Source: Calocera cornea HHB12733
Taxonomy: Eukaryota > Basidiomycota > Dacrymycetes > Dacrymycetales > Dacrymycetaceae
DNA length: 64,000 bases
Reading direction: 5' to 3'
NCBI GenBank assembly: GCA_001632435.1
Contig: KV423953.1
Coordinates: forward strand, 124,001-188,000
Both the position numbers and the translations under genes were made by a program. The notes below the pieces were generated by a model that saw nothing but the letters and a program-made list of their open reading frames with translations, was not told the DNA's origin and made no database searches. Of this stretch, positions 1 through 64,000 are shown piece by piece; position 1 is the first letter of the stretch; every line of letters begins with the position of its first letter.

Positions 1-32
1 CCTCCCCGCTCTTTCCTTACATGAACGCGTAG

Positions 33-644
33 AAATCGTCCCGCACGAGACACACCACCCGTACGCGGCCCCTCACCCCAACGACGAAGAAGCAGGGCTT
101 CTTCTCGCGCATCTTCAACTCTCGCCCGCCCACGCGCAGCCGCTCCCGCACGCGGAGCATGGCCCGTCCCGCCGCACTGTCCAGCGGGCGCACTCGACCA
201 ACTCACAACAACGGCAGCGGCTTGACGACCCACACCAGGAGGACAACTAGGACGTCGAGACGGACCCGCGCCACACCCGTTGTCGCGCTCCCCCCCGGCA
301 GCCCCTCGACCGGCAGGAGCTCGCGCTCGACCGCCTTCGGTCAGCCGCGCCGTCGCACCGGCCTGTTTGACAGTATGCTCGGCCGCTCGCGCCACCACTC
401 CGGGTCGACCTCGCACGGCGGGGCCAAGCTTGCGCCCGCCGGGAAGGGGAAGCCGCAGAAGCGGCTTTGGCTGCACCCGAGGCACCAGCGCGCCCCGACG
501 CCGCATACAGGGCTGGGAGATAAGGTCATAGGTGCTGTGACGGGTGACGAGAAGCGCAAGAGGCACGGGCAGAGGAAGAGCATGTGGGCGAGGAACGTCA
601 GGGTGGAGGAGAGGGGGAGGAGGGGGAGGCCGCTGTACACTTGA
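33..644 (+). CDS. small basic low-complexity protein, 5' partial
   Basis: I do not assign a function. The frame is open from a stop at 30-32 to the stop at 642-644, with no ATG before 159, so the first exon probably lies outside the window and a splice acceptor (gcgtag) sits at 27-32. The product is rich in Arg, Ser, Thr and Lys. A KKQGFFSRIF-like start is followed by Arg/Ser repeats, GLFDSMLGR, and a C-terminal GLGDKVIGAV segment followed by KRKRHGQRK. This layout (FFSRIF, basic linker, GDKxxGA) resembles a family of short basic proteins common in Agaricomycetes, from memory only. Two other frames are also open for part of the stretch because of high GC, so the frame choice is uncertain. Confidence 0.35.
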   Translation, partial: KSSRTRHTTRTRPLTPTTKKQGFFSRIFNSRPPTRSRSRTRSMARPAALSSGRTRPTHNNGSGLTTHTRRTTRTSRRTRATPVVALPPGSPSTGRSSRSTAFGQPRRRTGLFDSMLGRSRHHSGSTSHGGAKLAPAGKGKPQKRLWLHPRHQRAPTPHTGLGDKVIGAVTGDEKRKRHGQRKSMWARNVRVEERGRRGRPLYT

Positions 645-1047
645 GCGGGGCTTATCGAGTGGTGATGTACACGGACACCTATCACTGTTTCTGTATTGTA
701 TAACTTCCGAAGGAAACTACTACGCGGTGATATACACGGATGTTGTACTTATGACAGTTCTTGTATCTAATGACTTCCGAGCGGATTCACTCTCAAGTTG
801 TACGGGTGGCCTTGCCACAAAGCCTTGGGTCGCTCCGTCAGGTGAACCTCTTCCTTCAAGTGCATCCTAATGTCAGGACTGGGAGCGCATACATCCCCTC
901 CAGACGGTGGAGAGGGCTGTTTACCATAGGCACGAGTGAACAGACAGCACCACGGGACAGAAGACTGAAGTGTGCGGGGGCAGCGCGTAGGGATGTACAG
1001 AGTGGCCACAAGATTGAGCCCGCAGCCTGGGCTACCAGTTAAGGTGC
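645..1047. other. intergenic, no gene seen
   Basis: Convergent 3' ends of the small basic gene (plus) and the methyltransferase (minus). Short open frames here have no protein-like character. Confidence 0.5.
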
Positions 1048-1989
1048 TCATCGCCATCTAACAATCCATCCCCTCACACTCTTCTTGAGCTCTCCCATGT
1101 CCTCTCTGCTCCTCACCTCGCCGATCCCAATCACCTCGCTGCCCATCCATCGCCCATCCATCGCCCACTCCTCCCATACCAGCCCGGCATCATCGGTAGC
1201 GAGGAGGAAGGCATCGACCACCGGCTGCTTCGTATATGCTCCCACGGAGATGTATGCGCGTGAGGTCGGTGTATGTGCGAGGAGGGAGGTCAGGGACGCG
1301 AGGAGAGGCGCGGTGGGCGGTGTGAGATGGACGAGGTCGGCGAGGATCAGCGTGTCGTACCCTTCCTTGTCAGGAGGGAGGAGGGCTCTGTGCCTCGGGT
1401 CAATACACATCCACGGGATCCATCAATACAGGAGACATACAGCAGCTCTTGGACATCAGTACCCCACGCGTGACCTCGGATGTGCACTGGACAATGCAGC
1501 TGTGCGTTCCGCTCCACGTTGGCTTGCAGCGCGTCCATCAGATCCTCATCCGGATAGTCGGTCATGACGACCATCTGCGGACCACCTGCGACTAGCGAAG
1601 CAGCGACGAGCGATGGAACACCGGCGCCGCATCCCAGTTCAAGCACTGTATCCGCGGTCAATCGGTGCGAGGTGAGCGGAAGATGATGGTGCGTACCGCA
1701 TTGACCCTCCACGTCTATTCGGCCACTCTCAATCTGCTCCGCGGTCACGAGCCCGGGGTTGAATACTTGATCTGCGAGAAGCGTGTTCGCCTTCCCAGCC
1801 TACTGCGCTGTAAGATCAGTAATGGTGAGATGTCTGAATGCTGATGAGACGAACACGAGGAGGTCGTGAGACAACGAGGGTGCCATATGACACGGTTGGG
1901 GAGTCAGGAATGGGCGCGGCCCCTAGGAGATCAAGCGAGGAGGAGAGGATGTCCAGCGAGCTGTACGGATCTTCTGTCCCGGTCATCAT
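1048..1989 (-). CDS. Efm7/Nnt1-like protein N-methyltransferase
   Basis: Predicted class I S-adenosylmethionine methyltransferase of the Nnt1/Efm7 family. Characterised yeast Efm7 methylates the N-terminal region of elongation factor 1A; that substrate is inferred here. Exons on the minus strand are 1989-1855, 1799-1441 and 1387-1048 (277 aa), with introns of 55 and 53 nt and phases that agree. The SAM-binding motif VLELGCGAGVPSL and the acidic-loop motif VVMTDYPDEDLMDAL are clear. ANTLLADQVF precedes them, and DTLILADLVH is the post-motif strand. The length fits the family. The start is the MMTG methionine pair at 1984-1989; an upstream ATG is possible. It is divergently arranged with the NLR gene at 2,429, sharing an upstream region of about 440 bp. 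Confidence 0.8.
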
Positions 1990-2428
1990 GGATGTAAAGC
2001 TTGACTGCTGAAGCCGGCTTGACTTGAGATCAGCGTCGAACGTACCCTTCATACCACTGAGGGTCTCATGCGAGAACAGCTGACACGTCCACGGTCGTCG
2101 CGTCGCTTACATCCACCGCCATCATTGCCAAGCAATACAATCACATACCGAGGCCGTCCTCTTGGACCCGTGGACCTGCGCAATGATACGTCTTCTCGGA
2201 ACTTCAGCATGTTGATGGGATGGTGCTATATCTCCTTGGCATGGACAGTCACTATGTCATGGAGCAGGGCAGTGATCAGGTGGATCAGCTTTTCCTTTTC
2301 ACGCTACCTTTCCTTGCCATACTACATATATGCTTCAACAACACGACATCGAGGTTTCGTCCCCATCAATAACCCCTTCTCTACGTACTCGCGTCTCTGC
2401 CAAAATACCCCTCTTCAACACGGTAACC

Positions 2429-5400
2429 ATGGCTAACAGTCGGCTGCCGGACTCCGCAGGTCGGGCCGTCCAACTTGTCCGTACCTCTGGCAACCTCACA
2501 CTTGGCAAGATCGCCACAGCAGCCACACGTCTTTCTGGAATCACGGAAGTGAGACTTGACCTTTCTTCTCTTGATCCACTCTCTGACTAAGATCCCCAGC
2601 AGTTAGATGCTACTGAGCGCGACTGGTCCAGTCTCTGTGACTATGTCAATCGCCGAATCAAGCCGGTGCTTGGGGATCTCCCCGAGGGCATAGTGGACAA
2701 GGAGCATCTGAGCCAATCGTTGGAGATATTGAAAAGGCACCTGTCTTTCCGATGAGTCCAGGTCTGATACTGATTTGTCTGGCAGCTGTGTCGACCGAAT
2801 TCTTCAAAGATCTTCGGATCATATGACGAGGAGCACTAGCAAGAAACTCATTGCAGCGGAGGACAGTGCGAAAGAAGTGCTATCCCTTCGTGAGGAGTTT
2901 GATGATGCGTTGAGTCTTTTTCAGGTAAATTATGGTTGCATCATACGTAACGACGCCAGTGCACTGATCCGAGATAGCAGCTGACCGTTGATGTAGCCAA
3001 CGTGGTTGGCGTGGAGAAAATCTTAGAACATCTCAACACAGAAGAAACAGCCCAGTCAATCGGAAGTGGTCTTCAGGAATATAGAAGTGTGATACCACTT
3101 TTCTCTCTTATTTTAGCTTACTCAATCATGGCTGTAGTGCCGGCCCACACCGTCGCTGCTGCCTTGAACGCACTTCCATACGCGAGGGGCGCCTCTTGGG
3201 ACCCCGACAAGGGCTGTCTGCCAGGAACGCGGAAGGCGATATTTGACGATGTCTGGAATTGGATTGACTCTCCGGAATCTGCCAATTCCGCTGAAGTACT
3301 CTGGATCTGTGACGTAGCTGGAAGTGGCAAATCCTCGGTCGCCCATTCTCTGTGTCAGCAAGCCAAAGAGAAAGGCATGCTTTGGTCTTGCTTCTTCTTT
3401 GATCGGATGTCGGCAGAGCGAAACTCTCCAGAAAAATTTGTCTCAACTCTGGTCCGAGATCTGGCGGCGCGTGATCAGCGCGTAGCCGGAGTTGTGGCTG
3501 GCATCCTTGAGAACGATCCAAGCCTTTGTTCGGCCTCCATCACGCGCCAGTTTGAAGGCATCCTGCTCCATCCAGCACTTGCATCCTATCATCGGAACGG
3601 GACTCGCCTATTGGTTGTTGATGCACTAGATGAAGCATGCGATAAATCACTATTGGCTCTCTTCTGCCACGGGGTACGAAAGCTTCCTAGGAATTGGCGA
3701 ATCGTGCTTACCTCTAGGCCGCTGTCACATCTAACACGTGCTCTGCAATCTGCATCACATGTCAAGAGATACGGTCGTCGTTTGCACGGCTCAGAAGTCC
3801 TGAGTGATGTGGAGCTCTTCATTCGATCCAGATTGCTCGAAATAACAGCCCTCGGATCCTTTTATTGGTTGAAACAAGTGGACGCAGGACTTGTTTCCAG
3901 TCTTGCTGTGCATTCCGAAGGACTGTTCCAGTGGGCGAGCACAGCGATCGACTCTCTGGCCTGCTGTAGTGATGCTGAGCGACAAATTCACTTGATTCAT
4001 TCTCTTGTGGGATCGAATGCTCTAGGAGAGCGAATGGATATCTTGTATGCGGCACTTTTGCAGGGATGCCCCTGGGAGGACGACAGCTTCGTCCAGGGAT
4101 ATCAACAAGTTGTAGGCACCATTGTCACTGTACGAGAGCCGATCAGCTGCTGTGCATTGGATGAGCTGTACCAGAAGCATCCCCATTCATCCATGCACAT
4201 TCTGGAGCAGATGGGAGCCTTTATGTCGGGCTACGAGTCGCCTGTTGAGGCCGTACGGCTGCTGCACCTTTCTTTGCGCGATTATCTCACCACCCGCGCT
4301 CCATCCCCGTATCGAATCACGGTGGCGGAACAAGAGAAACACCTCGCACTCTTGTGCTTAAAATCACTTAACGTTCAGATGGGAGTCAGTGACAATCCTT
4401 GTACTGTGGTGTTTGACTTGGATCTACCAGCAGAATCTCCGATACCTGGGCCCGAATACATCAGACCCTTGCCAAGGTCTGTGATGTATGCAAGCGAGTT
4501 CTGGCTTGAGCACGCAATTGTCATTTGTCACCCTGACAGCCTGCTGAAAGAACAACTCCAGGCGTTCTTGCTTAAACACGTGATCAGTTGGCTTAAAATG
4601 AGGGTTTGTTCGGGAAGCTATCGAAGTCTGCGGCCACTCCTACGTTGGATAGAGGTGAGCATATATACTGCCTTTCAGAAGATCTCGACTCCTGACATAG
4701 AGTTGCTATCAGAAAACAGTTGCACTTTCAGAGCGGTTCTGCCCTATTCACGAGGTCGGAGTGGCAGGTGCTTTGCAGGCGCTCTCGAGACGCCTCTCTG
4801 CCAATGCACGGTATAATGAGGCCCTCCTGGCATCACAGGATAGCATCGCTCTTTACGCGCGTGCTCGACAGGGTGGGGCACCTTTGGAAGAGCACGCAGT
4901 TCCTGAGGCTCTGCATGCAAAGTCTCTTGCAGTCCTCGGCAATGGCGGCCTGGAAGATGCACTGGTTATCATTGAAGAGGCACTCACTATGATACCACCC
5001 GTATCTGCGCTGAGCTCAATCCCCTGTATTCGTGCCCTTCTGCAGATACGGAACACACGATCCAGAATCTTGTGCCTCATGGGCAAGCCGACAGTGGCAT
5101 TACCATCCCTGAGGAAGACAACCGTGCTCTGTCATGCCTTCTGCAGGGCATACTCGAATCAATTCCGGGGAGAGATGTACGAAGCGACAGCGCGACTCAG
5201 TCAAGGTCTCTATCAGCTTGGGCGGTGGAGTGAGAGTTTGGACTCACTTCGGGAGCTTCTCCCTGCATTCCAAACTGCGGCTGACGTGTCGCATAGTGCG
5301 GAACAACACTGGCGCGCTGTCGCATTGGACTATTTCGCACTGAGTCTGTCATGCACTCGTAACTACAGAGAGGCAATACAGATCTGGAAGGAGGTTCTCA

Positions 5401-6623
5401 AGATCTGGCAGGTGCTTGCGGTGCTTGGAAACCCCTATCACAGGCTGTACAAGTTGGAGGCAATGTCCAAGCTGAGCGGTTCCTTGTGCGGCGCCGGCCG
5501 ATGCAAAGAAGCATTGGAAGCAAGCACTGATGCAGTCGCTCAGTATCGTCACTTCATTGGGGACGGTCCCGCAGTGCTTTATGCTAGAAGGCGCTTTGCT
5601 ATCATTCTCTCGCACCATGCAGAACGTTTGTCATGCAATGGTATGTGGGAGGAGGGTGTGACTGCTGCACGGGAGTCGGTGTTGCTATATGAGCAACTTG
5701 AAGAGAATGGAGGAGGGGGTCCTCCCAGCATGTTTGCTCAGGACAAGCTTCTCAGTCTCAATCTACTGGGGCATCTCCTCATTAAGATCAGCAGACCTTG
5801 TGAGGCGACTCAAGTCCTGCTAATGGCCAGAAAGCTCTTCGGGAAGCTCACAACATCTCCCAGAAGTAAAGGTTCGCTGGTGAGCGGTAATTGTAGCCTC
5901 CTGGCAATAGCTGCCCAGCAAAGCACCGAACCTGCAGTTGCACTTCAAATAGCCCTGAAAGCAGCGCGAGCCTGCGGCAATCTCGTGAAACAAGATCCGG
6001 GGCACGACGCAACTATGGATCTGTTGAGCTGCGCTTTTGATACTCTTAGCATCGCTTTGAGAGCTGACCGCCGGGTCGACGCAGCTGTGAAGGCGGCCAA
6101 TATATCGATGAATATCAAAGAGAGCCTTAAGCTGGAGTTCCCGGACAAAACCGATGCGCTTGCATACTACTTGACCACAAAACCGCTGGTCCTCCTGTCC
6201 ACCGTCGCGTTCGACAAGGGAGCACACGAGGAAGGCCTATCTATAATCGATCGTGCATTGAGCCTGACGCGAGAATCCACTCGTCCAGAGCTGATCTTGA
6301 AGCCGAAGCTAGCGCGGAACCTGCTCCTACGGTCTCGTCATCTATTGGCTCTGAACCGTCCGAAGGACGCTTTGTCCGACGTACTCGAGGGATTGGAGCT
6401 TCTGCGACCAGCAGCCAATAGATATCCAGCTGCATGGAACCCCCTCCTGAAGCAGATACTCGTACACAAGACGGACGTGCATCGTGCAATGGGCCAGCTG
6501 GAGGAGGCTAACTCGTCGACAAAGGCCGCCGAAAACGTCCAGCTGGTATTCGAGCGACCGGGAGGCCCGTTCGACTTTGATCCGAACCGCCCGCACCCTG
6601 AGACGAAGGGAATCAATGCATAG
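2429..6623 (+). CDS. NACHT-TPR NLR-type protein, intact
   Basis: Predicted NACHT-domain NLR-like signal-transducing ATPase of the type expanded in Agaricomycetes, where such proteins are thought to act in non-self recognition or programmed cell death. Exons are 2429-2548, 2603-2742, 2786-2924, 2981-4654 and 4713-6623; all phases agree and give 1,327 aa. Residues 1-150 are helical. Walker A (AGSGKSSVAHS) lies near residues 246-256, Walker B (LLVVDALDE) near 344-352, and a TSRP sensor-like motif follows. From about residue 690 there are repeated helical pairs (ALQALSRRLSANARYNEAL, EALLASQDS, SLSCTRNYREAI and others), which read as TPR units. The start has a good context (accATGGc). No stop or frameshift is visible, in contrast to the other three NLR loci in the window. 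Confidence 0.85.
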
Positions 6624-6751
6624 AGCGAAATATATGTGTCGTATTGCCGTAGAGAATAGAGGTTCAAGAATTACAAAATACCATGCATGCTGTGTTCTGG
6701 GTGCGGCCGAGCGTGAGCTCAGCAACTTTTGCGGAAGTGAAAGCGAGATGC

Positions 6752-7855
6752 TTATTTGCCAGCCCGTCTGCGCTTCTTCGGCGGTGCTTCGAGATCGATC
6801 TCCTCGTCATCGTCCTCCTCGTCCTCCTCATCGTCATCCGTAACATCCTCCATCTCTTCCTCCTCATCGTTGTTCTCGCACTGATCGTCAGTCAGTTTGG
6901 TTGCGGAATGCAAGCAAGACGAGTCGCATACGAATTCGCCCTTCCCCAGGAAGTAGTCCATAACTATTGTCAAATGTCAATGAAGTTCCTGAAACGAGCA
7001 AAAAAGAATCTATGAGCACCATCCGGATATACGTGCTCGACGATGATGCTCGCAATCCCATACGGGTCCTCCTTCTCCTCAAAGAAGTTGAAGAAGCTGC
7101 CATTCTCCATCGGGTCGCCTTCGGTGTCTAGTTGCCTGGGGTGAGCCTTGGTCAGGCTCTTGCCCTCCTTCCAGTCGATCGTGAACGCCTCTGCTTGTAG
7201 GTGATGCTCGGGCTCGAAGTCGATGTGCTCCGCCGTCACCTCCTCTGGGGGTGTCGCTTTGGCCGAGCCAGTGTAGGCAAACTTCTTCGACAGCACCTTG
7301 TTGTCGAAGTATGGGTTCTCGTCAAACTCCTACGGACAAGATGTCAATTAGCGACGTTCTTCTGAATGGCACATGGATCGCACGCACAAAGTCGATCTGG
7401 AACGCCCTTGGTTCCCGCGCATCCCGGGTGATATCCACAGTACGAAGGTACGACAATGCATCCATGTCATCAGGCATCGACAGGTGAATGGCAAGCTCGG
7501 TGTGGTTCAGGAGCGCGACTGGCCACAGCTTGGGAATGCGCTCGCGTAGACTCTGGTTGCGCCTTTTGTAGATGGGGTCAAGCGTCGCATACCCAAGGCG
7601 CTCTGTGCATACGGTAAGGCGCAAAGTTGAGAGAGGTGATACTCAGACGTACCCAGCTTGATGTTCGCGATCTCGGCCTCTGCAAACGCGACCGGTCAGA
7701 CCCGGCCTCGTATACGCAAAACGCGGGGACGCACCTCTGGCCAACTCGTTAAAGAGCTTCTCGTCCTCCGGGCCGAAGTCCACATCAAGACTTTCCGGGA
7801 TCCCATTGGTCATATCCGGCTTCACGCCATTGGCGACTGCCTCCATTGTTGACAT
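6752..7855 (-). CDS. NAP/SET-family histone chaperone
   Basis: Predicted nucleosome-assembly/SET (TAF-I) family histone chaperone that binds H2A-H2B or H3-H4 in the nucleus. Five exons on the minus strand are 7855-7735, 7679-7653, 7602-7388, 7329-7020 and 6963-6752 (294 aa). One micro-exon is only 27 nt. Conserved signatures are IPKLWPVALLNHTELA, the FEFDENPYFDN beta segment, TIDWKEGKSLT, GSFFNFFEEKEDPYG and the short VMDYFLG end of the fold. A very acidic tail (DEEDEEDDDEE) follows, then a basic PPKKRRR sequence that looks like a nuclear localisation signal. The order and length fit fungal SET/NAP proteins better than the longer yeast Nap1. Confidence 0.9.
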
Positions 7856-8222
7856 TATCAAAGAAGGGAAGTTGAAGGGAAGATGGCTTGGTCAAGCTGG
7901 GGCTTGTGCGCAAAAGTAGGCACTCTTGGAGGTGACCCGGAGGCAGACGCGTCCTGGGCGCGTGGTGCTTCCTTTTGCTTCCGCTTTGGAGACCAGCGTG
8001 ACGCCCCTCTGTTCGGGGCTCTGTCTACACTTAGAGCGTCTTTGACACGCAATGGCCTCCTCCATTTCTACCACTGTACGGAGCTGCATCGGAATGGAGG
8101 ATAACAATGAACAAAGGGAATGCATTTCATAGTGCTGTGGACAACCATCGCCATCTGCGACGCGGTCACCGGCTGCTCGGCGCTTTCAGCCTGATCAATT
8201 CATTTCGCATCACTGTCGCGCA
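7856..8222. other. intergenic, no gene seen
   Basis: Holds the upstream region of the NAP/SET gene (transcribed away to the left) and the truncated left edge of the NLR relic. No protein-like open frame. Confidence 0.4.
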
Positions 8223-9532
8223 ACTGAAGCTAGTAGCATGAAGGCCTTTGAATTCTTTCTGGCCCTTCGTCTCATGGAAACCCGCCATGAAGTGGTTCCT
8301 AGGGTGGGAATGCGAAAGCAACTCATTGAGAAATCCGGAGGGCTGTTTCTCTGGACTTTTATGGCGGTAGAAACTCTCTCCCGGCGGATCAACATGTACA
8401 ATTGGTTGGTTTCTCTCTTGAACACGTCCGGTGGATCCAGCGTCGAGACCAAAATGGACGAGCTGTACACGACTCTGCTGCAAAAGGGCCCGTGGGACGA
8501 CGACGATTTTGTGGAAGGCTATCAGCAATTCATGGGTACCATGATCGCTGCCAAAGAGGCTCTTTCGATCTCGGCAATTCACACCCTGTACAGGAACCCT
8601 GATACGCAGGTTTGGACCATCCTTGAATTTCTTGCGTCACTTCTACTTGGCATGGATACGGACAACGAGCCGCTCCAACTGCTCCATATGACTCTGCGGG
8701 ATTTTTTAGTCGATCGGTCCTCTGGTGCTCCTCGAACAGAGAAATTCCACATGAGTGATCCTCTGCGCAACGATGTGTTAGCCCGACTTTGCCTGGAGAT
8801 TCTCAACAAAGACTTGAATCCAGTCACGCCTGGATAAGAGTCTTTCCGCAACATTATCCTTGGCAACCCTTCTCGTAAGGTGCTCTATGGTGAGATTCCG
8901 GACGGGCTGTATTACGCTTGCCGCAATTGGTGCAGTCATGTGGTGAACGTCAAGCGTCCAACAGTTGGAGATGCTGGACGCTATTTGCGATTTCACAACG
9001 CAATGGACTCTTTGGATGGAAATCACACCGTACCAATGAGGAAACTGGGACCGGTGGAAGAGTGGTGGGCATGGATAGAGGTATTTCAGCTCAGTATCCT
9101 GTAAGACCTCTAACTCACTTGCTCCGGTTTGATCAGGAACACATGCGGAAAGAGAAGACGGAATTACTAGAGAAGCGTGTTATTGGTCGGAACTGGGATC
9201 CAGAGCTGCTCTCAAGCATCTCAAGCAGAAGGATATCCAACAGGGCACTGAGCTCAGAGGGGCTCCCCAACGCTCGGTTCATGGGGAGATTCTGTACCAC
9301 ACACCGCGTCATCGGAAGCTGGGGCGATCCTGGCACGAAGGACAGCGAACTGGTCAATACAATGGGAACTACGGCATTGGCGCTGACGAGACAAATTACT
9401 TACGAATATCAACGTGACTTGGCTCGCAGGAAGGCGATGGGGGAAGTGATCCCTGATGGGGACGGGCATAGGAGCTGCGAGGAAAAGATCGCCGCAGGAG
9501 ACCCGCTCTCTAATTCGGCAGTAATCGGATAG
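8223..9532 (+). pseudogene. NLR relic, 5'-truncated with nonsense codon
   Basis: Remnant of an NLR gene, closely related to the copy at 32.4-34.7 kb. It contains only the part downstream of the NACHT core: LIEKSGGLFLWTFMAVETL, MDELYTTLL, FVEGYQQFMGTMIAA, LLHMTLRDFLVDRSS, IPDGLYYACRNWCSHVV and the C-terminal block PNARFMGRFC. The whole P-loop half is missing. TAA at 8835-8837 interrupts the frame, which then continues unchanged across the stop, so it is a point nonsense change (the paralogue reads TPGLELW where this copy reads TPG-stop-ESF). An intron at about 9080-9136 (gtattt..gatcag) is still in phase with the last block. Confidence 0.8.
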
Positions 9533-10537
9533 ACAGGGCGATCGGGTGACTCCAGATACGGGGCCAGAAGACGTCCCTTCCCGACATTGCGTCCGGGACT
9601 TGGTGTTGGGGACAAGCTTGGAAGGAGATGGAAGTGCTGAGAGTCGAGTGCTGGGCAAAAGTTGATGAATACAATGATAAGCTCGGGGAGCCGGGCCGGT
9701 GGGTATGGCATTAAGAGTTGCTTATAGATCATATTCTGTAATCCAATCGTAATCAACAGAAGCAATAACCCGCTCTGAATATCTGGCTAAACAGCCCCAA
9801 TTCATTCGACCCTCACGACAAAGGACGTACTCTCATCGGCGCGTTCGCCCACTCCTATGCACGGCTCCACCAGTCGAGTCTTCTGTGACTACAGCCCAGT
9901 CAGGCAGAATTGCAGACAGTACAATGATGACCTGTCAAACCCATTCTTATTGATCAGCCGGGACGGGCACGGAGGTCGCAAGTGGATCGGTACGTTTCAG
10001 CCTACTAGGCTCCGCCGGACAGCTTGGCAGAGGTATGTACGGAGGTCGCACGAATGCACCGCTGTTGGTTGTAAGCGCTGGATGATGGTCACTGACCCCA
10101 TCCCTGACTGACAACGCGACAGCCCACAGAGGCTGTTGAAATGCCTCGGGAACTATGTCGACAGCAGGCGTACATGTCGCATCCGTCCGCGAGTCCGGGG
10201 AGTCACAAGATGAGATGATGCGCTCGCCGAGCCCTCCAGCCGTCTCCAGGTACACACCCATCCAGACCATCCAGACAATGTACTGTCCGTATCATCTTCT
10301 CCGGAGCGCACGCCGCATACACATGGTCGAGAAATGTTGAGAGACAAGATGAGGGAGTCAGGGGCCGGACAGTGGCACGGTCAGCGTCTCGGTGGTGACG
10401 ATGATCCGTTCAAAGCCCGGAAAAGCTTCCGGGAGGCCGATGCCAAGCGGAGGCGCGGGCGGCTTCTCATCACCTGCCTTTTCCGGTAATCGTTCGACAT
10501 ATACAACAATTGCCGTGGCAGAACGCTGCACCTGAAT
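9533..10537. other. intergenic, about 1 kb, no gene assigned
   Basis: No convincing gene. A short stretch near 10,368-10,490 reads as a plausible charged peptide (GGDDDPFKARKSFREADAKR), but I see no start, splice context or homologue. The 3' end is the upstream region of the Lyc1-like gene. Confidence 0.35.
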
Positions 10538-11960
10538 ATGTCATCCCTCTCGTCCTTGACTTTGGTTAAGGCGAACAGAGAGCAGACGATAGAATCTCGG
10601 AAGCGCAACTTCAACGAGGTGCGCTAGGTCACTTCCTCCATCAATTTGGCGGGCGACGCTAAAGATAACGCAACAGTGGAACCGTGGCCTTAACATCGAG
10701 CAGTACCTCAAGGTTCATGATGATCTTGATATACATGAGCATGCTTCGGGTGAGAAATTGAACACCTGGTTCGTGACCGTTCCCTGCGTATGCGCTGCAC
10801 GTATTCATCCCTCTTTCTCATAGGGTGCTTGTTCGGAGGGACGACTCGCACTCCTTGGACTTCTTGTGCGCTTGCGAGACGTACGTGGCCTCCCTTGTCC
10901 TGCTCAATGCCATCCTCTCTAACTGGGATGCTGTGATAGGTATGTTCGTGAGGGATTGGTCGCCACACCGACGGGGGTGACCGAGGTGACTGCATATGCA
11001 ATTGCTTCGGTCTACACTCCTGTAGAAAACCGCAAGAAAGGCTATGCCAGGTACAGAAGCTTCGAGCCAAAAAGGGATTGTGCTCACCCGCTTCTAGGCA
11101 GATGCTGCGGCTATTGCATCATGTGATAGGCAGGAAGGAAGGTCTCCCGGAATTCCCTGCTGAATGGGGTGCCCCGCCATCGAATGGCGGCTTTGGAAAT
11201 GCCTGGTTCTCGATCTTGTATTCGGATGTTGGGCCGAAGTTCTATACCACCTGCGGACCGACTTTGTCAACACCGGGATGGATGGTGCAGAATCCCTACG
11301 AGGTATTTTGGCCAGTGGAAGGAGATGCGAATGGTACCGACAGCCCGGCCAGGCTACTGCAGGAAACTGACTTGGAAGACCTCCTCACCAAAGACGCTGC
11401 TCTGATCAAGGAGGAGATGGCTGGTACCACAAAGCTGTGCTGTTCGTTTACCGCAAACCACGGGGTAAACAATTACCTGGTGCAACGGTCCATCATCCGG
11501 GCGGAGCTGACTGGGCACCCTCGTCCGGAAGTGTGGGGTGCTGTTCTTCCGGAGCACGAGCCTCAAGCGCTGTCTTTCTTAACATGGACCCCTGGCCCTC
11601 CAGATTTCACGATCTCCCGACTTCGCGCAGGTCCTGAGGCGCTCCCAGCGCTACTAGGAGTGGCCAAGAAGATAGCGGCAGAATGCAAAGCGCAAGAAAT
11701 TGTGGCTTGGGCGGTACCGGACGGATTGCAAGAGGCTTGTGAAGCCCTGGGTGGTGTGAGACGAGCAAGGTAGACAAATCCATGCTGAGCTCACATGAAA
11801 TGGCGCTGATATTGATAGAACGAACCACTTGCCTTCGGTGCATGTCTATGCTGAGGACGGCGACAAGTTTGAATGGATCCACAACGAGAAGTAAGTCCGC
11901 CGGAGGGACCCTTGCCAAGCCTGTGCTCACTGCTAATACGTCAGATTCTCGTGGTGTTGA
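10538..11960 (+). CDS. Lyc1-like GNAT acetyltransferase
   Basis: Predicted GNAT-fold acetyltransferase of the fungal Lyc1 type; Yarrowia LYC1 is a lysine N6-acetyltransferase of lysine catabolism. Seven exons: 10538-10618, 10677-10768, 10824-10880, 10940-11050, 11098-11769, 11819-11890 and 11945-11960 (366 aa), all phases consistent. Characteristic segments are LNTW..VLVRRDD, LDFLCACET (the CSCET-like signature), YAIASVYTPVENRKKGYA (acetyl-CoA loop region), QMLRLLHHV, SILYSDVGPKFY and the family-typical C-terminal end NEKFSWC. Each exon is short except the fifth, so single-frame reading would miss most of the gene. Substrate and pathway are inferred from the family. Confidence 0.85.
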
Positions 11961-12996
11961 GATACACACTTCGAGACGTTAGATACTGGAAGGGAATATA
12001 AGTTACAAGATGGGTCAAAATATGAATAGATGCCGAGAAATCGGCAGGACGGACGGATGGAATGGGCCGCTCGGGTCCTCCCAAGCCGTTAGCGCCCAAA
12101 GGGTATTGTAAGTGCAATCACTGTGGTCGGCATCTCCACAGCCATACCAAGTAGCGTCAGCATCGTGTGCTTAGTCCGTTTAATAGCGGTGTCTCTTGTG
12201 ATTGGAGGGAAGATTGTTGTACATGCAGTTTGCATTGTAGACTACGCCGTCAAGGCAATGAAACGACCAGCCGTCGGGGAGGCGGCCGCCTCTTTTATCA
12301 ACCGGATGTATGCGCAAGAATGCCATCGCGCCATGACGATACGAGTTATCAGGCAGGTGTCAGGACGGACAAGGGTGTGAGGATAGACAAGAAGTTAACC
12401 ACGATAGCAACTTAAGCACAACGTCCAGGTCGCGCAGGATGCCGAGCGGAGGGGCGCCCGGGACGGTTGGCAACTGTACCGCCACCATCCTCGGAGGCGA
12501 TTGTGCATTCCATCACGCGTCGGCAATCCCGCCGAAAACCATCTGCTCTTCGCGGTCCTACATTGACAGGCCCTCCAGAACCCAGTGGGCTGTGATGCGT
12601 ACCTCCTATTATACGGCCTTCTCTGGCTGAACATGCGCTTCGGGTTTTGAGAGTGGTCGTTAGGTATCACAGCCTGGACGACCGAAGGGCAAGCTTCCCT
12701 CGACTTCTGAAATAATCGGATCTGCACGCTAGCAGCCACTATTCTCCTTTTCCCGATAGCCACGACCCTCACACGTTGCGATGCAATGGTATGACAGCGT
12801 GCTAGGAGGATACCATGGCTCGTTGTCTGACATCTTAGAATCTGTCCGTCACCGCGAGCTCGGCTTATCAGCAAACACATGCCCCTTCACCCTCCAGTCT
12901 CGAGTAGCCAACCTCACTTTCTGCATCCTCGCCCCCCCCCCCCAGGATACTGTATTCTGATTGCTTCTGTCATCTCTTTTGCCTCCGACTGTCGAG
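11961..12996. other. intergenic, about 1 kb, no gene assigned
   Basis: No supported gene. A run of ten or more C lies near 12,941-12,953, just upstream of the second NLR gene start. Open frames on both strands are short and not protein-like. Confidence 0.4.
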
Positions 12997-13489
12997 ATGG
13001 AACGTCCGGGTGGCTCTGTCCTCGCTCTCGGCGAATCTATCCGAGCGTCCTCAAGGTCTTTCAAGATGATGCTGATAGATGCAGCCATGATTATGGCTGA
13101 CCAAAATTCTGTGTGAGCAACACAGTCTGCTTCCTCTCTTCCGTTGTGTCCTGAACACAAATTGATAGGAGCTGAAGGGCAATGAAAGAAAGTGGAAGGG
13201 CCTCTTGGACCGAATTGTCAAGCAGGACGCATGCATTATGGCTGCTGCATCCAGGTCGTCGGGAACACCGCAGTCACAACTGCAAGCGAGCATTGACCTG
13301 CTGCAGTCGTACGCTACCCCCGTCTGCGGCACGACGCTAGTACTAAGCATTGGTTGGTAGAGAACTACAGCCGATTCTCGAACGTGTGCAGGAAGTCTTG
13401 TCCAGCAGCACTTCGAAGCAGTACAAGAAGTATATCGCCAATGAGGACGAGGTCGATGAGCTGGCGAAAACCTTCGAAAACGCTTTGGA
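12997..13489 (+). pseudogene. NLR gene 5' portion, cut by the KDZ element
   Basis: The N-terminal helical region of an NLR gene, paralogous to the first exons of the NLR on the minus strand at 50.6-51.1 kb. Exons are 12997-13110, 13169-13308 and 13361-13489 (interrupted). Parallel segments are ELKGNERKWKGLLDRIVKQ here and EFKTNQKQWRELGERIVKQ there, then LQPILERVQEVLSS and DEVDELAKTFENAL. The coding exon stops making sense exactly at GCTTTGGA (13482-13489), where the transposon begins, and resumes in phase at 32413 (GAGAGGTTTATG before a gtaagc donor), reading NALERFM. Without the element the gene would continue into the block at 32,405-34,732. Confidence 0.8.
13482..13489 (+). repeat. target-site duplication, left copy
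   Basis: GCTTTGGA, identical to 32405-32412. An 8-bp duplication is the size reported for Zisupton/KDZ elements. Confidence 0.85.
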
Positions 13490-13534
13490 CAGCCGCCTCA
13501 GTCGACTAGGATAATCTGAGACGTAGAGAGAGCG
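13490..13534 (+). repeat. left terminal inverted repeat
   Basis: The outer part (AGCCGCCTCAG) matches imperfectly and the core 13498-13525 matches perfectly the reverse complement of the right end. After one mismatch AGAGAGCG also matches. Confidence 0.85.
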
Positions 13535-13630
13535 TCAACTGGGATAATCTGGCAGCATCTCAGAACGTAAAGGCGAGCGATAATCCCGATGACCCTGGTG
13601 GATAATCTCAGCGATTATCCAAGATTATCC
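13509..13630. promoter_or_regulatory. subterminal GGATAATC motif array, left end
   Basis: GGATAATC or its reverse complement GATTATCC occurs at 13509, 13542, 13600, 13613 and 13623, with a near copy at 13579. Both orientations are present. Repeated subterminal motifs are typical transposase-binding sites; that role is inferred. Confidence 0.6.
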
Positions 13631-13764
13631 CAGATATCCGGGACGTCGGCTGCAGGACAACCAGGATACCGGCCGCAGGTGAGCTAGAGAACAGGATATC
13701 GCATTGCGGTGTGTGTTAGTAATACATGTGTCGCTCTGTGAAATGCATATAGTTGACAACCAGC

Positions 13765-16575
13765 TCAGTGCAGCGAGCTGTCAGAGTCATCCTCGTCTGA
13801 GTCCTCACTCTCATCTCCATCTTCTTCATCCGCAGCAGGTTGTCTCGTCTGATTGTCCTCGTCTTCTTCGTCATTCTCTTCGCTGTCATTCTCCTCCACG
13901 TCCTCAGGATCTTCCAGGCGAACAGCGCCGGTAGCATTGTATTGTATTTCGTCATGGCTTGTACCCGTGTTCCTCGACTGCTCTTCATCAGCGAAAGTTG
14001 ACGTGTGCACTATTCCGGACTTACAAACCAGCGATGTGTGCGCGCCTGAACCGTAAACCACCAGCAACTGTCAATAAGGGGAGAGAGCACCGTATCGATA
14101 TCACCGTCATTCTTCTGTTTAACACTGTCAGCGCAAGTGCAAAAAGAGTGCAATGCTGTTGAACGTACCCGGAATTTCCACAATTCTTCAGCCTCCATAT
14201 TCAGAATAGCATCGGCCAAAGGTGAGAATATGGTGATAGGGAGAAGACCGCTCTTGGAGCCATTGCCGATGGAGACACGCAGAGTATAACAATAGCGTTT
14301 ACGCCCCTTGAGCTTCTGATGCGCATCGATCTTGCAGGTGTTTGGTCCCACAGCAGATTTGTTACAGTCGGGGCTCTTGCAAGCCCGGTAGAGAAGATTC
14401 TTCGACGTTACTTGGCGGATCTTGCCAATCACGTTGAAGGTCTCCACCTTATTGCCGGACCCAAACGCAGAGTTTCGAACTTCGCGGACGGTTTTACAGA
14501 ATGTGCGAGGGCGAACGCCTGGCAGCTGCCCACTCACGGCGCTGTATCCTCCGGACGCGTGATTGTAAACGTGGCCCTCCGGTATATTGTCATACCTATA
14601 TGAGTAAATTAGCGAAAGACAAAGCGTGACTGAACAGGAGCACTCACCATTCCACCAACGCCGCTACATCGTCTTTCACTACGAGATCTGTAGGAGTGAT
14701 CTTGATTACAGTCTTCTTGTACACGTTCAGCGTCACGCCGCCGTGCGGCGCAACAACCGCATTCCGCAGCATGATCACGTCATGCTCCTCGCCTTTGAAG
14801 CTGTCCGCTCGTTCGTTCCATATAGAGACCCGCGTCACAAAGCCCGAAGAATCGACCACTTGAAGTTCGCGCCGACGGCGTTCTCCAGTTGCGCCTACTT
14901 CTGCGTCATCAGGGGCCGCTTCGTAGCCGCCTCCAGGATCGACCCGAGTCTCTGCTGAGAAAGACGCAATCTGGCCGACACCAACGAGAATCCCGAGAAC
15001 GTTGATGGTCGAGCCAGGAGCCAGGAATCGAACGTCGTTAAGGCTTGTGAATTCGATCTTCACTTCTGGCAGCTTATACTGATAAGACCCTGTATGCACC
15101 CGCCAGTGCGATCCCTCCTCCAACATTATCTCTCTGTCGAGTGCACCGTTAGGCTGAAATCTTCTCTCCTTGATAGGGACGATCTTGCAATTAGCGAAGT
15201 ACAGAATCTGTCCATTCGTCAGCATAGGCCGAGAAAGATCAGCGGAGTAGGCCTACAGAACCAACCTCAACCTGCTCCACCAGTTGCTCACACAAGCTCT
15301 CCAAGAAGGTCGTGACCTTCATTGCAGTCTGGCAAGAAAAGAGTAAGTATATGCGCCTCTCATCCAAAGAAAGTCTCACGTTCTCAGCATCCTTGACAAC
15401 CAGGGGCATCAGAACGCCAGATCCGTTATGGTTACTCCATTGACGAGGCTTTTCGATATGATGTACTCTGACGTACACCTCCCATCTGTCTACCATAGTC
15501 GGTCGAAGATAACGCAGCTGGTATCGTAGGTTTTGCCCGTCGTCCTCGTCGATATGATTGCTTGCTGTCACAAACCCTTTACGACCGCTGGGCAGTACTG
15601 GCGTAGTTCCCTTCGGCTTCTTAGCTTTCGACGATTTCGTAGGCGCCTTGAAGGGGAGTACGTGCTGGGGCGGCTGTGGACGGGACGTGGACAAGCCAGG
15701 ACTTGGTATTCCTTGTTCCCCGTGATCCTTCAGAAGACTGCGTGTGGGAGCTGGATTTGCTCGTGAGAGACCTCCATATGCAGCCTGAGAAGAGCGTGAA
15801 ATACCGGATGTAGAGCCATGGGCAGCTCGAGTAGGAGTAAAGCTGGCGTTCTCTTTATTTCCAGGATCGACGTAAGAGTCATCGGTCAGAGATGTGAGTG
15901 TCGATGCTTGCGATCCCATCAGGCCTGCGAGAACGTTGGGAGGAACAGGCCTCCGGGCGAGCGGAGTAGTGATGGTACGAGTGGTATCCGGTGGCGGAAC
16001 ATGCTCCTGGGCGGCGTAGCGAGGAAGGGGGACGTCAGGCTCTTCGAGCTGAACGGCCGTAACGGCGACGCTCAGAGCCTTAGGCCTGCCCCATAGCTGC
16101 TGAGGAGATCTTGACACCTTCTGAGCGGTTTGTATGATAACAATACTAGACAGATTTCAGCCCTCCGATCAAAAGATGGACGCATATACTTACCGCCTTC
16201 CCATCAAAGTTGCTCTACTCACGTCTTGAACTCTCAGCAGTACTCCTTTCGACAGCTTTCCTTCGCTTGCCAGCTTCGAAAGCTTCTCCCCAAGCATAAC
16301 ATCAACGCAGTGTTCACTATCCGATATGCATGCCCTTCCATTCAAAAGCTCAGCTTGAGCTTGATCAGTGTGGCGAATCAAGTGACTCACTGATACTCGG
16401 GCCGATCTGAGAGTGCTTGTCCATCTATGAGCACTTCTTCGCAGCTAAGAAGCTGTACCAAGACGTCGGGAAAGCTTGTCTTTGACGACTGAAGTATGTT
16501 GGCACAGGTGAATTTGGCGAACGTAGGCGATATAGGCGAATTCAACGAGGTAGAAGCCATCGCAGCAGTGAGCAT
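13765..16575 (-). CDS. RPA1-like replication protein A large subunit (transposon cargo)
   Basis: Predicted single-stranded-DNA-binding protein homologous to the RPA70/Rfa1 large subunit. Exons on the minus strand: 16575-16391, 16334-16194, 16145-15380, 15328-15266, 15207-14648, 14595-14169, 14114-14025 and 13980-13765 (815 aa), all phases consistent. Order: N-terminal OB fold (about 1-135, with CISDSEHCVDVML), Ser/Pro linker, DBD-A (about 300-440, WEVYVRVHHIEKPRQWSN), DBD-B (about 440-570, STINVLGILVGVGQI, RVSIWNERAD), then DBD-C with TVREVRNSAFG and a zinc-ribbon-like C644-x4-C649-x9-C659-x4-H664. Human RPA70 uses Cx4C..Cx2C, so the third and fourth ligands differ in spacing. The tail of about 60 residues is strongly acidic (EENDEEDEDN), absent from canonical RPA1. 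It could assist repair or replication of transposition intermediates (inference). The start may be 16560. Confidence 0.8.
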
Positions 16576-16829
16576 AGTTGAGGATGGCTGCTTCAGAGGA
16601 ACAGACGTGGTGGCGGCGGTCAGGAGGCGCGTCGCGTGAAGTTCTAGCCTGAGCTTCCGCCAGGGTTTGCTTCCGCTCGACCTTCGCCTAGACGTGGCGA
16701 ATCATCTTCTCTTCCTCTCCTGTCCCTTCATCATACCCCTAGTCAATATCATACCTCATTAACGTGGCTGGGCCCGTCATCAACAAACCTCTCTTCTACA
16801 TTAGCCATACTCTAAAGCTCTCTGTCACG

Positions 16830-16975
16830 AATACCACGTCTGCATACCGAGGAAGGAGCGGCGGAAAGATATCCAAACTGTGCATATACCCACGGACCAC
16901 TCGACAAAGCCTCTTGCTGACGCCTTCGTAGCTTATCTGAACTTCGGACAACAGCTTCAATCGTCTCGGCTTTCA
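16830..16975 (+). repeat. degenerate upstream copy of the next gene's first exon
   Basis: This stretch (ccgaggaaggag..gctgacgccttcgtagcttatctgaacttc) is a diverged copy of 17026-17140 (ccgaggaaggag..actgatgccttgatagctcatctagacttc), about 190 bp upstream. Its reading gives IPRKE..LADAFVAYLNF beside MPRKE..FTDALIAHLDF. It lacks an ATG, so it looks like a decayed tandem exon duplication. Confidence 0.55.
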
Positions 16976-17025
16976 CTAATCTCAGTACATAAGCCACGGA
17001 GAGTTCCCTGCAAACGTCAGAATAC

Positions 17026-17752
17026 ATGCCGAGGAAGGAGACAGTGAGAGGAGCCTCTTCCAACCGTATGTATGCGGCCTACCGCTGGAGAAGGCTGTTT
17101 ACTGATGCCTTGATAGCTCATCTAGACTTCAGGCAACGTCTGCCGGCGGCCAAAGCTCCTATTCACCGTATGCAGCAGCAGGCGCGAAGCCAATCTCCGC
17201 CTGCGTCCGGTTCAGCGACAATGCCTCAGTTGACGCCTACCGGCGTCGCCCGGAAACGTCCTCTTAGTCCCAGCGGTCATCAGTCTCAAGAGGAACGTCC
17301 GAGCAAGAAGCCCGCGATTGAGACACCTGCTGATGAGGAGATGGAGCAGTCGAGGACTAGCGTGCAGGCCGGAGTTGATCAGGCCGGAGTTGATCAGGCC
17401 GGAGTTGATCAGGCCGGAGTTGATCAGGACGGAGTTGATCAGGTCATGGACGAGGTGCGCGCGCGCGCCAATCTTTTTCACTCCAGCTAATCAGACTCAG
17501 ATTGCTATCAAAGAAGAAGATGAAGACGTCCTACTATCAGAAGGAATCTGGGCTACGCCTGACTGGAAAGCAAGAGCTGCTGCGCTCAGCAACGACAGCT
17601 TCTTCAAGAGTTTCCTCGTTGTCGACCTGTTGAAGCGCGTAGGCGCTTTAGAAGCACAGGCGAACGGACTACAAGCCGAGAATGCAATGCTCAAAGCAGA
17701 ACTACAGAAGGCGCACAGCGATCGGAAGGGAAAGGGACGTGCGGGTCAGTAG
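17026..17752 (+). CDS. coiled-coil protein with AGVDQ repeats (transposon cargo)
   Basis: Function unknown. Exons 17026-17442 and 17495-17752 (224 aa), with a 52-nt intron whose donor directly follows the last repeat unit. The N-terminus is basic (MPRKE, YRWRRLFTDALIAHLDF). A Ser/Pro/Gln-rich middle with KRPLSPSGHQ and RPSKKPA could be a nuclear localisation signal. Then come five tandem pentapeptides (AGVDQ x4, DGVDQ) and a C-terminal leucine-heptad coiled coil (LLKRVGALEAQANGLQAENA) ending in KGKGRAGQ. The coiled coil suggests dimerisation. Confidence 0.55.
17368..17442 (+). repeat. 15-bp coding minisatellite, five copies
   Basis: Unit gccggagttgatcag at 17368, 17383, 17398 and 17413, and a variant with first codon gac at 17428. 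The first four are identical, which suggests recent slippage. The unit length keeps the frame. Confidence 0.95.
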
Positions 17753-18097
17753 GAACAGTAGGAACAATGTCTGTGTATGCAACAAGCCGTGATAGTGTAT
17801 CATTTTACCTGTGAAGAGAATTCAAGCATCGACCAAGTGAGTAAAGAACCTCTTCCGACACATCGCGGATGTTAGAGCAGAAAGCCTGCCTGTTAACTTC
17901 CATTCTTCCTACGCATCTGGCAGGAGCAGACTACTGCCTGTCTACTGTACTCGCATATTCCTTGGCCCGGGAGGAGTGGCGCTGCGGTGCTCGGTTTACT
18001 TCCGCTGGTTATATACTCCACTCGAGTCAGGTGGATGGAGTACTCCTCTGTTCTCTACTTCCAACGTCAGCTACTGCTGTTGGCTCCCCCGATTGCA

Positions 18098-18859
18098 ATG
18101 ACGATCGACCATGGCCTCACGTCTGCTGCAGCAGAAAATGATCTTATGCCTCCTACCAACACCCACTTTGAGCAGCACAGGCTCATAGGCTTCACTGCAA
18201 CCAAGGGGTGCGGCTTTCACGATGAAGAAGATGCGGCGATGCACTTTGGCCCACTATACATCGCTCTAGGTGCCAAGGTTTCTGGTAGTGAGGATTACCA
18301 CCTTTGCGATGAGCTGTTCTGACGTCTACTATCAGCACACATGCGAAAGCGCCACAAACTGAGCAATGTCCTTAAGACCGTCAACACACCCCTATTCTTA
18401 GTCATGGTTCAAGAGATACAAGATCAGTTCCATCAGCGCTCTGGCTCTGCTACAGGTACGCTTTATCTCACGTCAGTGTGTCGGGGACCCACACTTAACA
18501 AGTTGCTTTAGCTGCACGCGCTTCGGCAGCCCGCGGCCAAAAGCTCGCTCGTATCAAGACGTCAGAGCTATTAATTCTGGGGAGGGAGGCGGTTCTTGAG
18601 ATGGAGAGGCGGTTTCCAGTCTTGAAGGATAGCCAATACGTGAGTGTTACGCAGCTAAGACAGCACTCCTGCTCATCAATGCCAGCTCGCGAGTATATCT
18701 GCTCCGGCCGAGTCATCTGTTGAAGACAGCTCTGGTAGCCCTCGCGGCGCGAGTCCCTTCTCCAACATCATCTCGGACGACTGCCCTACGAGACCCACCA
18801 CACCAGCGTCATCAAATAACAACGAGGCTGAGGTCGGGGTAGTGTCGTCTGTGTGCTGA
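18098..18859 (+). CDS. unknown protein (transposon cargo)
   Basis: I do not recognise this family. Exons 18098-18287, 18336-18455, 18512-18639 and 18686-18859 (203 aa); the three introns are 46-56 nt and all phases agree. The first intron (gtgagg..tatcag, with a ctgac branch site) removes an apparent in-frame TGA. Visible segments are GCGFHDEEDAAMHFGPLYIA, HMRKRHKLSNVLKTVNTPLF, a helical RGQKLARIKTSELLILGREA stretch, and an acidic Ser/Pro-rich tail. The frame is open upstream to 17987, so the start could be earlier. Confidence 0.5.
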
Positions 18860-19175
18860 GTTGCAAAGTTCTCGATGGAGATCATTAGGAGCACGGGCGT
18901 TGGGCTCTCTCAATGCCAAGGAAGGTGGCCAGTGGAATTCGACGTCTTATCATTCTGTTCTGCTACTAGATACACACTTTGTGTACAAGTAGCCCAACAC
19001 CACGCATGTTTTAAGGAGATATCATGATGATCACCGCTTCACTCAAGGCTGACAAGGTCAGCGGAACTAGAGGCAAATTGACGGACCCTGTTGTCCTGCG
19101 CTCCATCCGGCCTGCCAGCCAGCCCCTTCCATAGTTCATCTCAATCTACAACACGTCCGAGTTGCACATCCACTC

Positions 19176-19839
19176 ATGTCTCCTCGAGTTCTGAAGAGAG
19201 GCACCTGCAGAGCGCTCATGTGCAATGATTTGCTTTCCAATCCTTACCTCCAGGTGCTTGGTGTCATATCCGTCCCTCCGGCGGCCTCGTTCACGAATGC
19301 TCTTGAATTCCAGTCTGTGCCTTTGATCTGTTCCTTTCGCTTCTGCTGACGTCCGCAGACTGAAAATCAGTGACGGTTTCGAGGCTATCTATGCCATGCT
19401 CAACCCAAGCTTGAACTATCTTGTGGTAGCGGGAAGGATCAAGGTGCACACTATCCTGGCGGTGCGGACGTTCTTTGCGGTGGAGTTCTGTACATTGAGG
19501 TGCGCTTGTGGGATACCACCGATACAACCCTTCAGCTAACATCAAACAAGGATCGTGCGACTCGAAGATGTGGCGGTTGCTGGTGCCGCTACGCGCTTGT
19601 ACGGACAGCCGACCTCTCTGGATATCAGTCTTGACCCGGCAAATGCGGCAGGGCAGGTGATGAAGTTCCTCCTGGAAGACGTCTGCCGTAATGGCTTCAC
19701 AACTCAGCTTCCGCTCAAGGGTTGCTCAGATAGAGAAGATGAGGATTTCTTTGATACCCGCAATGGGAAGAGAGAAGGCGGGAAGGATAGGCAGATTGGG
19801 GGAGCTAGGTTGATGAGTTCAGCGGCGGACACCTTCTAA
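19176..19839 (+). CDS. solo RPA1 N-terminal OB-fold protein (transposon cargo)
   Basis: Predicted single OB fold related to the N-terminal (protein-binding) domain of RPA1. Exons 19176-19312, 19359-19499 and 19551-19839 (188 aa), phases consistent. The order matches RPA1N: LKRGTCRALM, NPYLQVLGVISV, LKISDGFEAIYAMLNPSLN, LVVAGRIKVHTI, RIVRLEDVAVAG and RLYGQPTSL. The last mirrors the strand before the GNP/GRP linker of RPA1; the full-length cargo protein has QLWGRPKALS there. No DBD-A, B or C domains follow. In RPA1 this domain binds partner proteins rather than DNA, so an adaptor role is possible (inference). It is not a close copy of the N-domain of the larger cargo gene. Confidence 0.65.
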
Positions 19840-20346
19840 TACATCCGACAACATTGCATTACAAATTTTCAACCGATAACGCACCTTGTAACAGTGAATC
19901 GAATTGAATGGCTTTCCTCGATGTTGCAATACGCAAAAACCTTCTCGAAGCTATTGACTGATACACCTTAGGGGCCCGAGCGGACCCATCTGATGGACCA
20001 TGATGCGAAGCCTGTGCTTCTGATTTGTTACAGATACACGAGTCTGTCTGTCTGGATCTTTCGACCATTTCCCGCCTAGTTAGATCTAAGAAAGGACTGA
20101 CGTGAACTACGAGGCCGGTCTCCAGAGCTAGGAATCGGAAAGCTGTTCTCTCCGGAGTACAGCCTAATCACGCGTTATCGGGTGTATTTCACACCGCAGT
20201 TCACCTTCTTGCAACGTCTGGTCGCCATTGTCTTGTAGCTCGTTCCTTTCCTGCTAGCTGAAAGCAGCAAGACTACACAGTGTCGCTGCATATCCTGCGA
20301 GGTACGAGCACCTATTCAAACGTTCCTTAATGGCTGAACGCGAAAC
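19840..20346. other. intergenic within the transposon, no gene seen
   Basis: About 500 bp between two plus-strand genes. No protein-like frame; presumed terminator and promoter region. Confidence 0.4.
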
Positions 20347-22176
20347 ATGCCCAAAGAAATGGTCAACTCTCTCAAGGCCGGCGAGTACCAGCGTCATGCC
20401 TCCGATGAGGTCCACGTCCATCTCAAAGCTGAGGATTATCAAGACATTCTAATCTGTCCTCATCGATATGCTGCCAATGGCGCAGTCCAGATGGAAAGTG
20501 AAGCGCGCCGGCACCTTCGTTTACAGCTGGAGCAGGCCATTAGCAGCGTCATATCCCGTGAAGATCCAGAGCAAGCGGGTAAGTCTGCCTCTGAGAAAGT
20601 CGTGTCTCCGACTAATGACTTCCATGCAGCGCTTTTCTTTCGAGACCTGGTCGAGGGTCTCTGCACAACTGCCAGTGATCTCTTCCTGGGAGCGCAGCCC
20701 TTCCCGAATTGGATCCCAATCCTCCTGCGCACGTTGAGCAACTTGCGCACCCTCCCTAGCGCTGCTATCAATAGCGCGCGTGACGACAGAACTTCCGAAG
20801 CAGAGACGTTAGACACCAATCTTTCAACACCGGTGCCGCGTGATGAAGTATGGGTGGTCGACGGTGTGTCCGATATAGAGTATTATGTGAAGTCCGATCA
20901 CAGCCGTGTGATACTTCCCGGACACGGAAAGTATCACTACTCAGTTGCCACGCGGATACCAGTGAATCCAAACTCTCCATCCCGACGTCGATATCCCGAG
21001 CGACCTCATCATTACGTCAAGCTGAACTTTAGCAATGCGCTACTGCGGTGGGACTTTAAGACATGGCTCGGTAAGCAAGGCATTTCGCCCATGGATCGGG
21101 ACTCGGAACTTAGGCTTGTAATCATAGCTGCCTGCATTGGAGGAACGTGCTTATGGAGAGACTTCCCTCAAGTTCTGCGATCCATGAAGAAGGTTCTGGT
21201 AGGCGTGTCACAATACCTGCATCTGCCTGGCTACGAAAGTCAACCTTACAAGTGGACCACAGTCAGTCAGTGGGCCATGAACGTTGCTATATGGGACGGA
21301 ACACTCTTCGTACGAGATTTGACTCATGGCATGTGGATAATAGTAAACAGCATTATATCTACTGACCAGTGTTTAGATGAGGCTGAGTTGTTCGATCCGC
21401 CGATAGCAATCTGTACGAACGGGGTGATCTTTTCTGCATCCGATATCGAAGCAATCTTCCACGTCGACTTCGCAAAGCCAGTTCAGCTAGCCTTGCCGCA
21501 AATTCAACGATGGCTGCCTTGGCAAGAGGTAGTTGGACTGCAACGAAACACAGATGACAATGACGCGGCCGAGACAAGAGAGGCGGAGCCTGGAATTGAA
21601 CGTTCTGCAAGATCCAAGCGATCGATCGATGTCAGGCGCGACGCAAGACCAAGCATTCTCAGCTACGATCCGGCTCAACTGCCTATAAATAAAAAACAGA
21701 AGACTGCCGTTTCGCCTTTCAATGGCGCCGTTGATCAGCAACTTGGGCTCGATGTTCCTTCTCATCCGCATACGTTCAGCTCAAATGGTCGCAGCGCATA
21801 TCTGGCCTCTACGTCCGCAACTCTTGGCTCTTCTCAAGATGATCCTATTCGTCAGACAGCCGAACTGGGAGCACTCGAGCTCCAGCTCACCTTCAACATG
21901 GATCTATCCGAGAATGACGTCAACTACTTGTTACCTTTCTCCGATACATATGAGGCCTACTGGGCAAACCCTCCACCGGAAGAACTACACACCCTGCCGT
22001 TTGTATTAGAAAATGGAGAGATGCGACGCGCCATCCCGAGGCTTGCAGCAGAAAAGAAAGCGCTGGCTGCCTGGCTTCGTCATCAGGCGCGATGGAAAGG
22101 CAAGCAGGGCGGGCAGATTAGCTACAGAGAGGCCTATCGCAGCTACCGTCGTTTGGCTCTATCTTCTTTAGAGTGA
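20347..22176 (+). CDS. 592-aa protein of unknown function (transposon cargo)
   Basis: Not recognised. The frame is open across the whole span, but 20579-20629 has every mark of a 51-nt intron (gtaagt donor, ctaat branch, atgcag acceptor). The best model is therefore 20347-20578 plus 20630-22176 (592 aa); retention would keep the frame and give 609 aa. There is a conserved-looking globular core (HYVKLNFSNALLRWDFKTWL, FVRDLTHGMWIIV, PIAICTNGVIFSASD), a low-complexity middle with NKKQKT, and a C-terminal helical stretch rich in basic residues (LAAWLRHQARWKGKQGG). No transmembrane segment or known catalytic motif is visible. Confidence 0.65.
   Translation: MPKEMVNSLKAGEYQRHASDEVHVHLKAEDYQDILICPHRYAANGAVQMESEARRHLRLQLEQAISSVISREDPEQAGKSASEKVVSPTNDFHAALFFRDLVEGLCTTASDLFLGAQPFPNWIPILLRTLSNLRTLPSAAINSARDDRTSEAETLDTNLSTPVPRDEVWVVDGVSDIEYYVKSDHSRVILPGHGKYHYSVATRIPVNPNSPSRRRYPERPHHYVKLNFSNALLRWDFKTWLGKQGISPMDRDSELRLVIIAACIGGTCLWRDFPQVLRSMKKVLVGVSQYLHLPGYESQPYKWTTVSQWAMNVAIWDGTLFVRDLTHGMWIIVNSIISTDQCLDEAELFDPPIAICTNGVIFSASDIEAIFHVDFAKPVQLALPQIQRWLPWQEVVGLQRNTDDNDAAETREAEPGIERSARSKRSIDVRRDARPSILSYDPAQLPINKKQKTAVSPFNGAVDQQLGLDVPSHPHTFSSNGRSAYLASTSATLGSSQDDPIRQTAELGALELQLTFNMDLSENDVNYLLPFSDTYEAYWANPPPEELHTLPFVLENGEMRRAIPRLAAEKKALAAWLRHQARWKGKQGGQISYREAYRSYRRLALSSLE
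20579..20629 (+). other. 3n intron that is open in frame
   Basis: 51 nt, GTAAGT..ATGCAG, with no stop in frame. Spliced or retained, the protein stays in frame. Confidence 0.6.
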
Positions 22177-22595
22177 CGGACGTGTGCGGCAGAAGTCGCG
22201 GTGGTCAAGCTTTTCCATTTGTATTGCGTTGGCTTATGGCTCGAACTACGTAGCGACCCCAAACTGTATTGTAGACCGCTTCTTACAAGCTCTGAACACG
22301 GCGGCTCATGATATGCGTATCTGCCAAGACAAGAGCAGGTCTCCGGCTCTTCTCGCAGGGGACGAGCACTGTAAGAAAGTTCGAGTGGGGGCTTCTTGGA
22401 GCGGGCTTCCTACGTCACCCTGTGGACGGGATTCAGCATGCGAAAAACAGATCTAGGCTGGAATTAATATCATATCTGGCAAACAATGATGAACTCTCAC
22501 TTCTGCTTATATATATCAGGGGAGGGAATAGTGATCCGTCTTCTGTACAGCGCCGCAATCATATAAGAGAGAAAAGTCAAGCCCTCGATATCCAC

Positions 22596-24597
22596 TCACT
22601 TGCGCGGACGGCCACGTCTGCGAGTTGATGTCGTCGGGGTATCGTCACTTCCTAGTCCACGTTTCCTCCTAAGCTGAGCATGGCCCTCAGTGTAGTGTGG
22701 TAAAGGTGACTCCTCATTCTCCGAGCTCGCCGGCGCAGGCGTCAGCGGCGATTGTATCGGAGGGCTGCTTCGGCGGCGACGTGCTCGAGGGGTTCGCTCT
22801 CCGGCAGCGGAAGACGTGGACCTCCGCTGTGAACCTTGGGATGGAGCTCTTGTATCGTCCTGGAGCAGTGCATCTCCGGCTGGTTCGGTAGCCAAAGGCT
22901 GAGGCTGAGTAGCCGGCTTCTGGAAGAAAGTATACTTGTCCTCGTATAAAAGCTGATCTTGCTCAATGCTGTGATACGTCAGAACAAGATCGGCGTAGTT
23001 CATGTGCTCCGGGTGGGAGAATGGGATCCCTAGCGGCATGCGGCCCGGTGCGATATCACTGGCGCTCCACTGCACCTGAAGAGTACCAAGCTTGTGTTCT
23101 GCCGCGTTGTCAGCACATCACAACTTAATGCATCTTCGCCACTGACCATGAAGATAACAGAAAAAAGCCGTCAGGATAACGCCAATTTCGACCTTATTCC
23201 AAGTGTCATCTAGCAAAGGCAAGATTGGACAGTTATTGGGGTACCGTTGAATGGTGGGAAGCTTCCTTGTGACCGCTTCTTGAACCTCAGCTTGAACTGA
23301 TTTATGCGATCAGCAGATATCATGATAAGTGTGCGAGCGCTCACTTGTGGTCTTGATGAACTCTTTCCAAGTTTCCAGAACTTGAGTATGGTGTCTCACG
23401 TTGAACTCTGAGAACGTCAAGCCAGATGGTGATTTCTCAGTCTCCACACTGGCGAGTTTGATGAGCTGCAATTGCAAACGTGTGAAGTTCAAAAGATGGC
23501 TTACATGGCAATGGCCCTGGCGCCGCTATGGTCTAAGCCGCCTGCCAACGTAAACACCGCCCAGCCCGTACGTGCGCTCATCGACCGGTGGAATGCTGCA
23601 ATGGTACTGTGCACCTGCTCTGATGCACTGCAGGCAAGTCAGATCGTTAATCGTTAAAGGGCGACGTCAAGAAGGCACGCACCACCTCTTACGAGTATCC
23701 GTCTGGTCTAGTCGGTCACAAGTTCTCTGCGCCTTTCCGGCCACTTCGATGTAAGTAGCTCGATTTTCCTCGGAGAGCTCGTCCTCCCAGTACTTCTTAA
23801 GAAAGCTCGGTCGTGCTTGGAAGATCGACTTATTTGATGCAATCGCGTGTGTTGCCACGTGCTGAGCAAAGTTCGGGATCTCGAGTGCCATCAACTCGCG
23901 AGCTTGGTTAGTGATCGGAGCCGGCTTGTCGTGTATGAGAGGAAACTTCAATATCGGATCGCTGATGTGGGCTCTAGAATTTTTGAGGAACACATAGATC
24001 TGCTGCAGACGTTCGTGTTGAGGAGGATGTCTTTGAAAGGAAACAGAAACAGAGCATACATCTCCCAGATTACCTTGTCCCTTCTTCGCTTTGCAATCGG
24101 GGAATCTACTCTGAAAGCTCGTAGTGATTTCGGCAGCATACTGCTTGCCTTGTCGGGCATCAGCGCGGACGTTGAACTCCTGCATCCGCTCTAACAGCCA
24201 TGATCGCTCCTCGAGAGCAAAGACAACCATATCGAAGCCGAAGTGAACTGCCAAGCTGCAGAAACCCAATGAGCGAAACAAGCTGAGTTGGACGAGGATA
24301 GGTATGCCATTCCTTCTGAGCCGCTTATGAGAAAAGCCAGACGTGGAGAGAACAGTGATATCCAGGAGAGTCGTCGAGCCCGGCCAGAGCGTAGCTCAGC
24401 AAGGGTTCGAGCGGGCGATCAGTTGACATAAGTATAGCATTGCTGGCGATCGGCGGAAAGCAATGCCGCATCTGAGCCCGATATGGAAGCATATGAACGT
24501 CAGGAGAGGGAGAGTCTTCAGGGGAGATCAGCTGAAGACGTCCTAAGAAGAAGCCGTGTAGAGTGTTGATGGTTGGAAGGGGCACTAGAACCTGCAT
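22596..24597 (-). CDS. AT-hook protein of unknown function (transposon cargo)
   Basis: Unrecognised family. Reliable exons on the minus strand: 24247-23683, 23627-23505, 23448-23345, 23296-23147 and 23098-22596; phases agree. Upstream, 24597-24354 reads as protein (MQVLVPLPTINTLHGFFLGR) and joins in phase through a 106-nt intron, long for this genome, so the 5' end is tentative. The model gives 562 aa. Seen: FGFDMVVFALEERSWLLERM, QIYVFLKNSRAHISDPI, a helical SFLKKYWEDELSEENRATYI, and a disordered Ser/Pro/Arg tail ending RRRGRPRK, a consensus AT-hook for minor-groove binding. It is divergent from the transposase gene; the two starts are about 230 bp apart and probably share a promoter region. 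Confidence 0.6.
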
Positions 24598-24827
24598 ACA
24601 AACGCGGGCCGTGCTTCGGTCAGTGCTGTCGGCGTAGCGACAATTAGAGATCAAGCGGAAGTAACAGCCCGCTTTGAAGACGGCGGCAAATATGGCCGAG
24701 GCAGTTCCGCTTCTTCCTCGCCACGTGGCTGAACCCTGACCGAACTGCGGGAACACGACAATAGTGCTGGCCTACCGCGGCCGACAAGGACTTGCATATC
24801 ACATCCTCTCGTCGATTCTCCAGCAGC
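24598..24827. promoter_or_regulatory. putative bidirectional promoter region of transposase and AT-hook genes
   Basis: Gap between divergent starts. No clear TATA box. The role is inferred from layout only. Confidence 0.3.
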
Positions 24828-27800
24828 ATGCCCCCTTCCCGTAGAAAGCGCAACAACGCAAGCATTCTTCTTATCGATGCACCCTCGACGTTGAAAGCTT
24901 CTCGGCGACAACATTTGCGACCGACGAGCTCAGCGCTTGTCAATATTGATGATCAACCACGTCCTGCGTTCCCATTGATCGCAGAGAAAGTTCTGCCGTT
25001 CGAAAAGCCAAGGACTGATGCTAAGCGGAATCAGGTGAGAGCCATTCAGTCGTATCTACTTTGAGTAGCTGGATATGCCTTTAGATGGCGTCTGATCACA
25101 TGTCGGCTTTCTCGGCAAGACGTCCAGAGATTCTGGCAGAGTGCCTGCATCACTATGGTCGAGCATCGGCATCAGTGACATGTGCAGGCTGCGATCAACC
25201 CTGCAGTAAACCCACCCGGTGCAGGGACTGCTTTCTTGCAGTGGAGCTCTGTGCGACATGCCAGGTCGACAGTCACATCCGAAATCCGCTTCATTGGACT
25301 GAAATCTGGAACGGCGATTTCTTCGCCCGAATGTCACTACAGAAACTTGGCTCAATCATCCACCTTGGCCATCACGGTTCTCCATGTCCGGCTGATTCTT
25401 CTACCACGCCCATCCCCTTCACGATTGTGCATATTAATGGAGTGCATAACGTCACACTGGCCTTCTGCAGCTGTGATGGGGCATCAGAGCGCTACCTGCA
25501 GCTTCTCGGATCTCGGCTCTTTCCGGTGACGTACGAGCAGCCGAAGACCGCTTTCACGTTTGCAGTCCTCAAGGACTTTCACCTACATACGCTATGCTCC
25601 AAAAAGTCTGCGTACGATTACTACGCTAAGCTCGTGCGGCAGACAAGCGACGTCTTCCCAGCATCAGCGAATGATCGATACAGAGAGCTTTTGAGGACGA
25701 GCTGGGTCTGGATGGATCTGGAATCGTCTCGACGTAGTGGGCATGACCATGATCTTGGAAACCATCTTCCAAGATTCGCGGCAGCCGCCATTCGCAGTCC
25801 GCTGTGCCCGGCGTGCCCACAAATGGCCATCAACGTATCTACGGAGGATATTGCGCAGATGGATCGCTCGAAGCCGTACGGATTGTCTCCTACATATCTC
25901 TCAGCCACTCCTGACGTCTTCTTAGCCACCTTTTCGCTCTGTATCTGGGAGGTGATGGGAACTTTAGCCTGTCGTCTAAGCAAAAGACCATGGACGTCAA
26001 CGATATTCCGCTCAACAACGGAGAGGGAGTATTCCCCAATCAGCAACTATTTGAGAACTTCATTATGAAGCACGAGGATCTGCAATTGGTATGAGACAAT
26101 CGACAAGCAAGTACGAGGCTGATAGTTGTAGTAGCCTCAGACCTGTAGCGGTTTTAAGACGTCGATGCTCTTTCAAGGCAATCTCGGGTACCGCTCATCC
26201 GGTGTATACTCGTGGACATGCATCAGGCATGGATTCTATCGACCGAATGGCACAGTAGACCTTCAGATCGGCGAGCGGTATGTTCGTGCTCTTTGATGCT
26301 CTCCCTGAGATCAGCTCACTCGTTGCAGCTTCTCCAACGTCGATTACGCGTTCGCCGGTGCTATCGCTGGCGCAGAGAGTCTACCGCGCATCTTCTTGTC
26401 ATATGACTTGGCTTGCATGTGGTCCCCGAAATGGAGGGAGCGAATGGCCGCCAGGTTCCCTCACCTACTTCCGCTTTGGGAACGAATCACGTTTGTTGTG
26501 CCCAAGATGCACGAATATGCCCATCGCGACAGCTGCCGTTATCGCTACTCGCTGGCATGGAAACAGGGTGCCGCTCGCGTGGATGGAGAAGGAGTCGAGA
26601 GAACGTGGGCCGAGCACAATCAGCTCGGAGGCAGCACCAAAGAGATGAACATCGGACACAGACGCGATTGCCTAGAGGTTCACTTCTCAGATTGGAACTG
26701 GAGAAAGCAGAGAGACATGGGTACACTCCACTATTTGTGATCAGCCGTATTCTAATCTGTATTGCAGTCCCCTCTTTGTGTCGGAGAATTATTCGAACGA
26801 AGATGCAATATCGACGCTATACGGCCTATTTCGAAGACGTCAGTCAAGCCTTCGGAGCGTCTCGTGTATCTCTGTGGAGCAAGCAGCCCGAGTACGTTGA
26901 ACAACGCCTTGGCAAGTTCACCAGCGTCTACAAGTATCCGGAAGAGGCAGGTATGTCCTATCTATATCTGAGTTGCCCCTTGTATGACTGAAACCTACCA
27001 GTGCCGACCTATCAAGCTGTGGTTGATCGGCTGCGGGAGGAGGAAAGAAGTGCCGCTACCGCGTTCTCCAACATGTCGGACATCAGAAGCGAAAGAGCAA
27101 GTGCGGTATCTTTCATCCAAATGGGAATTTCATTGCAGGAAGCCCAGTATGTAAACGTCAGAGCCCCCCAGTATCAGTATCCATTCTAATACCTGCACAA
27201 GGTACGTTGTGAAGCGAGCTTGGGAGAAGGAAACTGCTCCGCCCCGCGATGATTATGACATCAATCCCTCTGGCCAAGATGACGTTTGCACCACCCTCCT
27301 GCCGCAGCTTCGCACCTGGCGCATTCTCCAGATGCGCGAAATGCCCTTATTGTCGAGCGGCCATGTCCTCTCTCTGGGTGGGGAGGGCCACCTGCGGCCA
27401 GAACTGGAATGTCTCGGGCTTCCCTCTTCATTCGATGCTCAGGCTAGACGAGCACTGCAACTGGACAGCCTCGCATCCATAGAGCTGACGTTGAGGAAGG
27501 CCCAGGCGGAAGAAGCGATTGGCCGATTGATTGAAGAACTCAAGATACGGCACGCTTATCGACAAAGTATCAAGATGTCTGCATCTGCTTCCGGCATCAA
27601 AACGAGAGCTCGCAAGGCCTTGGAGCTTCAGTCCGAACTCATCGGTCGTTACGCAAATGTGTACCGAAGGGCTAGAGAGGCGATGCTTTGCCTGGGTCTC
27701 TCTACACTTGATCCGAAGTACCGACTGCTGTCCGACGACGATCTGAAGCTACCTTCTGTCTCACAGGAGCAGGAGCACGCAGGGATCGACATTCCCCGTG

Positions 27801-28199
27801 ATCCTTGGTTCTACAGCCTTCGCCGAGGAGACTTCCTTTCGCAGAAGAGGTCCGAGTCTATCTCCTGGAGTGAAACAGGTTCGCATATCCGGTTTTTCAG
27901 TTTTGATGGATCCGCTGATCCTCTCCCGCCCAGTGGACTCGGTTACCTGGTGGCGCGCACGAGCTCTAGCGTTGCGATGGACAGAAGAACTCGAACTTCT
28001 AGAAGAAGAAATGAAACGAGTCCTGCGATTCTTCAGATTTTTCAGTGGACTATGGAAACAAGCTTCAGGTCGACGTCAGATGCAAGGAGGCTGGACGGCC
28101 TATGCCGCCAAACAAGCAAGCATTTTCTCTCTGCTCGCGGAAGATGCCTGGACGTCCTTTTCTCTCTATTTGGATACGCGGACGATCCCATTTGAATGA
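24828..28199 (+). CDS. KDZ-superfamily transposase with CxC2 cysteine cluster
   Basis: Predicted RNase H-fold transposase that would cut and join the element ends. Nine exons: 24828-25034, 25085-25875, 25926-26088, 26141-26277, 26329-26720, 26768-26950, 27002-27146, 27202-27878 and 27934-28199 (986 aa). All junction phases agree and no stop or frameshift remains. The cysteine cluster (about residues 102-127) reads CAGCDQPC..CRDC..CATC and is followed by PLHWTEIWNGDFF, the CxC2-like arrangement. Candidate catalytic acidic residues are D343 in GGDGNF, D459 in SYDLACMW and the acidic residues of DGEGVERTW (518-526). Also seen are CIRHGFYRPNG..DLQIGER and STKEMN..RRDCLEVHFSDWNW, both typical of this family. 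The C-terminal half is helical (TEELELLEEEMKRVL). The intact frame suggests the element could still be active. Confidence 0.9.
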
Positions 28200-29004
28200 T
28201 TTCAGCTGCTCCGTATATTTGTTACAAAATAATATAGCTGAGACTGCGCCTTCCATTCTTAGACGAGCAGCGGATCTTTGTTGCCGTTATCCCGTGCTGC
28301 CGGCTCTGACCCTTGATCTGGGGACGAGCAGCAGATCTCTATTGCCTTTATCCGGCACCGCGGTGCGGTTCCTTGACGTTCGCGGACGGCTGAGTGGCGC
28401 AGCGTAGTAATATCTTGTCCGCCTTCTTCAGCAATTCCAGATATTGCAGATGTTACCGTTGTCAACACTATCACTTGATCTCCGGCCCAATAGGTTGACG
28501 ACCATGAGAGGCAGTCTCGAGGAAGACGTCAATTGCTGTTTTCATGCGCGCAATCATTACGCGGCCGCATCCGAATAGTTACAAGTAGCAAATAACCGGC
28601 GTTTATTGGTGAAGAAATTCGGGATGCTTTGCTTCTCATCGGGCGATCACAGTTCTCCCAGATATCGCCGTTCTTGGAAATATTCCTTAAACGGGAATGT
28701 GCGAGTTGCATCATGATGTGACTGCCTGCAGATTGTACGACGGTGTTCCGAGCATCAGCACCCTGGGTCTGGAGCGCTCTGACGTGGGGATTCCCATGGA
28801 AAAATACGCGGCCATCTCACGGTCAGGCGACGAATTGGTCTTCTAGCTGTTAAGAGTAAGAGCAATGTGCTGGAGACCTCGATGTACTCTGCGGAGCATA
28901 TAAGCTGGGTTGTCAGCTCGACCAGCTCAGAACTCTACCATCTTTCCTCTTACCCATCTTGAACACTCCATATCGACGCCTCTGAATTTCCTGTCCTCCA
29001 CCTG
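28200..29004. other. intergenic within the transposon
   Basis: About 800 bp without a gene. Contains a diverged direct duplication of about 35 bp at 28262-28296 and 28323-28357 (gacgagcag..gatct..attgcc..atccg), offset 61 bp. Otherwise nothing recognised. Confidence 0.45.
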
Positions 29005-30470
29005 ATGCCGGACGTGCCTCCCCTTTTGTACCGTGCGCCTCGTACAGACGAGGCGTGCAGGACTTGCGGCAGTGGAATTCACCCTCGAATTCTGGTCGCA
29101 TCTACTGCTCAGAACAAGGGCCGCTCCTATCATGCAGTACGATGATCTCTCTGAATATCATAATCGTCGGGCCCTACGTAGCTAACTAGTATTCTGCTTT
29201 AAGTGCAACGGAGAGCTTGGGGGAGTCCGCCATTGGTCGACCTGGCGAGCAGATCTGCCCTGGCGCCGGGCTACGTCAGCACCTCCGATATTCACCGCCA
29301 GCCCGGGAGATGTAGACCCCACATCTGTCATGTTTCCCATCCATGGCTTCGGAGTATTGTGCTCCAACCCTGCTTGCCGCAAGATGGGAAATCGACTTTG
29401 CCCTTTTCTTGCTTGCATCAACTGCTGCCCTGGCTGCCGACGTCCGGGACACGATAAATACCGCTTCATCAAGACGTCTTCGCCTCATCCTGCATCCTCA
29501 GCCAGCTATGCACCCTCGTCACCAGTCTCTCGATCTACTTCGATATCACCTCATTGGGGGGGAAAGATCAAGAATGAGCGGAATGGAATCAAAGCCAAAG
29601 TCGAACGTCAGACTCCGAAGCCGAAGCCTGAGTTGTTCAGCCCGATCAGTCTTACTCCGCGCGCTCGCAACACCTTGATGGAAGGAGCGACTGTTGTCTT
29701 CTGGATCTCTGTAAGTGTTATCTCCAGAACACAGATTGATAGAGCCTGACGTAGCCAATGTCAGGCTTTTATGGACCCCGTGGAATGGACACTTCCCACC
29801 AGCACGCTGTTCAGGCCCTTGACTCATGGAAATATCATACGCGAACTCTCGGTCACCGAAGCACCTAGAGTTCAGTACTATCGCCGAGCGTCGTGCCGAT
29901 GGGTCGACGTCAAAGAGGGGGACTGCTTCGAGCTGTTGGAAGGGTCGGTGCTATTGCTGCGGTCTGGCCAGAATATCATCTACGACGTTAATGGAGCAGA
30001 AATCAGTCTGGAATATTCGGACTTTGTCAAGGTACTCAACAGATTCCACGAAGATGCTTTCCTGGATTGTCCGAGCAGGGACAATGAGGCTGGTAGGGAG
30101 ATTATGCCGTTCTTCACACTCGCTAGCTGACAGAATCAAATTTCCAGGCAAGCCCTTCTTGAACAAGCTGCTGCGAACGTACGGTGGTGGGGCCAAAAAG
30201 GGTCAACCCCTTTCTGCCGACGACGTGAATGGTGAGTTGCGGTCTCCAAATGTGAACAATTCGATCTGATTGTTACGGCCAGGCTCATGGACGGACGCTA
30301 AGAGACAGCAGATAGATATCGCTGCGCAGGAACTTCAGTCGGATTGGATAGCAACTCAGCCAACCGCACCACAGAAGAGAAAGGGAAGTGACAGCCTGCA
30401 CTACGCTTCACAGAAGAAGAAGAGGCGCATGTCAGAGTGGACTGACACTGAGGTGATTGACCTCACGTAA
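29005..30470 (+). CDS. GRF-like zinc-finger protein with C-terminal SIM (transposon cargo)
   Basis: Exons 29005-29136, 29204-29710, 29765-30092, 30148-30231 and 30283-30470 (412 aa), phases consistent. The N-terminus reads C-x2-C-G, then ASTAQNKGRSYHAC and VRHWSTW. The N(K)GR-aromatic-x-C core and the following HW..W resemble a GRF zinc finger, a module that binds single-stranded DNA or nucleic acid in several DNA-processing enzymes; the fourth Cys is not obvious. A second cysteine-rich patch follows (CSNPACRKMGNRLCPFLAC, then CCPGCRRPGH). The middle is Lys/Pro-rich; residues about 215-320 look globular (VEWTLPTSTLFRP, VEYYRRASCRW-like). The protein ends TEVIDLT, a classic SUMO-interaction motif. 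The function in transposition is inferred only. Confidence 0.6.
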
Positions 30471-31467
30471 CCCGCTCTAAGCCTGGAGGTGGCCCCTGAA
30501 TCGGTCATCGCACATGCATTTTCTCGCTCCATTTCTCTGATAGTGCAGCTCGATCCTGCTGCTATTCGCCCAAGTTCTGATTTTCCCCTAACGTAGCTGC
30601 TTGGCTGATAAAAGTCCTGGCTTCAAGACTCCTAATGTAGTAATTATTGTTGATTCCTTGTTAAGGAAAGATAGCACGGAGGCAAGATCGGATGCAGATA
30701 AGCGGGATGTAAATCTGCCCTTCCCACAGTCCCACGTCTTCTCCGCAACTTGCCCCTATGTCTTCTTCGACCACAAACTACTTGCTCGACATCCGATGCT
30801 CAACACTCCTTCCTTTCACTTCGACGCTTGCAAGACTGCTTAAATCGACTTCGGTTGGCGTGGATGGCTTAAAGTGAGAAAACGACGGCGGAATTGTAAC
30901 CGTCCAGCCATTTCGAGCCCAGCACCACAACACTATCGATTGGCTGGCAGTTTCCGCATCATAAGCTGGCATGGTTGTACTCAGTGCAACGCCTGCTTCA
31001 TGCACGTATGAGTCCAGCGAGCGCTCTGCAACGCTGGTCGATATCCGTCTTCGGGTCAAGGCTAGGATGCGGAGAGTGCAGACGTGAGCGAGGCTGAGAA
31101 GCTGTGAGCCCAAACCTGAACAACGGACGGTCAGATAGCTGACGTTCCCAAGCTTCACATGGTTGCATAGTGAGAAACATGCCCTGCAGGCAGTCAGACG
31201 TCAGGTATGCGCATAGATCCCCCAAAGACGCCGTATTGATTTGTTTCCTTAGGGGCATTATGGTGCTGTCGACAGACCACCGAGAGTCGACTGTTTACGC
31301 GGCAGAAATACTTCCGTGAGCTGCACACGTGAGCCAGGACGGCGCGTCCAGATGTGGTCCCTGACGCGAGAAAATAGCCTCCGCCCCGCCACCTGAGCTC
31401 GTCGACCCTCCTCTCCTGCTCGCCGTCCCTTCTCAGTACATTCGCTCTCTACGACGTTCAGCTCAGC
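30471..31467. other. intergenic within the transposon, about 1 kb
   Basis: Several open frames exist on both strands (for example minus 31158-30778) but none has supporting splice structure or recognisable motifs. Confidence 0.35.
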
Positions 31468-32074
31468 ATGCGTTTTGGTGGCCGAGACGTTCAAGTCCTC
31501 ATCGGGTCGACTGTTGTGCAGAGCTCTTCGAGTACCAGCAATGCGATCAAAGCACAGATTCGCGACGTTCGTCGTCAGCTGAAGCTCGCCAAGTCAACGC
31601 TGAAGCGCGCCCATCGCTCCCTTCGCAAGGCCCGCAAGCGCCTTCATAAGGCCGAAAGAAAGTGCGATCGTCATCCGACCATTCTCCGCTACGCCTCAAT
31701 CTATCGTGCCGCGAGTATGGTCCAGACGTTCGAGCGAGAGGTGACTGAGGGTGAAGCGAGAGTGACTTGGCTAGCGAGCCAATTGACGGCGGCGGAGAGC
31801 GGTGTTCTGCCTGGGCTAGGTGCGCCTCTGCATATGCTGACGTTCGACGATTGTTGCTGACAACCTTGAAGGTGCGAACGCGTACGGCGGTGTCGGCAAC
31901 GTCGGGCTCGGCAACACCGGCCAATTCATGAACTCGTTCAACGGGATGGCGATCAACGTGGGCAATGGTGGAGGCGGTGGAGGGACGTCTGCAGGCATGA
32001 TGGAAGGCCTCGGGCATGCGTTGCCTGCCATCGCAACGGCGGCAGGCACGCTTGCGAGTGTCATACCGACGTGA
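31468..32074 (+). CDS. coiled-coil / glycine-rich small protein (transposon cargo)
   Basis: Function unknown. Exons 31468-31819 and 31872-32074 (184 aa) with a 52-nt intron (gtgcgc..ttgaag), phase consistent. The first half is a highly basic amphipathic helix with short repeats (LKLAKSTLKRAHRSLRKARK, RLHKAERKC), likely a coiled coil or nucleic-acid-binding helix. The second half is Gly/Asn-rich (GGVGNVGLGNTG) followed by a short hydrophobic Ala-rich stretch. It lies only about 330 bp from the right end of the element. Confidence 0.55.
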
Positions 32075-32278
32075 AGAGCGCACGGCAAGGACTTGGTACG
32101 CTGTTGTCCTGACGTTTGCCGTTTTGCACAGTCTAATGCTCCTGTAGAGTCTTCAATTTGATACCATTGTACTAGATGACCGTATAGTACAACCAATATC
32201 ATACTCTGCTCCTTCTGGCTGCCTGCGATGCGAGCCTATCTGGGCGAGTCACATGACTGAGTTGCAGATTAACTAACG

Positions 32279-32386
32279 TTATCCTGCGATAAACTCAAGC
32301 TGTCCGCTGGATTATCCTTCGGGTTCTCGCTCTACAGCGCGCTAGGATTATCGCCGAATACGCTCTCTGTACGTCTCAGATTATCC
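32279..32386. promoter_or_regulatory. subterminal GATTATCC motif array, right end
   Basis: GATTATCC at 32310 and 32379, near-copy GATTATCG at 32346, and GTTATCC near 32279. The same octamer is enriched at the left end. Confidence 0.55.
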
Positions 32387-32404
32387 TAGTCGACTGAAGC
32401 ATCT
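32361..32404 (-). repeat. right terminal inverted repeat
   Basis: The core 32370-32397 is the exact reverse complement of 13498-13525. The outer bases (AGATGCTTCAG when read inward) match AGCCGCCTCAG with three differences. Confidence 0.85.
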
Positions 32405-32412
32405 GCTTTGGA
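32405..32412 (+). repeat. target-site duplication, right copy
   Basis: GCTTTGGA, identical to 13482-13489. Confidence 0.85.
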
Positions 32413-34732
32413 GAGGTTTATGGTAAGCATTTTTCGTGTTAGATATGGCTCTGCACTGAGCATCTTATATTGCATGTCAGATGAGCGTAACCATGATAAA
32501 CGTATCGGAGGTTCACACGACTTCTACTGTGTATGCGGTAGGCGTGCCAATACATCGAAAGATAATCTCTGACGTCCTTCAGTCGTCTCAGAACTTTGAT
32601 CTGGGCTCATTGCTGCGCGATCTCTCTGGTGCCCTAGAGGCACAGCTAGAACCATTACTGTACAACGTTCAAGAGACCTTTGATCAGAATGGTAACGTGC
32701 CGTTATCTCTTTCACCTCGGATGCGGTCTCATGCAGTAACACAGTCTCACAAGCCGCATCACCTATGAGCCTCGTTGACACTCTGCCTTACGCCGAAGGG
32801 GTTTCCTTTCATTCCAAACGTGGTTGCGCTCCCGGTACACGAGAGAACCACCTCAGACGCCTGGATATCTACGATCAGCACATCCCAGTCTGCAGAACTC
32901 TTCTGGCTGGTCGACGTTGCTGGAAGCGGTAAAACGACTATCGCTCACAGTATCGGCAAGCTCGCCCGATATCGAGACCAGCTCGTGACTTCCTTCTTCT
33001 TCAACAAGCGGAATAGTCATCAGGTGACGCGCCAGTCGGTTTACCAGCACTATCGCGCGTGATCTTTGCGGTATGGATTCTTGAATAAAAGCAGCAATGA
33101 ACAAACTGCTCCAGAAGAATCCCTGGTTGGGGTCCGCCTCCGGCACCGCACAGTTCCAAGGATTGATTTTGGCGCCTTCAATCATGAGCCTGTATCCTCA
33201 GGACCGACCGATTGTGCTCGTCATCGACGGGCTGGATGAGAGTGACGACGAGGAGTGTGTCGATATCGTGGCTCAAGAGTTTCCCAAATTACCAGCAACA
33301 TTCCGCATCATTGTCACGTCTCGGCCACTGCCAGAGATCGAACATACCTTCGCCTTCGTTCCCGTGGTCCATCGGCACGCCATCCCAATCCGAGGCGTGG
33401 ATAATATCTGGGATGTGTGTCTTTATACTCGGCAACGACTGGACAAGATTGCAAAGGACCGCCACAACGCGTCGGCCGACTGGCCAGGCGTAGAGCTGAG
33501 AAATCAGCTGATCGAAAAAGCTGGAGGGCACTTTCTCTGGATTTACACGGCGGTAGAAATTCTCTCCCGGCACGTCAGTATAGACAATGCGCTGGTTGCA
33601 CTGTTGAACACTTCCGGCGGATCTAGTGTGGAGGTCACCATGGACGAGCTGTACACCATTCTGCTGGAGAAGTGCCCGTGGGACGACGACGAGTTTGCGG
33701 TAGGCTAGCAGCCATTCACGGACACCATGCTCGCCGCCAAAGAGCCAGCTTCGATCTCGGCAATCCACAGCCTACACAAGAATCCTGATACACCTGTTCG
33801 GACTACTGTATCCTTGAGTTTCTGGCGCCACTTCTTCTTGGCATGGACACGGACCACGGACCCCTCGAAGTGCTCCATGTAACGCTGCGGGACTTTATAG
33901 TCGATCGGTCCTCTCGTACCCCCCGAACAGAGAAATTTTACCTGAGCGACCACCTGCACAATGATGTGTTGGCCTGGCTTTGTCTGGAGAGCCTTAACAA
34001 AGACTTGAACGCGGATACTCCTGGACTGGAATTGTGGCGTAACCGGACTCCCTATACCGAGCTGAGCAGACTATCCAACGGAGAAATTCCAGACGGACTC
34101 TATTATGCGTGCCGCAACTGGTGCAGTCATGTGGTGAACGTCGAACGTCCCACATCGGACATGTTGGACGCTCTTTATGAATTCACCATACGGCACTGCA
34201 AGATGTGGATGGAAATTGCCCTCCCGATGCGGAAGCTCGGGCCAGTCGAACAGTGGTGGCTGTGGGTACACGTACGATTCGGCATTCCTGTTCTCGCCTC
34301 CGGCTGAATCACTCACCAGGATCTATGCAGGAACACATGCCGAAGGAAAAGGCGATGGCCTTGGAGAAGCCCGTATTTGGTCGGGAGTGGGAGCCAGAAC
34401 TCCTGAAATCCGACATGAGGATGGTGGACGTCATCCTTGAGGACGAAGCATTGCCGAGCGTCAGGTTCATGGGAATGTTCTGTGTAGAGCACCCGATGGT
34501 CCTCAAGTCAGGACCGCGGATGGACAGCCTGCTCACCAGGGCCTTGTCCACTGCGCGTACGGCGCTGAGACATCAGATCACCCACGACTATCAACGCGAT
34601 CGCGCGGCTAGAGAGGCGAGGGGCGGTGTGATACCGGAGGGCGAGGACGACTGGCGCAAGTACTTCTACAGGAACCATGCGGAGGGAAGCCTGCTGTTCA
34701 GAAACACGCTCATCACTCAGGGTAGAGCCTAG
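32405..34732 (+). pseudogene. NLR gene 3' portion, displaced and decayed
   Basis: Continuation of the NLR gene interrupted at 13,489. The exon resumes at 32405-32422, splices (gtaagc..gtcag) to 32481 and continues (MINVSEVHTTSTVYAV). The NACHT start SLVDTLPYAEGVSFH at 32764 is separated by a frameshift near 32,860 from WLVDVAGSGKTTIAHS. A second break near 33,040 loses the stretch before LLQKNPWLGSASGTAQF. Walker B (IVLVIDGLDE), FRIIVTSRP and the downstream winged-helix-like blocks follow. TAG at 33706-33708 and a frameshift near 33,800 break GYQQFMGT..VLEFLAPLL. The C-terminal block reads to 34,732 after an intron. At least four lesions exist, so the gene is dead. Its closest relative in the window is the relic at 8.2-9.5 kb. 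Confidence 0.8.
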
Positions 34733-34919
34733 CAGGGTGCAAAGAGTGGCCGGGAACCCTCTTCATGCGGTAAGGACTCGCGCCCAGCGGCACGGGCATA
34801 TGGGGCGGTAGAAGCTGATCGGGAGCCTTCGACTATGGATACGGCTGTATTCGTACAAGGTATATGTGTAGGGCATGATGGTACCTTGTGTACGAGCTGT
34901 AGTCAATGTGGCACGGTAC

Positions 34920-36265
34920 CGTCAGAGCTAGGGATGGCGGACGGTTTGGCCGTACCACAAGAGCTACCGCCCGTAGTCCGGTCGTGGAAGCGTGCGGACG
35001 CACCGTAGAGCTCTGCAAGCCGCAGCTGTCTGGTCGCGGGCGGCAAGCCCGCGCTCGCAGACCGAGCCGGCGTCCGCAGCGCTGACTCGTGCGCGGAGGA
35101 GCGCTGCCGACCCCTCGTGCAGGTGCTGACAAGCAACCCGTCCGGAAGCGCTGAAGCGGTGAGACCTTCTGTCGGACAGCCGCCGATCTCCCGGTCTGCA
35201 GAGGACAGTGATGCAGTCGCTCGACTGACAGAGACAGCAGCGGCGGCAGGACGCGCACCTCCGGCCCCGGCCCCGGCCCCGAGCTCTTTCCGCGGGATGG
35301 GATTTTGCCAGCGCAACAGTTCTGCTGGAAGCGGCGAGCGTGCGCTGGTGGATGCTGGATGCTGGATGCTGGATGCTGGAAGCTGGGTAGTCGGGACTGA
35401 CTGGGCGTGCTGACTGGCTGCCGGGTGCTGATTGCTGATTGCTGATTGCAGATGAACGATTGACCACCGGCCCACCGCTCAGGCAAAGGCGGTGATGAAT
35501 GATCCCGATCCTGATCCTGATCCCGATCCCGATCCTGATCGCCGTCGCTCCCGCTCCCGCTCCTGATACCGGGTCCGCTGTCACCGACTCGAGTGCAACG
35601 CCGACGGATGAGCGCCGATGCTGATGCTGATGGGCGAGATGATAATGTCCCGAAGGATCGAGCAGGATCGGGATCAGGAATGATCGCCAGGGCGGTGCGG
35701 GCCAAGTGCGAGTGCGCGCCAAGTGCGAGTGCGCGCCAAGTGCGAGTGCAAGGGCAAGTGCCAGTGCGCAAAGCTGGAGCCAAGCCCGAGCTTGCAGCTT
35801 CAAGATTGCAGCTGGCAGTGCAGTGCAGCTTGCGCAGCTTACCGAGCTTGCATGGGAAGGCGGTGCGGCCTGTCACTGTCACTGTCACTGTCACTGTCTC
35901 AGTGGACAACAGTGAGTGAGACCAAGTGGGCCGCCGGAGAGCGTGGGATGATCGGGGGTTCCTGAGCTGCAGAGCCGGGAAAGAGCGTGGAAGAGCGAGG
36001 AGGGGGGAGAGCTCCCGCGGAGAAGGAGCGCTGCGCCGGGCGACACGGGGGCAGTGGGTCTAATCGGCTACTTCAGTTCCCAGCGTCCTGGGAGCTGCGC
36101 TCCAGGGGCGAGAAGGGGCCAGAGCGCGCGTGTACCGGCTGGAGGGGGCGGCGCTGGTGTTCTTCAAGTGGGGACGGGGGGCGAAGGTGCGCGGATGTTG
36201 GGCTGGGTTCCCGTTGAGTGGGCACCGCGGTCACAGTGTTGTTGTGCTCGGCACGGGAGCTTGGC
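34920..36265 (-). repeat. large inverted repeat, left arm
   Basis: Read on the minus strand, this segment aligns over most of its length with 46,130-47,410 on the plus strand. Landmarks in the same order: the gcggtg-cccactcaa-gggaac / gcggtg-tccattcaa-tgggaat block, ctctggccccttctcgcccct, gctctttcccggctctg, gatcatcccacg, cgcaccgccctggcgatcatt, gacagcggacccggtatcag and catcaccgcctttgcctgag. It has accumulated many short tandem repeats. Similarity looks like roughly 70-80% by eye. I see no coding gene in it. Confidence 0.75.
35350..35899. repeat. cluster of microsatellites and minisatellites
   Basis: Within 550 bp: ggatgct x4 (35350-35380), ctgattg x3 (35428-35449), gatcctgatccc-type 6-mers (35500-35540), a 17-18-bp unit gcgccaagtgcgagtg repeated (35697-35750), and tcactg repeats (35873-35899). 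The other arm lacks most of these expansions. Confidence 0.85.
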
Positions 36266-37295
36266 CGGTGCATTCCGCAGCCCGCACCAGGATTCTTGAC
36301 AAGTACTCAAGTGACTGCGTGCTGCATGTACAGCACCGCCGAAGTGGACTGGTCGTCCGACCTCTGCAGATCCAGGGTTGTGCATGCGTGTGCGGGTCCA
36401 GGCAAGGCAAGGTAATCGACGAGCCTATCATCGGCGGATGGGCCGGGCGGTGCGTGTGAAAAACACTTTGGTTCGGAGTGACTGGGACTGTATTGAATGG
36501 AGGGATGGGCCCGGCGTGTCGTGATCCCGCATGAGCGCGCAGGAGCCAGGGAGCCAGATAAGCCCCCCGGACCCCTGACACCCCGTTCCCTCCTTCCTCG
36601 CTGGACCCCCGAGAGGGGGGCGGAAGCCCGCCGGTTGGGGGCTGTGCTGTCCCCCTTTCGCCAATCAGCAGGGGTCGCTGGGAGAGCCGGGGGCTATAGC
36701 CGGTTGCACTGGGCTGAAGGGGGAGGAAGGGGGGAAGAGAGGGGTCACAGGGGGGGTCAGGGGTCCCGGTGCGCTATCAGGGCGAAGGAGGCAGGCGACC
36801 TGGAGAGAGGGGAGCTGCTGCAGCTGATGGTGAGCTGCCGAGTGTGCGATCTGTCGACAGCGACCCAGGACGGACGGACGAGCGGGCTGACAGCGCCGTG
36901 CCTGGCCGGTGTTCCTTGTCTCGACCTTGACTGATCCACTCCCCACTCCCACTCCCACTCCCACTCGCACTCCCGCTCGCACCCCGCTCACAAAATAGTT
37001 CGACGCGCAAAGTTGAGTTATCGGCCAGCGAGAAACTCACCCGGCACCGTCCCTCCCTCCTCCCCCTCCCTCCAGCCTCGCCGCCCACTCCACCCCGCCC
37101 TGCTCCCCGCCGCCCCACACCGGGGCTTCATGTCCCCCTGCGCCTCCCATACGGCAACGAGCACGAGCACGAGCACGAGCCATCACAGCCATACCCCGCC
37201 CACACATCGCCCACGCCCCCGCCCTCACCGTCCTCACCGTCCAGCCGGCCGATAACCTCCCCCTCCTCGAGCCTATCAAACCATCGACAAGCAGC
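36266..37295. other. region upstream of OPT1, no gene seen
   Basis: Very GC-rich with ctcccactcccact repeats near 36,940-36,980 and gagcac x4 near 37,159-37,182. Long open frames on both strands reflect composition, not genes. Confidence 0.45.
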
Positions 37296-40200
37296 ATGCC
37301 GGCCGGGAACGCCTTCTCCCTCCCCCTCGCCCTCCCCCGGCCCGCCAACATCATCAACAACAACGCCAACACCACCTCGCCCGCACCCGCATCCCCGCTC
37401 CCGCCGTCCCCCACCGCCCCGCCCCTCCGCCCCTCGCCCCCCTCCTCCCGCTCACCAACAAGCTCCCTCCCCCTCCCAGTCCACCGCACCACCGCCACCC
37501 ACCCCACCCACCGCAGGCCGTTCGTCCGCGCCCCCTCCTCCCCCTCCCACTCCCCGCCCGCCTCGCTCGCCTACTCCGGCCCGCCCCCAGAGCGGACCTA
37601 CGCCTACGCCTACGCCGCCTCGGTCACCTCCGTCGCCTCCTCCTCGCGGTCCTTCGAGAGCGCCTCCGAGAGCGAGCGGGCGTCGTCCGACCCCGATGCC
37701 GACCTGGACCTCGACCAAAACCTCAGGAGGAGCAGGAGCGGCGCTTCGCGCCTCTCCCGCCTCTCCACCGGCTCGTCCTGGGACAACGATCCGGACTCGC
37801 ATCTGCAGCGGCCAGAGTCGGCCTACACCGGCACGCCCACGACGGCCGGCGCGCTGTCCTCCGCGCGCGGGCTGCTCTCCCCCTCCCCGCTCCCCCCGCC
37901 CTCCGTCTCCCACCTCCAGCAGCGAGCGCGCTCGCACTCCCCCGCGACCGCACCGCGCAGCTCCCTCGCCTCGGCCCACCTAAACGACCCGAACTACGTC
38001 CTCCCGCCCTCCCACCTCGGCCCTGGCCCCCTTCCCCCGCCCACACCCACAGCCAGGGCACTCGCGCTGATGGACATGGGCCTCTCCCCGCAGCTCGCTA
38101 CGACGCTCGCGCACGCCGATCAGGCGGACAAGGATCCAGAGCTCGAGCTGACGGACGTCGGCTCCGGCCTCGGGGAGGGCAAGCTCTCCTCCTCCGAGCC
38201 GGACGTGCTGGCCCTGCCCGTCGAGCTCGACTCGCTCGAGCTCGACCCCTCCTCCTCCTCCTACGACCTCGGCCTGTCCGGCCGGTCCCTCGGCGGCGAG
38301 CTCGACCCGAACTGGGACGCCGACAGCACCCAGTGGGAGGACGACTCGCCCTACGCCGAGGTGCGGGCGAGCGTGAGCAACACGGACGACCCGGGCATGC
38401 CGTGCAACACCTTCCGCGTCTGGCTCCTCGGCCTCTTCTTCACCGTCCTCATCTCCGGCGTGAACCAGTTCTTCTCCCTCCGATACCCCAGCATCCAGAT
38501 CACCAGCCTCCTCGCCCAGCTCCTGGCACTCCCGCTCGGCAAGATCATGGAGCGCGTGCTGAGCGCCCGCCGCTGGCGCTGCTGGGTGTACCGCTGGGGG
38601 AAGGGCTGGACCGTCGTCGAGTGGACGCTCAACCCGGGGCCGTTCAACATCAAGGAACATAGTGCGCCTCGTCTTGTGCTCTCCCTGCGCACGTACTCAT
38701 CCGTCGTTCTAGCGCTCATAAGCGTCATGGCTAACGTCGTCGCGGGAGGCGCGTACGCCACCGAGATCGTCGCGGCCCAGAGGACGTACTATGACCAGCA
38801 GTGGGATGTCGGGTACCAGCTGTGCCTCGTGTGCGTCGTCACCCCACCGCCGGTCCAAGGCGCGCGCTAACGCTCTCTCGCCCAGCATCTCCTCCCAGCT
38901 CATGGGCTTCTCCCTCGCGGGCATCTGCAGGCGCTTCCTCGTCTGGCCCGCGTCCATGATCTGGCCCCAGCAGCTCGTCTCCTGCGCAGTCCTCAACACG
39001 CTCCACTCGACCTGGGGCTTCCACGACGGGCTCATGTCGCGCTGGAAGTTCTTCTGGCTCTGCCTCGCAGGCGCCTTCACGTGGTACTGGGTCCCCGGCT
39101 ACCTCTTCACGGGCCTGTCAGCCTTCTCCTGGGTCTGCTGGGCAGCCCCGAACGCAGTCGTCCTCAACCAGCTGTTCGGCACGCAGACGGGCCTGGGAAT
39201 GGGAATACTCACATTCGACTGGAGCGAGATCGCGTACATCAACAACCCGCTCGTCAGCCCCTGGTGGGCCGAGGCCAACGTCCTCCTCGGACTCGTCGTG
39301 TGGTTCTGGATATTGACACCCATATGGTACTGTGAGTCCCCGTTCTTCCCTTCTCCTGCTACGGGTGTGGGTGTGGGCGCGCGCGCAGGGGAGCTGCACT
39401 GCACCCTTTTGGCCTGCGGAGCAGTCGGCGCATCGAGCTGACAGCGCGAGCAGACAAGAACGTGTTCTACACGGCGTACCTGCCCATGTCCACCGGCAAC
39501 GGGTACGACAACACCGCACAGATATACAACGTCACCCGCGTCATTGCCAACGGCGCGTTTAACGTCACGGCCTGTGAGTGCCTTCCTATCCCCCTCGCTC
39601 CCACGGCGACCGTGCATTCGTGCCGCTGGAGTCCTGATTGGGGTGCAATGGGGGGCGGATGTTGTGCAGGTGCTGACCGCTGGTCCAGATGAGGAGTACT
39701 CGCCCCTGTTCATCTCGGCTACGTTCGCGATGGACTACGCGGTCCAGTTCGCCACGCTTACGGGCACGATCGTGCATACCCTTCGTGCGTCTCCTTGCCC
39801 GGTCTCAAGAACGCACACTGATCATCCTCATCCTGCCAGTCTGGTACCGCGAGGACATTATCCGCCAGTTCCGCGCATCGTTGCGGGACGAGCCGGACGT
39901 GCACTCGCGCCTCATGAGCGCGTACCGCGAGGTGCCCTCCACATGGTACATCTGCATCGGCGTCCTCTCCCTCGCCCTCGGCATCCTCACCATCGAGCAC
40001 TGGGACACGCAGCTCCCCGTCTGGGCCTACTTCCTCTCCCTCGCCATCCCTATCGTATACGTCATCCCGCTCGGCATACTCCAGGCGATCACGAACCAGC
40101 AGATCGGCCTAAACGTCGTCACGGAGCTGATCGTCGGCTATGCGTTACCGGGCAAGCCCATCGCCATGATGATCTTCAAGACTTTCGGGTACATCACCAT

Positions 40201-41073
40201 GACCCAGGCGCTGAGCTTTGTGGGTGATCTCAAGTTCGGGCAGTGAGTGCTCTACCACAGCGCAAGAGGAATGCGGGGCTGATAGACCACCGCGCGCAGC
40301 TACATGAAGATCCCGCCCCGCGTCATGTTCATGGCGCAGACGATCGCCGCCTTTGTCGCCTGCTTCGTCGTCGTCTTTGTCCAGATATGGATGTTCGGCA
40401 ACATCGAGGGCCTGTGCATGCCCGGCCAGGTCGACGGATTCACCTGCCCGGCCATCCACGTCTTCGCCACCGCGAGCGTCTTCTTCGGCGGCGTCGGCCC
40501 GCAGAGGCTGTTTGGCCAACACGGGACGTACGGGCCCCTCGTCTGGTTCTTCCTCATCGGCGCCCTCTTGCCCATCCCGTTCTACTTCCTCGCGCGGCGG
40601 TACCCAACGAGCGTGAGTGTGCTGCTTCCTGGCGTTGGACGTCTGCTCACGGCCCCACAGTGGTTCCGCTATGTGAACATCCCGATCATCTTTGCCGGCA
40701 CGTCCTACATGCCCCCCGCGACCGGGATCAACTACTCCTCCTGGGGCCTCGTCGGTTTCATCTTCCAGTACGTGATCCGCCGCAAGCGCTTCATGTGGTG
40801 GTCCAGGTACAACTACATCCTCTCCGCCGCCCTCGACGGCGGCACCGTCCTCTCGGGCATCGTCATCTTCTTTTGTCTCTTCATGCCGTACGGCGCGAAA
40901 GGCCTCTCTTGGTGGTGCGTCCTGTGCATCTATATTAGGATTCGCGCTCATGAGCTTGCGCCAGGGGAAACAATATCAACTCACACACAGCGGACGGCCT
41001 CGGCACACCGCTCTACTCGCTCGGCGGGGAAAATCCAAAATTCTTCGGGCCAGCACCAGGGACCTGGTCGTAA
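37296..41073 (+). CDS. OPT-family oligopeptide transporter (OPT1)
   Basis: Predicted proton-coupled oligopeptide (tetra/pentapeptide) transporter of the plasma membrane. Nine exons: 37296-38661, 38713-38830, 38886-39331, 39454-39573, 39689-39784, 39840-40242, 40300-40612, 40661-40914 and 40965-41073 (1,074 aa), phases consistent. The core from about residue 360 carries OPT signatures NTFRVWLLGLFFTVL, SGVNQFF, NPGPFNIKEH, SVMANVV, TGLGMGILTFDWSEI, DEPDVHSRLM, ITNQQIGLNVVTELI, GYALPGKPIAMMIFK and YMKIPPRVMFMAQT, with about a dozen hydrophobic segments. It ends PGTWS. Unusual is a 360-residue cytosolic N-terminal extension rich in Ser, Pro and Ala, which the paralogue at 58.6 kb mostly lacks. 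Acidic DDSPYAEVRA marks the start of shared homology. Confidence 0.9.
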
Positions 41074-43147
41074 GCCTGGCCTGGATGGCAGCGGATGGGC
41101 AGCGCTAGTCCCGTTTTACTCGCGGCGTCGGAACGGTTCTGGCGCAAGTCCGAATGAGGAAGGATATGGGTGGCAGCGTCCGTTTTGGGACAGGCGCGTC
41201 TGATGGCCGCACGGGGCCGTCCCTCACCCTGCCGCCGGTCGCAAATGCGGAAGCCGAGCGACGGGTGGCAACGGCCCGTCACATATATGGAGCTGCGGGG
41301 CGTCGAGAGGTGTCCCAGCGCCATGGACGTGGCAATCCTCCCTTCGCCCTTTGCCACCATTCTTCCCCAGGATGGATGCTGGCTCCATGGCTCTGGGATG
41401 GCACGAATGGCGCTTCCGTCCAGGATCGCCAGATCGCGCAATCGTCTTCAGCTCCTTGCTCGAGCTGAGAGGCGTTCACACGCGCGACTCAAAGGGCAGA
41501 ATCTGTTTCAGCAAACCCGCTTCTGCCTCGAAAGGTCGCTATCCCATCGCCGAGTCACTGGCAAGTCGACACAACTGTCTCACCTCGAGCCCTGCCTACC
41601 GTTTCCGGTCCTCATGACGCCGCATCCTCATCTTCCCCATCCTCTGGCGCGCCCTTACGCACTTGCCGCCCATTGTGCTCCGATCTCTCTCGACTAATCT
41701 ATTCTCACAACGCACTTTGAATTTTGGGTGGACTTTGGTGTGTATGTACAGTACAAGGGGTATCTGTGATGCGCTCTAGCCTCCTATTGCTTCCGTCATC
41801 TCTTCCCTCCTCTTATCCGCATGTACAGTATACCCCTCGGCACAGTTGTTGTACTAATAGACGCGACGAACTCAATAAACGAATCTTCTCTTATTGTGCA
41901 ACCCGCTTCTTTTAGACAACCGCCGCGGATAGGCTGCTTCCAGGATGGTATTGAAACACGACAACCCGCCTCTTGCCCAGCGAGAGATTGTTCTCGGCAG
42001 AAGGGGACTTGTTACATCTCTTCCGCTCCTTCCGCTGCCCCCCCAAATTCAAAGCACAATGGGATGATGAAAAATGACACGACGCAAGTCTATCTTGATC
42101 AGGCTCAACGGAGCCGGATCTGCGCGTAGATACCGCACCGCATCCTTTGTAGGCAGGGTTTCTCCCTCATTTTGCAGCGAAAGGGTAGTTGTGCCGGTCC
42201 GCTGAAAGTGTGCTGTCCGCCAGCAGCGGCGTACGACCCTGCCAGGACCGTGGTGCCGGTTTCTACGCCGCTCTTTGCAGGCCTGCTTCGCCGTCGTTGA
42301 TGATGTGATGAAACGGCAGGCATGTCCGGGTGGATACAAATGGAAAAGTTGGCGGGTGCAATCCGGCTCTGAGCGTGCTTCTGGGCGCGCCGATGGCGGA
42401 TCGGGACTGCCAGGGACACAAACAAAACGGCTCGCTGGCCCTCTTCTATTGTCTGCCCTTCCCTTCCCAGAGCCGCCGTCGCCGTACCTGAATAGGAAGC
42501 GCCGCTTCTCAATGCCACTTACGCACAGCTTTGGGTCTTGCCTCACATGCCCCACCCGTGCATCTGGTCCTACCATCTTTGGCCCACTCCTCCAGTCGGT
42601 GTTATGGCCCTACTCGGCCGCGACAATGGGGCATAACACGTCCTCGTCTGTATGCCCAACTCGCATACGCACAACGCACCTCGCTCGCGTGGCAACGACC
42701 AACCTCGAGGCCCATTTGTCCTCCTGCTTAACACGCGCTCTACGCTGGGACTGATAGACGCCCCTCGTTGCTGCGCGTCAGTCACACTTCCCCCTTGATT
42801 TCCTCGACCTGCCAGCTGTGTACCCTTAACCCCGAGTCTCCCCAACCCGCGGTCTTGTCGCATCTGGCCCTAAAGCATCAACCTACAAAAGGAGCCAAGC
42901 GCCCCCCGGTCCGCCAGATCGGACAACAGAGGCGCTCTGACTCTGCTCTGCCCACCCACTGTATTGCCTACGTCATCATCATCAACCCTGGATTCCCGGG
43001 CCTTCTGACGACGGTCAAACAATAAAGGCCCGCGCGTCCTGCCAGCAACTTCGGCCATCTTCGTTTTATTGTTCTCCCCCATATCCCTCGTACCGCTGCA
43101 TTTGCTCTTCGTCTCTCCCCCTCTGTTCTCTACCATATCTGCCTGCT
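41074..43147. other. intergenic, about 2.1 kb, no gene seen
   Basis: Open frames are short and overlap on both strands. No splice-supported coding block or RNA gene recognised. Confidence 0.45.
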
Positions 43148-45026
43148 ATGCAGGACAGCGTCAGCCGTCTGAAGGATCTGTTCGTGGACAAGGCTGGGTC
43201 GCCGCTAGCGTTCTATCTACCTCCCCAATGCATTGACGATGCCGACCTTGTCTCCCTGGAGGAGGATCTTGCAGTGAGTAATGAGCATCTCGTGGTCGTT
43301 ATCGCTGCGCTGACTTACAGCAGGCTCATGGCGGAACGCTCTGTCGTAGCGTCTCAGACGCAGACATCATCCTCGCGGATCCCCGCCGCCTGGATGCTCT
43401 AGATGACACTCAGCCTCATCACGTTGTACTGGACAAGCGCTGGGTGGACATCTGCCTTGTAGCGAAGGGCGTCCTAGGCGCCGACACGAACTGGGCGAAT
43501 CAGGTACTCCGCCAGCGCGGGGACTGCTCTCAATCCAAGAGATACGATCGACCGTTGCTGAGGGTCTCGACATCTACGGAAAAGCTCACCCTCCCCTCGA
43601 TCCACGACCTCGGCTTATTGAAGGACGACGTGACTACCCAGGTCTCGTCCATACGTCGCTCTGGCGCTTCTTGCACGCAGACATCGGCCGTCTTGCAGAG
43701 TTGCTACGCCGCTCTCGACGATGCTTCCGGAAGACCGCCCAGCAGTGTCTATCGTGGCCAATCGCCCCGCTATGGTTCTCCCCGACTTCGCGAGGCATCC
43801 CCAGCATACGTCTCTGACGGATTTCCGAGGCCGGCTCGCAAACACGAGGCATCCAGGAGGGATGACTGGCGTTATCCTTCTTCTCCTCTGTATCGCCGAC
43901 CCTATGAGTATGCCGCGCCAGAGAGGTTGCAGCAAGGCCATCGCGGCTATAGGGATCCGGAATACCAGCGCGACGGGAGCAATGGCTTTGAATAGTAAGT
44001 ATCTGGGCATTAAAATCCGACCGGTTTCGTCTAACGGTTATTCCAGTGCGGGACGTCGCGAGCATGACCGGTCGCTGGAGGAGAGGGGTCGGATTGCACC
44101 TCCACGCTACCCCTCGCGCCATCCCGATCCCCTTCGCGAGGACAAGCACTTCGGCAGGGACCTTCATCGGCCAAAGGACGAGCTGTACTATGCCCAATTG
44201 CGCGATGATCGGTACTCGCCTCCCAACAAGCGGTCCCCCAGGTCCTATGCACATCTGCCGGAAAAGTACGCACATGAATCTCCCGGGCCATCGTGGTCGT
44301 CTTCCTCGCCGGAGGACAAAGCGTATCCAGAAACACCGGAGAAGAGTGTTCCCGCTCTGCATATAATACCATATCAGGACCCCAGCCGCTTGGACCCGTC
44401 GGAAAGGCCAAGCCCTAAGGTATATAGAGGAGGGTAAGTCTATGCTTCATAACCCATCACAATATCCTGATGTTTGCTGAAACCCTTAGCTATCCCGTCG
44501 AGTCCAAGGCCGTTGGTATGACGAAACCAACTTACATCATGTCGGATGGGAAGCCATGGCACGAAGAGCACCCCGAGCCGCCTCCCCCGCCGGAGGCACC
44601 GCCAGAGAAGGAAAAGTCAAAGCGCCGTATGTCTGATTTACTTCCGGTCGTGACTGCCACTCACTGCCACGTTTCAGACAAGCAATATTCAGAAGCGGAC
44701 GATTGGTTCATCGTGAACTACGCCAACTGGATCATGCGCAGAGAGCCAAAAATCGAGATGAAAGAGCTGTATGCGCGGATTCAAGAGAAGGTGCGTTAAC
44801 CTGTCTTCCCCGGCTGGAACAAGTCTAAAACGGATTGCAGATGATCTATCACACCTATCTCGCTCTCTATCTGCGAGTCAACAAGTCGAAACCCTACTTC
44901 CGCAGGTTGGGCATGGTCGAGAGAGCCTTGTCGCGACGCGTGCAAACCTCATCTGGCCGCAAGAAGAAGGCTCTCGACCCGGACCTCCTGCCACTGGGGA
45001 AGATGTCTCTGCTAGACAAATCGTAG
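43148..45026 (+). CDS. Rap1-like protein (BRCT plus Rap1-type Myb)
   Basis: Predicted nuclear DNA- or telomere-associated protein of the Rap1/TERF2IP type. Exons 43148-43273, 43321-43994, 44047-44433, 44490-44626, 44678-44790 and 44841-45026 (540 aa), phases consistent. Residues 1-115 form a BRCT-like domain (LFVDKAGSPLAFYL, HGGTLCRSVSDADIILADPR, VLDKRWVDICLVAKG). The middle is an Arg/Tyr/Pro-rich disordered region. A Rap1-type Myb domain follows near residue 440: YSEADDWFIVNYANWIMRRE, MKELYARIQEK, IYHTYLALYLR. A basic GRKKK stretch is C-terminal. In fungi Rap1 acts at telomeres and in transcription; whether this is the main Rap1 or a paralogue cannot be told here. The long disordered linker is the least certain part. 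Confidence 0.7.
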
Positions 45027-46129
45027 TTCTAAGGTCACTTCTTCTCTCACTTGTTACAGCGTCAGCTAACGAGCGGCTAGTTTGGCGTGGTGCTGGGGTA
45101 CTAACTGTCCATAAATGTGCCATGTCTTATTATGTCTGATCTCCTATCCGGCAACTGTTCTGTATGACTTCTCCATCTCTGATCTCCCTTATCGTTCTTT
45201 TCCCGGGTCTTAGCGCCGCATGTGCGTTTCACTGACACAATCTACAACGCCACCTGCAATCTATCTGCCTTTCTCGTGCTGGCAGAATCACTTGACGAAC
45301 AACAACATGTACAATTCTAGGATACGTACGAGGCCGGTTCTTTTGACATTTGATTGATAACACATATCTACGTCTTTGGAGGGGTTGTCTGAGGATCAGA
45401 ATGACTCCAGGCTTTGAGTACGTTTTACATACCCGACACTGTCAGCTGCACATCTCTCGTGAGACATTTCCGGAAAGGGTATGACGTAGAACGTCAGTGA
45501 CGCGTAAAGCGAGCGGCAAACTCCAGGCGGTGGGTATGAAGTATTTTGCCGTCAGCTCTTGCTTCCAGGCCACGGCACGTTTCCAAGCCTGTATGTTATA
45601 CAAGCTATGTCACCCCTTTGTTCCACTATCGCAAGCGATCGGGAGTCACGAACGTTTCGGTTCCCTGAGCCCACGCTCACACCTACACATGTACGGAACT
45701 CTCAAAGAGGAAGTTGACATATATGAACCGCTTTCCGAAATTTTCAACATAAAAGAGCCCGAATAGAAGATGTGCTTGGTGTCAATACTACTGGCTTGGG
45801 CTGCCTAACTCTGATACTAAGTGATCGACGAAGCGAGCAGCGGAGGAGGTTGCAGATCGTGATGGCCGCCCACACCGGTATACTAGATACGCATCTTCTC
45901 CCGTCACATTTTCCGTGCACGATACGTGTCCCGCCTTCTCGTGTAACCGTACAGTAGAAATCAAGAACGATCCGTGGGAAACTCGTAGAACAAATAGTAA
46001 GTATCTCAGAGGCGCCATCAGGTTTTTATGACGGAAGCGGAAACAAAAGGAAGCACAGGCCGCGTGCTTAGCCATCGATGGGAGTACTTGTACTGTCGGA
46101 CGGCCAGTTTGATGTACAGTTGTTGGTTG
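45027..46129. other. intergenic, about 1.1 kb, no gene seen
   Basis: Convergent/3' region of the Rap1-like gene leading to the right arm of the inverted repeat. Nothing recognised. Confidence 0.45.
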
Positions 46130-47410
46130 CGGTTACGCTCCTGTGCCAATGTGTGATAGCAAATATCGTGAAAATCGCGCCCATCCTCACAGCGGTGTCC
46201 ATTCAATGGGAATCGGAATCCCCCCATCCCCCGCCGCCCGTCCTCCGCGAGCCCAGTCCAACACCCCCGCACCTTCGCCCACCGTCCCGTGCCCACTCCC
46301 CAGTACATGGTCGCTCTGGCCGCTTCTCGCCCCTAGAGAGCGGCACCCGGCACGCGGGGAACTGAAGTTGGAACCGGCGTGCCAAGAGCCGCTTACGTCG
46401 CCCCCTACATCTCCGCGGCATATCCCTCTCCCCTCTCCCTCTTCCGTCTTCCGTGCTCTTTCCGGCTCTGGCGGCTGAGGAATGCCCGATCATCCCACGC
46501 CCTCCGGCCGCTCGCTTGGTCTGAGCTCATTGACCTGGCCGGTTTGACAGTGACAGCTCGGCGCTCGCACCGCCTCCATACACACGCTCGGGAGGCTGCG
46601 GAAGCTTGACGCTCGGAAGCTTGGCTCGAACTTTGCGCACCTTGGCGAGCACCGCCCTGGCGATCATTAATGAGCCTGCTCGATCCTTCGAGATGTTATC
46701 AGCTCGCCCGCTCGCCCCTCAGCATCGGCGACCATTCATCGGCGTTGAGACTTGAGTAGGTGACAGCGGACCCGGTATCAGGAGCGGGGGCATGCATCAC
46801 CGCCTCTGCCTCAGCGGTGGACCGGCGGCCAATCGTTCATCATTCATCGTTCATCAGTCATTAGCAGCTGGCCACCAGTCAGTACGCCCACCACGACGCC
46901 CAGTCAGGACCACAGTACACAGCATCCAGCTTCCAGATCGGGACCGTGTCTTCTTACGACTTATAAAAGTGCAAGCAGCAGGAAGAAAATTTCGACTTCA
47001 CGTTCGGGTTGCCCGGGCTCCGCTACTGGCTCTGACTGGGTCCCCTGGGAGATACGGGGCCGGAAGTTTCCTGCCGCTGTCAATTGATGTCTTGAGACTG
47101 TAGAGCGGCAGCTGCCATGGATGGTATACGCGGCGCTTGTCGCTTTCGGGGTTCAGCCGTGCTAGGCAGTACATTGCTCAGCACAACCGACAGTCGGCGC
47201 TCCTCGGCTCCGGTCTGCAAGCCTCTGGTAGCTGCGGCACCGAGGTCGGTCGTCTGATCTTGGAACGACCATCCGCCCAGGGACCCTCCGAGTCTCTGGC
47301 CGAGCCCAGCAGACTGCACGGATATCAGTCAAACAAACCCGGCCGTCATGACAGTGAAGTCTGTAGTTCCTAAACTGGTGCTATACAGATGTACCGTACC
47401 GTAGGTTACA
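46130..47410 (+). repeat. large inverted repeat, right arm
   Basis: Partner of 34,920-36,265 in inverted orientation (shared landmarks listed there). It is slightly shorter and has fewer microsatellite expansions. Both arms lie next to NLR loci. Confidence 0.75.
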
Positions 47411-47532
47411 TAGGGTGAACCTTCATTCTACAAGTTCTGTCGCCACCAGCCTGGTGCCCCTGCCGATATTTCCGTCACCATTCATATCTGCTGACTCGCC
47501 CTAGTCATTGTTGATTCTACAGGCGGATGTTG

Positions 47533-50500
47533 TCAATGTCTTGCGGTATGGATTCTGTCCGGGGTGACGGGGAAGCAAGTCAGACGGTATGATCCGGCGC
47601 AACGGGGCAGCAAGTCAGACGGTCTGGATCCAGGCAGTCCAGATAGTGAGGTCGGTTCGTATCTTGGTGGTCTAGGACCTTGACCTGCTGGATAGCCAGG
47701 GAAGCCCATCGGCAGTGGCTTGGATGGAGCAGCGCTAGGCGGTCCAAATGGACCAGCGGCGCTAGGTGGTCCCAATGGAGGCTGGGGCCAGTGGGCCTGG
47801 GGCTGAGGCGGGGGCAGGGCCCGGGATATTCGATATGGTGAGTATTTAGGCAAGTAAAGTGGTTCACGCGGTCCAAAGTGAGAATGCCCAGATGGTGAAG
47901 CATAGCCAAACTGGCTTGCCTTGGAATGTGGTACAACCCTCCCTTTGGAGTCGAGACGTGGTTCTTGTTTCTGATCACTTCGAGTCCAGCCATCTACCTG
48001 AGATGATTGAGAGGAAACCAGAGGGGCCGGAGTTGGCTTGGAGCTACGAGGAATTTGCATTTCATGCAGCAAATGGTAGGGAGGAGGAGGGATCCTCAAA
48101 GGGAACGGCCCAGTGTACTGTGAATATGAATTCAGGAGCCGCCTCGAAGGAAAGCAGAGTTGAAAAAACAAAGACTCACCTGGGGAGGATTTTCTTGATC
48201 GAGTTCCGTGAAGGCCTTGCGCATTTCTTCCAGAACCCTTTGACTCTCAGAAACAATGCTACAGAGTTCGAGGTCGGGAAGGATGTCCATGGTGAGTTTA
48301 CTTGTGAATCTTTCACTCGCCGGGACCAAACAAGGATTTGTTCCGCCTTCCTCCAACTCCATCGGCGGACAGAGTCTGATTCGACTCTCTAGGGCCCGCG
48401 ATGCCTTGGCAGCCGCATTCTGTTGGAGTTTCATTGCGGCTTGCATGTGTTGCTTGGCTTCACCCTCTCACCCAACGCTGAGAAGCTGGCTTGCTAACAC
48501 AAATAACGAGCATGCCAGCTCCGGTTCTGCCGCCTCTTGGCCGGCTTCGACTACATGGCTCAGCATGCAAACACTTTCCGAAGCGGTGATACATGCTTCG
48601 TCCAATCGATCACAGTCCCCAAGTTTCTCCGCAACCTTGGCCAAGCTGCGTGCAGTAGGCTCGTCACAAAGCAGATCTAGTATCCGGGCTTGATTTGGAA
48701 CGTGAGTCTGGCTAGACATTAGAACATGAACCTTTTTAGAAGAGTACAACTCTAACCTTAACCCACTCACGAAGAGTGTCAAGACGCTGAGGTCTCCCTA
48801 AAGACACCATGACGTAGATCCACTGCTGCAAGCAATTCTTCCCGAAGTCGTGCAGAGCTCCTATCATTACCGGTGTCGGGTGCTCCACGGCAGCAAGATG
48901 TTGGCTCCAAAAGCAACATGCATAGAACAACTCGGCAGAAACAGATTCTTCTAAGAGGACTGGCAGAGCGTCGCCTTCATTCAAAAGCATTGACATGTTA
49001 CTGGCCGGATATTTGATTGGTGTCAACTCATGATTGAGGACGTCCAGGCAGAGTTGAGCCAGTACTGCATTGTGTACCTGCAACTGCAGGTGGAATTTCT
49101 TGGTTCCAGGCGAGAACGCAGAGCGAGTGACAAGAAACTCGCCAATCGTTGAGTGAATCACTTGAACAGGTCGCAATTCGGACTCCATTCCAACAAGAAT
49201 GGGTGCGGTGTGCTTGAGAACAGAGACAGCTGTTGGAAGGGGATCCTTGTGCAAATGCTGAATAGCCGATATTGTGAGAGGCTGTATTGCAGCCACTATG
49301 GTCCCCATGAACTGTTGATACGTAGGGAGAAAATCTTCGTCCTGCCATGGGCACATCCTGAGAACGATCTCACACAGCTCGTCCATCTTCTCCTGAACTT
49401 TGGCAGGACTTCCAACATTTAGGATCGAATCCAATACTTTGTCCTGGTGTACACTTCCTGACAGCAGCTTGACAACAATCGCAGCCCACTGGAACAGTCC
49501 CTCGGCCTTTTGAATTAGGTCTGTCGTTGCGTGTTCTCCCGGCCAGCCCGCTGGCCTTCCCGAGTGCGTGGCTATGTCCTCGAGGCATTTCCGCATGTAG
49601 AAAGACAAGTCGTCGATATTTTCACGGCTGTGGATTGATATCGAATGCTTGGAGGCGGCAGGAACATGCTTGAGTACCTTCACAATGTCGACATGAGGTC
49701 GGCACGTGATGAAGAAGCGGAACATTCCTGGCAGCCGGGGCGCTTCCTTTGTCAGGATATTGAGGCATTCTTCATCGCAGCCTTCATCGAGACCATCAAG
49801 AGTGATGACAATAGGTCGATCTTTGGGATATAAGGAGACAACGGAAGGCGCGAGAATCAAGCGGGTGAACTGTGCTGTAGGATTCGCAGATCGTAGCCAC
49901 CGGTATTTTTGAAGCAGCTCCGCCATCGCAACAGCGATCTTTGGGTCAACGGCGGCAAGATCACGGGCGATGGTGGTAATGAGGTTGGTGGATGTTCGTC
50001 GATTCGCATCTTGCCGGTCGAAGAAGAATGATGTAACCAGCTGACCTTTCTCACTCGCAGTGTTGCAAACGCTGTGAGCTATGGCAGACTTTCCGCTTCC
50101 AGCAACATCAACAAGCCAGTACATCTGCATCGGATCCGCAGGATCAAATTCGGATATCCACATATCGATGTCTTTGAGGTGCTTCTGGCGAGTGCCTGCC
50201 CAACACCCGCGGCCCGGATGGAAGGAGGCCCCCTCCACGTAGGACAAGGAGTCGATGAGCCGGGACACAGTAATACCAGATACTTGAACCATCATCAGAC
50301 TTGAGGTAGGACAGCTTGGATGGAGGAAAACGTACTGATGTCGCCACCCGTCTGACGAATTGCTTTGCGAAGAGGGCGGATCTGTTCTCGGAGGAGGAAA
50401 GAGAGATCTCGTACAAGTTCTTTCTTGTCAATACTCTAATGTCTCCTATATAAGCTCCTCAAGCTGCAAATAAGAGAGTATACCAAACGTACGGGTTTCA

Positions 50501-51130
50501 AGATGGACTTCATCTCAGCTACATCGAGCGCTGTAATGATATGCAAGCTAGACTGCCAGGTTACATCAGCTTTCGCACGGCCACTTGGAGGGACGGGATT
50601 GACGCACCTTGAAACGATCCATTGCCGCATCCAATGCTCTCATGTCCTCATCTATTGTGACTCCAGTTCCAAGCTTGTATTTCACGTATCGCTTTATTGT
50701 ACCACCCTGCTGTGCCTCTTCGATGTCTTTCATGATCTTGAACAGGTCACTGATGCAAATGAACAAACAGTCACGCTGCGTTGCAGAGAACATCACGCAC
50801 GCTTCGAGATCCTTAGCGCACTTCTGCAGCTCAACTCTGGACACTTCCGGAGACCGTGGCATCAGAACTGTAACGCAAGCAAGCTGTTTCACGATGCGTT
50901 CACCGAGCTCTCGCCACTGCTTCTGATTTGTCTTGAACTCCTGTCCAAAAAGGTAGGGAGGTCAGCCGGCTTGTCAATGCAGTGTATTGTGATCATACCT
51001 TGCATTTGTTGTAGATCTGAAGCGCCAGGCTTGTGACCGACTTTAATGGCCCAAGCGCTGTGGAGGCCGCGTCGACAGCGTCGAGAACCTCTTTCGCCAC
51101 AGCCAAGACTGTGCCGACGGCTTGAGCCAT
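47533..51130 (-). pseudogene. NACHT NLR with Pro-rich tail and one premature stop
   Basis: NLR gene on the minus strand. Exons 51130-50999, 50940-50801, 50749-50608, 50552-50493, 50435-50336, 50282-48763, 48707-48180 and 48117-47533; phases agree and would encode about 1,068 residues. The N-terminus is helical (MAQAVGTVLAVAKEVLDAVD). NACHT: WLVDVAGSGKSAIAHS, PIVITLDGLDE and FFITCRP, then FQWAAIVVKLL and FLPTYQQFMGTIVAA. After the last NACHT-associated block a helical segment (RSLAKVAEKLGDCDRLDEAC) is cut by an in-frame TGA at 48468-48470, after which the same frame continues (EGEAKQHMQAAMKLQQNAAA). The final exon is a Pro-rich tail (PPPQPQAHWPQPPLGPPSAA). If the stop is real, about 280 residues are lost; the truncated protein keeps the NACHT part. 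The 48.76/48.71 kb junction is the least certain. Confidence 0.7.
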
Positions 51131-51374
51131 TCCTCAGGAATCGGCGCCGGAGAGGGTAGCAGACGACCGTTGTCACCAGGTGTCGCACACGATAAAGGGG
51201 CTAAGGACCACCAGAGACGACGGATGCTGAAATACGGATAGTGTAGTAGGAAACGCAAGGTAGAGTAGGATGACGAGCGACCGGGTCGCGCAATATAACT
51301 GTCCAAGGCAGAGATAAAGTGGCGTGTATTGTCCGCGGCACGGGAACAGCCTGCATTGCCTGGAGGTCATAGCG

Positions 51375-51612
51375 CGGGAAAGCAATCGCAGAACATTTGG
51401 AACCGAGCAGTGCTTACTTGAAGAAAGCGAGGTAAGTTTGCGCTTCGTTGCGTGATGCCGGGATAAGGAGCGACTCCTGAGCCAGGACAGAGTCGTCGTC
51501 TCTCGCTATAGCATGCTGACCCGGGAAAGCAACATGCAGTGCATTTGGCGCCGAGCAGTGCGACTTTCGGAAGGTAGGAGAAGTTTGTGCTTCGGTTGGG
51601 CTGGCAGGAAAA
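51375..51612. repeat. diverged direct repeat, two copies about 147 bp apart
   Basis: Copies begin cgggaaagcaa, share catttgg..ccgagcagtgc, then gtttgygcttcg. Each is about 90 bp. Confidence 0.6.
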
Positions 51613-51996
51613 GGGTGCAATTCCCCAGATGAAGAGAGCAACTACATTGTGAGCAGGCAGGATCCGAGCCGCAGTAGATTCGTCCTAATCATCGCCTGTT
51701 GACATCGCTGAGTAGAATTGGACGGAATGTCGTACATCGGTGATCAATATGAGCAGTCAACAACGCTTCACAAGTCGGTGGAGCTGGGGTTGCTTTCGGC
51801 TCCGATGCTAGTGGCGATGTGGGTGCCGAGCGGCCCGCTCCGCTCGCTTAAGTATTGTGGGTGGTCCCTCATCTCATCCCGCACCTTGATGGCGTGCTTG
51901 AGACCGTTCCGCTGCTCAGACGACCGAGGCTGCTCCATCCGGCCAGCTATTTCGCCATCGGTGGTGTTATTCATGCATTATTTTGCTGGACGTCAA

Positions 51997-52003
51997 TATA
52001 TAA
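51997..52003 (+). promoter_or_regulatory. TATA-like box
   Basis: TATATAA 79 bp upstream of the dioxygenase ATG, a normal fungal spacing. Confidence 0.5.
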
Positions 52004-52081
52004 CAGCTCGATGATGGCGGGACCCACGTCACCTTGCCCTCGCCTTGACAGCACAGACGACTAGACACCGCGCAAACAACT

Positions 52082-53397
52082 ATGACACCTCCCATTGCAA
52101 CAGAGACATACACTGCGCCGACGCAGTACACGACGCTCAAGCTGCGCGCAACGGCGACCGACGTGCCAGCGGCGGTACTGGCGGCTCGGGCCACTGCAGC
52201 TCGCAACCCTGAACCGAGTCCGAGCGCGACCCAGCCTGCGCCCAGCGAGCAGGCCGACTACCCCTACGCGCGCTACCTCCCCGCCTTCCCAAAAGAGGAG
52301 CACTTCGACCCGCTCGTGCCGTTCACCCATTCCGACCCGGGTCTGCGCGCGCTCGCCGTCAGCCCAACCTCGGACGTCCCGCTCCCCTTCCTCCAGGCCG
52401 CGGACAGCGTGACGGAGATCACGCCTGAGCTCGGGACGGAGGTGCGCGGTGTGAGCCTCGCCAAGCTCACGAGCGAGGAGCGCGACCAGGTCGCCCTTCT
52501 CGCTGCTCGCCGTGGCGTGCTCGTGTTCCGCGACCAGAGCGACTTCATCAATGCTGGCAGTGACGCGTGGTTGGACTGGGGCAGGCACTTCGGGCGGTTG
52601 CACATCCACCCGACAAGCGGGCACCCGGAGGGCATCCCACAGATCCATTTGGTGTACCGGGACGGGCAGGCGACGTTCAACTATGAGAGGAGTGACAGGA
52701 CGACGAGCTTGGTGTGGCATACCGATGTGCGTTCCTTCTCTATCCCACCAATAGCGGCTGCTCACGGACGATGTAGGTGTCCTACGAGCTCCAACCACCC
52801 GGCCTCACAACTCTCTTCCTGCTCTCTTCGCCCGACTCCGGCGGAGACACCCTCTACGCATCGCAAGTTGCCTCCCTCCGCCATCTCTCCCCGACCTTCG
52901 TCTCCTTCCTCCGCACGCTCAAGGCCGTCCACTCCGGCGTCGAGCAGGCCAACTTCTCGCGTAGTGGGAAGCGTGGTGGTGTTGTGCGCCGCGAGCCGGT
53001 GGAGCATGTCCACCCGGTTGTTCGTCGACACCCTGTGACGGGAGAGGAGTCGCTCTACGTGAACAGCCAGTTCACGACGCGCATCGAGGGGTTGAAGAAG
53101 GAGGAGTCTGGTGCGCTTGTAACCTCTTCATTGCCCACACATATCCTGATCTCAACCGCAGACAACCTCCTGAACTTCCTCTTCGACCACGTTGGGAAGG
53201 GCGGCGACTTCCAAGCGCGCATCAAGTGGTCCCCGAACACCGTCGTCCTCTGGGACAACCGGATTTGCGTGCATACGCCCGTGGTCGACTTTGGCCCCAG
53301 CGGGCAGAGGCGACACGGGTGCAGGATCACGCCGCAGGCTGAGCGGCCGATCGCTGCGTGGGAGGGGCTCGAGCTGAGCAACGAGAGCTTGATCTAG
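52082..53397 (+). CDS. TauD/TfdA-family 2-oxoglutarate dioxygenase
   Basis: Predicted Fe(II)/2-oxoglutarate-dependent dioxygenase of the TauD/TfdA (alpha-ketoglutarate sulfonate/taurine dioxygenase-like) family. Exons 52082-52726, 52777-53110 and 53162-53397 (404 aa). The iron-binding HxD is in LVWHTDVSYE, split by intron 1 right after the Asp codon. The distal His is in ICVHTPVVDFG and the 2-oxoglutarate-binding Arg in RRHGCRITP. Also seen are GTEVRGVSLAKLT, GVLVFRDQ and FGRLHIHPTSGHPEG. The length and motifs fit fungal members of about 380-400 aa. Substrate unknown; sulfonates or aryloxy acids are used by characterised relatives. No targeting signal is evident. Confidence 0.9.
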
Positions 53398-54708
53398 ACG
53401 AGGATTGTTGGCATTGTAGGGTTAATTGGAAGTATATCAAAAGGAGATTGCAATATCATCGTGACTTTACCGCTCACCCACCAGGAGTGCACGTATCTAC
53501 AGTTCAGCGGGCAGGCCCGGAACGCGCAGCCCGGTCCAGAAGCAGCACCGCGCCTTCCAAATTGCGCAAGTCCGAACATACCCGAACATTCCGCTGTGCA
53601 CGCGGGTCCGCATCAAAGATGTGACAAGGAACGAACAGAAGCGCCCTAAGTCCCGGAGTCTTGCGCCGAGCTTCTGATCGGCACCCGTGCAGCTGGATGT
53701 TTAAGCCGCTCCCGCGACCCTTAGGTGTCTCACCGCCCGTCGAGTTAGACTCGCGCGACTGGGTTGTCAAGTTACGGCTGCAACGGGCGCATGTCATCCA
53801 TCACTCCAGCTCCAGCTCAGGCTCGTGCCAACCGCGAGGCGGGCGATTCGGGCGGATTTCGCTGGCGTCTGACGCCCCCGCCTTCCGCACAATTCCTCGC
53901 GCTAGCGAGGCCATTCTGGCGGAGGCAGAACGCACAGCGGATTGGGTTCTTACGGCGGCCCACTCATCGCGGCCGCGTTTGCATCCGCGGACGTTGCGAG
54001 AATTTGGCGGAAGTACCTGTCCCGGCGGCTTTGTGCAATTGCGATCGTCCGGGAGACGCGGGAATGCGAGACCATGATAACTCGTCTTGACAAAGGGAGC
54101 TGCGCGAGCGCTGACTTTTCCATCCGGGTCCCGCACGTTACGGTTCCGTGAGTTGCTTGTGGCGCTTTCGACGACGGACATGGGGAAAGAACATTGATGA
54201 CTTCTGCCTCCGCTCCTTCGGCCCGCACGTGGGGTTCTTGAAGCTTCCGGCACTCCGCGGGACCAAACGCACACAGAGGATTGAAAGTCCGCGTACACAC
54301 GCATCTCTTTCGCACCGGCCGTCCCCCACGCAGCTCTCCGTCCTTTGCACGCCAGTGCGCCCGTTCTCGCTGGTCCTTCCTCCTTTCCCTTCACTTGCGT
54401 CGTTTGACTCGTCCGCGGCGGTTGCCGAACAGCCTGTCCTATCGCTGGCTGCTCTCGGCCGATTAGCTCACCCGAGACCCCTTCCGCGATCATTGTAAGA
54501 CCGATATTCGCAGTCACACGCGGATGGAGAGCGACAGACGTCGCGAGGTATATGCGCATTCTGTCCATGACTGGTCATCAACTGATTGCATATGCAGAAG
54601 GCTCCGGAGAAGCGCCCTCCATACCCCTGGGTGGAAGACGACGGTTCACAGCATGTTTGTTCCCTTTGATACGTTGTTGTCGCTCACGTTTATCGCAGCG
54701 GCCCACGC
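53398..54708. other. intergenic, about 1.3 kb, no gene seen
   Basis: Only composition-driven open frames, including a long one on the minus strand with no motif or splice support. Confidence 0.45.
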
Positions 54709-56846
54709 ATGTGGGAAATGAGTACGATATACAAGCCCCCGTCGAGCACGCAACGAACGGGCGCGTCGAACCATGCGTCGATGAGCCCTATCAGTGCCCC
54801 GACGCGAGCGCCCGAATTCTTCCGTGACTCATACCATCGCGGCACACCCGTTTCGGCAAGATTCGTGGAGGAAGCAAATGCTATTGCCGTACAACATGCT
54901 GTCGAAGATGAAGCTCGAGCTATGAGACAGTACAACAATGCTCGCGAGCACGGCTGGGGACCCCCGCACGCATCCGGGTCTGGTTCTGGGGCAATCCCAC
55001 CTCGCGGGTTCTCACCCTCAATATCTACTCACGATCCTTCACGATCTCCGGTTGTCCACTATAGGAACCACCCGTCTCTCAGCTCGAACAGTGATCTGTC
55101 GACTCCGACTTACGGAGACTTCGCCCATGCTCTTCACCGGTCTATGACGGCTGCAGAGGCGCAGAGCAGCACGCATTTACGGAAGCCGACGCCCGAGATT
55201 ATCGACTTGACCGCCAGCCCAGCTCCGAGTCGCGGCCCAAGTCGGGCAGCTACGCCAGTTCCGGACCCTTCGACAGTCCACTCTCCGCCGCCGCGGGAAA
55301 TGATGTTCCACGTACCGTCGGCGTACGAGAGACCATTGCATTCGTACACTGCATTGTCCAAGGTTTGGACCATCGGGCCACCTCCCGGCTCTGGCCCTGG
55401 CCCGTTCCCACGGCTCACTTCCTCTATTTCGCCTATACAACGGACGATTCCCCCTCTTCCAATGCGCCGTCCCTCCAATCTACCTCCGGACCCGAAGGAG
55501 GTCATCGACCTTTCAGCCATGTCTGACCAAGAGGACGAAGAGAGGCAAGATACTCCACCCTCGTCCGTTAGGGTTAACCCGCGCACCGCAGCGCCGACCA
55601 GAACAAGCCCTGAGAACTTCTCCGCTGATGTTGACAAGCTCGTCAATGGAATCCTCCGTACGCCTGAGAGCTCGGACGACGAGAGCAGCGCGGACCAAAG
55701 GTTGCATCTCAAGGTTCTCAAAGCACCGGATGTCTTCACAGTTGGTATGTGTTGCGCTTTCAATCTCACTATAGCAGCACGACTGATCCAGTTCTAGGCG
55801 AGGCGCATTATTCTTGTTCCCGGGCTACGCTGAAGAAGGAACCAAGAGTACTTAGTAAAGGTAAGACATGGTATACTTTCAGAAGTCGACTACTTAGTCC
55901 TTTCTCAGCCGAGGAGCGAGAGGTGACGGAATGGTACAAAGGCGCATACAATCGACGTCAACAGCAGCTGGAGCAAATCGCAAAGGGTATCAAGCCTCGT
56001 GGCAGGCATGTGGATCCAGAGGCTCACCGAGATCGACCAAACCGTGGCCCGTTCCGCATCAGCGGGGCATTTGATCCACTAGCGTCGCCTATGGACTTCA
56101 ACCCTCCTCCACCGCCTGGCATGCGGTTTCCGCTGGGCACCGCTCCGATGGTTCCACCCATGATGTCCAACATTCACTTCGTACCATACATCAACAACGC
56201 GAAGCTGCCACCGCTGACCACAAAAGGCAATGGTGCCCTGGTGCCTGGAACGTGCAGAAAGTTGTTCCGACGCTATCGGCTCGAGATGTGTCACGGCTGC
56301 GACACGAAGCAGCGATGCTCCAAGAAGGATATGTGGAAGATTCCCGATCCAAATGATCCGACCAGCATGCCTCCTGAGCCCCCTGCGTCCTCGAACAATG
56401 GAAACAGTAGCCGTGCTGTGGAGAGAGGCTATCCCATGATGCCACCCCACCCTGACATGATGATGCAGGGGCCACTGCAAGGGATGCGCCGGCCACTGCA
56501 CGGGATGGGACTGCCTCCCAATCGAGGTTTACCTCCAGACATGCACCCGTCCTTCTTCCCACCACCTCCGCCGCATGGTCCCTATCCACCTGCATTTCCT
56601 CATATGCACCCCCCACCTCCGGGCTACGACGGCTACGAACCGTATCCGCCTCCGCCTGGAGCAGCTCATGGTCGCTCCATACGACCCCGTCGATCGTCCT
56701 CCATGTCTCGTGATCGGTCAAGTGGGCCATCTGGAGCACCACACGGTCCCTCACCACCGGCTGGAGCCCCAGCCATGTCCCCTCACCGCTCCGACATGCC
56801 TCACATCGCCGGCCAAAAACGACCAGCTTCGCCTCGTGGCGTTTGA
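54709..56846 (+). CDS. disordered Pro-rich protein with two SIM-like motifs
   Basis: Function unknown. Exons 54709-55744, 55798-55860 and 55909-56846 (678 aa; the second ATG at 54718 is equally plausible). Almost all is low complexity: Ser/Pro-rich first half, Pro/Met/Gly-rich C-terminus. Two SUMO-interaction-like motifs occur, PEIIDLTAS and KEVIDLSA, each in an acidic/Ser context. A compact segment near residue 480-520 (GTCRKLFRRYRLEMCHGCDTK, then QRCSKKDMW) has four Cys and could bind a metal. A helical EEREVTEWYKGAYNRRQQQL stretch starts exon 3. It is probably nuclear. I know no named family that fits. Confidence 0.65.
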
Positions 56847-58653
56847 ACTCGGCGTTGTCATTGGTTCATTCAATTTCGGAGCACATTCTTGTTGTCTCAA
56901 CATGCATCCATCACGTCGAGGTTTTCCTTTGGTCGCTGGATCTCAAAGAGTGTCTGTATAGTTTATCATTGTCGTGTTGTTACTTGGATGAATGACACTC
57001 AGGGTTTGGAGCATATCATGAGCCCCAGATAGCTTGAGAGAACCACACGGGTCGCGGCGAGTCGTGGTCTGATTTGAGCATATGTGCGGAAGTCGCCGGA
57101 AGATCCGAGGCGTTTGTCAACGACATCATATCGCGCAGCAATGGCGGCGTCCCTATTCCAGCTCCAAACTGAACGACAGCATTTACCTCTCGTCGCTCCG
57201 GCGATATCGGAGACTCCGTGCACCGTGTGCTTGAACACTGCGCCAAGGCGATCAACCGATGTCAAAGTAGAGCAACCATGTGCGGGAACTGAATTGGAAG
57301 ACTACGAAGTCATCGAGAATTTAACCTGTCTTATCACCCGAAGTAATCCCCGCCTACAAGGAAAGCGGCGACGTATTCGGTAAGGGGTGACTGGAGATAC
57401 GCGGCTGGATAGTGCTGGTTTCTTAAGCCTAAGCGGCTACCCGGTTCCTCTCGGTAGGCTCAGAGGGAAGCGAAAGCGGTGTCTGATTGAGAGGGGAATA
57501 TGCTGCCTTCTTCGTGGGATCTGCCAGCACTGCGCTCGAGTAAGGAACATCTTTGTTACATCTCTGGAATTCGCCTGCTCCGCAAGTCACACAAAGTCCC
57601 TTGCACAGGGTGTCTAGCTCCTATCTCCGTTGAACCGTGTGGTCGTTGTGGATCGAGCCAGAAAGGAACAGCTGTTGCAGCATGAAGTTCACCCTTTGCC
57701 AAACAGGTCGCGTCTCGTGTCGCGCTGTGCAGGTTTGGGTCGGACGACTCCAATCAGGGCGCTGAATTGACGTAGTCGGGGCCTATTAAATTGACAGTCG
57801 CCACGCGCGCTTCTCTTCAGTATCTTTGAATGGTTTGCATTTCTGAGCTCGTGGTCCCGTAGAGCCGCGGGGCAGACGAGCATGCTGCCGCATAAATTTG
57901 TCTCCGCGGGAGTAGGCCGATCACGCCCACTCACGCCTTATCACGCCGCGTGCCACGCGACACAGCTCCCTTGTCTTCGGGCAGAACCTGGCTTCCGCTT
58001 GGCTTGGCTATACATAGAAGTTGGCTACGAACATGCTGGCAATCTTCTTACCATTTATGCTGGAACGACATCCGGTCGTAGGCTGAACCGTCTGAGCTTG
58101 TCGGATAGATGGAGCCACAACGCGCGGCGTTCTCATTCGGGTTTCAGCCCCTCTCATAATCGCTAGCACGCCTGCCGTCATCCTCGGTCTTCTTGCACCA
58201 CACCTCCCAAACATCATCCGAGCTTTGTCAAGGCTCGGTCTCGAGTTATAGATGCAGTCATGTGCTCGAGGACCGCCTCAAGGTGGGGCACGCTGTTGTC
58301 TCGGAGGATCAATCTCCTGAAGGGCGGGTTTGGGAATGGAGCACGCTATGCTCCCTAGCCGTTCCGATTTTCTCGCCATTCTTGGCGGTCGCTATTTTGG
58401 TTCTTCCATGCTAGCGAATGGAGGAATACGATGTTCGCGCGGTGCCTGTTCTTATCGTATATCGTATATTCGATATGATGATCTCCACCCCACATGGTTC
58501 CAGAACATTGATCAGGGCGACAGTACGGTCTGGCTCACTATCTGGCGCGCGTGTGGCCTGAACGCAAGAATGTATAAAGAAGAGCTCCCAGGCCAGCGCT
58601 CCCCCCTGACGGTCCCCCTCGTACCTGACTCCCTCCTCTAGACCTCCGCAGAC
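56847..58653. other. intergenic, about 1.8 kb, no gene seen
   Basis: No protein-like frame or RNA gene recognised. The 3' end is the OPT2 promoter region. Confidence 0.45.
58573..58578 (+). promoter_or_regulatory. TATA box of OPT2
   Basis: TATAAA in the context gaatgtataaagaag, 81 bp upstream of the OPT2 ATG. Confidence 0.6.
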
Positions 58654-61287
58654 ATGTCGGAGAAAGTTTCGGACTCTCTGCCACAGCTCCCTCACCTCGC
58701 CTCAGCCGCGACCGGTGAGGACGACCAGACCAGGGGCCTTGCTCCTAGCAACTTCCACCTCCCGGTGACTCAGGAGACTAGTCGCGAGCAGGCCTATCGG
58801 ATTGAGGAAGAAGTCGCGGAGCATCATCTCGCTGACCCGAACTACTTCATTTCGGAGCATGTGCATGTCATCAAGGAGAATAACGAGAAGAACGAGGATG
58901 GCTCCTCTGGATCGCGAGTGATCGTAGAGGTGGAGAAGTAAGTCTGTCTCGCTATTCATTACCGCCTTGCTAATAGTTGCCACAGTGACCAAGAGGAAGA
59001 CTCACCTTACCCTGAGGTACGCGCTGCGGTGTCCAACACCGACGACCCTTCGATGCCTGTCAACACCTTCCGCATGTGGTTCCTGGGTATCATCTTTACG
59101 ATCGTCATCTCTGGCTTGAACCAGTTCTTCGGCTTCCGCTGTAAGTACGACCTGTTCCATACTCATTACTGCTTCTAACGATTACCAGATCCTTCCGTAA
59201 CGATCACGTCACTCGTTGCTCAGCTGGTCGCTCTTCCTCTCGGCAAGCTCCTCGAGAAGATCCTTCCGACTCGCGAGTTCAACACGTTCGGCTTCCGCTG
59301 GACCTTGAATCCGGGACCGTTCAACATCAAGGAGCACACTCTTATCACCGTCATGGCCAATGTCGTCTATGGCGGTGCATATGCGACAGACATTCTTGCC
59401 ACCCAAAAGTCCTTCTACAACCAGCCCCTAGATACCGGCTATCAGCTGCTGTTGGTCATCTCGACTCAGCTGATCGGCTTCTCGTACGCCGGTCTGTGCC
59501 GTCGTTTCCTGGTATGGCCAGCAGCCATGATCTGGCCGTACACACTCGTCAACGCCGCGCTTTTCAACGCGCTCCACGAGTCGTACGGGAGGGAGACTGA
59601 CGGCTGGATGAGCCGCAACAAGTTCTTCGTCATCGCGTTCACCTGCTCGGCGGTGTGGTACTGGTTCCCCGGCTACATCTTCACCGCGCTGTCCGTCTTC
59701 AGCTGGGTGTGCTGGATCGCGCCGAACAACTTTGTCGTCAACTCGCTCTTCGGCTACGAGACGGGTCTCGGCATGGGATTCATCACGTTCGATTGGTCAC
59801 AGATTGCCTACACCGGCTCGCCGCTCGTCACCCCCTGGTGGGCGCAGGCCAACGTCTTTGCGTGCCTGGTCATCGTCTTCTGGATTGCGGCTCCTATCAT
59901 GTACTACAAGAACATCTTCTGTGAGTCTAGAGCACACTGTGTTTAGCAGCGCTGACGGCCGCTCAGTCACGCAATACCTGCCCATGTCGTCCTCTGGCTC
60001 GTACGACAACACGGGGGCGGCGTACAATGCGACTGCGATCATCGTCGACGGCATCTTCGACCCGGAGCTGTATGCGCAGTACTCGCCGCTCTACCTGTCG
60101 ATGACGTTCGCGCTCGCGTACGGGCTGTCGTTCGGCGCTCTGACGTCGACGCTGGTGCATGTGTTCCTATGGTACCGGCACGACATTATGCGGCAGTTCC
60201 GCGCGTCGCTCAAGGACGAGCCCGACATCCACTCGCGTCTGATGCTGGCGTACCGCGAGGTGCCCAGCTGGTGGTACATCAGCCTCTTCCTCGGCAGCTT
60301 CGTGCTCGCGATCGTGACGATCGAGGTGTGGAAGACGCAGCTGCCGGTGTGGGCGCTGATCCTCGCGCTGCTCATCTCGCTCGTGTACCTCATCCCGATC
60401 GGGATGATCCAGGCGATCACGAACCAGCAGGTCGGGCTGAATGTCATCACCGAGCTCATCGTCGGGTACGCGCTGCCGGGCAAGCCCACCGCCATGATGA
60501 TCTTCAAGACGTTCGGGTACATCACGATGGCGCAGGGGCTGGCGTTTGTGGGCGACCTCAAGCTCGGCCACTACATGAAGATCCCGCCGCGGATGATGTT
60601 CATGTGCCAGGTCGTCGCCGCACTCATCGCGTGCTTCGTGGTCGTCGGCGTGCAGGACTGGATGTTTGGCAACATCGAGGGCATGTGCCAACCGGACCAG
60701 CCGGACAACTTCACCTGCCCGGGCATACGGGTGTTCGGCACCGCCAGCCTCATCTGGGGCGGCATCGGCCCGACGCGGATCTTCACGCATGGGCTGTACC
60801 AGCCCCTGCTCTGGTTCTTCCTCATCGGCGCGCTCCTCCCGATCCCCTTCTACTACCTGGCGAAGCGCTACCCGATGTCCGGGTTCAAGGTGAGTCGGTG
60901 AGAGTCGCCATTCGTATCCCATCCTGACGTGTTGCACAGTACGTGAACATCCCCGTGTTCTTCACAGGCACGGGCCTGATGCCGCCCGCGACGGGGATCA
61001 ACTTCTCGTCGTGGTTCATGGTCGGGATCACGTTCATGTACTTTGTGCGCAAGTACCACTTTGCCTGGTGGTCGCACTACAACTACGTGCTCTCCGCGGC
61101 GATGGACTCGGGCGTGGCGATCACGACGATCATCATCTTCTTCTGCCTGTACTTCCCGAACGGCGGCGTGCAGCTCAACTGGTGGGGGAACAGCGTGTAC
61201 GGCAACACGCTCGACGGGCAGGGCGCCAGCTACCTCGCCATCCCGCCCGGGCAGGTGTTCGGCTACCAGCCGGGCACCTGGTCGTAG
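58654..61287 (+). CDS. OPT-family oligopeptide transporter (OPT2)
   Basis: Predicted proton-coupled oligopeptide transporter, paralogue of OPT1 about 21 kb upstream in the same orientation. Exons 58654-58937, 58986-59140, 59189-59920, 59967-60889 and 60940-61287 (813 aa), phases consistent. The cytosolic N-terminus is about 110 residues (RIEEEVAEHHLADPNYF). Core signatures are SGLNQFFGF, NPGPFNIKEHTL, TVMANVVYGGAYATD, TGLGMGFITFDWSQI, DEPDIHSRLM, ITNQQVGLNVITELI, GYALPGKPTAMMIFK and YMKIPPRMMFMCQV, ending PGTWS. Several intron positions match OPT1, but OPT2 has four introns against eight, so introns were lost or gained after duplication. The length is close to the usual size of fungal OPTs. 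Confidence 0.93.
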
Positions 61288-63292
61288 ACCACGGACGCTC
61301 ACGCGTGCGAGCGGTTCCTCCCTCCGTCGGCGCTTGCGGCTCCGGGGCAGCCGGGATGCAGAACGCAGTAGTGCCAGCAGCAGTAGTAGCAGTGTCGTGC
61401 ATGCGCTTACGAGCGGTCGACGAATGTACCAGTACCTTCCCTGGGGGCGACAGCAGTGTGCTCCGGCTGCAGAACGAAGCGTAACTTAGGAGACGAATGC
61501 GGTCGGACGAGGCTCACGTCTTGCCACCACACACAGTCATCCGCCCAGTCATTGGGCGGGGCGGGGCGGGGTGGACTGACCACCCCGCTGGGCTTATCGC
61601 GCCCGTCACCGTGACCAGCGCAGCGTCCGGGGCTGCCGTGCTGGCAGTGGGGCACGCCGCTGGCCGGGAGGGGTGGCCGCTGGGGAAGGCCGGGAAGAGT
61701 AAGCCACCCGCGCCAGGGTCGCCCGGGACGGTGGGCGATGCGATGACCACGCTGGAGGGCGGGGGGCGGCTCGGAGGCGGCTCGGAGACGACGGCGGAGT
61801 CAGAGGGACGCACGCCGCCACTGGCCAGCATTGAATACAGTACTGTGACTAGGGTAGTACAAGGTCCGGCGCTCGCTCGGAGCTGCGGCCCTCAGGCTCG
61901 GAAGCAGGTGCGCCCACTGAAGGGAGCGGAGGCAACGTATTGCCACGCCTTGCTGACCTCAGCCTGCGCCACCGCCCTGAGCATGACCAGTAGGGCGCGG
62001 CGGGGCGGGGGCGGGGGGTGTGTGTTCCGCAGACGCCTGCATCTACAGTTGTGCAGCGATATGTTCAGGGATAGGCAGGCCCTATCAGACCCGTCAGGGC
62101 TGTCAGGGCTGGCCATCTGAAAGGCCCCTGAGTAGGCCTAGTAACCACCTGCGCCGGGTTGGCAATGCCTGTCATCTGGGCAGGGTTCAATATCATTATG
62201 ACGGGTGTTAGTCTGGCAGGTCTGGTTGCGAGACCCATCCGGAGGTATATTAGACTCTCCGGAGGCTAAATCAAGTGTCAAGTGCCGGTCACCCTTGTGT
62301 TAGGTGACGTTGTGTCAAGTGACCAGGCACGGATCACCAGTTCTCACTGTTTACACAAACAACACGGTTCATTCATTATAGCTAGCTAAACTAATGGTGC
62401 TCTAGCCAATATATAAGTAATTACAGGTTAATAATTCTATATCTATATATATAGCTAATTTTTATCTGTGGAAGAAGTCAGCCAAATGGGAAGACGGAAG
62501 TGAGAGGACTCACCAGTGAGGAACCTCTTCGGACTGCAGAGTGCACCCTTTTATGCACTGGGCAGTTGCAGTGCGCAATCAGGGACACAATCAGAGTAAA
62601 CAAATGGCACGTGACACATGGGGGTGGCAAATGAATGTGACCTCAGGGTGGGTCTGCACTGCGGTATATTTTGGATCACAAGGGTCTCACTCAACTTTTG
62701 TCATTGATTACAATGCGAGATCAGGGCTCTACAGGCTGGCCAATTGTCCGTCGCATGAGGGCTCTGGCCCCAGGGGCTGTCACTTCTCTGCACGCGCGTA
62801 GATGTGCGGGAGTCGGGAGTCGGGGAAACAAGGCAGGTTGCGGGGGCGGCCCCGGCCTACTGCGGACTGGGACACGGGACATGGGACATGGGACGTGGTC
62901 ATCGGCCGTCGGTATGAGCGATTCATTCGCTGGTGGGTGGTGGGTGCGGGCGCGAAAAGTGGGGGCGGAGGCGCGGGGCGCGTGCTGTGGTGGGCGGATG
63001 GGGGTGTGGGTGTGGGTGGGTGTGGGTGTGGGTGTGGGATGCTAAGCAGCCAGTGAGGGCTTCCTCCCTCCCGTCACACTCTCCCCCTCCCCCTCCCCAT
63101 CCGCGCCGTCCCCCTAGCCGTCACGGTCACCCCACCCGCGCCTACCCAGACATCGCCATCGGCCGCCCGCCCGCCCTGCACCCCGCTTCCCTTAACATCC
63201 ATTCCTCCCTCCCCCCCTTCCCGGCCCCGCCCGCCCACCCCCAACCCCACCCCCACCCTAACACCGCCCCGCCTGTATAAACCGCGCGCCAG
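61288..63292. other. intergenic, about 2 kb, no gene assigned
   Basis: GC-rich to 62,260, then an AT-rich stretch (62,380-62,470) unlike its surroundings, then moderate GC. A segment beginning tgtcaagtg at 62,273 could be an LTR remnant, but I found no matching end. A gggtgt-type simple repeat runs at about 63,001-63,041. Confidence 0.4.
63001..63041 (+). repeat. GGGTGT-type simple repeat
   Basis: Runs of gggtgt and gggtgggtgt over about 40 bp. Not a fungal TTAGGG telomere tract. Confidence 0.85.
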
Positions 63293-64000
63293 ATGCCGAT
63301 CCTCGCCTGCCTCACCGCCCTCACCCAGCTCAACGACCTCCTCTGCCACATCACCCGCTGCCCGCCCCCCTCAACCGCCCCCGAGCTCGCGCGGCGCAGA
63401 CAGCTCCAGCACCGGCTCCACCTCGGCCTCGAGGGCCTCCCGGTCGCACCGGGCACCGGCCGCCCAGTGGAGGGCTGCGAGTGCCACGGCGCCGTTCAGA
63501 GGTGCGTAGGCGGTCTGCTCCGTGCTTGTCCCTTCTGCATGGGGAGCCTGGGCAGCGCTGGGTTGGGCTGACCCGAGTGCAGGTGCGCAGAACAGCTCTA
63601 CACGAGCGCGATCGCCCTCTGCGCCGACCTCTCCGAGCAGCTCGCACCGGTCCCGCTCTCCGCCCCCAGCCCCAGCTCCCCCCCTCCAGGCCCAACATGC
63701 GCCTGCCAACCCTCGCCGACCCCGCAGGCCCGGGCGCTGGACGACCTCTCGCACCAGCTCCTGCGCACGCGCCGCCTGCGCAACCTCGTCCTCCCGCCCG
63801 TCTCCCGCCTCCCGGAGGACATCCTCGCCTACGTCTTCTCCATCCCGTACCACCACTGGGACCCCGGCGCCGCAGCAGCCTTCGCAGACCGCATCGTGGC
63901 CGTCTCCCACCTCTGGAGGGAGGTCGCCCTCGCCACCCCACAGGCGTGGGCGAACATCGTCCTCGGCCACGAGCCCCTGCGCGCGCGCCTCGCCTGCTCA
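63293..64000 (+). CDS. F-box protein, 3' partial
   Basis: The N-terminal part of a protein with an F-box-like motif, expected to link substrates to an SCF ubiquitin ligase through Skp1. Exons 63293-63501 and 63583-64000, running off the window; the phase across the 81-nt intron agrees. The first 70 residues are helical (LTALTQLNDLLCHITRC) and a Pro-rich linker follows. The F-box starts near residue 150: LPEDILAYVFSIPYHHW, then DRIVAVSHLWREVALATPQAWANI. This is the layout common in large Agaricomycete F-box families. A TATAAA at 63276-63281 is only 12 bp from this ATG, so the start might be elsewhere. Confidence 0.65.

What the first reader, a model, noticed from the sequence alone, without database searches (positions are those of the whole stretch)
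13490..32404. 18.9-kb cargo-bearing KDZ transposon with defined ends
Seen: an 8-bp duplication GCTTTGGA at 13482-13489 and 32405-32412, inverted termini with an exact 28-nt core, and a CxC2/KDZ transposase inside. Eight other spliced genes show no obvious breaks. Known: KDZ elements are expanded in basidiomycetes and make 8-bp duplications. Inference: this is a giant, possibly recently mobile, element carrying a DNA-transaction gene set rather than a transposase alone. I know of no described KDZ unit with this cargo.
Basis: partly seen in the sequence, partly recalled or inferred. Interest (0 to 1): 0.95.

Follow-up and report, generated by a model that had tools for sequence, protein, structure and literature searches.

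The report
Giant fungal jumping gene carrying RPA
A jelly-fungus genome holds five copies of a large jumping gene, about 20 kilobases where it could be measured, and every copy carries beside its transposase its own version of the DNA-coating protein RPA, which likely helps so long a piece of DNA to move.

Summary
Window 13490-32405 is one complete nine-gene KDZ transposon in Calocera cornea (Dacrymycetes). The 28-nt terminal core is exact. Two are about 99% identical where compared, with unrelated flanks, so the family moved recently. Transposase, gene H and the RPA70-like gene were seen in 5 of 5 copies. Copy 2 is colinear with copy 1 in all nine genes; copy 3 (22.4 kb) keeps six clearly and two marginally, in mirror order. 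Between copies 1 and 2 all nine genes look purifying-selected (NG86 dN/dS 0.11-0.39). The "cargo" is thus largely the element's own core gene set. The RPA70-like protein has an acidic tail instead of the host protein's C-terminal helix; a second protein has an RPA70 N-domain. Joined flanks of the split NLR align with a paralog. Giant KDZ elements with accessory genes are known from algae; the RPA-bearing set is what I did not find in print. How RPA helps is inferred.

The parts
13483..13489 (.). left target-site duplication, 7 bp CTTTGGA
13490..13630 (+). left terminal region: CAGCCGCCTCAGT end, inverted repeat, six GATAATC/GATTATC motifs (predicted transposase sites)
   Evidence: CAGCCGCCTCAGT identical in 5 of 5 copies
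13765..16575 (-). gene A, RPA70-like (RPA-N, DBD-A, -B, -C; acidic C-tail), 8 predicted exons, 811 aa
   Evidence: public model P0004 agrees on the C-terminal 463 aa or so
17026..17752 (+). gene B, small protein, unknown; 15-bp tandem repeats inside
18098..18859 (+). gene C, unknown, 203 aa
19176..19839 (+). gene D, Rep-A_N (RPA70 N-terminal domain) protein, 188 aa
   Evidence: Pfam 27.2 bits against cut-off 26.7; copy 2 counterpart had no match in the same call
20347..22176 (+). gene E, unknown; spliced public model P0001 479 aa
   Evidence: relatives in Calocera viscosa and Dacryopinax
22596..24230 (-). gene F, unknown, ends in AT-hook-like RRRGRPRK
24828..28199 (+). gene G, CxC2+KDZ transposase, 9 predicted exons, 985 aa open frame (exon borders approximate)
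   Evidence: (KDZ 2-217 of 217, 165 bits)
29005..30470 (+). gene H, cysteine-cluster protein (GRF zinc ribbon below cut-off), ends in VIDLT
   Evidence: beside gene G in 5 of 5 copies
31468..32074 (+). gene I, small protein with Gly-rich tail
   Evidence: not matched in copies 3-5; an unlike ORF at this place in copies 3 and 4
32310..32405 (+). right terminal region ending ...GTCGACTGAAGCATCTG, three GATTATC motifs
32406..32412 (.). right target-site duplication, 7 bp CTTTGGA
13169..34154 (+). host NLR-type gene split by the element (5' part left of 13490, P-loop part right of 32412); outer limits approximate
   Evidence: joined flanks read through and align with a paralog near 50.2-51.0 kb minus; paralog has NPHP3_N; repeats to paralogs up to 34154

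Best explanation
Window 13490-32405 is one full-length copy of a five-copy family of KDZ DNA transposons in Calocera cornea (19-22 kb in the three copies that could be measured) that likely moves by cut-and-paste with a 7-bp staggered cut, and whose accessory genes are predicted to serve the element itself. Shown: the boundaries, five copies with the same ends and different 7-bp flanks, transposase, gene H and RPA70-like gene in 5 of 5, the shared gene order as far as read, the selection signature between copies 1 and 2, the split NLR, and the RPA70 and RPA-N homologies. Inferred: the transposase binds the GATAATC repeats near both ends, pairs them and cuts; the RPA70-like protein coats single-stranded DNA exposed during excision, integration or gap repair. 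Having no counterpart of the C-terminal helix that host RPA70 uses to join RPA32/14, and an acidic tail instead, it would act as a free-standing single-strand binding protein. Protein D, a lone RPA70 N-domain, would mimic or block the checkpoint docking site of host RPA.
For: Left- and right-end searches of the whole genome each gave 3 matches: copy 1 itself, its own opposite end, and one end of copy 2. Five copies with 7-bp duplications. Copies 4/5 98.8% over 1661 bp and 99.4% over 8545 bp, with no similarity found in 600 bp of flank on either side. RPA70-like gene in copies 1 and 2, 3, 4 and 5. BLASTN matches of copies 1 and 2 cover 87.3% of coding, 93.5% of intron, 100% of 606 terminal bases but 8.1% of intergenic bases. 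dN/dS (NG86) A .28, B .39, C .32, D .31, E .18/.24, F .20, G .11, H .14, I .15; YN00 0.09-0.34; third-position excess in 10 of 10 gene pieces. RPA70 match E 3.9e-23 to 8rk2. Acidic tail: 27 and 28 of the last 48 residues D/E in copies 1 and 2; the RPA1 gene on C3, which I take as the host's, ends instead in LDYKTEIKALVDSMKAYM. Nine of 13 GATAATC/GATTATC in the 64-kb window lie in the two terminal regions.
Against: No activity, expression or strain comparison was tested. dN/dS rests on my own gene models and on filtered alignment windows (which lowers dN), and dS is 0.85-1.55; the transposase model used there had its 3' exons partly out of frame (corrected only). Copies 1 and 2 are old relatives (67-76% DNA identity by piece), so recency is shown for copies 4/5 only. 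B-F of copies 4/5 were not seen (C160:1-7000 reads N, and C160:7001-11199 was not fetched). In copy 3, B (E 0.010) and D (0.003-0.025) are marginal and gene I was not matched. Stretches of gene H in copies 3 and 5 hold a stop codon in the frame I named; intron or damage was not settled. Copy 2's gene E is broken. Both structure models were poor (mean pLDDT 38 and 44). The RPA role is by homology only; loss of RPA32/14 binding is deduced from recalled knowledge of the trimer helix.
Confidence: 0.8

Rival explanations
1. The accessory genes are passengers: host genes caught between two ends and carried along, as in Pack-type or Starship-like cargo.
For: Most accessory genes have no known function; RPA-like sequences are also present elsewhere in the genome (21 exon-level matches); gene I differs or is replaced in copies 3 and 4.
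Against: All nine genes colinear in copies 1 and 2; A, C, E, F, G and H clearly, B and D marginally, in the same order in copy 3; all nine look selected between copies 1 and 2; gene H stays beside the transposase in 5 of 5 copies; only 29% identity over 62 aa between the element's RPA exon and the C3 RPA1 gene.
Confidence: 0.08
2. The terminal repeats and flanking 7-mers are chance, and the segment is ordinary chromosome with a transposase gene inside.
For: A 7-mer match alone is weak evidence: my scan for copy 3 returned 2 candidate pairs, one without the family's ends, and the scans for copies 4/5 returned two more such chance pairs in a wrong pairing.
Against: Five of five copies with exact 7-bp flanks beside identical 13-nt left ends, unrelated flanks for copies 4/5 and a split NLR whose joined flanks align with a paralog.
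Confidence: 0.01
3. The element is real, but RPA and protein D act against the host (silencing, checkpoint or recombination control) rather than in strand handling.
For: Protein D is an RPA70 N-domain with no other RPA domain found, the part that recruits checkpoint factors in known RPA (recalled). Other KDZ elements carry TET/JBP, read as anti-silencing (PMC12730594, abstract and passages); none was found here.
Against: Gene A keeps the regions of DBD-A, -B and -C, which fits DNA binding; the two roles are compatible.
Confidence: 0.3

Closest known systems
Kyakuja elements of Agaricomycotina (KDZ superfamily; PMC12730594, section 3.2 and passages)
   Same: KDZ transposase, 7-bp duplications, CA..TG termini, accessory gene with the transposase
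   Different: The two Laccaria families described there have no terminal inverted repeats and carry TET/JBP; this one has TIRs (51 of 60 positions match in copy 1), no TET/JBP found, and eight accessory genes, two of them RPA-related
Cryptococcus KDZ1-3 (PMC12810828, passages)
   Same: fungal KDZ elements with TIRs, seen moving
   Different: 9.2-11 kb, CxC1 transposase, 8-bp (KDZ1) or 4-8-bp (KDZ2, KDZ3) duplications
Giant KDZ elements of Ectocarpus and Chlamydomonas (PMC12477816, passages)
   Same: up to 30.3 kb (Ectocarpus) and 31.7 kb (Chlamydomonas, cited there); giant families there often carry additional transcribed genes
   Different: algal; accessory genes mostly of unknown function, nested insertions common; RPA not mentioned in the passages I saw
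RPA-bearing Helitrons (PMC6431247, passage)
   Same: a transposon with an RPA protein
   Different: rolling-circle RepHel elements, without TIRs or duplications (recalled); here the transposase is KDZ
Starships (titles and abstract starts in a search listing)
   Same: large multi-gene fungal mobile elements
   Different: tyrosine recombinase, Pezizomycotina, accessory cargo; here KDZ transposase, TIRs, 7-bp duplications and a largely fixed gene set

Membership tests
KDZ superfamily | KDZ (PF18758) transposase domain | tested here: met
   profile 2-217 of 217, 165 bits
KDZ superfamily | associated cysteine cluster (CxC1/CxC2) | tested here: met
   CxC2, 117-118.7 bits
KDZ superfamily | three acidic catalytic residues (D-D-E motifs, recalled) | tested here: inconclusive
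   motifs GDGNF, SYDLAC, DGEGVER present in copy 1's frame; their catalytic role is recalled, not tested
Kyakuja lineage | 7-bp duplications | tested here: met
   5 of 5 copies
Kyakuja lineage | CA..TG termini | tested here: met
   CAG..CTG in 5 of 5
Kyakuja lineage | absence of terminal inverted repeats (as reported for two Laccaria families) | tested here: not met
   40-51 of 60 terminal positions match, by copy
Kyakuja lineage | transposase groups with Kyakuja in a tree | not tested
   no named Kyakuja, Dileera or Zisupton references were at hand; so filed as KDZ only
Zisupton / Dileera lineages | 8-bp duplications | tested here: not met
   8-bp reading fits 2 of 5 copies
TET-positive KDZ | TET/JBP gene inside the element | tested here: not met
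   six-frame search of the whole genome with Tet_JBP gave 2 sub-threshold matches, on C49 and C100, none on contigs of the five copies; no match among gene products scanned
RPA70 (gene A) | RPA-N, DBD-A, DBD-B, DBD-C | tested here: met
   Pfam and PDB matches; RPA-N over cut-off in copy 2 (38.5 bits), below it in copy 1 (14.2 bits); zinc residues C-C-C-H read by eye
RPA70 (gene A) | C-terminal helix for joining RPA32/14 (recalled) | tested here: not met
   acidic tail instead in copies 1 and 2; shorter acidic segments at this place in copies 3-5, by eye without gene models
Starship | tyrosine recombinase captain gene | tested here: not met
   no such domain in Pfam scans of the nine gene products, G in part

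The most novel reading that the evidence does not exclude
A lineage of cut-and-paste transposons that has built its own DNA-handling kit: a private single-strand binding protein made from RPA70 by dropping the trimer helix for a phage-SSB-like acidic tail, plus an RPA-N decoy that quiets the host checkpoint. Kept together for a long time as one nine-gene unit, it would let about 20 kb of DNA move as a standard transposon, which makes it closer to a small self-equipped mobile genome than to a transposon with cargo.
Probability: 0.33. Interest if true: 0.78.

Novelty: new variant of a known kind. Interest (0 to 1): 0.62.

Why it matters
It indicates that a KDZ transposon can carry a long-conserved multi-gene programme rather than chance cargo. 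It gives a defined, testable case of a transposon of the KDZ kind with its own RPA, so the question of what very large transposons need from, or must do to, host DNA repair becomes directly testable. It also corrects the duplication length and supplies ends and empty-site logic with which to find more.

Tried and rejected
Rejected: the 8-bp duplication (fits 2 of 5 copies). Rejected: a carboxylesterase target for copy 3, which I suspected from a read-through ORF; Pfam found nothing. Read-through ORFs at the joined flanks of copies 2-5 were not used as evidence, since such ORFs also arise by chance. Structure prediction for genes E and H gave unusable models, so no fold search was run. Homolog searches: gene H none (2582 candidates); gene E three, one of them this copy itself and two from other Dacrymycetes; gene A two, both C. 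cornea, this copy and one 72% identical whose sequence matches copy 2's. In some searches only 7994 candidates were scored, so absence elsewhere is not shown. PDB search for gene E: nothing significant (best E 0.11). Gene-model script 1 ran genes together and ended in an error; replaced. First attempt at the transposase 3' exons was out of frame, corrected; the dN/dS and coverage counts were made with the models and not repeated.

Literature for 'not found in print'; 'KDZ transposase' with 'replication protein A': 0 papers. One search listed 15 of 23 papers and one search listed 8 of 1,266, so these two were not seen whole. The founding KDZ paper (Iyer 2014) is not held and Kojima's supplements could not be read, so the novelty claim is limited to this library.
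Full report
Observation. The inverted ends, the exact 28-nt core, the CxC2/KDZ transposase and eight further genes are in the sequence. The element runs from C at 13490 to G at 32405 (18,916 bp). The duplication is CTTTGGA, 7 bp. The window lies in contig C40 of a 32.1-Mb, 302-contig assembly. A public protein that reads like gene E with its introns taken out, on a contig of the same length (213,552), is named Calocera cornea HHB12733, a dacrymycete.

Other copies. Searches with the left and right ends each found one further end, both of copy 2, and the two halves of the element used as queries placed it and pointed to the rest. Copy 2: C83:124222 to the break near 132372, continued on C164:276-11238, duplication CGGCTGG, about 19.1 kb by addition of its two parts. 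Its gene E is interrupted by a sequence whose 273-bp end on C164 is identical to a stretch on C83, as an LTR element would leave. Copy 3: C84:43271-65674, reversed, 22,404 bp, duplication TGTAATT as read on that contig (AATTACA in element orientation). Genes H, G, F, E, C and A match clearly in mirror order, at 28-79% protein identity by piece; B (E 0.010) and D (E 0.003-0.025) fall at the expected places but are marginal; gene I is not matched. Copies 4 and 5 are each split over two contigs: C155:71976 to the contig end with C58:1-8545 (CAACAGA), and C169:56183 to the contig end with C160 up to 12848 (AAACAGG). In the four possible pairings of these contigs, 7-bp flanks beside the family's ends matched in these two only. 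Copies 4 and 5 are 98.8% identical over 1661 bp and 99.4% over 8545 bp, with no similarity found in 600 bp of flank on either side. In them the transposase, gene H and the RPA70-like gene were seen; B-F were not (C160:1-7000 reads N). All five left ends begin CAGCCGCCTCAGT; right ends are CAGATGCTTCAGTCGAC (1, 2), CAGACAATTCAGTCGAC (3) and CAGATACTTCAGTCGAT (4, 5).

Target. The element sits in the 5' part of an NLR-type gene. Joining the flanks with one CTTTGGA gives ...KQYKKYIANEDEVDELAKTFENALERFMV, which lines up by eye with ...GTIKRYVKYKLGTGVTIDEDMRALDAAMDRFKV of a paralog on the minus strand near 50.2-51.0 kb; that paralog carries NPHP3_N over the cut-off and NACHT below it. This is a paralog's equivalent of an empty site, not an empty allele.

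Genes. A (811 aa) matches RPA70: RPA-N (over Pfam's cut-off in copy 2, below it in copy 1), DBD-A and -B, and DBD-C with zinc residues read by eye. Its last 48 residues hold 27 (copy 1) or 28 (copy 2) acidic residues, where the RPA1 gene on C3, the best RPA match in the genome and taken as the host's, ends LDYKTEIKALVDSMKAYM. Two public gene models, P0004 and P0005, show the same tails, and shorter acidic segments lie at this place in copies 3-5 (by eye). That the helix joins RPA32/14 is recalled. D is a lone Rep-A_N domain, 27.2 bits against a cut-off of 26.7; its copy 2 counterpart had no match. G is the transposase, an open frame of 985 aa. H has cysteine clusters, a sub-threshold GRF match and a C-terminus VIDLT in copies 1 and 2, which looks like a SUMO-interaction motif (recalled). 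F ends in an AT-hook-like RGRPRK. B, C, E and I have no assignment; E has relatives in Calocera viscosa and Dacryopinax only, as far as the search reached.

Selection. Between copies 1 and 2, NG86 dN/dS is 0.11 (G) to 0.39 (B) and YN00 0.09 to 0.34, over ten pieces of nine genes, and third codon positions hold 43-65% of differences (weakest is B, p = 0.009). Alignment windows under 30% identity or rich in gaps were left out before counting, which lowers dN. The transposase model used was partly out of frame in its 3' exons, so part of G was dropped by that filter. BLASTN coverage is 87.3% coding, 93.5% intron, 100% terminal and 8.1% intergenic (gene E counted as coding throughout). High intron coverage means DNA coverage alone does not prove coding constraint; the codon-position signal is the better support.

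How it likely works. GATAATC/GATTATC occurs 13 times in the window (shuffles: mean 5.08; 1 of 100 reached 13), nine of them in the two terminal regions; these are the likely transposase sites. A DDE-type transposase cutting with a 7-bp stagger would give the duplications. The RPA proteins likely protect or manage single strands in excision, insertion or gap repair, or blunt the checkpoint; sequence alone cannot decide.

What is known. The two Kyakuja families described from Laccaria have 7-bp duplications and CA..TG ends but no TIRs (PMC12730594); Zisupton, and the Dileera family shown there, have 8 bp. This element has 7 bp with TIRs, so I file it as KDZ and do not claim Kyakuja membership. 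Giant KDZ elements are reported from Ectocarpus (to 30.3 kb) and one of 31.7 kb from Chlamydomonas, and giant transposons in Ectocarpus often carry extra genes (PMC12477816, passages). RPA is known in Helitrons (PMC6431247, passage). I found no KDZ element with RPA in the searched library.

Limits. One genome; no activity data; B-F of copies 4/5 unseen; own gene models; no named transposase references.

Mended against the calls: the gene set is no longer claimed whole for copies 3-5, the 19-22 kb length is claimed for three copies only, and YN00 values and the marginal B and D matches are stated.

Noticed in passing
C83:132372-135528 and C164:1-275 (L005, L006, L020): Copy 2's gene E is interrupted by foreign DNA with a 273-bp direct repeat at 100% identity, LTR-retrotransposon-like, and the assembly breaks inside it.
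   Followed up: partly
L034 and L037, last ~1.1 kb before the right end: Copies 3 and 4 have an ORF at gene I's place that looks alike between them by eye but unlike gene I of copies 1 and 2; fast-evolving or replaced (the automatic comparison there returned nothing).
   Followed up: partly
own genome, PF08646: 21 exon-level RPA C-terminal-domain matches on 14 contigs; some may belong to one gene or to other OB-fold proteins. On C82 an RPA-like exon (130988) lies about 12 kb from a KDZ match (118718-119427) on the opposite strand: perhaps another RPA-bearing KDZ lineage.
   Followed up: no
own genome, PF18758 and PF12851: 51 exon-level KDZ matches; Tet_JBP only two sub-threshold matches, on C49 and C100.
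   Followed up: no
window 2978-6623, 8133-8963, 32903-34154, 48736-50427: Related NLR-type sequences around the element: NPHP3_N at 2978-4813 and 48739-50427, TPR at 4701-6620; 8133-8963 has no Pfam match but is 78-85% identical to 33497-34154.
   Followed up: partly
window 37017-41203 and 58993-60961: Two diverged copies of an OPT oligopeptide transporter gene.
   Followed up: no
window 35402-36230 and 46229-46890: Pieces of an inverted duplication, 77-93% complementary, about 10 kb apart, unexplained.
   Followed up: no
window 17365-17458: 15-bp tandem repeat (CAGGCCGGAGTTGAT) inside gene B.
   Followed up: no
L034 5550-5966 and L038 4407-4814 (gene H of copies 3 and 5): A stop codon lies in the frame I named for these stretches; whether an intron or damage was not settled.
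   Followed up: no
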